40,280 nt of DNA from Selenomonas bovis DSM 23594 (GTDB taxonomy: Bacteria; Bacillota; Negativicutes; Selenomonadales; Selenomonadaceae). This document shows positions 1 through 40,280 of the stretch, in pieces; positions within the stretch are counted from its first letter, which is position 1, and each line of letters opens with the position of its first letter. The translations under genes and the position numbers were made by a program. The DNA lies in contig NZ_KB908383.1 in the NCBI RefSeq assembly GCF_000381005.1, forward strand, positions 55,307 through 95,586, written 5' to 3'. A model generated the notes under the pieces. It made no database searches, was not told where the DNA came from, and saw only the letters and a program-made list of their open reading frames with translations.

Positions 1-215
1 GGGGGGAGGCAGGGGTGTGGCGGGACAGGGAAACGTGATAGAAAACATCGTTCGAGGCCGAACACCTCTTCCACCATCGCTGCGCTCGGCACCTTCCCCT
101 GAGGGGAAGGATTGTGGGATGAGATTCTATTTTTTGTTGTTGCAGTGAACCTTTACCTTCCCCTCAGGGGAAGGGGGACCGCGAAGCGGTGGAAGAGGTG
201 TGGCAGGGCAGGGGA
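1..215. repeat. Arms of a palindromic dispersed repeat
   Basis: No gene is visible before 310. Positions 51-110 contain a right arm (ACACCTCTTCCACC followed by CTGCGCTCGG and a CCTTCCCCTGAGGGGAAGG palindrome). Positions 161-210 contain a left arm (CCTTCCCCTCAGGGGAAGG followed by ACCGCGAAGCGGTGG and AAGAGGTGT). The two arms are inverted copies of each other, and a complete copy lies at 36145-36315. The window starts inside the first copy, so its left part is missing. It looks like a REP- or MITE-type intergenic element, and no coding potential is seen. Confidence 0.7.
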
Positions 216-309
216 GAGATTGCGCATGCTGGAGGCAGGACACGATATGTCCGAGTGGCGGACATTTTCATGTGGCTTCTGCTGGATTGATTAAGAAAGG
301 AACACTTCC

Positions 310-1452
310 ATGGAACAGACATTCACAGCACTCGGGCTGCCGGAGGCGCTCGCGGCGGCGCTCAGGGCGCAGGGAATCCTGACGCCGCTGCCGGTGCAGA
401 CGGCCGCTGTGCCGCGCCTGCTCGCGGGAGAGAATCTCCTCGTGCAGGCGCCGACGGGGACGGGCAAGACGCTTGCCTATCTCCTGCCCATCCTCGCGCG
501 CCTCGATGCGGCGCTGCCGCAGGTGCAGGTCGTCGTGCTCGCGCCGACACAGGAGCTCTCCATGCAGATCGCGCGTACGGCGCGGGAACTCGCGCAGGCG
601 GCGGGCATCCCCGTGCGCGTGCTCGGGCTCATCGGCGGCGCGAGCATCAAGCGGCAGCTGGAGAAGCTCAAGGAAAAGCCGCAGCTCGTCGTCGGCACGA
701 CGGGGCGCATACTCGAACTCGCGCAGAAGGGCAAGCTGAAGCTCTCAGGTGTGCGGTTGCTCGTGCTCGACGAGTTCGACCGGCTGCTCGACAAGCAGGG
801 CGGCGAGGAGACGGCGGCGTTCGTACAGCGCCTGCGCCGGGAGGCGCCGGAGGCGCCGCACTACGCGCTCTTTTCCGCGACAGCGACGAAGCTCGCGTGC
901 GAGCGGGCGGCATTCCTCGGCGCGCCGGTGCGCATCACGATCGAGGGTGCGGCGCATGTGCCGTCCACGATCCGTCACTACGCCGTCATGACGCCGTTCC
1001 GCGAGAAAGCCGAGCGCGTGCGGCGGCTCACGCGGCGGCTCGGCGTGCGGCGCGGCATCGTGTTCCTGGGCCGCGCGTTCGACGCGGAACGGACGCTCGC
1101 GAAGCTCCGCTACGATGGCGTGCGGGCGGAGGCGCTCGTCGGCACCGCGGACAAGATGGCGCGGCAGAAGGCCATCGCGGATTTCCGCCGCGGGCGCGTC
1201 ACGCTGCTCCTCGCGACGGATGTTGCGGCGCGCGGGCTCGACCTCCCGGAGGTCGATACGGTATTCAACCTCGACCTGCCGGAGGACGCGCGCACTTATC
1301 TGCACCGCGCGGGCCGCACGGGGCGCGCGGGCCGGGAGGGGCGCGTCATCACGCTCGCGGACTATCGCGAGGCGGAGAAGCTCACGCGCCTTTCCCGCCA
1401 GCTCGGTTTTGACTTTTCGCCGCTCAAGCTGCAAAAGCAAGGGCGACGCTGA
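310..1452 (+). CDS. DEAD-box-type RNA helicase
   Basis: Superfamily 2 ATP-dependent RNA helicase of 380 aa, essentially only the two RecA-like core domains. Motifs visible in order: Q-motif glutamine near residue 30, motif I APTGTGKT (47-54), Ia PTQEL (79-83), motif II DEFD (154-157), motif III SAT (189-191), motif V LATDVAARGLD (301-311) and motif VI HRAGRTGR (332-339). Motif II reads DEFD instead of DEAD, which is tolerated in some family members. There is no C-terminal RNA-binding extension of the DbpA or CsdA kind. A purine-rich AAGAAAGGA lies just upstream of the ATG. Likely roles are mRNA unwinding, decay or ribosome assembly, but the exact subfamily cannot be set from sequence alone. 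Confidence 0.9.
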   Translation: MEQTFTALGLPEALAAALRAQGILTPLPVQTAAVPRLLAGENLLVQAPTGTGKTLAYLLPILARLDAALPQVQVVVLAPTQELSMQIARTARELAQAAGIPVRVLGLIGGASIKRQLEKLKEKPQLVVGTTGRILELAQKGKLKLSGVRLLVLDEFDRLLDKQGGEETAAFVQRLRREAPEAPHYALFSATATKLACERAAFLGAPVRITIEGAAHVPSTIRHYAVMTPFREKAERVRRLTRRLGVRRGIVFLGRAFDAERTLAKLRYDGVRAEALVGTADKMARQKAIADFRRGRVTLLLATDVAARGLDLPEVDTVFNLDLPEDARTYLHRAGRTGRAGREGRVITLADYREAEKLTRLSRQLGFDFSPLKLQKQGRR

Positions 1453-1539
1453 GTTGAATAAAAACGCGCGCAAAGGCCACATAGCAGCCATTGGTGCGCA
1501 TCATTTTCCAGTGACATACACAGGGGGTAACTTACATCC

Positions 1540-2892
1540 ATGGACATCGTGCCGATCCTCATGCAGCTCGTGCTCGTCGCGTTCCTCATTTTCATGAACG
1601 GGTTTTTCGTTGCGGCGGAGTTCTCCATCGTGAAGATTCGTCCGTCGCGCCTGGAGACGCTCATCCAGGAGGGGAATAAGCGCGCGGTTTACGCGAAAAA
1701 GCTCAGCGATCATCTCGACTCCTCGCTCTCGGTCACGCAGCTCGGCATCACGCTCGCCTCCCTCGGCCTCGGCTGGGTCGGCGAGCCGGCCGTCGCGACG
1801 CTCATCCTGCCCGTCACGCAGGCGCTCGGACTCGCGGACGCCGTCGGGCACACCGTCGCGCTCGCGCTCGCGTTCGCCATCATCACGGGCGGCCATATCG
1901 TGCTCGGCGAGCTCACGCCGAAGACGATGGCCATCCAGAGCGTCGAGAAAATCGTGCTGACGGTCGCGCTGCCCATGCTCATCTTCGAGCGCGTCATGTA
2001 TCCGTTCGTCTGGCTGCTCAACCATGTCGCGAACTGGGTCGCGCACCGGCTCGGCTTCGAGACGGACGGCGACGGCGAGGAGGCGCACACGGAGGAGGAG
2101 ATCCGCCTGCTCATGGAGGAGAGCTACAAGCAGGGGCTCATCGACGACACGGAGGCGGACTTCGTCGACAACGTCTTTGACTTCACCGACCTCAATGTGC
2201 GCGAGATCATGACGCCGCGCACGGACATGGTCTGCCTCGACCTCAGCGACGATCTCGACACGAACCTCCATATCATCTTCGAGGAGCAGCTCACGCGCTA
2301 TCCGCTCTGCAAGGAGGACAAGGATCATATCGTCGGCTTCCTGCATGTCAAGGATCTCATGAAAGCGCTCTACACGACGCCGGGCCGCCGCGTGAGCCTG
2401 CGCCGTCTCGCGCGCAAAGCGCTCGTCGTGCCGGACAGCATGGATGTGAGCGTGCTCCTCAAGACCATGCAGAAAAAGCGCGCGCAGATGGCCATCGTCG
2501 TCGACGAGTACGGCGGCACGGCGGGCATGGTGACGCTCGAAGACATCGTCGAGGAGATCGTCGGTGACATCCAGGACGAGTTTGACGAGGAGCGGCCGAC
2601 CGCGGAGCAGCGCGCGCCGCGCATCTTCTCCGTCGACGCGAAGATGCTGCTCGAGGAGCTCGAGGACATCCTCGAGATCGACATCGACGACGTGGAGGTC
2701 GACTCCGTCGGCGGCTGGCTCTACGCCCAGCTCGGCACAGAGCCGCGCATCGGGCAGATGGCGGCTTACCGCGGCCATATCTTCTACGTGGAGGAGGTCG
2801 ACGGCGTGCGCATCACGCGCGTGCTCATCCACCGCGCGGGCGACCTCGCGGAGGAGCATGACGAGATCGTGGGCATCGACGGAGCGTTTTGA
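1540..2892 (+). CDS. CNNM/CBS-domain membrane protein (CorC/HlyC family)
   Basis: Member of the hemolysin-C/CorC family of 450 aa, the usual length. An N-terminal CNNM transmembrane domain (about 1-170, with the typical NGFFVAAEFS at 20-29) is followed by a paired CBS domain (about 220-345) holding the hallmark VDEYGGTAGMVTLEDIVEEI at 321-340. A C-terminal CorC_HlyC transporter-associated domain follows (about 360-440). Family members are linked to Mg2+/Co2+ efflux or ion homeostasis; true hemolytic activity is not expected. The ribosome binding site AGGGGGT precedes the ATG. The start lies 87 nt after the helicase stop, so co-transcription is possible but unproven. Confidence 0.9.
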   Translation: MDIVPILMQLVLVAFLIFMNGFFVAAEFSIVKIRPSRLETLIQEGNKRAVYAKKLSDHLDSSLSVTQLGITLASLGLGWVGEPAVATLILPVTQALGLADAVGHTVALALAFAIITGGHIVLGELTPKTMAIQSVEKIVLTVALPMLIFERVMYPFVWLLNHVANWVAHRLGFETDGDGEEAHTEEEIRLLMEESYKQGLIDDTEADFVDNVFDFTDLNVREIMTPRTDMVCLDLSDDLDTNLHIIFEEQLTRYPLCKEDKDHIVGFLHVKDLMKALYTTPGRRVSLRRLARKALVVPDSMDVSVLLKTMQKKRAQMAIVVDEYGGTAGMVTLEDIVEEIVGDIQDEFDEERPTAEQRAPRIFSVDAKMLLEELEDILEIDIDDVEVDSVGGWLYAQLGTEPRIGQMAAYRGHIFYVEEVDGVRITRVLIHRAGDLAEEHDEIVGIDGAF

Positions 2893-2972
2893 GGTGCCAA
2901 GCGTTTCCCGACGTTCCTTTTCACTTGGAAAGAATTTCTCTATCCAGACTAGGATTTTTCCCTTAAACAAGC

Positions 2973-2978
2973 TATAAT
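2973..2978 (+). promoter_or_regulatory. Putative promoter -10 for the ABC-F gene
   Basis: A perfect TATAAT sits about 45 nt upstream of the chosen ABC-F start. No good -35 hexamer is found 16-18 nt upstream, so this is a weak call based on the -10 box alone. Confidence 0.4.
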
Positions 2979-3023
2979 GATAAAGATGGCGACAAAAGCG
3001 CGCCAGTCAAGGTGACCAAGCAA

Positions 3024-4934
3024 ATGATTCTGACACTCGAAAATTTCACGAAGAGCTACGGCGAGAAGCTGCTCTTCTCAGGCGTCGATCTCAGCCTCGC
3101 CGCGGGCGACAAGGTCGGCATCGTCGGCGTGAACGGCACGGGCAAGAGCACGTTCCTCAAGGCGGTCGTGGGGCTCATCCCCGTGGACGCGGGCACGCGC
3201 GTCACGCAGAAAGGCCTGCGCATCGAGTACCTCGCGCAGGACAAAGTGTTCGATGCGGAAAAGACCGTGCTCACGGAGGTGTTCCGCGGCGGCTCGCCGC
3301 TCATGCAGGCGCTCCGGGACTACGAGCTCGCGGCGGCGCGGCTCGCGCAGGCTCCTGACGATGAAGCCGCGCAGGCGTCTATCGCGCGCAGCACGGAGGC
3401 CATCGACGCCCACGACGGCTGGCAGCTCGAGAGCACGGCGAAAGCGGTGCTCATGCGCCTCGGCATCACGGATTTCACGGCGAAGGCGGGCACGCTCTCA
3501 GGCGGCCAGCAGAAGCGCCTCGCGCTCGCGACGGCGCTCGTGCAGCCCGCCGATCTGTTGCTGCTCGACGAGCCGACAAACCACCTCGACAGCGAGACGA
3601 TCGCCTGGCTCGAGGAGTATCTCGCCGCGCGCAAGGGCGCGCTGCTCATGGTCACGCACGACCGCTATTTCCTCGATCACACGGCGACGCGCATCCTCGA
3701 GCTCGACAAGGGCCGTTCCTACACGTACACGGGCAATTACTCCGCGTTTCTCGAGCAGAAAGCGGCGCGCATCGAGCGCGAGCAGGCGAGCGAGGCGAAG
3801 CGGCAGAATTTCCTCCGGAACGAGCTCAAGTGGCTGCGCCGCGGCGCACAGGCGCGCTCGACGAAGCAGAAAGCGCGCATCGCGCGCTACGAAGCAGTGA
3901 AAAACGAGACGCCCGACCTCGACCGCGCGGCGGTAGAGATCGGTCTCAAGGGAAGCCGCCTCGGCCGCACGGTCATCGAGCTCGATCATGTGAGCTATGA
4001 GGCGGACGGGCGCACCATCGTACGGGACTTTTCCTATACGGTGCTGCGCCATGACCGCGCCGCCATCCTCGGACGCAACGGCACGGGCAAGACGACGCTC
4101 CTGGACCTCATCGCGGGGCGCAGGACGCCGACGCGCGGTACGGTCACCATCGGCCAGACGGTGAAGATCGGCTATTTCACGCAGCGTGCCGCAGAGATGG
4201 ATGAGCGCCTGCGCGCCATCGAGTACATCGAGGAGGCGGCGCATGCCATCACCCTCGCGGACGGCTCGCGCATCAGCGCTTCGCAGCTCATGGAGCGGTT
4301 CCTGTTCCCCGGCAGCCTGCAATGGACGCCGATCGCGCGCCTCTCAGGCGGGGAGAAGCGCCGCCTCTACCTGCTGCGCATACTCATGGAGGCGCCGAAC
4401 GTGCTGCTGCTCGATGAGCCGACGAACGACCTCGACCTCGAGACGATGGCGGTGCTCGAGCAGTTCATCGACGACTTCGACGGCGCGATCCTCTTCGTCT
4501 CGCACGACCGCTTCTTCGTCGACCGCCTCGCGGACAAGGTGTTCGTCTACGAGCCGGACGGCAGCCTGCGCATGTACCCGGGCGGCTATACCTACTACAA
4601 GGAAAAGGCGGCGGAGGAGCAGGCAGCGCTCCCCGCAGCTGCGGAGAAGCCTGCGCCCGCAGCGGAGAAAGCCGCCGCGCCGCGCGCGAAGACGCGCCCT
4701 GCAGCCCCGAAGCTCACGTTCAAGGAGCAGAGGGAATACGCGCAGATCGAGGGCGTCATCGCGAGCAAGGAGGGCGAGCTCAAGGTCGTGCGCCTGCAGA
4801 TGGAGCAGAATGCCTCTGACTACGGGCGGCTCGCGGAGCTCGGCCGCGAGGAGCAGCGCCTCGCATCCGAGCTCGACGGCCTCATGGAACGCTGGGCGTA
4901 CCTTGAGGAGATCGCCGAGGCGCAGCAGGACTAG
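3024..4934 (+). CDS. uup: ABC-F ATPase, Uup-like
   Basis: Soluble ABC-F protein of 636 aa with two ATPase domains and no membrane segments. Domain 1 has Walker A GVNGTGKS (35-42), signature LSGGQ (158-162) and DEPTNHLD (182-189). Domain 2 has GRNGTGKT (350-357), LSGGE (440-444) and DEPTNDLD (464-471). The linker (about 261-290) carries the NELKWLRRGAQARSTK-type tRNA-interacting motif. An Ala/Pro-rich tether leads to a charged coiled-coil tail (about 565-636), the Uup-like layout. These proteins act on ribosomes; Uup is also linked to precise transposon excision. The start is ATG 3024 because AAGGTGA ends 8 nt before it; a GTG at 3012 in the same frame lacks this spacing. An antibiotic-resistance ABC-F is less likely given the C-terminal tail. 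Confidence 0.85.
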   Translation: MILTLENFTKSYGEKLLFSGVDLSLAAGDKVGIVGVNGTGKSTFLKAVVGLIPVDAGTRVTQKGLRIEYLAQDKVFDAEKTVLTEVFRGGSPLMQALRDYELAAARLAQAPDDEAAQASIARSTEAIDAHDGWQLESTAKAVLMRLGITDFTAKAGTLSGGQQKRLALATALVQPADLLLLDEPTNHLDSETIAWLEEYLAARKGALLMVTHDRYFLDHTATRILELDKGRSYTYTGNYSAFLEQKAARIEREQASEAKRQNFLRNELKWLRRGAQARSTKQKARIARYEAVKNETPDLDRAAVEIGLKGSRLGRTVIELDHVSYEADGRTIVRDFSYTVLRHDRAAILGRNGTGKTTLLDLIAGRRTPTRGTVTIGQTVKIGYFTQRAAEMDERLRAIEYIEEAAHAITLADGSRISASQLMERFLFPGSLQWTPIARLSGGEKRRLYLLRILMEAPNVLLLDEPTNDLDLETMAVLEQFIDDFDGAILFVSHDRFFVDRLADKVFVYEPDGSLRMYPGGYTYYKEKAAEEQAALPAAAEKPAPAAEKAAAPRAKTRPAAPKLTFKEQREYAQIEGVIASKEGELKVVRLQMEQNASDYGRLAELGREEQRLASELDGLMERWAYLEEIAEAQQD

Positions 4935-5055
4935 CAGGACTCAGCGAGATGGATGTTCCCGGGACCTCCCGGGATGCCGATAGAGCGCCGGCAGGCGTCT
5001 GCCATGACGGCGCGGACAACCCATACACACATACAAGGGAAAAGGAGAATGTATC

Positions 5056-6345
5056 ATGTCGTTTGACAAGAACCAGTTCGAGGGCATCCTCAAGGATTTC
5101 ACGATCGACAGCGATGAGCTCAAGACCATCGCGGCTGATTTCCGCTACGACCTCAAGAAAGGGCTCAAGGATCCCGCGGAGAGCTCGCTCAAGATGCTCA
5201 AGTCGTACATCGGCCTGCCGACGCGCCAGGAAAAGGGCGAGTATCTCGCGCTCGACTTCGGCGGCACGAACGTGCGCGTGCTGCTCATCCGCCTCGAGGG
5301 CGACGGGAAGTTCGAGGTGCTCCGCAAGGTTGCGAAGCCGCTCGTCGTGCCCGGCTCCTATAACTACATCGCCGCGGACGCCACGGCGGAGCAGATGTTC
5401 GACTTCATCGCCGGTCTCGTAGAGGAGGCCGTGGAGGGCGACCATGCGAAGCAGTATTTCCTCGGCCATACGTTCTCCTTCCCCTCATCGCAGACGAACC
5501 TCTACAACGCGAAGCTCATCACCTGGACGAAAGAGTTCGCGACGCCGGGCGTCGAGGGCGAGGTCGTCAACGACCTGCTCAAGGCGGCGCTCCACCGCAA
5601 GGGCCTCGACAACGTCGAGCCGACGGCCGTCATCAACGACACGGTCGCCGTCCAGCTCGCGGCCGCCTACAAGCATGACAACGTGAACATCGGCTGCATC
5701 TACGCGACAGGCCACAACACCTGCTATCTCGAGCCGTTCGCGGACAAGGCGGAGCAGCCGATGATCCTGAATCTCGAGTCGGGCGGCTTCAACCGCCTCG
5801 CGCCGGGCCGGTTCGATGTCGCGCTTGACGAGCGTTCTGAAAAGCCGGGCGAGCAGCGCCTCGAGAAAATGGTCTCGGGCCGTTATATGGGCGAGCTCTT
5901 CGGTATGGCACTCGCGGAGCTCCTCGGCGAGGCCGGCAAGGAATACGGCTTCACGAGCATCGACATGTCCGCCATCATGGAGGATGAGAGTGAGGATTGC
6001 GCCGCCATCCGCGCGCTCGTCGCGAAGAAGACGGGCCGCGACATCGCGGCGGCGGACGCCTCGCTCGTGCAGGATCTCGTGCTGCGCATCGTGAACCGCT
6101 CGGCGCGCCTCGTGGCCGCGAGCTTCGTCGGCATCCTCTGGCAGCTTGAGGGTGAGGGCATTGAGCAGCCTCAGACCATCGCCGTCGACGGCTCCGTCTA
6201 CGAGAAGATGCCGCACGCGAAGGAGAACCTCGAAAAAGGTCTCTCCGAGCTCCTCGGCGCAGACGCGGCCAAGGTCGAGACCGTCCTCGAGAACGGCGGC
6301 TCGGGCCTCGGCGCCGCCATCGCGGCAGCGGTGAGCCAGAACTGA
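5056..6345 (+). CDS. Hexokinase of the eukaryotic type
   Basis: ATP-dependent hexose kinase of 429 aa. It matches the hexokinase fold of yeast and animals, not the ROK or Glk glucokinases common in bacteria. Visible motifs: phosphate-1 LALDFGGTNVRV (64-75), sugar loop GHTFSFPSSQ (137-146) and WTKEF (157-161), catalytic aspartate in INDT (193-196, Asp195), ATGHNTCY (217-224), NLESGGF (239-245, with the sugar-binding Glu241), EKMVSGRYMGELF (270-282), VDGSVYEKMP (377-386) and a C-terminal GGSGLGAA. All key residues are present, so it should be active, phosphorylating glucose or related hexoses in the cytosol as the entry to glycolysis. A strong AAAGGAGA site precedes the ATG. It could be one of the hexokinase homologues known in a few anaerobes; the substrate range cannot be read from sequence. 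Confidence 0.88.
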   Translation: MSFDKNQFEGILKDFTIDSDELKTIAADFRYDLKKGLKDPAESSLKMLKSYIGLPTRQEKGEYLALDFGGTNVRVLLIRLEGDGKFEVLRKVAKPLVVPGSYNYIAADATAEQMFDFIAGLVEEAVEGDHAKQYFLGHTFSFPSSQTNLYNAKLITWTKEFATPGVEGEVVNDLLKAALHRKGLDNVEPTAVINDTVAVQLAAAYKHDNVNIGCIYATGHNTCYLEPFADKAEQPMILNLESGGFNRLAPGRFDVALDERSEKPGEQRLEKMVSGRYMGELFGMALAELLGEAGKEYGFTSIDMSAIMEDESEDCAAIRALVAKKTGRDIAAADASLVQDLVLRIVNRSARLVAASFVGILWQLEGEGIEQPQTIAVDGSVYEKMPHAKENLEKGLSELLGADAAKVETVLENGGSGLGAAIAAAVSQN

Positions 6346-6457
6346 GCTGCGCCGCAGAACGCAGAACAACATAGGAAACGCGAATGACCTCAGGCGCGGC
6401 AATGCACGGCGCGAAACGAGGACAGAGGCATTTCCATAAGTAAGGATCAGAAACCGT

Positions 6458-7837
6458 ATGGAACAGTCACAAGCGCTTCAGGAAAATCTTTCTCAGCACC
6501 TCGCGATGACGATGAAGATGCAGCAGGCCATCAAGATCCTGCAGCTCTCCGCGCAAGACCTCCGCGGCGTCATCGAGAAGGAATACCTCGAGAATCCCGC
6601 GCTCGAAATCGACTACGACCGTGCGGTTTCTTTTGCTGAGACGGGCAAGAGCGAGCAGGCGTACCGCGCGGAGGATATCTCGGCGCTCGCCGCCTATCTC
6701 GGCGGCTCCGACCGCGGGGACGAGGCGGGAACCGCCGAGGCGGAGAAGAATCCCGTCCTCGCGCGCCCCGCGAGCCGCACCCTCGAGGCGGAGCTCATGG
6801 AGCAGGCCGCGTTCGCCTATCCGGCGGGCAGGGAACGGGAGCGTGCCGTTGCCGTGTTCCTCATCGGCTCCCTCGACGGGAGCGGCTATCTGCGCGTACC
6901 GCTCGCGGAGGCGGCGCGCGCGACGCAGGTGAGCGGGGCGGAGGCCGAGGCGGTGCTCGAGGTCCTCCAGACCTTCGAGCCCGCGGGCGTCGGCGCGCGC
7001 GACCTCGCGGAGTGCCTGCGTCTGCAGGCCGTGCGGCGCGGCATCTACGAGGGGCTCGTCGCGCATCTCATCGACCGCCATCTCGACGCGATCGCTGCGG
7101 GCGCGGTCAAGGAGATTGCGGCCGCGGAGGGCGTGCGCCCCGCAGATGTGCAGCTCGCCGTTGACATCATCCGCACGCTGAACCCGAAGCCGGGCGCGGC
7201 CTACGGCACGGAGACGCCCGGCTACATCACGCCGGACGTCATCGTGCGCCGTCAGGGCAGCGGCTACCGCGTCGAGCTCAATGACGAGGGCGTGCCGCAA
7301 CTGTGCATCTCGAAGCTCTACCAGCACGCGGAGGGGCTCGACAGCGAGACGCAGGCCTACATCAGCGGGCGCTTCCGCGCGGCGCTCTGGCTCATCAAGA
7401 GCATCGAGAGCCGCCGCACGACCATTCGCCGTGTCGTCGAGGAAATCGTGCGCCGCCAGCGCGCCTGCATCGAGCAGGGGCCGGCGGCCCTCGTCCCCAT
7501 GACGATGCAGGAGGTTGCGGACGCCATCGGCGTGCATGAGTCGACGGTGAGCCGCGCGGCCGCGGGGAAATACGTCGAGCTACCGCGCGGCATCGTGCCG
7601 ATAAAGTCGTTCTTCACTGCGAATCTCGCCGCGGGCGGCGCCGCGGCATACAGCGCCGTGCAGGTCAAGCGCGAGCTCGCCGCGCTCATCGAGGGGGAGA
7701 ACCCCGCGAAGCCGCTCTCCGACGCGAAGCTCGCGAAGCTCCTCGAGGAACGCGGCTGCGCCGTCTCGCGACGTACCGTCGTCAAGTACCGCGAGCAGCT
7801 CGGCTACGCGTCCAGCGTCAAGCGCAAGCGCTACTGA
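6458..7837 (+). CDS. rpoN: RNA polymerase sigma-54 factor
   Basis: Sigma-54 (RpoN) of 459 aa. Region I is Gln/Leu-rich (1-52, with the AMTMKMQQAIKILQLS pattern that contacts activators). The core-binding domain is in the middle. A helix-turn-helix for the -12 element (MQEVADAIGVHESTVSRA) is followed by the C-terminal RpoN box SRRTVVKYREQ (about 437-447) that reads the -24 element. Genes it serves need AAA+ enhancer-binding activators; none is encoded in this window. The ribosome binding site TAAGGA is 11 nt from the ATG, slightly far. The gene is followed by a strong terminator. Confidence 0.95.
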   Translation: MEQSQALQENLSQHLAMTMKMQQAIKILQLSAQDLRGVIEKEYLENPALEIDYDRAVSFAETGKSEQAYRAEDISALAAYLGGSDRGDEAGTAEAEKNPVLARPASRTLEAELMEQAAFAYPAGRERERAVAVFLIGSLDGSGYLRVPLAEAARATQVSGAEAEAVLEVLQTFEPAGVGARDLAECLRLQAVRRGIYEGLVAHLIDRHLDAIAAGAVKEIAAAEGVRPADVQLAVDIIRTLNPKPGAAYGTETPGYITPDVIVRRQGSGYRVELNDEGVPQLCISKLYQHAEGLDSETQAYISGRFRAALWLIKSIESRRTTIRRVVEEIVRRQRACIEQGPAALVPMTMQEVADAIGVHESTVSRAAAGKYVELPRGIVPIKSFFTANLAAGGAAAYSAVQVKRELAALIEGENPAKPLSDAKLAKLLEERGCAVSRRTVVKYREQLGYASSVKRKRY

Positions 7838-7872
7838 GTATATATCCTGCGGAACATAACCGCTGCTCCCTG

Positions 7873-7912
7873 TGCAGCCGCTGAGTACCCTATGCCCGGC
7901 GGCTGCATTTTT
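7873..7912 (+). terminator. Rho-independent terminator after rpoN
   Basis: A 9-bp perfect stem TGCAGCCGC/GCGGCTGCA (7873-7881 and 7899-7907) with a 17-nt loop is followed by a T-rich run. Confidence 0.8.
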
Positions 7913-8067
7913 ATACCACCTGGATGGAGATGCGGCGCGCATCCCGCATTTTGTGAGTGGGAACGGAGGGCAGGAGGAGCCACTGATTGTTATTCTTTTC
8001 ACTTATTATTATCGAGTTTACACAATAGATGGGATAAAACAATTATCTTTTGTAAAAGTGTAAAATT

Positions 8068-8099
8068 TTGCTTGCAAAAAAAGCCAAATGTGCTAATAT
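8068..8099 (+). promoter_or_regulatory. Promoter of ndh
   Basis: TAATAT at 8094-8099 is preceded by TGC, making an extended -10. TTGCAA at 8072-8077 is 16 nt upstream; TTGCTT at 8068 is an alternative. The stretch 7985-8100 is strikingly AT-rich for this genome. An inverted pair TTTACAC (8017-8023) and GTGTAAA (8058-8064) lies just upstream and could bind a regulator. Confidence 0.6.
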
Positions 8100-8179
8100 A
8101 GGGTTCGTTGAGAGACATACAAGCCAGTCAGAACGCATCGGCAGCTGCAATTCATGCAGGAGGGGCGTCGGTGCGCTGG

Positions 8180-8210
8180 GAAACGCGCTGAGAAGATCAG
8201 CGTTTCTTTT
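8180..8210 (+). promoter_or_regulatory. Terminator-like hairpin in the ndh leader
   Basis: GAAAC(8180-8184)-GC bulge-GCTGA(8187-8191) pairs with TCAGCGTTTC (8197-8206) around a GAAGA loop and is followed directly by TTTT. It lies between the ndh promoter and start, so it may act as an attenuator or a 5' stabilising hairpin. Confidence 0.45.
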
Positions 8211-8258
8211 CCCAAAGGAAAGTTACAAAATTCACGAAAGCCAGGGAGATGTTTATCC

Positions 8259-9515
8259 ATGTCAGAGAAGAAGCCGCATATCGTGATTGTTGGTGCCGGA
8301 TTCGGCGGGATCAAGCTCGCGCAGACGCTCGCGAAGGAGGATGTCGAGATCACGCTGGTGGATCGTCACAATTTCCACCTGTTCCAGCCGCTCCTCTACC
8401 AGGTTTCGACCGCCATCCTCTCCGAGGATGAGATCGCGTACCCAGTTCGCGCTTATTTCCGCAAGAATCAGAACGTCGAGTTCTTCATGGCGAAGGCGCA
8501 GGGCGTCGATCAGGCGCGCCGCGTGCTGCTCACGAACCATGGTGAGGTCCCGTACGACTACCTTGTGCTCGCGGCAGGCTCCACGACGAACTTCTTCGGC
8601 ATGGAGACGGTCGAGCGCAATTCCTACGGCATGAAGACGCTGCAGGAGGCGCTGCATATCCGCAACCATGTGCTCCACATGTTCGAGCGCGCGAATAAGC
8701 GCGAGGACAGCGAGGAGGAGCGCCGCCGCATGCTCACGTTCGTCGTCGTCGGCGGCGGCCCGACGGGCATCGAGGAGGCGGGCGCCATCGCGGAGCTCGT
8801 CGACATCCAGCGCAAGGAGTTCCACCGCCTCGACTTCAGCGAGGTCAGCGTCAAGCTCATCGAGGCGACGGGCCACGTGCTGCCAATGCTCACGCAGGAC
8901 ATGCAGGACGAGGTCATCCGCGTGCTTGAGAAAAAGGGCGTCGAGGTGCTGCTCAACACACAGGTCGTCGACAATGACGGCAATACGCTGCGCCTCAAAG
9001 ACGGCTCGTCTATCCCGACGAAGACCGTCATCTGGGCGGCCGGCGTCAAGGCCGTGCCGTTCATCGCGAACTGCGGCGGCGAGGTCGACCGCGGCGGCCG
9101 CATCGTCGTTGACGAGCATCTGCGCGTCGAGGGCAGCGACCGCGTGTTCGCCATCGGCGACTGTGCGCATTTCCAGCACGGCACGGAGCGCCCACTCGCG
9201 ACGGTTGCGCCAGTCGCCACGCAGGGCGCGCTCGTCTGCGCACGCAACATCGTGCATCTCCTGCACGGCGAGACGCAGCTCGAGACTTTCCAATACAAGG
9301 ACATGGGGACGATGGCGACCATCGGTCGCGGCCGCGCTGTCATCGAGAACGGCAGCTTCAAGATGAAAGGACTCCTCGCCTGGTTCGCCTGGATGTTCGT
9401 CCATCTCCTCCGCCTCTCCGGCGCGCATACGAACATCACCGTCTGCCTCAAGTGGTTCTGGAACTTCGTCTCCGGCCTGCGTCTCGGCCGTATCATCACG
9501 AACATCGAGCTCTGA
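8259..9515 (+). CDS. ndh: Type II NADH dehydrogenase (NDH-2)
   Basis: Single-subunit, non-proton-pumping NADH:quinone oxidoreductase of 418 aa that passes electrons from NADH via FAD to menaquinone at the inner face of the membrane. The FAD Rossmann motif GAGFGG is at 12-17, the NADH-binding GGGPTG at 165-170, and the second FAD signature FAIGDCAH at 297-304. The C-terminal 60 residues contain hydrophobic amphipathic helices expected to anchor the protein in the membrane. ATG 8259 is chosen because AGGGAGA ends 9 nt upstream; the frame stays open back to 8154 but those residues do not resemble the family. The gene is monocistronic, with its own promoter and terminator. Confidence 0.92.
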   Translation: MSEKKPHIVIVGAGFGGIKLAQTLAKEDVEITLVDRHNFHLFQPLLYQVSTAILSEDEIAYPVRAYFRKNQNVEFFMAKAQGVDQARRVLLTNHGEVPYDYLVLAAGSTTNFFGMETVERNSYGMKTLQEALHIRNHVLHMFERANKREDSEEERRRMLTFVVVGGGPTGIEEAGAIAELVDIQRKEFHRLDFSEVSVKLIEATGHVLPMLTQDMQDEVIRVLEKKGVEVLLNTQVVDNDGNTLRLKDGSSIPTKTVIWAAGVKAVPFIANCGGEVDRGGRIVVDEHLRVEGSDRVFAIGDCAHFQHGTERPLATVAPVATQGALVCARNIVHLLHGETQLETFQYKDMGTMATIGRGRAVIENGSFKMKGLLAWFAWMFVHLLRLSGAHTNITVCLKWFWNFVSGLRLGRIITNIEL

Positions 9516-9589
9516 ACGGGCGACGAAGTTTGAGAGCCCTGCATGCGCAGCGAAAATGCGGCAAAGTGCGGGAAAACAGCATAGATTCT

Positions 9590-9618
9590 GGCTCATCCAG
9601 CAGGATGGGCCTGTTTTT
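9590..9618 (+). terminator. Terminator of ndh
   Basis: Stem GGCTCATCC/GGATGGGCC (one G-T pair) with an AGCA loop, then TGTTTTT. Confidence 0.8.
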
Positions 9619-9689
9619 GTGAAAAAAAGCAGGGAAAATATCTGTGCGGAATATTTTTGCAAGGCTGACGGGCAAAGAAATACAGCAGC

Positions 9690-9722
9690 AAAAAAGGAAC
9701 CGCGGATAGATTCAACGGTTCC
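9690..9722 (-). terminator. Terminator of the convergent MFS gene
   Basis: Stem GGAACCG/CGGTTCC (9696-9702 and 9716-9722). Read on the minus strand it is followed by a T6 run (A-run at 9690-9695). Confidence 0.75.
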
Positions 9723-9775
9723 TTCTTGCTGATGTGTTTGTCTGTATGGGAAATGAAATGGAGGAGATTCGTGTG

Positions 9776-11017
9776 TCAGGCGAGCTCTTCCTCGAGCTCC
9801 TCCTCGAGCTCCTCCTCGTCAGTATCCACTACGACGGCATCGCGGCGGCGTGCGTAGAGGAGGTAGTAGAGCGCGCCGCAGCCGACGGCGGCGAAGCCGA
9901 CGGCAGAGTAGATGCCGGAGAAGCCGAGCGACTCCTTGAAAGCGCCGAGCATGTAGGGGCCGACGCCGAGGCCGAGATCGAGCGCGACGAAGTAGGTCGA
10001 GACGGCGACGCCTACGCGCATCTCCTCGACGAGTTTGACGCAGATGGCTTGGCCGTTCGACATGAAGGTGCCATAGCCGAGACCGACGAAGACGCCGGCG
10101 AGCAGCATCATCCAGCTCGAGGTGGTGATGGAGAGCAGGAGCAGGCCGCCCGCGAGGCAGGCGTAGGTCGGATACATGACGAAGTCTTCCCCTTTGCGGT
10201 CGAAGAGGACGCCGGCGACGGGGCGCGCGACGGTGACGGCGAGCGCGTAGACGACGAAGAATAGGGTGCCGGCGGTCATGAGATTGAGCTCCGCCGCGTA
10301 GGAGGCGAGGAAGCTCAGCACGCTCGAGTAGCAGACAGCGACGGCGAACGCGACGATGGAGATGGCCGTGACTTTCGGCTCGAGGAAGTTCGCGAGGTGG
10401 AACTCGCGCAGCGCCGCGCGGTGCTCAGGCGTGAGTTCCATCTCCTCGACGTGCATGACAGTGACGGACGCGAGGCAGACGAGAATCATCGCGATGCAGA
10501 AATAGATGATGTCGCGGAACGGTAGGACCTGCTGCATGAGCATGCCGATGAAGGGGCCGATGGCGGCCGCGAGGCTCATCGAGAGCGCGTAGTAGTTGAT
10601 GCCCTCGCCGCGGCGCTCCGCGGGGATCATCGTCGAGACGATCGTGCTCGTCGCCGTCGAGGCGATGCCGTAGCCGATGCCGTTGAGGCAGCGCACGAGG
10701 AAGAGCAGTGCGAGCGAGTCGATGGCGAAGTAGAGGAACGTCGTCGCGAGGTAGAAGAGGATGCCCGCGTAGAGCATGCGCTTGCGGCCGTAGAGCTCGA
10801 TGGAGCGTCCCGCGAAGACGCGCGCGAGCAGTGTGCCGAGGATGAAGATGCCCGACGCGAGGCCGGCTTCGCTCATGGACGCGTGCAGCGAGCGGATGGC
10901 CTCGGAGGCGATGATGACCATGAGCATGTAGTAGATGATGTAGATGAGGAAATTGACCAGGGTATCGAGCAGGAACCCCTTGGTCCACAGGCGTGGTTTC
11001 TGAGCCGTGTCTGTCAT
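9776..11017 (-). CDS. MFS transporter, 12 TM segments
   Basis: Major facilitator superfamily permease of about 413 aa. Hydrophobic segments fill the protein, with the loop 2-3 signature GRSIELYGRKRM in the N-half and a weaker copy (GVLFDRKGEDF) in the C-half. It resembles the drug/metabolite efflux (DHA-like) members; the substrate is unknown. The C-terminus ends in an acidic tail made of three EEEL units encoded by three 12-bp DNA repeats (9781-9816). Start choice is uncertain: ATG 11017 has AGAAAGG about 15 nt upstream, while TTG 11029 has it only 3 nt upstream. It is transcribed from its own promoter at 11102-11130 and is convergent with ndh. Confidence 0.85.
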   Translation of the reverse strand: MTDTAQKPRLWTKGFLLDTLVNFLIYIIYYMLMVIIASEAIRSLHASMSEAGLASGIFILGTLLARVFAGRSIELYGRKRMLYAGILFYLATTFLYFAIDSLALLFLVRCLNGIGYGIASTATSTIVSTMIPAERRGEGINYYALSMSLAAAIGPFIGMLMQQVLPFRDIIYFCIAMILVCLASVTVMHVEEMELTPEHRAALREFHLANFLEPKVTAISIVAFAVAVCYSSVLSFLASYAAELNLMTAGTLFFVVYALAVTVARPVAGVLFDRKGEDFVMYPTYACLAGGLLLLSITTSSWMMLLAGVFVGLGYGTFMSNGQAICVKLVEEMRVGVAVSTYFVALDLGLGVGPYMLGAFKESLGFSGIYSAVGFAAVGCGALYYLLYARRRDAVVVDTDEEELEEELEEELA

Positions 11018-11101
11018 TTTCTGAATCAACGACCTTTCTAAAGATGAATCCGGGGGCGCGTGGTATGTGCCGCGCGCCTGATGAGTATGAGACGGTTAAC
11101 G

Positions 11102-11130
11102 ATTATACGAGCCTTGTGTGTGTTTGTAAA
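11102..11130 (-). promoter_or_regulatory. Promoter of the MFS gene
   Basis: On the minus strand, TTTACA (11125-11130), a 17-nt spacer and a perfect TATAAT (11102-11107). This gives a leader of roughly 80 nt. Confidence 0.8.
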
Positions 11131-11299
11131 GGGCGTCAGGGGAATTTCCTGCAAAAAGGGAAAACGCCGCGCGACAGGGAAAAAGAACAGGAAGAACGTG
11201 CGCGTGATTGCAGGAAAAGGAAAGGCTGGCTTCCCGCGGTGCGGCGAAGGGCGGCAGCGCTGGCGTTTCTTTGCCGCCGCCGGCATCAAAAAGAAACGC

Positions 11300-11328
11300 T
11301 TGACGCGGCGCGCGCGAACCGATATACT
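11300..11328 (+). promoter_or_regulatory. Promoter driving the ZTP riboswitch
   Basis: TTGACG (11300-11305), a 17-nt spacer and TATACT (11323-11328), just upstream of the aptamer. The stretch 11131-11299 holds nothing I recognise. Confidence 0.8.
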
Positions 11329-11350
11329 AAGGGCAGAAAAACGAAGAGAA

Positions 11351-11450
11351 GCAGCCGCGGGGCTGACGGAAGTGGAATCGACCACATGCCGCGCGGGTGT
11401 CGTGAATGCCGACCGTCTGGGCACAGAGATGTCCGGACGGTCGGTTTTTT
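11351..11450 (+). promoter_or_regulatory. ZTP (pfl) riboswitch with terminator platform
   Basis: The aptamer parts match the ZTP/ZMP riboswitch. P1 is CCGCG/CGCGG (11355-11359 and 11392-11396), with the junction GCTGACGGAA and P2 GTGG-AATCGA-CCAC (11372-11385). The 3' conserved strand GCCGACCGTCTGGGC (11408-11422) has CCGTC (11413-11417) positioned to form the pseudoknot with GACGG (11365-11369). The expression platform is a long terminator, CCGACCGTC (11409-11417) pairing with GACGGTCGG (11436-11444), then T6. It uses the pseudoknot strand, so ligand binding should block termination. ZTP and ZMP signal low 10-formyl-THF, and the class is known ahead of fhs (pfl), folD and purine genes. Here it heads an operon that ends in folD-fhs. 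Confidence 0.87.
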
Positions 11451-11555
11451 GATGGTGCTTTTGCTGAGACGGGGAACGTCCGTGCGGCGGACCGCGGTCC
11501 TTATGCGCAGGAGCGCTAGCGCCTGCGCGCGCGGCACTTTCGCACGGCGCATTTG

Positions 11556-11584
11556 TTGAGATTTCCCCTGCGGCCCTGTATAAT
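11556..11584 (+). promoter_or_regulatory. Second promoter upstream of tatA
   Basis: TTGAGA (11556-11561), a 17-nt spacer and a perfect TATAAT (11579-11584). It lies downstream of the riboswitch terminator, so it can transcribe the operon independently of ZTP. Confidence 0.8.
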
Positions 11585-11655
11585 AGAGAGGTAGTTTTCA
11601 CGCTGGCGCGCGGGCGGGAGGTCTGCCGCGCGCCGCTTTGACAGGAGGAAAAGAT

Positions 11656-11847
11656 ATGTTTCATTTAGGTGTTCCCGAGCTGCTCGTCATTCTCGTCATC
11701 GCGCTCGTGCTGTTCGGCCCGGGCAAGCTGCCTGATGTCGGCAAGGCGCTCGGCAAGAGCATCCGCGAGTTCAAGGCGGCAAGCTCTGAGGAGGAAAAGA
11801 AGACCATCGATGTCGCTGAGAAGTCCGACAAGACGGAGAAAAAATGA
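11656..11847 (+). CDS. tatA: Twin-arginine translocase subunit TatA/E
   Basis: Small Tat translocase protein of 63 aa that oligomerises to form the transport element for folded proteins. It has a short N-terminal membrane helix (about residues 5-20), the hinge FGPGKLPDVGKALG, then an amphipathic helix and a charged, Lys/Glu-rich tail. ATG 11656 has AGGAGG 7-8 nt upstream; an in-frame TTG at 11638 includes the ribosome binding site and is rejected. The stop overlaps the start of tatC (ATGA), indicating translational coupling. Confidence 0.93.
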   Translation: MFHLGVPELLVILVIALVLFGPGKLPDVGKALGKSIREFKAASSEEEKKTIDVAEKSDKTEKK

Positions 11848-12704
11848 GCGGCGGTATGACAGAGGAAAGAGAAGTGCCGGAGGAGGCAGCCGCCGCATCT
11901 GTCCAGGGGACGGCGACGGAGCGGCCGACAGCGGCGCCGGAAGAGGCGCCGGCTGCGGAGGCAAAGGCGGCGATAGAGACTGCGGCCGCGCCGCCGGAGG
12001 AGCCTGAGGATGACGGCAGCATGTCGCTCATCGCGCATCTCACGGAGCTGCGCGCGCGCCTCATCAAATGCCTCATCGCCGTCGCGCTCGGCAGCTGCGT
12101 CGGCTACTATTTCCTCGATGAGATCATGCATTACCTCACGCTGCCGGCGGGCAAGCTCTACTACATGCAGCCGTCGGAGGCGTTCTTCACCTATCTGAAG
12201 GTCGCGATCGCGGCGGGGTTCCTGCTCGCGCTGCCGGTGATCTTCTACCAGGTCTGGCGGTTCTTCCTGCCGGCGCTCACGCGCGCGGAGCGCATGGTGC
12301 TCGGCCTCATCGTGCCGTCGTCCGTGCTGCTCTTTTTCGGCGGGCTCGCGTTCTCGTTCTTCCTCGTGCTGCCCGCGGCGGTGCAGTTCTTCATGGGGTT
12401 CGGCAACGCGGAGCTCGAGGCGCTCTTTTCCGTCGACAAGTATTTCGATTTCGTCATCTGGTTCGTGCTGCCGTTCGGCTTCGTATTCGAGCTGCCGCTC
12501 ATCATCGTCATCCTGGCGAAGCTCGGCATCCTCGGCTCGGCGTTCCTGCGGAAGTACCAGCGCATCGTCATCTTCCTCGCGTTCGTCATCGCGGCCATCA
12601 TCACGCCGACGCCGGATGTGTTCACGCAGTCGATGATCGCGTTGCCGATGATCGTGCTCTATGAGATCGGCTATCTCATCGTCCGCTATATCATGCGGAA
12701 ATAA
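11844..12704 (+). CDS. tatC: Twin-arginine translocase subunit TatC
   Basis: Polytopic Tat receptor of 286 aa that recognises RR signal peptides together with TatA/B. Residues 61-73 carry the conserved SLIAHLTELRARL entry motif, followed by six predicted membrane segments. An unusual N-terminal extension of about 55 residues rich in Ala, Glu and Pro precedes the TatC core; it is low-complexity and probably disordered. The start overlaps the tatA stop by 4 nt; ATG 11856 is an alternative. No tatB is visible, so this looks like a minimal TatA-TatC system. Confidence 0.93.
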   Translation: MSGGMTEEREVPEEAAAASVQGTATERPTAAPEEAPAAEAKAAIETAAAPPEEPEDDGSMSLIAHLTELRARLIKCLIAVALGSCVGYYFLDEIMHYLTLPAGKLYYMQPSEAFFTYLKVAIAAGFLLALPVIFYQVWRFFLPALTRAERMVLGLIVPSSVLLFFGGLAFSFFLVLPAAVQFFMGFGNAELEALFSVDKYFDFVIWFVLPFGFVFELPLIIVILAKLGILGSAFLRKYQRIVIFLAFVIAAIITPTPDVFTQSMIALPMIVLYEIGYLIVRYIMRK

Positions 12705-12727
12705 GCTCATGTATGGGAGGAAACATT

Positions 12728-14203
12728 TTGGCATATAAGGATTTACGCGAGTTCATCGCGGCGCTCGAGGCGCGCGGCTGGTTGCGCCGCATCGCCGAGC
12801 CCGTGGACTGCTACCTGGAGATCACGGAGATCACGGACCGCGTGTCGAAGCTCGAGGGCGGTGGCAATAAGGCGTTGCTTTTCGAGCATGTGAAGGGCTA
12901 CGATATGCCCGTGCTCATGAACGCGTTCGGCAGCTACGAGCGCATGGCGCTCGCGCTCGGCGTCGAGAAGCTCGACGATGTGGGGGACGAGATCCGCGAG
13001 ATCCTGCGCCTGCCGTATATCTCGCTCGCGCATAAGATGGATGTCGTGTCGCTGCTGCCGCTCGCGAAGAAGGCAATCAATTTCCCGAAGTATGTGAAAA
13101 AGGCGCCGTGCCAGGAGGTCGTGGAGGAGACGGTCGACCTCGACAAGCTGCCGATCCTCACCTGCTGGCCGCAGGACGGCGGGCCGTTCATCACGCTGCC
13201 GCTCGTCTTCACGAAGAATCCGACGACGGGGAAGCGCAACGTCGGCATGTACCGCCTGCAGAAATACGACAAGCAGACGACGGGCATGCACTGGCACATC
13301 CACAAGAACGGCGCGGATAATTTCCGCGATATGAAGGCGGCGGGCGGCGAGAAAATCGAGGCCGCCGTCGCCATCGGCGCTGATCCCGTGCTCACGTACG
13401 CCGCGACGGCGCCGTTGCCGCGCGATATCGACGAGATGGTGTTCGCGGGCTTCCTGCGCCATAAGTCAGTCGAGATGGTCAAGTGCAAGACGGTGGATCT
13501 CGAGGTGCCGGCGGGCGCGGAAATCGTGCTCGAGGGCTATGTGCGCACGGACGAGATGCGTCGCGAGGGGCCTTTTGGCGACCATACGGGCTACTACTCG
13601 CTCGCCGACGACTATCCCGTGTTCCATGTGACTTGCATCACGCACCGCAAGGATCCCATCTACGCGGCGACCATCGTGGGCAAGCCGCCGATGGAGGACT
13701 GCTACCTCGCGAAGGCGACGGAGCGCATCTTCCTGCCGCTCATGCAGCAGATGCTGCCGGAGATCGTCGATATCAACATGCCGCTCGAGGGCGTGTTCCA
13801 CGACTGCTGCGTCGTCGCCATCGACAAGCGCTATCCGATGCAGGCGCGCAAGGTCATGCACGCGCTCTGGGGCATGGGACAGATGATGAACGTCAAGATG
13901 ATCATCGTCGTCGACAAGCATGTGAACGTGCAGGATATGAAGGAGGTCTGGTGGCGCGTGTTCAACAACATCGACGCGAAGCATGACCTCGAGATCGTCG
14001 AGGGGCCGCTCGATGTGCTCGATCATTCCTCGCCGCTGGCGAAGTGGGGCGCGAAGCTCGGTATCGACGCGACGAAGACGTGGCCGGAGGAGGGGCATAC
14101 GCGCCCCTGGCCGGATGAGATCACGATGACGGACGAGGTGCGCGCGCGCGTCGACGCGCTCTGGCCGCGGCTCGGCCTCGAGGGAGAGGGGGGCGCAAAG
14201 TGA
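12728..14203 (+). CDS. ubiD: UbiD-family decarboxylase (menaquinone biosynthesis type)
   Basis: Prenylated-FMN-dependent decarboxylase of 491 aa. The UbiD core is clear: NVGMYRLQ (171-178, with Arg176), MHWHIHK (187-193), the LEG glutamate (Glu269) and EGPFGDHTGYY (280-290, Glu280), giving the Arg-Glu-Glu catalytic set and metal ligands. Together with the overlapping ubiA it forms the prenylation/decarboxylation pair used for quinones, probably the futalosine-route menaquinone pathway (inference; the mqn genes are not in the window). TTG 12728 is chosen as start because GGGAGGA lies 6 nt before it; the ATG at 12713 contains the ribosome binding site. The required UbiX flavin prenyltransferase is not encoded here. 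Confidence 0.88.
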   Translation: MAYKDLREFIAALEARGWLRRIAEPVDCYLEITEITDRVSKLEGGGNKALLFEHVKGYDMPVLMNAFGSYERMALALGVEKLDDVGDEIREILRLPYISLAHKMDVVSLLPLAKKAINFPKYVKKAPCQEVVEETVDLDKLPILTCWPQDGGPFITLPLVFTKNPTTGKRNVGMYRLQKYDKQTTGMHWHIHKNGADNFRDMKAAGGEKIEAAVAIGADPVLTYAATAPLPRDIDEMVFAGFLRHKSVEMVKCKTVDLEVPAGAEIVLEGYVRTDEMRREGPFGDHTGYYSLADDYPVFHVTCITHRKDPIYAATIVGKPPMEDCYLAKATERIFLPLMQQMLPEIVDINMPLEGVFHDCCVVAIDKRYPMQARKVMHALWGMGQMMNVKMIIVVDKHVNVQDMKEVWWRVFNNIDAKHDLEIVEGPLDVLDHSSPLAKWGAKLGIDATKTWPEEGHTRPWPDEITMTDEVRARVDALWPRLGLEGEGGAK

Positions 14204-15051
14204 TCAGCATCCGTGCGCATCTCAACAACATCGCGTTGCATCATACGGTGTTCGATCTGCCGTTCGCGTTCATCGGCGCGCTGCTCGCGGCGGGCGGGCG
14301 GCCGCGCCTCATAGATATCCTCTGGATCGCCGTCGCCATCACGACGGCGCGCGCGGCGTCGCTCGCCATCGACAACTGGGCGGACCTCAAGTACGACAGC
14401 CAGCAGCCGCGCATGGCGGGCCGCGCGATGGTGCGCGGCGCGATCTCGAAGCGGGAGGCGGGCGTATTCATCGCGCTCTGCTTCCTCATCCTCATCTACG
14501 CGGTGCTGCAGCTCGCGCCCATCTGCATCTATCTGCTGCCGCTCGCGGCGCTGCCCTGCGTCGTCTACCCATTCACGAAACGGTTCACGGGCTACTGCCA
14601 CCTCATGCTCGGCGTCGCCATCGCCATGGCGCCGGCGGGCGGCTGGGTGGCCGTCGGCGGCGAGGTGCTGAGTGTGCCGCTCGCCGTGCTCTGCGTGGGC
14701 GTCATGCTCTGGATGGCGGGGTTCGACGCGATGTACGGTGCGCAGGACCGGAAGTTCGACCTTGCGCACGGGCTCCATTCGCTCGCGACGGAGAACGGCG
14801 TGAAGAACGCGTTCGGCATCGCGCGCATCTACCATCTGCTGGCCGTCGTCTGCTTCTTCGACCTCGGCGTGCTCATGCACCTCGCCTGGCCGTATTATGC
14901 AGGCGTAGGTATCGCGGGAGGGGTGCTCGTCTATCAGCACCGCATCCTGCGCTGGAATGATTTTTCCCAGCTCAACCAGCGCTATTTCATGCGCAACGGG
15001 CTGGTTTCCGTCGTCATGTTCCTCTGCACCTGGGCCAGCTACCAGGTCTGA
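14200..15051 (+). CDS. ubiA: UbiA-family prenyltransferase
   Basis: Integral membrane aromatic prenyltransferase of 283 aa. The first Mg-diphosphate motif reads DNWADLKYD (Asp58, Asp62, Asp66) and continues into the typical PRMAGRAMVRG. The second motif is DAMYGAQDRKFD (Asp176, Asp183, Asp187) followed by GLHSLATENG. About eight to nine hydrophobic segments follow the family pattern. It most resembles the 4-hydroxybenzoate/MqnP-like group that works with UbiD. The GTG start overlaps the ubiD stop (GTGA), showing tight coupling. The product attaches the polyprenyl tail to the quinone head group at the membrane. Confidence 0.88.
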   Translation: MISIRAHLNNIALHHTVFDLPFAFIGALLAAGGRPRLIDILWIAVAITTARAASLAIDNWADLKYDSQQPRMAGRAMVRGAISKREAGVFIALCFLILIYAVLQLAPICIYLLPLAALPCVVYPFTKRFTGYCHLMLGVAIAMAPAGGWVAVGGEVLSVPLAVLCVGVMLWMAGFDAMYGAQDRKFDLAHGLHSLATENGVKNAFGIARIYHLLAVVCFFDLGVLMHLAWPYYAGVGIAGGVLVYQHRILRWNDFSQLNQRYFMRNGLVSVVMFLCTWASYQV

Positions 15052-15078
15052 GACAGGGAGAAAGGATAGGGTGAGGCT

Positions 15079-15969
15079 ATGTCAGCCAGGATTCTTTCGG
15101 GTAAGGAGTTCGCCGCGAAGTTCAAGGAGGACGCGGCGAAGCGGGCGCGCGCGCTCGAGGCGAAGTACGGCGTGACGCCGGGACTCGCCGTCATCATCGT
15201 CGGCGAGGATTCCGCGTCGCAGGTCTACGTGCGCAACAAGGACCGCGCCTGCCAGGAGCTCGCGCTCTACTCCGAGGTCATCCGTCTGCCGGAGACGGTG
15301 ACGGAACAGGAGCTCACCGCGCGCATCGACGAGCTCAACTACGACAAGCGCATCCACGGCATCCTCGTGCAGCTGCCGCTGCCGGGCGCGCTCGCGCGCC
15401 GCGAGAAGGAGATCACAGGACGCATCCTGCCGGAGAAAGATGTCGACGGGTTCCATCCCGTCAACGTTGGCCGCCTCGTGATGGGCGAGCCGGGCCTCGT
15501 GCCCTGCACGCCCGCGGGCTGTCTCAAGATGCTCGAGCTCGCGGGCATCGCCATGGACGGTGCGCGCGCCGTCGTCGTCGGTCGCAGCAACATCGTCGGC
15601 AAGCCGATGGCGAGCCTGCTGCTGCAGGAAAACGCGACAGTCACCGTCTGCCACAGCCATACGAAGGATCTCGCGGCGGTGACGCGTGAGGCGGACATCC
15701 TCGTCGCGGCCGTCGGACGGCCCAGCTTCATTCGGGCGGATATGGTGAAGCCCGGCGCGACGGTCATCGACGTCGGCATCAACCGCCTGCCGCCCGACGC
15801 GGATCATCCGCGCGGCAAGCTCGTCGGCGATGTCGACTTCGCCGGCGCGGCGGAGGTCGCGGGCGCCATCACGCCCGTGCCGGGCGGCGTCGGCCTGCTC
15901 ACCGTCGCGATGCTCATGGAGAATGTCGTGACGGCTGCCGCGTGCCAGCTCGCCGCGCAGAAGGACTGA
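15079..15969 (+). CDS. folD: Methylenetetrahydrofolate dehydrogenase/cyclohydrolase
   Basis: Bifunctional FolD of 296 aa interconverting 5,10-methylene-THF, methenyl-THF and 10-formyl-THF with NADP. The catalytic YVRNK (Tyr50, Lys54), GILVQLPLP (94-102), KDVDGFHPVN, the Rossmann-type VVGRSNIVGKP and the C-terminal TPVPGGVGLLT are all intact. A strong AAGGATAGGGTGAGG tract precedes the ATG. It lies 27 nt after ubiA and 54 nt before fhs, in the operon headed by the ZTP riboswitch, which fits its role in formyl-THF supply. Confidence 0.96.
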   Translation: MSARILSGKEFAAKFKEDAAKRARALEAKYGVTPGLAVIIVGEDSASQVYVRNKDRACQELALYSEVIRLPETVTEQELTARIDELNYDKRIHGILVQLPLPGALARREKEITGRILPEKDVDGFHPVNVGRLVMGEPGLVPCTPAGCLKMLELAGIAMDGARAVVVGRSNIVGKPMASLLLQENATVTVCHSHTKDLAAVTREADILVAAVGRPSFIRADMVKPGATVIDVGINRLPPDADHPRGKLVGDVDFAGAAEVAGAITPVPGGVGLLTVAMLMENVVTAAACQLAAQKD

Positions 15970-16023
15970 AGCAGGTCTGAGGGAAGATGCGGCCACGTGC
16001 CGCGGGAGGAAAGGAAGGTACCT

Positions 16024-17691
<1,668 letters not shown>

Positions 17692-17778
17692 GCCTGCTGT
17701 CGCGCGCGGTGCGCGCAGGGTACATGACCGCAGGCCGGCGCCCGCGGGGAATGCCCTAATGAACCCTCCCGGACGAAG

Positions 17779-17831
17779 ATGCCCGGACGGACAAGGATCC
17801 GCAAATGGTCCTTGACGTCCGGGCATTTTTT
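17779..17831 (+). terminator. Terminator of the tat-ubi-folD-fhs operon
   Basis: Perfect 11-bp stem ATGCCCGGACG/CGTCCGGGCAT (17779-17789 and 17816-17826), extended by CAAGGA/TCCTTG inside, then a T6 run. Its 3' arm overlaps the next promoter. Confidence 0.9.
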
Positions 17832-17839
17832 GGTATACT
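17812..17839 (+). promoter_or_regulatory. Promoter of the metal ATPase
   Basis: TTGACG (17812-17817), a 16-nt spacer and TATACT (17834-17839). The -35 lies in the terminator stem. Confidence 0.75.
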
Positions 17840-17848
17840 AGAGACAAC

Positions 17849-17866
17849 GAATGAACACTCATTCAT
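17849..17866 (+). promoter_or_regulatory. ArsR/SmtB-like operator
   Basis: GAATGA-ACAC-TCATTC is a perfect inverted repeat and includes TGAACACTCATTCA, close to the TGAACA-nn-TATTCA core of SmtB/CzrA sites. It lies just after the -10, where a repressor would block initiation. No ArsR-type regulator is encoded nearby. Confidence 0.6.
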
Positions 17867-17892
17867 ATGTTGAAGGATAGGGAGTGGAGAAG

Positions 17893-19776
17893 ATGAACAA
17901 GAAACAGAAACGGAAACTCATCCGCATCATCATCTCGGCGGTGCTCATCGTGCTCATCGGGCAGCTCGAGCTCGCACCGCTGCCGCGCCTCGCCGCGTAT
18001 CTCGTGCCGTACCTCATCGTCGGCTACGACATCCTCTACAAGGCGGGGCATGGCATCGTGCGGCGGCAGCCGCTCGACGAGTGCCTGCTCATGGCGGTCG
18101 CGACGCTCGGCGCGCTCGCGCTCGCGATCTACGAGGACGGCGACTACACGGAGGCCATCGCCGTCATGCTCTTTTACCAGGTGGGCGAGTGGTTCCAGTC
18201 GTATGCCATCGGCAAGAGCCGCCGCGATATCACGGAGCTCATGGATATCCGCCCCGACTACGCACAGGTCGAGCGCGGCGGGAGGCTCGTGCGCGTCGCG
18301 CCGGACGAGGTTGCCGTCGGCACGATCCTCACCGTCGCGCCGGGTGAAAAGGTCCCCATCGACGGCGTCGTCATCGATGGTACGTCGACGCTGAATACCG
18401 TGGCGCTCACGGGCGAGAGCCTGCCGCGCGACGTGGCACCGGGCGACGAGGTCTTGAGCGGCTGCGTCAACCTCAGCGGCGTACTGCACGTCCGCACGAC
18501 GAAGGAATTCGACGAGTCGACGGCGTCGAAGATCCTCGAGCTCGTCGAGGACGCGAGCTCGCGCAAGTCGCGCGCGGAGCAGTTCATCACGCGGTTCGCG
18601 CGCGTCTACACGCCCGCCGTCGTCGGCGCTGCCGCACTGCTTGCCGTCCTGCCGCCGCTCGTGAGCCTCCTCGCGCTCGGCACGGCGCCCGCGTGGGGCA
18701 CGTGGCTCTATCGTGCGCTCACGTTCCTCGTCGTGAGCTGCCCCTGCGCGCTTGTCATCAGCATCCCGCTCTCGTTTTTCGCTGGCATCGGCGGCGCGAG
18801 CCGCGCGGGCGTGCTCGTGAAGGGATCGAACTTCCTCGAGGCGCTCGCTGATATCGATACGGTCGTCTTCGACAAGACGGGCACGCTCACGAAAGGCGTC
18901 TTCGAGGTCACGGCGGTCCACCCCGAGACGATTCCGGAAAAGGAGCTGCTGCACCTCGCCGCGCACGTCGAGCGCTTCTCTACGCATCCCATCGCGGCCT
19001 CCCTGCGCAGCGCCTATCCTGGCGAGGCGGACGGCTGCACCGTGGAGGACGTGGAGGAGATCGCCGGGCAGGGCGTGCGTGCGCGCGTCAACGGCCACAC
19101 GGTCTGCGTCGGCAACGCGAAGCTCATGGACGGTCTCGGCGCCGCCTGGCATCCCTGCGAGAAGACGGGCACGATCGTCCACGTGGCGATGGATGGCGTC
19201 TACATGGGGCACATCGTCGTCTCGGACGTCGTGAAGCCGCACGCCGCCGCGGCCATCGAGGCGCTCCACGCGCAGGGCATCCACCACACGCAGATGTTCA
19301 CGGGCGACAACCGCGCGACGGCGCAGGAAATCGCACAGGAGCTCGGCATCGACGCCTACGAATGCGAGCTCCTGCCCGCGGACAAGGTTGAAAGGCTCGA
19401 GGCCCTCCTCAAGGAACAGCGCGGCGGCGTCGCCTTCGTCGGCGACGGTATCAACGACGCGCCAGTGCTTGCGCGCGCGGACGTCGGCATCGCCATGGGC
19501 GCCATGGGCTCGGACGCCGCGATTGAGGCGGCGGACATCGTGCTCATGGACGACGACCCACTCAAGATCTCCGTCGCGCGGCGCATTGCGCGCAAGACCA
19601 TGCGCATCGTGCGCGAGAACATCGTCTTCTCCATCGGCGTCAAGATCCTCGTGCTCTTCCTCTGCGCTGTCGGCCTCGCGAATATGTGGGCGGCGATCTT
19701 CGCCGACGTCGGCGTCATGGTCCTCGCCGTGCTCAACGCTATGCGAGCGCTCTTCGCGGGCGGCAGAGAGGCGTAA
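17893..19776 (+). CDS. P1B-type heavy-metal ATPase (Zn/Cd/Pb efflux type)
   Basis: Metal-transporting P-type ATPase of 627 aa. It has the actuator-domain TGES (173-176), the membrane metal site CPC (283-285) followed by [19 protein letters not shown], which is typical of the ZntA/CadA group, phosphorylation DKTGT (Asp327) and the hinge [10 protein letters not shown]. It lacks the N-terminal HMA metal-binding domain seen in many relatives. The predicted role is export of Zn2+, Cd2+ or Pb2+ from the cytosol. ATG 17893 is chosen with GGGAG 8 nt upstream; GTG 17884 is a near-equal alternative. The operator-like dyad just upstream supports metal-responsive repression. Confidence 0.9.
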
Positions 19777-19822
19777 CGACAATGTGCTGAGCGATTGAGG
19801 AACTTACGAAAAAGGCACGTAA

Positions 19823-19913
19823 GAGCGTTTTGCCACTACGTCTCCGGTTTGTCTCCTAGGGAGATACAGCGCATCCGCGTAAATCCGGAGCACCTCATTT
19901 AATCAGCGCTTCC
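19823..19913. repeat. MITE-like element, partial copy
   Basis: Matches the right-hand half of the complete element at 24460-24635, from GAGCGTTTTGCC through TCTCCTAGGGAGATACA to the end AATCAGCGCTTCC. The left terminal part is missing or diverged; GGAAC at 19799 may be its remnant. Confidence 0.8.
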
Positions 19914-19953
19914 TTAACAATGGATGCAGGAACCTATGCCACATCGAGATGTC

Positions 19954-19996
19954 AAAAAGCCAGCACCGAGCAGAAAATGCTTGGTACTGGCTTTTT
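19954..19996. terminator. Bidirectional terminator
   Basis: AAAAAGCCAG (19954-19963) pairs with CTGGCTTTTT (19987-19996), with further inner pairing. It has T-runs on both strands and can end both the metal ATPase transcript and the convergent ABC operon. Confidence 0.85.
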
Positions 19997-20004
19997 GACT
20001 GCGT

Positions 20005-20799
20005 TCAGCTCAGCAGCAGGCTGTCGCTGACGAGCTCGCTGCCGGCGGCCTGCTCGAACATGGCGAGGAGGTCTTTGACCTCGAGGTGTTTTTTCTTTTC
20101 CTCGGGGATGTCGAAGAGGATTTTGCCGCCGTACATCATGATGAGGCGGTTGCCGAATTTGAGGGCGTCGCGCATGTTGTGAGTGATCATGAGCGTCGTG
20201 AGGCGCTGGCGCGCGACGATTTCCCGCGTGAGGGAGAGGACTTTCTCGGCGGTCTTCGGGTCGAGGGCAGCGGTGTGCTCATCTAGGAGCAGGAGTTTCG
20301 GCTCGGCCATCGTGGCCATGAGGAGGGTGAGCGCCTGGCGCTGGCCGCCGGAGAGGAGGCCGACCTTGGACTCAAGCCGATCCTCGAGGCCGAGGCGGAG
20401 CCCTGCGAGGAGCTCGCGGTAGCGGTCGCGGTCCCTGGCGGTCGAGCTCCAGCGGAGTGTCGGACGCTTGCCGCGGCGGGAGGCGATGGCGAGGTTTTCC
20501 TCGATCTGCATGTTCGCCGCGGTGCCCATCATGGGATCCTGGAAGACGCGGCCGATGTATTTCGCGCGGCGGTGTTCCGGCCATTTCGTGATGTCGGTGC
20601 CAGCAATCTCGATCCTGCCCTCGTCGACGGGGTAGGTGCCCGCGACGCAGTTCATGAGCGTCGATTTGCCCGCGCCGTTGCCGCCGATGACGGTGACGAA
20701 GTCGCCGGGCGCGAGATGGAGGCTCACGTCTGAAAGCGCGATTTTCTCGGTGATGGTGTTCGGGTTGAACGTCTTGGAGATTTTCTCAATGCGCAGCAT
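20005..20799 (-). CDS. ABC transporter ATP-binding protein (TrpZ-like)
   Basis: ATPase subunit of 264 aa of a binding-protein-dependent importer. Walker A GGNGAGKS (39-46), signature LSGGQ (149-153) and Walker B LLLLDE (169-174) are intact; the residue after DE is His (DEHTAALD), as in this subgroup. It overlaps the permease stop by 1 nt (TGATG), so the two are translationally coupled. The three-gene set matches the TrpXYZ-type importers with an ABC_sub_bind solute receptor; tryptophan is the best guess but is not proven. Confidence 0.88.
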   Translation of the reverse strand: MLRIEKISKTFNPNTITEKIALSDVSLHLAPGDFVTVIGGNGAGKSTLMNCVAGTYPVDEGRIEIAGTDITKWPEHRRAKYIGRVFQDPMMGTAANMQIEENLAIASRRGKRPTLRWSSTARDRDRYRELLAGLRLGLEDRLESKVGLLSGGQRQALTLLMATMAEPKLLLLDEHTAALDPKTAEKVLSLTREIVARQRLTTLMITHNMRDALKFGNRLIMMYGGKILFDIPEEKKKHLEVKDLLAMFEQAAGSELVSDSLLLS

Positions 20800-21683
20800 C
20801 AGCGAGTCACCCCCTTGCGGAATTTATTCCAGCGTGCCTGCAAAAGCGGCATGGAGAGCGCGAGGGCGACGAGGATGGCTGTGAAGAGCTTGAGGTCGTT
20901 CGGCGGCATGCCCATCTGCAGTACGATGGCGATGACGGCGCGGTAGACGATGGAGCCGAGGATGACGGAGATCAGGCAGTTTCGAAAGCTGCGCGTGCCG
21001 AAGAGTACTTCGCCGATGATGACGGAGGCGAGGCCGATGACGATGGTGCCGACGCCCATGCCGACGTCCGCGAAGCCGTTGCTCTGCGCGACGAGGGCGC
21101 CGGACATGGCGACGAGGGCGTTCGAGAGCAGGAGGCCGAGCACGACCATGACGTCGGTGTCGATGCCGTTCGCGCGGATCATGTGCGGGTTGCAGCCCGT
21201 CGCGCGGATGGCGGCGCCGAGCTCCGTGCCGAAGAACCAGTAGTTCAGCACGGCGACGATGAGCACGATGGCGAGGCCGATGGCGAGGACGGTGAGTCCC
21301 ATGTCGAGCCCCGGCACTTTCACGATGGAAAAAATCGTATCCTGCGAGAGCAGCGGCAGATTGGCCTTGCCCATGATGCGCAGATTGACGGAGTAGAGCG
21401 CGATCATCGTGAGGATGCCCGCGAGCAGAGCGGGAATCTTGAGCTTCGTGCAGAGGAAGCCCGTGACGACGCCGGCGAGCGCGCCCGCGATGCAGGCGAC
21501 GAGGATGGCGGTGACGGGATGGGCGCCTGAGGTCAGGAGCTTCGCCGCGACGGCGGCGCCGAGCGGGAAGCTGCCCTCGACGGTGAGGTCCGCGATGTCG
21601 AGCACGCGGAACGTGATGTAGACGCCGATGGCGAGGAGGGCCCAGAGGAGCCCCTGCGATACGGTGGAAATGACGAGATCCAT
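20799..21683 (-). CDS. ABC transporter permease (TrpY-like)
   Basis: Membrane subunit of 294 aa of the BPD_transp_2 type, with about eight to nine hydrophobic segments. The N-terminus has the family-typical GVYITFRVLDIADLTVEGSF (21-40). It lies 13 nt after the lipoprotein gene and overlaps the ATPase gene. It forms the channel for the ligand delivered by the lipoprotein receptor. Confidence 0.87.
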   Translation of the reverse strand: MDLVISTVSQGLLWALLAIGVYITFRVLDIADLTVEGSFPLGAAVAAKLLTSGAHPVTAILVACIAGALAGVVTGFLCTKLKIPALLAGILTMIALYSVNLRIMGKANLPLLSQDTIFSIVKVPGLDMGLTVLAIGLAIVLIVAVLNYWFFGTELGAAIRATGCNPHMIRANGIDTDVMVVLGLLLSNALVAMSGALVAQSNGFADVGMGVGTIVIGLASVIIGEVLFGTRSFRNCLISVILGSIVYRAVIAIVLQMGMPPNDLKLFTAILVALALSMPLLQARWNKFRKGVTR

Positions 21684-21696
21684 AGAGATGACTCCT

Positions 21697-22710
21697 TTAT
21701 TCTACGAGATCCGCGTCTTTGAGCACGTCCTCGGGGATCGTGATGCCGAGGCGGGCCGCGTCGGCTTTGTTGATTGTGATCTTGAGATCCTTTGCGAGCT
21801 CGATGCTCATGTCAGCCGGCTTGCTCTTGCCCTCGAGGATGTCGGCGGCCATGTGGCCCGTCTGGACGCCGAGCTTGTAGTAGTCGATGCCGTAGGTCGC
21901 GAGGCCGCCGGCCTTGACCATGTTCGGCTCGCCGCAGATGATGGGGAGCTTCGCCGCGTCCGTGATGGCGACGAGCGTCGGCATGGCGGAGGCGATGACA
22001 TTGTCGGTCGGCTCATAGAAGGCGTCGACGGAGCCGACGAGGCTCTGCGCGGCCTGCTGGATGTCGTTGACCGTGGAGATCGTGGCGACTTTGACGGTGA
22101 GGCCCTTGGACTCCGCGTATTCCTGCATCGCCTTGACCTGCACCTCGGAGTTGACCTCGCTCGAGCAGTAGATGACGCCGATGGTCTTGGCCTCCGGCTT
22201 GATCTTCATGAGGAGGTCGATCTGCTCCTTGATGGGGTTCATGTCGCTCGTGCCCGTGACGTTGCCGCCCGGCTTTTCATTGGAGGCCGCGAGCTTCGCG
22301 CCGACATAGTCTGTGATGGCCGTGCCGACGATGGGGATCTCCTTCGTTGCGTTCGCGACCGTCTGCGCCGCCGGCGTCGCGATGGCGCAGATGAGATCCA
22401 TCTTGCCGGAGACGAAGCGCTGGGCGATGTTCTGGAGGTTCGACTGGTCGGCCTGCGCGTTCTGCTTGTCGAATGTGACGTTCTTGCCCTCCTCGAAGCC
22501 GCGTTCCTTGAGGCCATCGACGAAGCCCTTGTTCGCCGCGTCGAGGGCGTTGTGCTCGACGAGCTGGACGATGCCGACCTTGTACGTCTTGCCGCCGGAG
22601 CTCGCGCTCTCCTGCGAGCCGCCGCAGCCGGCGAAGACGCCTGCCGCGAGGAGCGTGGCCGCGCCGAGCGAGAGGAGCTTCATTTTCTTTGAGATGCTGG
22701 AAAGTTTCAT
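21697..22710 (-). CDS. ABC transporter substrate-binding lipoprotein (TrpX-like)
   Basis: Solute receptor of 337 aa of the ABC_sub_bind family (periplasmic-binding type I fold). The signal peptide carries a lipobox FAGC with Cys29 as the lipidated residue, so it should be membrane-anchored outside the cytoplasm. The mature start is KVGIVQLVEHNALDAANKGF, typical of the family. ATG 22710 has AAAGGTGGG upstream; the frame extends to 22770 without further support. As first gene of the - strand operon it sets receptor specificity; the aromatic amino acid assignment comes from family resemblance and from the divergent NSS neighbour. Confidence 0.88.
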   Translation of the reverse strand: MKLSSISKKMKLLSLGAATLLAAGVFAGCGGSQESASSGGKTYKVGIVQLVEHNALDAANKGFVDGLKERGFEEGKNVTFDKQNAQADQSNLQNIAQRFVSGKMDLICAIATPAAQTVANATKEIPIVGTAITDYVGAKLAASNEKPGGNVTGTSDMNPIKEQIDLLMKIKPEAKTIGVIYCSSEVNSEVQVKAMQEYAESKGLTVKVATISTVNDIQQAAQSLVGSVDAFYEPTDNVIASAMPTLVAITDAAKLPIICGEPNMVKAGGLATYGIDYYKLGVQTGHMAADILEGKSKPADMSIELAKDLKITINKADAARLGITIPEDVLKDADLVE

Positions 22711-22736
22711 AGAGAACCCACCTTTGTTTTGATTTG

Positions 22737-22774
22737 TTTGTAGTACACTCGTACAAATAGACATTCCCATTATA
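22737..22774 (-). promoter_or_regulatory. Promoter and palindromic operator of the ABC operon
   Basis: On the minus strand a perfect TATAAT (22769-22774) is followed at about +5 by the dyad TTTGTA-n9-TACAAA (22737-22757), which contains inner GTAC half-sites. The -35 is weak. The position suits a repressor. GTAC-type half-sites recall TrpR operators, but this is only a resemblance. Confidence 0.5.
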
Positions 22775-22844
22775 CAATGTTACAGGAATAAAATCCAGGA
22801 TTGTTTTCCTTGAAAAGACAGTATTTGCAGTCCGGCGCCGGTAC

Positions 22845-22873
22845 TTTTCTTGCGCGCGCTTCGATGGTATAAT
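22845..22873 (+). promoter_or_regulatory. Extended -10 promoter of the NSS gene
   Basis: TGGTATAAT (22865-22873) is an extended -10; TTTTCT lies 17 nt upstream. It implies a leader of about 160 nt. Confidence 0.6.
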
Positions 22874-22879
22874 AATTCC

Positions 22880-23010
22880 GTCGTCCGCGAGGCGGCGGGA
22901 ACCGTGGCCAGCGTCGCGGCGGTGTCGCCGATCCGGCAGGGGCGCTCTGCGGCGCAGAGGCTGATTGCCCGCAGACGGCGCAGGGCGTCCGCCGGGCGGA
23001 CGTTTGTACG
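22880..23010 (+). other. Structured GC-rich leader of the NSS gene
   Basis: Several hairpins are visible, including CTCTGC-GGC-GCAGAG and CGTCCGC-CGG-GCGGACG (22986-23002) followed by TTTGT. No known riboswitch class is recognised. Confidence 0.35.
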
Positions 23011-23039
23011 CGTCAATTATCTTTAAATGAGGTGTTGTT

Positions 23040-24413
23040 TTGGAACGTGGAAATTTCTCAACGCGGCTGGGCTTCATCCTGGTCTCGGCCGGCTGTGCCA
23101 TCGGGCTCGGCAATGTCTGGCGCTTCCCGTATATCACAGGGATGTACGGCGGGGCGTCGTTCGTGCTCATCTATCTTGTCTTCCTCGCAATCCTCGGGCT
23201 GCCCATCATGGTGGCGGAGTTCGCCGTGGGACGCGCGAGCGTGCGCAGCGCGGCGATGTCGTTCGATGTGCTCGAGCCTGCGGGGACGAAATGGCATCTC
23301 TATAAATACGGCGCGATCGCGGGCAATCTCTTGCTCATGATGTTCTACACGACGATCTCCGGCTGGATGCTTTACTACATTTATCTGATGGTGAGCGGGA
23401 AGTTCGAGGGGCTCGGCGCCGCGGGCGTGGGGCAGGTGTTCGGCGCGCTGCTTGCGGATCCCTTGACGATGGCGGGCTATATGGCGCTCACGGTCGCGCT
23501 CTGCGGCGGCGTCTGTTATCTCGGCGTGCAGGCGGGCGTCGAGCGCATCACGAAGCTCATGATGACCTGCCTGCTCGCGCTCATGGTGGTCCTCGCGGTC
23601 AATTCCGTGCTGCTGCCGGGCAGCGAGGCGGGGCTTTCCTACTATCTCATGCCGGATTTCGGCAAGATCGAGGAGTACGGTCTGCGCGAGGTCATCTTCG
23701 CGGCGATGGGGCAGGCCTTTTTCACGCTGTCGCTCGGCATAGGCGCGCTCGCGGTGTTCGGCAGCTATATCGGCAAGGCGAAGCGGCTGACGGGCGAGGC
23801 CATCTGGGTCATCGTGCTCGATACGTTCGTCGCCATCATGGCGGGGCTCATCATCTTCCCCGCGTGCTTCGCCTATGGCGTGAGTCCGTCGAGCGGGCCG
23901 AACCTGCTCTTCGTCACGCTGCCGAATGTGTTCAACCACATGGCGTTCGGGCGTCTCTGGGGCACGCTGTTCTTCCTCTTCATGGCGTTTGCCTCCATGT
24001 CGACGATCATCGCGGTCTTTGAGAATCTCATCGTCTGCTTCTTCGAGCTGCTGCACGTCGACCGCCGCAAGATCATCCGCGCGGGCATCCCCGTGATGAT
24101 CTTGCTCTCGCTGCCCTGCGTGCTCGGCTTCAATGTTTGGAGCGGCTTTACGCCGTTCGGCCCCGGCACGGGGGTGCTCGACCTCGAGGACTTCTTCGTG
24201 AGCTACAACCTCTTGCCGCTCGGCAGCCTCGTCTATCTCGCGTTCTGCACGAGCCGTTACGGCTGGGGCTGGAAGAATTTCCTGCGGGAGGCGGACACGG
24301 GGCGCGGCGTCGCGTTCCCGCAGTGGATCCGCTGCTACGTCACCTATATCCTGCCGCTCATTGTGCTGGTGATTTTCCTCAACGGGTATTACGCGCTGTT
24401 TTTCAGCAAATGA
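23040..24413 (+). CDS. Neurotransmitter:sodium symporter (NSS/SLC6) family transporter
   Basis: Sodium-coupled amino-acid transporter of 457 aa. The N-terminal signature GLGNVWRFPY (TM1, Na+/substrate site) is followed by 11-12 hydrophobic segments. Bacterial relatives include LeuT, MhsT, TnaT and Tyt1, which carry hydrophobic or aromatic amino acids. The start is TTG 23040, with GAGGTG 5 nt upstream and no ATG available before the conserved N-terminus. It is divergent from the TrpXYZ-like importer, suggesting a locus for amino-acid uptake. The substrate is not determined. Confidence 0.88.
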   Translation: MERGNFSTRLGFILVSAGCAIGLGNVWRFPYITGMYGGASFVLIYLVFLAILGLPIMVAEFAVGRASVRSAAMSFDVLEPAGTKWHLYKYGAIAGNLLLMMFYTTISGWMLYYIYLMVSGKFEGLGAAGVGQVFGALLADPLTMAGYMALTVALCGGVCYLGVQAGVERITKLMMTCLLALMVVLAVNSVLLPGSEAGLSYYLMPDFGKIEEYGLREVIFAAMGQAFFTLSLGIGALAVFGSYIGKAKRLTGEAIWVIVLDTFVAIMAGLIIFPACFAYGVSPSSGPNLLFVTLPNVFNHMAFGRLWGTLFFLFMAFASMSTIIAVFENLIVCFFELLHVDRRKIIRAGIPVMILLSLPCVLGFNVWSGFTPFGPGTGVLDLEDFFVSYNLLPLGSLVYLAFCTSRYGWGWKNFLREADTGRGVAFPQWIRCYVTYILPLIVLVIFLNGYYALFFSK

Positions 24414-24459
24414 GGCGCGCCGCGGCGACGTCGGCGATTTCCCAGCATAGGCAATGATA

Positions 24460-24635
24460 GGAATCACTGATTAATTCGGCACTCCGCCTTCACACGTCTG
24501 CGCTGTCCTTCCGCCCTCGACAATCCTCAGCACAAAACGCGATGGAGCGTTTTGCCGCTACGCCTCCGGTTTGTCTCCTAGGGAGATACAACGTATCCGC
24601 GTAAATCCGGAGCACCTCATTTAATCAGCGTTTCC
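24460..24635. repeat. MITE-like element, complete copy (176 bp)
   Basis: Terminal inverted repeats GGAATCACTGATTAA (left) and TTAATCAGCGTTTCC (right) match as GGAAnCnCTGATTAA. It is flanked on both sides by TA, as expected for IS630/mariner-type target duplication. It has no coding capacity. A full inverted copy is at 36320-36496 and a partial one at 19823-19913. Confidence 0.85.
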
Positions 24636-24651
24636 TATAGAAAAAACAAAA

Positions 24652-24680
24652 TTGACTTCTTTTGACGTTTACGCTACAAT
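24652..24680 (+). promoter_or_regulatory. glmS promoter
   Basis: TTGACT (24652-24657), a 17-nt spacer and TACAAT (24675-24680), beginning 16 nt after the end of the MITE-like element. Confidence 0.8.
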
Positions 24681-24758
24681 ACATTTGCGCTAGCGTGTGG
24701 TTTTACGCGCTGGCGCCGATCATCACAGCAGGTGTTTCTTACCGAAAAGAGAAATCTT

Positions 24759-24930
24759 AGCGCTGGCTCTGCCCATCGTGCGTGGGCAGAGGACGAGGAG
24801 AAGGTTGTCGAGACGTCAGCGGATGCCTTCCGGAGTTGCCGCTCCGAGAGTGTGCCGGGAAAGCAGGGGAGCGATCTCCTGGACAAAGCGGTACATGCGG
24901 CAGACACCTGCAAGTGGTACCCGGGCAGAC
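24759..24930 (+). ncRNA. glmS self-cleaving ribozyme/riboswitch
   Basis: The conserved core is present: cleavage site A24759/G24760 in AGCGCTGG, the P2 hairpin GCCCATCG.../GGGCAGAG, GACGAGGAGAAGGTTGTCGA, and the pseudoknot block GTCAGCGGATGCCTTCC, then P3/P4 ending near GGCAGACACC. It aligns with the Bacillus glmS element block by block. Glucosamine-6-phosphate acts as cofactor; cleavage destabilises the mRNA and gives feedback control of GlmS. The exact 3' end is approximate. Confidence 0.92.
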
Positions 24931-24958
24931 TGTCCGGGACAGACTGGAGGTATCTTTT

Positions 24959-26788
24959 ATGTGTGGAATCGTTGGTTATGTCGGAGACCGTCAGGCGGCG
25001 GAATTCCTGCTCGAGGGGCTCTCGAAGCTGGAGTACCGCGGCTACGACTCGGCGGGCATCGCGGTCTATGACGGCGAGAACATCCGCGTGGAGAAGTGCG
25101 TGGGCCGTCTCGCGGCGCTGCGCGAGAAGATCAAGGACAATGTGCCGCAGGGCACCGTCGGCATCGGTCATACGCGCTGGGCGACGCACGGTCGCCCGTC
25201 CGATGTGAACGCGCACCCGCATACGGACTGCTCCGGTGATTTCGTCGTCGTGCACAACGGCATCATCGAGAACTACCTCGCGCTCAAGGAGGCGCTCATC
25301 GAGAAGGGCCATGTGTTCAAGTCGGAGACGGATACCGAGGTGGTCGCGCACCTGCTCGAGGAGGTCTATAACGGCGACTTCGAGGAGAGCGTGCGCGAGG
25401 TGCTGCGCCGCATCGAGGGCTCGTATTCCCTCGTGTTCATGTGCCGCCAGCATCCGGACCGCCTGATCTGCACGAAGCAGGACAACCCGCTCGTCATCGG
25501 GCTCGGGGACGGGGAGAACTTCATCGCCTCCGATATCCCTGCCATCATCAACAGGACGCGCCGCACGTACATCCTCAACGACGGCGAGATGGCGGTCGTC
25601 AAGAAGGACGCCATCGAGATCACGAACCGCAAGGGCGAGCTCGTGACGAAGAAGGTCTTTGAGGTCAACTGGAACGCTGAGGCGGCGGAGAAGGGCGGCT
25701 TCGAGCACTTCATGCTTAAGGAGATCCACGAGCAGCCGAAGGCGGTGCGCGACACGATGAGCCAGCGCATCGCGAAGGACGGCAAGCGCATCGTGATGAG
25801 CGAGCTCAAGTGGAACGCGGATTTCCTCAATAATTTCAACAAGGTCTATATCGTCGCCTGCGGCACGGCGTACCACGCGGGGCTCGTCGGCAAGTTCTAC
25901 ATCGAGAAGCTCGCGCGCATCCCCGTCGAGGTAGATGTCGCGTCGGAGTTCCGCTACCGCGACCCGATCGTCGATGAGAACACGCTGCTCATCGTCGTCT
26001 CGCAGTCGGGCGAGACGAGCGACACGCTCGCCGCGCTCAAGGAATCGAAGCGCCGCGGTGCGCAGACGCTCGCGCTCACGAATGTCGTCGGCTCGTCGAT
26101 CGCGCGCGAAGCGGATCAGGTGCTCTACACCTGGGCCGGCCCCGAGATCGCCGTCGCCTCGACGAAGGCGTACACGACGCAGCTCATCCTCTTCTTCATG
26201 CTCGCGCTCTACATGGCGGAGATCAAGGGAACGCTGCCGGATGATGAGATTGCGCATTTCGTCAGCATGCTGCAGCAGGTGCCCGCGCAGATCAGCGAGA
26301 CACTCTCCGATGTCGAGCCGATCAAGACGTTCGCGAAGCAGTACGGCTTCAATGAGGATGTGTTCTACATCGGCCGCTCGCTCGACTATGACGTCGCGCT
26401 CGAGGGCGCGCTGAAGCTCAAGGAGATCTCCTATATCCACGCCGAGGCGTATGCAGCGGGCGAGCTCAAGCACGGTACGCTCGCGCTCATCGTCGAGGGC
26501 GTGCCGGTCATCGCGCTTGCGACGCAGAAGAGCGTCTACGAGAAGACGCTCTCGAACATCAAGGAGGTCAAGGCGCGCGACGCCGTCGTCATCGGCATCG
26601 CGGCCGCGGGCGACGAGGAGCTCGAGAAGTACGTCGACCACGTGATCCGCGTGCCGGAGACGGATGAGCTGCTCATCCCGATCCTCACGGTCGTGCCGCT
26701 GCAGCTGCTCGCGTACTACGCGGCGATCACGCGCGGCTGTGACGTGGACAAGCCGCGCAACCTCGCGAAGTCGGTCACGGTCGAGTAA
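24959..26788 (+). CDS. glmS: Glutamine--fructose-6-phosphate aminotransferase
   Basis: Makes glucosamine-6-phosphate from fructose-6-phosphate and glutamine, the first step to UDP-GlcNAc for peptidoglycan and lipopolysaccharide. It has 609 aa, the same as the E. coli enzyme. The N-terminal nucleophile Cys2 (MCGIVGYVG) opens the class-II glutaminase domain, and GHTRWATHG is intact. Two SIS sugar-isomerase domains follow, and the C-terminus reads PRNLAKSVTVE. GGAGG sits 9 nt before ATG 24959. The upstream ribozyme in the same transcript confirms the identity. Confidence 0.97.
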   Translation: MCGIVGYVGDRQAAEFLLEGLSKLEYRGYDSAGIAVYDGENIRVEKCVGRLAALREKIKDNVPQGTVGIGHTRWATHGRPSDVNAHPHTDCSGDFVVVHNGIIENYLALKEALIEKGHVFKSETDTEVVAHLLEEVYNGDFEESVREVLRRIEGSYSLVFMCRQHPDRLICTKQDNPLVIGLGDGENFIASDIPAIINRTRRTYILNDGEMAVVKKDAIEITNRKGELVTKKVFEVNWNAEAAEKGGFEHFMLKEIHEQPKAVRDTMSQRIAKDGKRIVMSELKWNADFLNNFNKVYIVACGTAYHAGLVGKFYIEKLARIPVEVDVASEFRYRDPIVDENTLLIVVSQSGETSDTLAALKESKRRGAQTLALTNVVGSSIAREADQVLYTWAGPEIAVASTKAYTTQLILFFMLALYMAEIKGTLPDDEIAHFVSMLQQVPAQISETLSDVEPIKTFAKQYGFNEDVFYIGRSLDYDVALEGALKLKEISYIHAEAYAAGELKHGTLALIVEGVPVIALATQKSVYEKTLSNIKEVKARDAVVIGIAAAGDEELEKYVDHVIRVPETDELLIPILTVVPLQLLAYYAAITRGCDVDKPRNLAKSVTVE

Positions 26789-26806
26789 AAATCCCTTTGT
26801 GTTTTC

Positions 26807-26835
26807 ATCCCGCCACAGGCATGTGGCGGGATTTT
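26807..26835 (+). terminator. Terminator of glmS
   Basis: Perfect 11-bp stem ATCCCGCCACA/TGTGGCGGGAT with GGCA loop, then TTTTG. Confidence 0.85.
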
Positions 26836-26851
26836 GTCGAAAGGAGACGTT

Positions 26852-27523
26852 ATGAAGGCATTCATCTACGACATGGACGGTGTCATCTGCGATACGGAGC
26901 CGGTGCACATCGAGGCGGAGCAGCGCGTGCTCAAGAAGCTCGGCATCACCGTGCCGATCGAGGCGCTCTATGACTATCAGGGATCGAGCGATCTCAATCT
27001 CTGGACGGATCTCGCGGCGAAACATCATCTGTCGCAGAAACCAGAGGCCCTTGTCAAGGCAAAGGCGTATCTCTTCAACCGCCTCATGCACGAGCAGGGC
27101 GTCACGCCGATCAAGGGCGTGCTCTCGCTCATCAAGCGCACGGATGCGCTGCGCGCCGAGGGGCTCCGGACGGCCATCGCAAGCTCGAGCTCCTTGGATT
27201 TCATCGAGTTCGTCACCGCGTCGCTTGGCATCCGCAACTGCTTCGATGCGCTGCAGTCGGGCGCGGAGCTGCCGCAGTCGAAGCCGGATCCGGCCATCTA
27301 TCTCAAGACGGCGGCCGTGCTCCAGGTCGCGCCCGCGGACTGCGTCGTCATCGAGGACACGGAGAACGGCGCGCGCGCCGCGAAGGCCGCCGGCATGTAC
27401 TGCATTGGCTTCCGCAGCCCGCACAGCGGCGATCAGGATCTCTCGATGACGGACTGGATCGTCTCGGATATGGCGGAGGTCGTTGAAAAAATCTCTTGCA
27501 AATTTCCTGAGGGTTTAGTATAA
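26852..27523 (+). CDS. HAD-family phosphatase (beta-phosphoglucomutase-like)
   Basis: Haloacid dehalogenase superfamily enzyme of 223 aa. Motif I DMDGVICDTEP (Asp7 nucleophile, Asp9) is followed by a helical cap domain, motif II near IASSSS, the motif III lysine in SKPDP and motif IV IEDTENGARAA. The pattern fits sugar-phosphate phosphatases or phosphoglucomutases of the PgmB/YcjU group; the substrate is not known. ATG 26852 has AAAGGAG upstream. It follows the glmS terminator by 16 nt and no clear promoter is seen. Its stop codon overlaps the -10 of the tRNA promoter. Confidence 0.85.
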   Translation: MKAFIYDMDGVICDTEPVHIEAEQRVLKKLGITVPIEALYDYQGSSDLNLWTDLAAKHHLSQKPEALVKAKAYLFNRLMHEQGVTPIKGVLSLIKRTDALRAEGLRTAIASSSSLDFIEFVTASLGIRNCFDALQSGAELPQSKPDPAIYLKTAAVLQVAPADCVVIEDTENGARAAKAAGMYCIGFRSPHSGDQDLSMTDWIVSDMAEVVEKISCKFPEGLV

Positions 27524-27524
27524 T
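27496..27524 (+). promoter_or_regulatory. tRNA operon promoter
   Basis: TTGCAA (27496-27501), a 17-nt spacer and a perfect TATAAT (27519-27524), located inside the end of the HAD gene. Confidence 0.8.
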
Positions 27525-27557
27525 ATCCTTTGTCGGCGCTTCTAGTGCCGAGATGAT

Positions 27558-27633
27558 TCCTCGATAGCTCAGCCGGTAGAGCACCTGACTGTTAATCAGG
27601 CTGTCACAGGTTCGAATCCTGTTCGGGGAGCCA
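27558..27633 (+). tRNA. tRNA-Asn (GTT)
   Basis: Complete cloverleaf with anticodon GTT at 27591-27593, GTTCGAATC T-arm and encoded CCA. Confidence 0.97.
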
Positions 27634-27634
27634 T

Positions 27635-27709
27635 GGCGCCATCGTCAAGTGGTTAAGACACCGCCCTTTCACGGCGGGTTCATGGGTTCGAATCCCATTG
27701 GCGTCACCA
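27635..27709 (+). tRNA. tRNA-Glu (TTC)
   Basis: Acceptor GGCGCCA/TGGCGTC, anticodon TTC at 27668-27670, GGTTCGAATCC T-arm, encoded CCA. Confidence 0.97.
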
Positions 27710-27710
27710 G

Positions 27711-27786
27711 GGGCGATTAGCTCAGCTGGGAGAGCGCTTGCCTTACAAGCAAGATGTCAGCAGTTCGATCCTGTTATCGCCCACCA
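27711..27786 (+). tRNA. tRNA-Val (TAC)
   Basis: Acceptor GGGCGAT/ATCGCCC, anticodon TAC at 27744-27746, AGTTCGATCCT T-arm, encoded CCA. Confidence 0.96.
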
Positions 27787-27802
27787 TCTTGAGAGCCAGA
27801 GA

Positions 27803-27841
27803 GGCTGTTGCACGTATCAACAACGTGTAGCAGCCCCTTTT
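27803..27841 (+). terminator. Terminator of the tRNA operon; left bracket of the island
   Basis: GGCTGTTGCACGT (27803-27815) pairs with ACGTGTAGCAGCC (27823-27835, two G-T pairs) around a 7-nt loop, then CCTTTT. It is nearly the same sequence as the hairpin at 31044-31084. Confidence 0.8.
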
Positions 27842-28600
27842 AGTTTGCAAAAAATGTTAGGTCAGTTTACAAGGAACTACACGCAGACCGTGAAACGGGC
27901 TGCTGACAACAAACGGCGCTATGCTCCCGGCTGGGTGCATAGCACCTGTTTGTTGCGGGGGTTTCCAAAGGGGGCAGCGCCCCATTTGGCACACGACTTT
28001 GCGGAGCAAAGTGTAGTGTGTTATACGCTCTGTCGGCGTTGCCCTGAAAATACCGTTGCCGCCGGGGAGGGCAAGGGCATTTGACGCGGCAGGAAAGCAG
28101 GGCTTTGTTTGGGGCTGGTAAGCCGGAAACAAAGGGCTGATTTCAGCAGCAGACAGGGCGTATTATGAAAGCCCCCGTCCCTCGTCCTCCGCCCCCGGCC
28201 TATGGGACAAAAAGTCCCAAAGCTCTGGACACCGTGACCAGATGTGTGGCCACACTCCGGGAAAAGTAGCAGGACGGCAGGAAACCGTCAAGGCTGAAAT
28301 GAATGGGCTGACGCCCGGCCTTGACCGTTCCCCGCCGCCCCGCTGGATGGGTGGACAAGGTGGCCAATCCCTAAAAGTGTTTGGCCGCACTCGTTCATTT
28401 TGGGGCCTTTCTTCTCCCAAAATTGAAATGGGCGGGAAAGCCCTAAAATGGCTTTCCCGCCTTGATTACCCATTAGCAAAGACGGGCGAGACTGTCAACG
28501 GCGGCGCTGAAAGCGCCGTTCATCTTGACCGTTGACTGGCTCGCCTGGCTTTGCTACTGCCCGTAAGAGATGGAAAAACAAGATGGAAAACAAGGTTAAA
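27842..28600. mobile_element. Non-coding ICE-derived segment with hairpin array
   Basis: No convincing gene is present. Dense inverted repeats are: CCAAA-GGGGC...GCCCC-TTTGG (27965-27989), ACTTTGC-GGA-GCAAAGT (27996-28012), TGGGAC...GTCCCA (28203-28219), GGCGGGAAAGCC...GGCTTTCCCGCC (28431-28461) and a very long one at 28474-28556. Base composition is unlike the neighbours. From memory, this type of sequence accompanies transfer and replication regions of integrative conjugative elements of gut Firmicutes (inference). An origin of transfer or a single-strand origin is possible. Confidence 0.5.
28474..28556. repeat. Long interrupted inverted repeat
   Basis: Arms TAGCAAAG, GGCGAG and GTCAACGG pair in order with CCGTTGAC, CTCGCC and CTTTGCTA, separated by symmetric 3-nt internal loops. 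The tip contains a further CGGCGC...GCGCCG hairpin. Confidence 0.8.
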
Positions 28601-28605
28601 AATGG

Positions 28606-28635
28606 TTGACAAGTCTATCGGATGTGTGTTATACT
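28606..28635 (+). promoter_or_regulatory. Promoter of the efflux gene
   Basis: Consensus TTGACA (28606-28611), an 18-nt spacer and TATACT (28630-28635). Confidence 0.85.
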
Positions 28636-28653
28636 GTGCGACAGTTTGAGATT

Positions 28654-28865
28654 GGAAGGAGGCTTACGTGTGTTAATTTGTGTACGCTAATAAGCAATAA
28701 AAAGTAGAAGTACCTTTCCACATGATGGTGGGCTTTTTTTGCGTGCGTATGCAAAGGAACACGTAGGTTTGACACGAGCAGTCTTTGAACTGTATCGTGG
28801 TGTTTTTTCGTGCTTTGTTGTTATGCAGGCGTCTGCCCTCTCTGTGGGACAACGCCTGCTTTTTA
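28654..28865 (+). promoter_or_regulatory. Attenuator-type leader of the efflux gene
   Basis: After the promoter comes AAGGAGG (28656-28662) and a tiny reading frame GTG-TGT-TAA (28668-28676). Three hairpins with T-runs follow: a weak CCAC/GTGG stem then T7 (28718-28740), CACGA-CAGT/ACTG-TCGTG then T6 (28773-28808), and GCAGGCGT/ACGCCTGC then T5 (28825-28864). The leader is about 270 nt long. This layout suggests drug-responsive transcription attenuation. Confidence 0.6.
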
Positions 28866-28910
28866 TTGCAGAAACAAAGGAACAATGCAATAAAAAAGGA
28901 GGTTCGCATT

Positions 28911-30131
28911 ATGACCCAAAACAACAATTCATGGAGAAAAACTTATTTTACACTTCTTGCCGGACAAGCAATATCCTTTATTAGCAGCGGTATTTTGCAA
29001 ATGGCCATTATCTTTTATTTGGTTGCGAAAACTAATTCTGCAATCATATTGACGGCGGCAACACTGATTGGATTTTTGCCGCAAGCCTGTTTAGGCCCGT
29101 TTGCAGGTGCTTTTGTTGACCGGCACAGCCGTAAAAGCGTAATGATTGGTGCGGATTTGATAATTGCCGCCGCTGGCGGTATTCTGGCGCTGGTGGCGTT
29201 TTACATGGAATTGCCCGTATGGTCTATTATGGTTGTCCTGTTAATCCGAAGTGCGGGAACTGCTTTTCATTCTCCAGCATTCAGCGCAGCAACACCTATG
29301 ATTGTGCCAAAAGAGGAACTTACAAAATGCGCTGGTTACACGCAGACCATGCAAGCAGTAAGTGCGATTATCAGTCCAGCTGCCGCAGCGTTTTTATATG
29401 CTGTTTGGCCTCTTAATGCAATTATATTGTTAGATATTGTGGGTGCAATCCTTGCCTGTGTGACTGTTGCGATTTCGTCCATACCAACGCCTGAACTATG
29501 TCCAGAAACGAAAAGACAACAGTTTTTACAGGATATGAAAGAGGGGTATGTGGTATTAAAGCAAAACAGGGGCCTCTTTGCTCTGCTCTGGATTGGTGTA
29601 ATTTATATGTTCTTTTATATGCCAATCAGTACGCTTTTTCCTCTCATCTGTATGTCATACTTCAAAGGAACACCGGCCCATGCCTCTGCCGCTGAAATTG
29701 CTTTTGCGGTTGGTATGCTGCTTGGCGGAGTCATTCTGAGCATTTGGGGCGGTTTTAAGAAACGGCGGTACACCATCGGTCTTTCCGTTCTCCTGATGGG
29801 CGTTAGCAATATGCTCTCCGGGCTTTTGCCGCCAGACGCATTTCTTGTCTTTGTTGTGTGCTGTACTGTTATGGGAATTTCCGCTCCATTTTACGGTGTG
29901 CAAAATGCGATTTTTCAAGAAACGGTCAAACCAGAATATCTGGGGAGAGTTTTTTCTCTACTGACAAGCGCCGCTTCCCTCGCCATGCCGTTTGGCCTTG
30001 TCATTTCCGGGCCTCTGGCGGAGCGGCTGGGAGTTGAGAAATGGTTTGTCATTTGCGGAATTGGCATTATCATCGTTGCGCTTGCCGTATTTTTACTACC
30101 CGGTTTGAGAGAGATTGACAATACGCAATAA
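28911..30131 (+). CDS. tet(40): MFS antibiotic efflux protein, Mef/Tet(40)-like
   Basis: Major facilitator of 406 aa. The N-terminus (WRKTYFTLLAGQAISF), ILQMAIIFYLV, FVDRHSRK and the LTKCAGYTQTMQ block are characteristic of the Mef macrolide efflux / Tet(40) tetracycline efflux branch. Length and sequence agree with what I remember of Tet(40), found in gut Firmicutes; Mef(A) is a clear but more distant relative. It expels the drug at the cytoplasmic membrane using the proton gradient. ATG 28911 has AAGGAGG about 10 nt upstream. Codon use is AT-richer than in flanking host genes, indicating horizontal transfer. A database alignment is needed to decide between tet(40) and a mef variant. Confidence 0.75.
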   Translation: MTQNNNSWRKTYFTLLAGQAISFISSGILQMAIIFYLVAKTNSAIILTAATLIGFLPQACLGPFAGAFVDRHSRKSVMIGADLIIAAAGGILALVAFYMELPVWSIMVVLLIRSAGTAFHSPAFSAATPMIVPKEELTKCAGYTQTMQAVSAIISPAAAAFLYAVWPLNAIILLDIVGAILACVTVAISSIPTPELCPETKRQQFLQDMKEGYVVLKQNRGLFALLWIGVIYMFFYMPISTLFPLICMSYFKGTPAHASAAEIAFAVGMLLGGVILSIWGGFKKRRYTIGLSVLLMGVSNMLSGLLPPDAFLVFVVCCTVMGISAPFYGVQNAIFQETVKPEYLGRVFSLLTSAASLAMPFGLVISGPLAERLGVEKWFVICGIGIIIVALAVFLLPGLREIDNTQ

Positions 30132-30160
30132 TCAACTGCACCTTTTTCTATTACTAAACA

Positions 30161-30213
30161 AAATGCCTGGATGGTGGTTCTGAAAAACCAGAACCGCCGT
30201 TCAGGCATTTTTT
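30161..30213. terminator. Bidirectional terminator between efflux and regulator genes
   Basis: AAATGCCTG...CAGGCATTT with inner GGTGGTTCTG/CAGAACCGCC, T-run on the + side and an A-run on the other. Confidence 0.85.
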
Positions 30214-31012
30214 ATCTTCGTCCTCTCTGCGGTTTTGGATTCTTCAGCAAGTCGGATTTTTCCGCAATCTTTTTCAGCCACTTCCGTTCTTCTACTGACA
30301 GCTTCCTAAAATTCAGCTTGAGCCGTTTGCAGATAAACGCCAAGTACGCTTGTTCCGTGTCGCTGTCCTGGCTGACGATTTCACCAGCAGTTTCCAGCAT
30401 TTCTTTTAGCGGGTTATCCTCTGGGACGCTGAAAAAATCGTCCTTGTGTGTTTCCCGCAGAGCAAGGGCAATCCCGTTTATGTCCCGTTGTATCACATAG
30501 CGGCAAAACTCGTCCTCATCAATATGGGCGGTGATAAGCTGTCTTAACTGCGTATCACTCATGCCAGGATTATGCTTTTTTATAACAGTTGCGCTCATCG
30601 TGTCCACTATGGCGTTTGCACCCTGCGCCTGTTTCAGTGCCGTTCCGTTCACATAGATTTCAAGGTCAGCCATCAGCCGGGGGAAATCCGGGTGCGCCGC
30701 CAGCTCACACAGCAGGGTATTGTCTATCCTCCCGCTTTTCAGCAGGTCAATCATTTCATCACTCAAACGCAGGTCTGCAAGATCGGCGTTTGGGTGATTT
30801 TTCATTTCAGACAGCCCCAGCAGATAATCAGCGGTCACACCGTAAAACTTCGCCAGCCGGATAAGGGCATAGTGGCTGATGTCCTTGAAGTCTTCCGTTT
30901 CGTAACTGCCCAGCGCAGACTTGGAAAGCCCGGTCTGCTCCGCAAGCTGCCCCAGCGTCAAGCCACGCTCCACACGTAGGTCTTTTAATCGCTCTTGTAT
31001 GGATAAAGACAT
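30212..31012 (-). CDS. XRE-family HTH regulator of ICE type
   Basis: Transcriptional regulator of 266 aa. An N-terminal Cro/C1-type helix-turn-helix (about 5-65; LGQLAEQTGLSKSALGSYE) is followed by a long helical domain with no recognised catalytic motif. Such proteins are common cargo or control genes in conjugative transposons of Clostridia (family knowledge). ATG 31012 is preceded by CAAGGAGGG, but only about 30 nt separate the start from the glucosidase terminator, so no promoter of its own is seen. It may be silent or weakly read through. Confidence 0.8.
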   Translation of the reverse strand: MSLSIQERLKDLRVERGLTLGQLAEQTGLSKSALGSYETEDFKDISHYALIRLAKFYGVTADYLLGLSEMKNHPNADLADLRLSDEMIDLLKSGRIDNTLLCELAAHPDFPRLMADLEIYVNGTALKQAQGANAIVDTMSATVIKKHNPGMSDTQLRQLITAHIDEDEFCRYVIQRDINGIALALRETHKDDFFSVPEDNPLKEMLETAGEIVSQDSDTEQAYLAFICKRLKLNFRKLSVEERKWLKKIAEKSDLLKNPKPQRGRR

Positions 31013-31043
31013 ATTCACCCTCCTTGCTAGCTCAACGAAAGAG

Positions 31044-31084
31044 AAGGGGCTGTTGCACGTTGTCGGTACGTGCAACAGCCCCTT
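31044..31084 (-). terminator. Terminator of the glucosidase gene; right bracket of the island
   Basis: Perfect 17-bp stem AAGGGGCTGTTGCACGT / ACGTGCAACAGCCCCTT with a 7-nt loop; usable in both directions. Shares its core with 27803-27841. Confidence 0.8.
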
Positions 31085-31100
31085 CGTGGCGTGTTACTCT

Positions 31101-32810
31101 TTACGCCTCTGCCTTTCCGTAGAGGACGGCGCGTGCTTCGTAGGGTGCCAGCGTGCGCTCCTTTTCTGTTTTCACGTTCGAGATGAGTTCTTCGCCCTCG
31201 CCGCGGTCAGAGTAGAGCGTGCAAGGGACCTCGTGGTCGGTCCAGTTGCAGGCGACGAGGAGCGTCTGCCCATCGAGGTGGCGCGCGTAGGCGTAGATGG
31301 CGGGATCGTCCTCGAGCAGCGGCTCGAAGGTGCCGTAGACGATGATCTCATGCGTGTGGCGCAGCGCGATGAGTTTCTTATAGTAGGCGTAGACGGAGTC
31401 CGGGTCGCCCGTCTCTGCTGCCGCGTTGATCTCCCGGTAGTTCGGGTTGACGGCGAGCCAGGGCGTGCCCGTCGTAAAGCCTGCGTTCTCGCTCGCGTCC
31501 CATTGCATCGGCGTGCGCGCGTTGTCGCGCGCGACGTTGTCGAAGCAGGCGAGCATGGTTTCCGGCGAGACGCGCTTTTGCTCGTCGACGTACTCGTGCC
31601 AGGCATTGATCTCCTCGAGGTCGCGGCAGTCGGCGAGGGAGTGGAACTGCGTGTTCGTCATACCGAGTTCCTCGCCCTGGTAGATGTAGGGCGTGCCCTT
31701 CTGCATGTGGAGGCAGGTCGCGAGCATCTTCGCGGAGCGCACGCGCCACTTGGGGCTGTCGTTGCCGAACATCGAGACGCAGCGCGGCTGGTCGTGGTTG
31801 TCGAGGTAGAGGGAGTTCCAGGCGCAGCCCGCGAGCTCTCGCTGCCACTTGTTGAGGATGGCGCGGACCTTCGGCATCTCGGGCTTGCCCGTCGTCCATT
31901 TTCCGATGATGCTGCCCTTGCCGTTGCCCTCGCCGACGTGCTCGAACTGGAATACCATGCCGAGCTCCTTGCCGTCGCTGCGCGCGTACTTCTTCGCCTC
32001 CTCGATGGTGACACCCGCGGCCTCGCCGACGGTCAGGAGGTCGTAGTGCGAGAGTACGCGGCGGTTCATCTCCTGCAGGAACTCATGCACGCGCGGCCCG
32101 CTCACGCAGTAGGGGGAGAAATCGCCGTAGCCGTCGGGCTTCACGGGGCCGTCGGGGAACCGCTGATCCTTTGAGATCATGCTGATGACGTCCATGCGGA
32201 AGCCGTCGATGCCCTTGTCGCACCAGAATTTCATGAGGTCGTAGACCTCGTCGCGCACCTTGGGATTCTCCCAGTTGAGGTCGGGCTGTTTCTTCGAGAA
32301 GAGATGCAGGTAGTATTCGTCTGTCGCCGCGTCGTACTGCCAGGCGGAGCCGCTGAAGCACGACTCCCAGTTGTTCGGCTCCTTGCCCGCTTTGCCGGGA
32401 CGCCAGATGTAGTAGTCGCGGTAGGGGCTTTCCTTTGCGCGGCGGCTCTCGATGAACCAGGGATGCTCGTCGGAGGTGTGGTTGACGACGAGATCCATGA
32501 CGATCTTGAGCCCCATGCGGTGCGCGGCGGCGAGGAGCGTGTCGAAGTCCGCCATTGTGCCGAAGTCCTCCATGATGGCGCGGTAGTCTTTGATGTCGTA
32601 GCCGTTGTCGTCGTTCGGCGAGGCGTAGATCGGCGAGAGCCAGAGCACGTCGACGCCGAGCTCCCTGAGGTAGGGCAGGCGGCTCGTGATGCCCGCGAGG
32701 TCGCCGATGCCGTCGCCGTTGGCGTCCATGAAGCTGCGCGGGTAGATCTGATAGATGACGGCTTCCTTCCACCAGGCGCGCGGCTCTTTTTGGGCTGTGT
32801 TTTCCTGCAT
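31101..32810 (-). CDS. GH13 alpha-glucosidase (oligo-1,6-glucosidase type)
   Basis: Cytosolic glycoside hydrolase of 569 aa. The (beta/alpha)8 signature regions are complete: DLVVNH (106-111), GFRMDVIS with nucleophile Asp207, VGEA with acid/base Glu263, and NHD with Asp340. The residue after the nucleophile is Val (MDVI), which in Bacillus and yeast enzymes favours alpha-1,6 bonds; alpha-1,4-specific enzymes have Ala. So isomaltose-type oligosaccharides are likely substrates. Trehalose-6-phosphate hydrolase is an alternative within the same subfamily. No signal peptide is seen. ATG 32810 has AAAGGAGG upstream. It could feed glucose to the hexokinase at 5056. Confidence 0.9.
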   Translation of the reverse strand: MQENTAQKEPRAWWKEAVIYQIYPRSFMDANGDGIGDLAGITSRLPYLRELGVDVLWLSPIYASPNDDNGYDIKDYRAIMEDFGTMADFDTLLAAAHRMGLKIVMDLVVNHTSDEHPWFIESRRAKESPYRDYYIWRPGKAGKEPNNWESCFSGSAWQYDAATDEYYLHLFSKKQPDLNWENPKVRDEVYDLMKFWCDKGIDGFRMDVISMISKDQRFPDGPVKPDGYGDFSPYCVSGPRVHEFLQEMNRRVLSHYDLLTVGEAAGVTIEEAKKYARSDGKELGMVFQFEHVGEGNGKGSIIGKWTTGKPEMPKVRAILNKWQRELAGCAWNSLYLDNHDQPRCVSMFGNDSPKWRVRSAKMLATCLHMQKGTPYIYQGEELGMTNTQFHSLADCRDLEEINAWHEYVDEQKRVSPETMLACFDNVARDNARTPMQWDASENAGFTTGTPWLAVNPNYREINAAAETGDPDSVYAYYKKLIALRHTHEIIVYGTFEPLLEDDPAIYAYARHLDGQTLLVACNWTDHEVPCTLYSDRGEGEELISNVKTEKERTLAPYEARAVLYGKAEA

Positions 32811-32845
32811 GCGAATGCCTCCTTTTTGATGCTTCTGCACGTTCC

Positions 32846-32903
32846 AGTTTACGCTTTCCGGAGGAAAAATCAAGTTGACGGATACGGTGCGCTATGGTAT
32901 TCT
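32846..32903. promoter_or_regulatory. Divergent promoters for the glucosidase and ArsB/NhaD-type genes
   Basis: Minus strand: TTGATT (32868-32873), 16-nt spacer, TAAACT (32846-32851). Plus strand: TTGACG (32875-32880), 17-nt spacer, TATTCT (32898-32903) preceded by TGG, an extended -10. The two -35 boxes nearly touch. Confidence 0.65.
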
Positions 32904-33014
32904 AAAGGAAATCTCATACGAATTTTTAGGCGGAGTCTGTTCAACGCGGGCTTCGCCTATCTTTGTATGGGGAATGTGAAGGAACTGCGGATTACGGAAA
33001 AAAGGAGGCTTCTC

Positions 33015-34292
33015 ATGGAAGTATTGGCAGGTATCGTATTCATCCTCATGTATGTCGTCATCGTGTCGGAAAAGATTCACCGCACGGTGGCCGCGGTGCT
33101 CGGCGCGCTCGTCATGCTCTACGCGGGCGTGCTCAGCATGGATTCGGCGCTGCATCATGTCGATTTCAACACGCTCGGGCTGCTCGTCGGCATGATGGTG
33201 CTCGTCGGCGTCACGAGCCAGACGGGGCTCTTCGACTATGTGGCGATCTGGGCGGCGCAGAAGGCCAAGGCGGAGCCGCGCCGCATCCTCATCTACCTCG
33301 GCCTCATCACGGCCGTCTTTTCCGGTTTCCTCGACAACGTGACGACGGTGCTGCTCATGGTGCCTGTGACGTTCTCCATCACGAGCAAGCTGCGCCTCTC
33401 GCCGATGCCGTTCCTGCTCACGCAGATCATCGCCTCGAACATCGGCGGCACCGCGACGCTCATCGGCGACCCGCCGAACATCATGATCGGCAGCGCGGCG
33501 CCCGAGCTCACATTCCTCGCGTTCATCGAGAATCTCGCGCCCATCGCGTTTCTCAACCTCTTCATCGTCATCTTCCTCATGGAGGTGCTTTACCGCAAGC
33601 AGCTCAAGACGAAGCCGGAGCTCCAGCAGGAGGTGCTCGCGCTCGACGCGAGGAAATCCCTCAAGGACCGCAGGCTGCTCGCGAAATCGCTGTTTGTGCT
33701 CGCGCTCACGATCCTCGGCTTCTTCACGCATAGCATCACGCACATCGAGTCCTCGCTCATCGCGCTCGGCGGTGGTTTCCTGCTGCTCCTGCTCGCGGGC
33801 GGCAGCCATCACCTCGTCGAGAAGACGATGAAATCCGTCGAGTGGGCGACCATCTTCTTCTTCATCGGCCTCTTCATCGCGGTTGGCGGCCTCGTCGAGA
33901 CGGGGGTCATCCATGACCTTGCGGTCAAGGCCATCGAGCTCACGGGCGGTGATGTCACGGCGACTTCGCTGCTCGTGCTCTGGCTCTCCGCGCTCGTCTC
34001 GTCGGTGCTTGACAACATCCCGTTCGTCGCGACGATGATCCCGCTCATCCAGAGCATGGGGCAGATGGGCGTCGCGAATCTCGATCCCATCTGGTGGAGC
34101 CTCGCGCTCGGCGCCTGCCTCGGCGGCAACGGCACGCTCGTCGGCGCCTCGGCGAACCTCATCGTCGCGGGCCTCGCGGCGGAGCGCGGCGTCAAGATCA
34201 CGTTCCTGCGCTATCTCTGGATCGGTTTCCCCATCATGCTGCTGACCATCGTGCTCTCGACGGTGTACGTCTATCTGCGCTACCTGATGTGA
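33015..34292 (+). CDS. ArsB/NhaD-type ion transporter
   Basis: Integral membrane protein of 425 aa in the ion transporter superfamily (ArsB/NhaD/P-protein). About ten to twelve hydrophobic segments are visible. Two internal repeats show the typical asparagine motifs: FLDNVTTVLLMVPV in the first half and VLDNIPFVATMIPL in the second. GGTATLIGDPPNIMIG and GGNGTLVGASANLIVAG are the paired re-entrant loops. Family members move Na+, arsenite or dicarboxylates. No ars genes are present, so a Na+/H+ or organic-anion role is more likely than arsenite. AAAGGAGG precedes ATG 33015. Confidence 0.85.
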   Translation: MEVLAGIVFILMYVVIVSEKIHRTVAAVLGALVMLYAGVLSMDSALHHVDFNTLGLLVGMMVLVGVTSQTGLFDYVAIWAAQKAKAEPRRILIYLGLITAVFSGFLDNVTTVLLMVPVTFSITSKLRLSPMPFLLTQIIASNIGGTATLIGDPPNIMIGSAAPELTFLAFIENLAPIAFLNLFIVIFLMEVLYRKQLKTKPELQQEVLALDARKSLKDRRLLAKSLFVLALTILGFFTHSITHIESSLIALGGGFLLLLLAGGSHHLVEKTMKSVEWATIFFFIGLFIAVGGLVETGVIHDLAVKAIELTGGDVTATSLLVLWLSALVSSVLDNIPFVATMIPLIQSMGQMGVANLDPIWWSLALGACLGGNGTLVGASANLIVAGLAAERGVKITFLRYLWIGFPIMLLTIVLSTVYVYLRYLM

Positions 34293-34357
34293 GACGTGGC
34301 GGATCGCTGGAGATCCCAGGCAAAGGCAAGTTGCAGCAGAAATTTCCGGTAAAGCGC

Positions 34358-34386
34358 TTGACATCCTTCGCTGATGGGAGTATATT
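34358..34386 (+). promoter_or_regulatory. Promoter of the T-box transcript
   Basis: Consensus TTGACA (34358-34363), a 17-nt spacer and TATATT (34381-34386). GATGGGA/TCCCATC (34373-34379 and 34389-34395) forms an inverted repeat around the -10, and TTACAA-ACG-TTGTAA (34401-34415) follows. Confidence 0.8.
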
Positions 34387-34419
34387 ATTCCCATCGAACG
34401 TTACAAACGTTGTAAACAT

Positions 34420-34692
34420 GTAAATATTGCCAGAGACATCCGATGATAGGAAAGAGTACTTCCCGTACGAGGCTTGCAGAGAGCCGCCAGTTTGCTGAGA
34501 GGCGGTAGCGGAGGCGGGGACGAAAATCCTCCTTGAGGAGTGCGGCTGAACGCGATTGGTAAGCCAAGACGTATTCTCCACGTTACAGGAGACGCGTATG
34601 ATAGTACGCTGTGAGTGCCCGGCGCTGTGCCGGGAATCTGGGTGGTAACACGGAAACAGACCTCCGTCCCTTTGCGGGACGGAGGTTTTTAT
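34420..34692 (+). promoter_or_regulatory. T-box leader
   Basis: tRNA-sensing attenuator. Stem I has base GGCTT/AAGCC, the AGAGAG box (34478-34483) and a GGCGGTAGCGG tract. The specifier region is CTGAACGCGATTGG (34546-34559); with the usual GAA before the codon the specifier is CGC (34551-34553, Arg), while GCG (Ala) or AAC (Asn) are possible other readings. The T-box sequence CTGGGTGGTAACACGG is at 34638-34653. The terminator ACCTCCGTCCC/GGGACGGAGGT (34660-34670 and 34676-34686) is followed by T5. Uncharged tRNA binding should stabilise the antiterminator and switch on the MFS gene. Confidence 0.9.
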
Positions 34693-34731
34693 ATTTTCAT
34701 CATCATTTATTATTTCCTGGGAGGAATCAAC

Positions 34732-36057
34732 ATGAACGCATCTGTTGACATGAAGCAGCTTACGCGCAAGCGGGATCTCCGGATCGTCTTTCCGGTGTTC
34801 CTCGTGTCCATCATCGCCTGCCTGGACCGCGTGAACATTTCCTACGCGGCGCTCACGATGAAGCAGGATCTCGGCTGGCTCACGCCGGAGATCTACGGCG
34901 CGGGCGCGAGCATTTTCTTCTTCGGCTATCTGCTGCTCGAGATTCCGGGCTCGCTCATCGCAGCACGCTTCTCCGCGTCGAAGTGGATCGCGCGCATCAT
35001 GTTCACTTGGGGCCTCGTCTGCTGCTTCATGGCGTTCATGAGCACGCAGTTCGAGTTCTATCTCTGCCGCTTCCTGCTCGGCGCCTCGGAGGCGAGCCTC
35101 TATCCCGTCATCTACTCCGTGCTCTTCCCGCGCTGGTTCATGGGCAAGGAGCGGGCGCGCGCCACGAGCTACATGCTCACGAGCCTCCTGCTCGCGAACA
35201 TCATCGGCGCGCCGCTCTCCGGGGTGCTGCTCTCGACGTCCATCATCGGCCTTGCCGGCTGGCAGGAGCTCTTCATCCTCGAGGCTGTGCCGGCGCTCCT
35301 CTTCGCGGTCTTTTTCTTCTTCTTCGTGCCGGATCGTCCGGACCAGGCATCCTGGCTCACGGATGAGGAGAAGGCATATCTCAGCGAGGCGTATGAGGAA
35401 GAGCGCGCCGCCATGCTCAAGAAGAAGAAATACTCCGTACTCAAGGCGTTCCGCGATCCGAAGGTCCTGCGCCTCTGCGTCATCTATTTCCTCTGGGTCG
35501 TCGGTTTCTGGGGCTTCTATTTCTGGATGCCGACCGTTCTGAAACAGCTCTCCGGTCTCTCCACGCAGCTTCTCGGCGGCGCCATCGCCATCCCGATGAT
35601 GGCGGCCCTCGTCGTGCAGGTGCTCATCGGCCGTTCGTCCTCGCGCACGGGCGACAAGGTCTGGCATGTCGCGGGTGCGCTCTTCGTCGGCGCGGTCGGC
35701 CTCGCGCTCTCGCCGCACGCGCCGAACACGGCGGTCGCGCTCGTGCTCATCTGCCTCTCGGCCATCGGCATCCACGCTTCGATGGGCGTCTGGTGGACCA
35801 TCCCGACGACATTCCTCACGGGCTCCGCGGCCGCGGCGTCCATCGCGCTCATCAACTGCTGCGGCAACCTCGGCGGCCTCGTCGGCCCCTATATGATGGG
35901 CTGGATCAAGACGAACACGGGCACGTTCGACCTCGGTTACTATATCATGGGCGGTGCGATGTTCCTCGCGGCGCTCCTCGTGCTCAGCATCAAGTACGGG
36001 TTCGGCTTTGCCGCAAAGAAGGAGAAGGAAGAGGCGCCTGCTGTCGCAGAGAACTGA
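34732..36057 (+). CDS. ACS-family MFS transporter under T-box control
   Basis: Major facilitator of 441 aa of the anion:cation symporter group. It has FLVSIIACLDRVNISYAAL at the N-terminus (TM1 with the family-typical DRVNIS), YGAGASIFFFGYLLLEIPGS in TM2 and GASEASLYPVIYSVLFPRWF in TM4. Twelve membrane segments are expected, with a long charged central loop. Family members usually carry organic anions such as sugar acids, tartrate or phthalate. Control by an amino-acid-sensing T-box argues that this one imports an amino acid or a related precursor (inference). GGGAGGAA precedes ATG 34732. No terminator follows directly; the next + strand candidate is at 36589-36638. Confidence 0.88.
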   Translation: MNASVDMKQLTRKRDLRIVFPVFLVSIIACLDRVNISYAALTMKQDLGWLTPEIYGAGASIFFFGYLLLEIPGSLIAARFSASKWIARIMFTWGLVCCFMAFMSTQFEFYLCRFLLGASEASLYPVIYSVLFPRWFMGKERARATSYMLTSLLLANIIGAPLSGVLLSTSIIGLAGWQELFILEAVPALLFAVFFFFFVPDRPDQASWLTDEEKAYLSEAYEEERAAMLKKKKYSVLKAFRDPKVLRLCVIYFLWVVGFWGFYFWMPTVLKQLSGLSTQLLGGAIAIPMMAALVVQVLIGRSSSRTGDKVWHVAGALFVGAVGLALSPHAPNTAVALVLICLSAIGIHASMGVWWTIPTTFLTGSAAAASIALINCCGNLGGLVGPYMMGWIKTNTGTFDLGYYIMGGAMFLAALLVLSIKYGFGFAAKKEKEEAPAVAEN

Positions 36058-36144
36058 GATGCTCGCTGTGCGATTCCCCTTCCCTAAAGAAGCACTGATT
36101 AATGCAAGATTTTTCCACTTACTGTTGAAGTGGATGAGAACATA

Positions 36145-36315
36145 CCTTCTCCCTAGGAGAAGGGGGACCGCGAAGCGGTGGAAGAGGTGTTGCACGACGG
36201 GGGATTGCGCCGGAAATCATCATTCGAGGCGAAACACCTCTTCCGCCATCGCTACGCTCGGCACTCCCGGGGATGCCACTGGCATCCCGCGCTAACGCGC
36301 CCCCTGAGGGGAAGG
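36145..36315. repeat. Palindromic dispersed repeat, complete copy
   Basis: Begins CCTTCTCCCTAGGAGAAGG, then ACCGCGAAGCGGTGG and AAGAGGTGT, and returns through ACACCTCTTCCGCC and CTACGCTCGG to end in CCTGAGGGGAAGG. Same family as 1-215. It carries an extra palindromic stretch (GGGATGCCACTGGCATCCC, 36273-36291) near the right end. Confidence 0.75.
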
Positions 36316-36319
36316 TTAA

Positions 36320-36496
36320 GGAAGCACTGATTAAATGAGGTGCTCCAGATTTGCGTGGATGCGCTGTATCTCTCTAGGAGACAAACCGGAAGCGTAGCGC
36401 CAAAACGCTCCATCGCGTTTTGTGCTGAGGATTGTAGGGCGACGAGAGGACAGTGCAGACGCGCGAAGACGGAGTGCCGAATTAATCAGCGGTTCC
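36320..36496. repeat. MITE-like element, complete inverted copy (177 bp)
   Basis: GGAAGCACTGATTAA ... TTAATCAGCGGTTCC, opposite in orientation to 24460-24635. It is flanked by TTAA on both sides, consistent with TA target duplication. Confidence 0.85.
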
Positions 36497-36588
36497 TTAA
36501 GTGAATGCGCGACAAATCTATTAATCAGTGGTTTCCTAAATATGCGAATGAAGGAAGTGCTGGTTGAATCAGTCCTTCTTGAAGAAAG

Positions 36589-36638
36589 CAGCGGCTCCCC
36601 CGCGCCTGTCTTGCGAGACTGGCGCGGGGGAGCCGCTG
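36589..36638 (+). terminator. Very strong terminator hairpin
   Basis: Perfect 18-bp stem CAGCGGCTCCCCCGCGCC / GGCGCGGGGGAGCCGCTG with an inner GTCT/AGAC, then TTTGTTTTG on +. It may also stop the convergent hemerythrin transcript on the minus strand. Confidence 0.85.
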
Positions 36639-36656
36639 TTTGTTTTGTTCGGCAGA

Positions 36657-37067
36657 TCAATCTTGCAGCAGCGGATAAAGCTGCGCATCCTCGCGGCCAA
36701 GGCGTTCCTGCAGCGCGGCGAGGACTTCCTGCGTCGCCTCGAGGCAGGCGGCGGGATTCTGGCGGATCTTCGTCGGCGTCATCCATGCCTCTTTATAGGT
36801 GAGAAACGTGCTGGCGAGATGTCCCATCTCCTCCTCGAAGTGCGTGGCCGTCGTGCGGATGTGCTCGTCTTCGCTGCGTGCGAGGCTCGGGTAGAGGAAC
36901 TTGTCCTCCGCCGCGAGGTGGACGGTGAGAAGCCCCGCGAGGCGCGATATCGCGCGGGAGGCCTCCTCGGCATTTGCAGTGAGCATCGATGCTGAGGAGA
37001 AGCCGGAGAGCTGCTTCAGCAGCGCGTAGATGGATGCGTGATGATCGGTGAGCAGTTCGAGATACAT
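36657..37067 (-). CDS. Hemerythrin-like (HHE) domain protein
   Basis: Helical-bundle protein of 136 aa with the hemerythrin HHE fold. Candidate iron ligands are His9/His10, His50 and Glu54 (HLAAEDKFLYP), His76, His83 and Glu126. The last ligand motif reads RLGREDAQLYP, with Arg122 where a His is usual, so the di-iron site may be altered. Such proteins sense or scavenge O2 or NO, or repair iron-sulfur centres in anaerobes. ATG 37067 has AAGGAGG 9 nt upstream; the frame extends to 37151 without a ribosome binding site. Its promoter carries an FNR/CRP-type dyad. Confidence 0.82.
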   Translation of the reverse strand: MYLELLTDHHASIYALLKQLSGFSSASMLTANAEEASRAISRLAGLLTVHLAAEDKFLYPSLARSEDEHIRTTATHFEEEMGHLASTFLTYKEAWMTPTKIRQNPAACLEATQEVLAALQERLGREDAQLYPLLQD

Positions 37068-37108
37068 GGTACAGTGCCTCCTTCGTACTGTAAGGGCGAG
37101 CGCATAAT

Positions 37109-37123
37109 GTCCACAAAGTGGAC
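37109..37123. promoter_or_regulatory. Dyad in the hemerythrin leader
   Basis: GTCCAC-AAA-GTGGAC is a perfect inverted repeat, flanked by CGCA/TGCG, in the 5' untranslated region of the hemerythrin gene. It may be an operator or an RNA hairpin. Confidence 0.45.
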
Positions 37124-37151
37124 GTTTGTGCGTTGAGCTTGTTTTTATCAT

Positions 37152-37190
37152 AGTATATTTGCCTATGGGAAGCTGTAACGAGTGTTACAG
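37152..37190 (-). promoter_or_regulatory. Hemerythrin promoter with FNR/CRP-type site
   Basis: On the minus strand TATACT (37152-37157) forms the -10. The perfect dyad CTGTAAC-GAGT-GTTACAG (37173-37190) is centred roughly 37-41 nt upstream of the expected start, the class II activator position. The half-site TGTAAC fits the CRP/FNR superfamily; an HcpR-like NO/redox regulator is a candidate (inference). Confidence 0.6.
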
Positions 37191-37339
37191 AGAAGAAATT
37201 CGATAATCTCCAATAAAATTACAACACAATAGAAGGAAAATCTATATTCAACGCGAAATATATATAGTAAATCACATAATCGGCAAAGAAATCGCGTATT
37301 TGGGACAAGGAAAGTCCCAAAAATGAGGGGGAATGTGGT

Positions 37340-39142
37340 ATGTTAAGGATTGCTTCTATGAAAACGCGCCTGATGCTCGCTATCTGCGGTGTATCAATCG
37401 TATCGACGCTGTGCATCGGTGCTTATTTCATCGTCAGCACGGTGCGTGATAATCACGCACAGCTTGCCGCGTATCGGGCAGATCTCGAGGATAGTGTGGG
37501 GAGTCAGCTCAAGGGTGAGACAGAGGTGGCCTACGGGATCCTCGAGGAGTATTACAAGAAACAGCAGGCAGGTGAGCTCACGGAGGAACAGGCGAAGAAG
37601 GAGGCAGCCGACCGCGTGCGCGACCTGCGCTATGACGGCGGCAAGGGCTATTTCTGGATCGATACGGTGGATGGCAACAACGTCGTGCTGCTCGGCAGGA
37701 AGGATGTCGAGGGAACGAACCGTTTCAACGCAAAGGACCCCAATGGGTATCCGTATATTCAGGAGATCAACAAGTCTGCGCAGCAGGAGGGCGGCGGCTT
37801 TACACGCTGGATGTTCCCAAAGCCGGGCGAGACGGAGTCCCTGCCGAAATACGGCTATTCCATTGAGTTCAAACCGTATCACTGGGTGCTTGGCACGGGC
37901 GTCTGGATCGATGAGATCGATGCGATCGTCGCGCAGAGAGAGGCGAAGCTTGCGGCGGATCTGCGCACGAGCATCCTGGAGTCGCTCGGCGTGATTGTCT
38001 TGCTGCAAATCCTCCTGGCCCTTTTCTCACGCTATGTCGGCGCGAACATCGCGCGTCCGATCGTACGGACGACGGAGCGGCTCGGCATCATGGGGACGGG
38101 AGACTTCCGCCTCGAGGGTGAGGCTGCTGCGGAGATGCAGGAGCTTGCCTCCCGTCCGGATGAGCTCGGCACGATGGCGCAGGCCATGCAGGAGATGAAT
38201 GAAAAAGTACGCGCGCTCATGCGCAATGTCGCGCAAACGGCGGAGTACCTCGCGGCGTCGTCTGAGGAACTCACATCTTCGGCCGAGCAAGCGGCGGATG
38301 TCAGCCAGTCAATCGCTGAGTCGATCGTCAAGGTCGCGGGCGCGTGCTCGGAGCAGTTCGACGACGTGCAGACGGCCAACGAGCATACCAAAAAACTCAC
38401 GCAGCACATGCAGGACTTCGAGGGGCATCTCGAAGAGACGGGCCAGCAGGTTCAGAAGACGAGCGATGTCGCGACCGAGGGACGTCAGGGCGTCGCTACG
38501 GCGGTGACAGGCATGCAGTCCATCCAGACGAATGTCAGCCACATCGCGGAGCTCATCGAAGGACTGGGGGAGAACTCCAAGCAGATTGGCGAGATTGTCG
38601 ATACCATCGCGAACATCGCGGATCAGACGAACCTTCTCGCGCTCAATGCCGCCATCGAGGCAGCGCGTGCGGGCGAGCATGGCCGCGGCTTCGCAGTGGT
38701 GGCCGATGAGGTGCGCAAGCTCGCCGAACAGTCGCAAGAAGCGGCGAGCGAGATCTCGGAGCGCATCGGCCGCATCCAGTCCTCGACGCAGGAGGCTGTG
38801 GACGCCATGCACCAGGGACTCTCCGAAGTCATGGACGGAACGAAGACCGTGCAGGGGGCCGGAACATCCTTCGAGGGCATCGCGAGCATGGTAGGCAAAG
38901 CGGCAGAGGCATCACAGGCGATGCAATCCTCCGTCGAGCGCCTGACGCAGAGCATCGGCCGCATCGACGCGGCTGTCGAGGAAATTAACACCAAGAGTCG
39001 TTCGGTGGCGGATGAGGCACAGACCGTCTCGGCGGCGACGGAGGAAGAGACAGCCTCGATGCACGAAATCGCCGACGCGAGCCGCAAGCTCGCAGAGCAG
39101 GCGCAGAACTTGCAAAATTCCATCGCGGTATTTAAAATATAA
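37340..39142 (+). CDS. Methyl-accepting chemotaxis protein with Cache sensor
   Basis: Transmembrane chemoreceptor of 600 aa. TM1 is at about 10-33. A periplasmic single Cache domain spans about 35-210 ([11 protein letters not shown] at 102-112, [21 protein letters not shown] at 174-194). TM2 lies at about 214-231, followed by HAMP and a long coiled-coil signalling domain. The hairpin tip [20 protein letters not shown] is at 426-445. Ligands of this Cache type are often small organic acids; here unknown. ATG 37340 has GAGGGGG upstream; ATG 37358 is an alternative start. The upstream 150 nt is AT-rich, with a TTGGGAC/GTCCCAA hairpin (37300-37320) but no clear promoter. The next small gene follows after 45 nt. 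Confidence 0.9.
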
Positions 39143-39187
39143 ACAAAATGATGATATATGGTTGCTCACAGGGGAGGATGATATTTC

Positions 39188-39541
39188 ATGACGAAACAGG
39201 AACTGCTCGAGGCAGCGAAAAAAGCAGCGGCAGCGCCCTCCTGCTATCCGGGACTCAAGACGCTCATTGAGGCTTGGGAAAAGGCGCTCGGCACGCCGGA
39301 TGAACATGCGGCGGCAGAGAAGATGCTCGCGGGACTGGAAGAGTGCGTGACAGATATCGACGGACTCATCGCCTTCGCGGACTCGCCGGAGGGCGCCAAG
39401 ATTCTCGGAGGTGAGGAGGCAGCGGCCCATACGCTTGCGGCTGCCAAGGACGCCAAGGCAAAGGGGACGAAATACTGCATTTGCCCTGCCTGCACGAACG
39501 GTGCTATTCTGCTCGAACATCGTCACGATCTCGGCTGCTGA
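39188..39541 (+). CDS. Small conserved CxCPxC protein
   Basis: Protein of 117 aa, mostly helical and Ala/Glu/Lys-rich. It has a C-terminal cluster YCICPAC (Cys97, Cys99, Cys102) plus Cys19 in APSCYPG, Cys53 and a C-terminal Cys117. The cluster could bind a metal or be redox-active. I recall similar small proteins in anaerobic Firmicutes, sometimes labelled Hsp90-related without real support; the function is unknown. GGGGAGGA lies about 10 nt before the ATG. It is probably co-transcribed with the chemoreceptor and followed by a terminator. Confidence 0.75.
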   Translation: MTKQELLEAAKKAAAAPSCYPGLKTLIEAWEKALGTPDEHAAAEKMLAGLEECVTDIDGLIAFADSPEGAKILGGEEAAAHTLAAAKDAKAKGTKYCICPACTNGAILLEHRHDLGC

Positions 39542-39549
39542 AAAATAAG

Positions 39550-39594
39550 TTCCGGCATTCTCCTGTATGGATAGGGAGGTGCCGGAATTTTTTT
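39550..39594 (+). terminator. Terminator of the chemoreceptor operon
   Basis: TTCCGGCA/TGCCGGAA (39550-39557 and 39580-39587) with inner CTCC/GGAG, then T7. Confidence 0.88.
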
Positions 39595-39616
39595 GAGCTG
39601 TTCTTGAAAAAACTCC

Positions 39617-39645
39617 TTGACAGGGAGCATCGAACCGTGTAATAT
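39617..39645 (+). promoter_or_regulatory. rRNA operon promoter P1
   Basis: Consensus TTGACA (39617-39622), a 17-nt spacer and TAATAT (39640-39645). Confidence 0.85.
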
Positions 39646-39742
39646 ATTACGAGTCGGCGGCAGACAGCCACGAGCGCAGGAGCCGCCGGCAGCCGAATCC
39701 CAAGCGGCCTTGAGAGCTTGCGAAAATAAATTCAAAAAGTTC

Positions 39743-39771
39743 TTGACAAGCCGAAACGGATGAGGTAATAT
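39743..39771 (+). promoter_or_regulatory. rRNA operon promoter P2
   Basis: TTGACA (39743-39748), a 17-nt spacer and TAATAT (39766-39771), 126 nt after P1; tandem layout typical of rrn operons. Confidence 0.85.
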
Positions 39772-39819
39772 ATAGAAGCTGATTCACGAAAGGCGCACCG
39801 CGCCGGAGGGAATCGCAGG

Positions 39820-39833
39820 TGTTCTTTGAAAAC
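39820..39833 (+). promoter_or_regulatory. boxA-like antitermination site
   Basis: TGTTCTTTGAAAAC in the rrn leader resembles the boxA site bound by NusB/NusE. The remaining leader to 40005 holds no gene. Confidence 0.65.
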
Positions 39834-40005
39834 TAAACAATGCAGAACATCATGCAACCATGATGTAAAGCCAGATGTCGAGATGCGAAAGCATCTAACA
39901 TCGATTACTATGAACATATAGCAATCGGCAATTTCTTTACTTGATTTGTGCTTCGCACAAACCAAGATCCAAAAAGAAACGAGAGCCAATATCGGCTTTC
40001 CATAT

Positions 40006-40280
40006 TTCATGGAGAGTTTGATCCTGGCTCAGGACGAACGCTGGCGGCGTGCTTAACACATGCAAGTCGAACGAGACGATTTAGAAGCTTGCTTTTATTG
40101 AGTCGAGTGGCAAACGGGTGAGTAACGCGTAGACAACCTGCCGCAAAGATGGGGACAACAGTCCGAAAGGACTGCTAATACCGAATGTTGTATCTTCTCC
40201 GCATGGAAGAGATATTAAAGATAGCCTCTACTTGTAAGCTATCGCTTTGCGATGGGTCTGCGTCTGATTAGCTAGTTGGT
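40006..40280 (+). rRNA. 16S ribosomal RNA, 5' part
   Basis: The universal GAGTTTGATCCTGGCTCAG starts at 40014, with CATGCAAGTCGAACG and GTGAGTAACGCGTAG downstream. The 5' end is placed by analogy with E. coli numbering. The gene is cut by the window end. V1-V2 sequence points to Selenomonadaceae (recalled, not aligned). Confidence 0.97.

Follow-up and report, generated by a model that had tools for sequence, protein, structure and literature searches.

In the present study, a complete T-box leader with a promoter-like site and a terminator was confirmed directly before the MFS transporter gene at 34732-36057 of the window, by which we mean the whole analysed stretch of 40,280 nucleotides from Selenomonas bovis DSM 23594, a Selenomonas of the rumen type. 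The specifier codon of this leader was read as AUC, and the leader most likely senses uncharged tRNA-Ile and not an arginine tRNA. We favour the reading, with a probability of about one half, that isoleucine starvation switches on the uptake of a carboxylate of the isoleucine pathway (a 2-oxo acid or similar). The features of the region, in window coordinates, are as follows:

34358-34386, forward strand: promoter-like TTGACA-17-TATATT, 11/12, consensus match only
34434-34674, forward strand: T-box leader with Stem I, Stem II, Stem IIA/B, Stem III and antiterminator, from RF00230 and covariation
34526-34528, forward strand: specifier codon AUC (Ile) in the Stem I specifier loop, from the RF00230 alignment and 50/50 orthologous leaders
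34551-34553, forward strand: CGC, taken as the specifier in an earlier note on this DNA; within Stem II in the RF00230 alignment
34643-34646, forward strand: UGGU of the antiterminator bulge, complementary to ACCA with A73
34658-34688, forward strand: intrinsic terminator of 13 pairs with a T tail, alternative to the antiterminator
34720-34724, forward strand: ribosome-binding site GGAGG, by sequence reading
34732-36057, forward strand: gene of the ACS/SLC17-like MFS transporter of 441 aa (ATG at 34732, stop at 36057)

The claim of the earlier note that a T-box with a terminator stands before the gene was borne out. The covariance model RF00230 matched 34434-34674 of the forward strand over model positions 1-219 of 219 with 119.2 bits (E 5.3e-26), against a gathering cut-off of 93 bits. 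In addition, the leader has a Stem I specifier loop with a codon, a UGGN bulge, and an antiterminator and a 13-pair terminator that exclude each other. The predicted minimum-energy fold of 34434-34700 includes the terminator and has a z-score of -2.80 against shuffles. Two promoter-like sites were found in 34200-36400 compared with 0.6 in shuffles, and terminator-like sites numbered 4 compared with 2.0. In the alignment of 29 orthologous leaders (S. bovis included), 20 of the 37 consensus pairs were preserved through changes in both partners. Furthermore, 95.9% of the cells in these leaders were paired, against 83.1% in shuffles (0/500 as high) and only 41.0-49.2% in slid-alignment controls, and the covariation score was 0.466 versus 0.236. 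The number of further pair types in the same 29 leaders was not above that of the shuffles (41 vs 44.7, 498/500 as high).

The specifier loop ends in GAA-A-AUC-C, followed by the UCCU strand of Stem I. Under the TBDB rule, which in an excerpt of PMC7778990 counts from the 3' end of the loop and takes bases 2-4 as the specifier, the codon is AUC, isoleucine. The RF00230 alignment, recommended in the earlier note for fixing the specifier, was run and gives AUC at 34526-34528. The arginine codon proposed there did not hold, as CGC at 34551-34553 lies outside the specifier loop, in Stem II, and stands after GAA at that place in only 4 of 45 leaders. An alanine codon does not occur in the specifier loop. 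When the frame is moved by -1, an asparagine codon (AAU) is read in 40 of the 45 leaders, but UAU in five; when it is moved by +1, a serine codon (UCA or UCC) is read in 45/45, yet the invariant A of AUC is not needed for serine. Moreover, tRNA-Asn and tRNA-Ser have G73, whereas the bulge is UGGU in 47/50 leaders. The specifier column was calibrated on the 14 other T-boxes of the S. bovis genome, using their RF00230 alignments and their downstream genes, with these codons:

UAC before DAHP synthase
CUC before leuS and leuA
UUC before prephenate dehydratase and pheS
ACC before thrS
GUC before valS
UGG before trpS, trpF and trpD
UCC before phosphoglycerate dehydrogenase (serA)
GGC before glyQ
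AUC before ileS
GCU before an aminotransferase of unsettled substrate

The column was cognate in 13 of these 14, the GCU (Ala) case being not judgeable, and frames -1 and +1 were used by none of the 13 judged T-boxes. The gene names are best matches; trpF does not reach the cut-offs of its models, nor does ileS, which is cut by the end of its stretch, reach its own. All 13 judged T-boxes precede genes by which the sensed amino acid is made or loaded onto its tRNA. In 12 of the 14, the UGGN can pair with the discriminator base of the cognate tRNA, the exceptions being serA (U against G73) and ileS, the tRNA of which was not seen.

The transporter was matched in 48 of 189 genomes of the family at E <= 1e-60 and, class-wide, in 75 of 380 genomes at E <= 1e-100. 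Orthologues with at least about 70% identity were present in 46 family genomes, the copy of G155 being cut; the matches in G048 and G049 reached only 35-36% identity and were not counted as orthologues. The upstream DNA was collected for 51 orthologues, namely 46 of the family, two of another family and three of Megasphaera (a sample without G337, G340 and G341, which are of the other family and were matched in the class-wide search). A T-box was found before 50 of the 51, and all 50 leaders read AUC, in agreement with the earlier note where it linked the gene to an amino acid or a precursor. The base before AUC is A in 45 leaders and U in 5, and the base after it is A in 31 and C in 19. The sole orthologue without a T-box is that of Selenomonas artemidis, and relatives at 47-61% identity have no T-box just upstream, as judged from DNA patterns and alignment by eye rather than by the covariance model. 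On a protein tree of 74 rows, the T-box label requires one change (support 100/96), with S. artemidis as the sister.

The bulge reads UGGC in the other three leaders (L042, L054 and L056, from G126 and two Pectinatus genomes), which mismatches A73 of tRNA-Ile; the ileS leaders of Pectinatus carry UGGU, unlike the leaders of the MFS transporter there. Of 10 genomes inspected, six yielded a tRNA-Ile(GAU) with A73, and in the other four (S. bovis, G142 and both Pectinatus) none was found. In S. bovis, neither the 30 loci and 16 stretches examined out of 63 tRNA matches nor a pattern search showed it, perhaps because the rRNA operons are unassembled, as the window ends in 16S rRNA. The UGGU of the window fits A73 of tRNA-Ile as read in the relatives.

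The 441-residue protein was matched by MFS_1 with 158 bits. The best curated models were the D-galactonate transporter subfamily TIGR00893 (292.3 bits, cut-off 395) and then the 4-hydroxyphenylacetate permease HpaX TIGR02332 (210.8 bits, cut-off 615.4), with both scores under the cut-off. The AlphaFold2 model (mean pLDDT 79.4) is similar to DgoT (6e9n, Z 42.9 over 387 residues) and to sialin (Z 42); SLC37A4 outscores both in the fold search (Z 44.4), so that the fold alone does not pick the ACS family. VGLUTs were the best PDB matches by sequence, and since the profile of the transporter alignment found these and not DgoT, the latter was aligned by phmmer and MAFFT. Among the six E. coli proteins compared, YfaV was the nearest (33.5% over 385 residues), and YhjE was alignable over 50 residues only.

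The residues of DgoT, with the roles given in excerpts of PMC6532931 and PMC10149257, were mapped on 49 T-box proteins (G155 was too short and was left out) and on 21 relatives including S. artemidis. D46, R47, Y79, R126 and E133 are kept in 70/70 of the aligned proteins and N393 in 69, with a gap in one, while Q164 is replaced by L (M in three relatives), Q264 by Y (F in one protein) and S370 by G. By this alignment, the carboxylate and proton site is kept and the sugar-hydroxyl contacts are lost, also in the relatives without a T-box. The assignment made in the earlier note, an ACS-type MFS transporter, is upheld by the MFS_1 match and by these kept carboxylate/proton residues. The protein resembles ACS/SLC17 carriers, for which organic-anion/proton transport is predicted here. 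At the position of Y44 in DgoT (C30), C was found in 49/49 T-box proteins and in S. artemidis, whereas the other 20 relatives have F (16) or Y (4). Twelve further positions also separate the two groups, and C30 is a candidate for the specificity change, not a proof of it. Since S. artemidis has C30 without a T-box, the residue perhaps came first and may predate the leader.

In the neighbourhood of the gene, no neighbour common across the genera was found in 30 loci with flanks up to 5 kb. Pieces (E1, E2 or E3) of a 2-oxo-acid dehydrogenase cluster were present in 10 of 17 T-box-less loci outside the family and in 0 of 30 T-box-clade loci, the flanks of the compared loci differing in length. 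Among those ten, L187 and L188 have only E3 at 36-38%, with a lipoate ligase adjoining E3 in L188, and L182 has short pieces. In L181, E1 alpha is more similar to pyruvate dehydrogenases than to branched-chain ones, and the cluster may be an acetoin dehydrogenase instead. The ilv genes are neighbours in one of the 30 T-box-clade loci (L113, the Selenomonadaceae MAG SUG529), where the T-box and gene are followed on the same strand by ilvC, ilvB and ilvD, with a promoter-like site of its own before ilvC and a PanS-like carrier homologue about 4 kb upstream on the other strand (all within 38-11005). Furthermore, two Pectinatus genomes (L206 and L207, 1501-3238) contain a second T-box followed by a PanS-like SBF transporter and then ilvD. 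The AUC and UGGU of this second T-box were read by eye, the SBF family search was made on L206 only, and the PanS model match of the carrier was 295 bits against a cut-off of 400.

A chemoreceptor with an sCache_2/dCache_2 sensor was observed downstream of the transporter at 37340-39142 of the window, and perhaps it senses a related acid. Within the genus, 5 of 7 loci (the window, L112, L114, L115 and L118) have an sCache_2 receptor downstream of the transporter gene, and L116 ends right after this gene. Three S. ruminantium-type loci have instead a dCache_1 receptor upstream, a type often linked to amino acids. With 16 MCP domains over the cut-off in the S. bovis genome, the receptor adjacency exceeds scatter within the genus, and the two receptor types indicate no single ligand.

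The supply of isoleucine was also surveyed in the genomes with the gene. By hand tally, an ilvD match at E <= 1e-100 was present in 42 of 46 family genomes, and a match of BrnQ, the usual branched-chain carrier, likewise in 42 of 46. In the 12 genomes searched, ilvA was over the cut-off in all and citramalate synthase in none. On these counts, no pathway gap explains the transporter gene. In S. bovis itself, BrnQ is present without a T-box, and ilvD has neither a T-box nor ilvC or ilvB within the 18 kb read.

In T-boxes, uncharged tRNA stabilises the antiterminator and thereby opens the gene. From the anatomy of the leader, its codon and its conservation, we infer that uncharged tRNA-Ile(GAU) would pair at two places, through its anticodon with the AUC of 34526-34528 and through its free ACCA end with the UGGU of 34643-34646. 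This would let the antiterminator form in place of the terminator at 34658-34688, and the transporter would be made. The family and the anion-site residues suggest that the product would be a proton-coupled importer of ACS/SLC17 type for a monocarboxylate feeding isoleucine synthesis. The likeliest cargo would be one of the 2-oxo acids 2-oxobutyrate and 3-methyl-2-oxovalerate, or else a short branched acid, e.g. 2-methylbutyrate.

An isoleucine T-box before a member of a family that usually carries organic acids argues for the uptake of either isoleucine or a precursor acid. The acid is indicated by the kept anion site and the lost hydroxyl contacts, the dehydrogenase neighbours of the relatives, the ilv neighbours in L113, the parallel of T-box, PanS-like carrier and ilvD in Pectinatus, and the presence of BrnQ besides. 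Several observations count against it, namely the promoter-like site that ilvC has for itself in L113, the ilv neighbours in just 1/30 loci, the pyruvate-like E1 alpha of the relatives, the twelve differing positions besides C30, the three UGGC leaders and the dCache_1 receptor near the S. ruminantium-type loci. As to its origin, we suggest tentatively, at clearly less than even odds, that in the Selenomonadaceae/Megasphaera clade symporters of pyruvate-like acids became importers of an isoleucine-pathway acid, 2-oxo or branched, by a change of a pocket residue from Phe/Tyr to Cys (C30), and then gained the isoleucine T-box.

The main rival is that, under the same isoleucine T-box, the ACS-type carrier imports isoleucine itself or branched-chain amino acids, which we consider possible although clearly short of an even chance. 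Known T-box transporters, also those with Ile codons, are annotated as amino-acid carriers in the available part of PMC2494555, and the VGLUTs, of the same wider family and the best PDB matches by sequence, carry glutamate. That MFS proteins can carry isoleucine is exemplified by YhjE, of another family, which carries Ile and Val (PMC12708883, in excerpt); this counts against the acid, though YhjE aligns over 50 residues only. Moreover, BrnQ was not found in 4 of the 46 family genomes that carry the transporter gene. Against an amino-acid cargo stand the BrnQ of the other 42, the kept residues of the anion site and the 2-oxo-acid dehydrogenase genes that adjoin the relatives in 10/17 loci. It is unlikely that the isoleucine T-box controls a cargo that is no source of isoleucine, such as a general carbon source or a compound for export; in favour of such a cargo, no neighbour of the gene is fixed across genera, but the codon is invariant in 50 leaders and the 13 judged T-boxes precede synthesis or charging genes of the sensed amino acid. 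That the leader answers the tRNA of Ser (UCA/UCC, +1), Asn (AAU, -1) or Arg (CGC) is highly improbable, since the serine codon of frame +1 in 45/45 leaders and the fit of three UGGC leaders to G73 of tRNA-Ser or tRNA-Asn are opposed by frame 0 in 13/13 judged T-boxes of the genome (serA and ileS included), an AUC invariant in 50 leaders with UGGU in 47/50, and the place of CGC outside the specifier loop.

Compared with known systems, the arrangement pairs an ordinary regulator with a new controlled target. The ileS leader of S. bovis (L015) likewise has AUC in the same model column, UGGU and a terminator-type architecture, but it controls a tRNA ligase, whereas the transporter leader, with C or A as the base after the codon, controls an ACS-type carrier. 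In the portion of Wels et al. (2008, PMC2494555) available, T-boxes of Firmicutes likewise stand before transporters, and the table includes an MFS (Lys) and LIVCS/ABC transporters with Ile; the occurrence of T-boxes upstream of transporters, an MFS among them, and of isoleucine specifiers in such leaders was already known. In the same portion, these transporters are read as amino-acid carriers, ACS is not among the families named, and Negativicutes has 0 occurrences. In searches of the open-licence PMC literature, none of the titles and abstracts listed dealt with the pair of an isoleucine T-box and an ACS-type carrier. DgoT, the E. coli D-galactonate:H+ symporter of the ACS/SLC17 family, shares the fold and D46, R47, Y79, R126, E133 and N393 with the S. 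bovis carrier, but the two are 22% identical, and the hydroxyl-binding Q164, Q264 and S370 of DgoT, as well as Y44, are replaced. YfaV, a putative transporter beside rhmD and the nearest E. coli protein compared (33.5%), has F at position 44 and P at 370 and no T-box, E. coli being without an RF00230 match in the control. The PanS-like carrier of Pectinatus (L206, L207) likewise stands behind an AUC/UGGU T-box and before ilvD, but it belongs to the SBF family, unrelated to the ACS-type carrier.

T-box codons are used to assign the sensed amino acid to a transporter as its cargo. In the present case, the invariant isoleucine codon stands before a member of an organic-anion carrier family, which would mean either a new family of isoleucine importers or T-box control of precursor uptake. 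If the latter is true, the gene would account for the uptake step in the synthesis of isoleucine by rumen bacteria from acids like 2-methylbutyrate, acids to which an excerpt of PMC7356843 gives a precursor role in rumen fermentation. Together with the PanS-like/ilvD arrangement of Pectinatus, it would point to precursor scavenging under the control of tRNA-Ile charging, relevant to the rumen, where branched acids are isoleucine precursors. The prediction is narrow: one protein, a few acids and one marker residue.

Other elements were also observed in the window. A repeat element, MITE-like by look, lies behind the transporter gene at 36088-36340; it has 47 matches in the genome, and six of these, besides the element itself, cover about 215-250 of the 253 bases and are 83-94% identical to it. 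A ZMP/ZTP riboswitch was matched at 11349-11429 (RF01750, 44.7 bits, cut-off 39), and a glmS ribozyme at 24748-24906 (RF00234, 89 bits), at a glutamine amidotransferase/SIS gene (glmS-like). In addition, a tRNA cluster (Asn-Glu-Val) is present at 27558-27786, and a 16S rRNA gene at 40006-40280, inside which the window and the contig both end.
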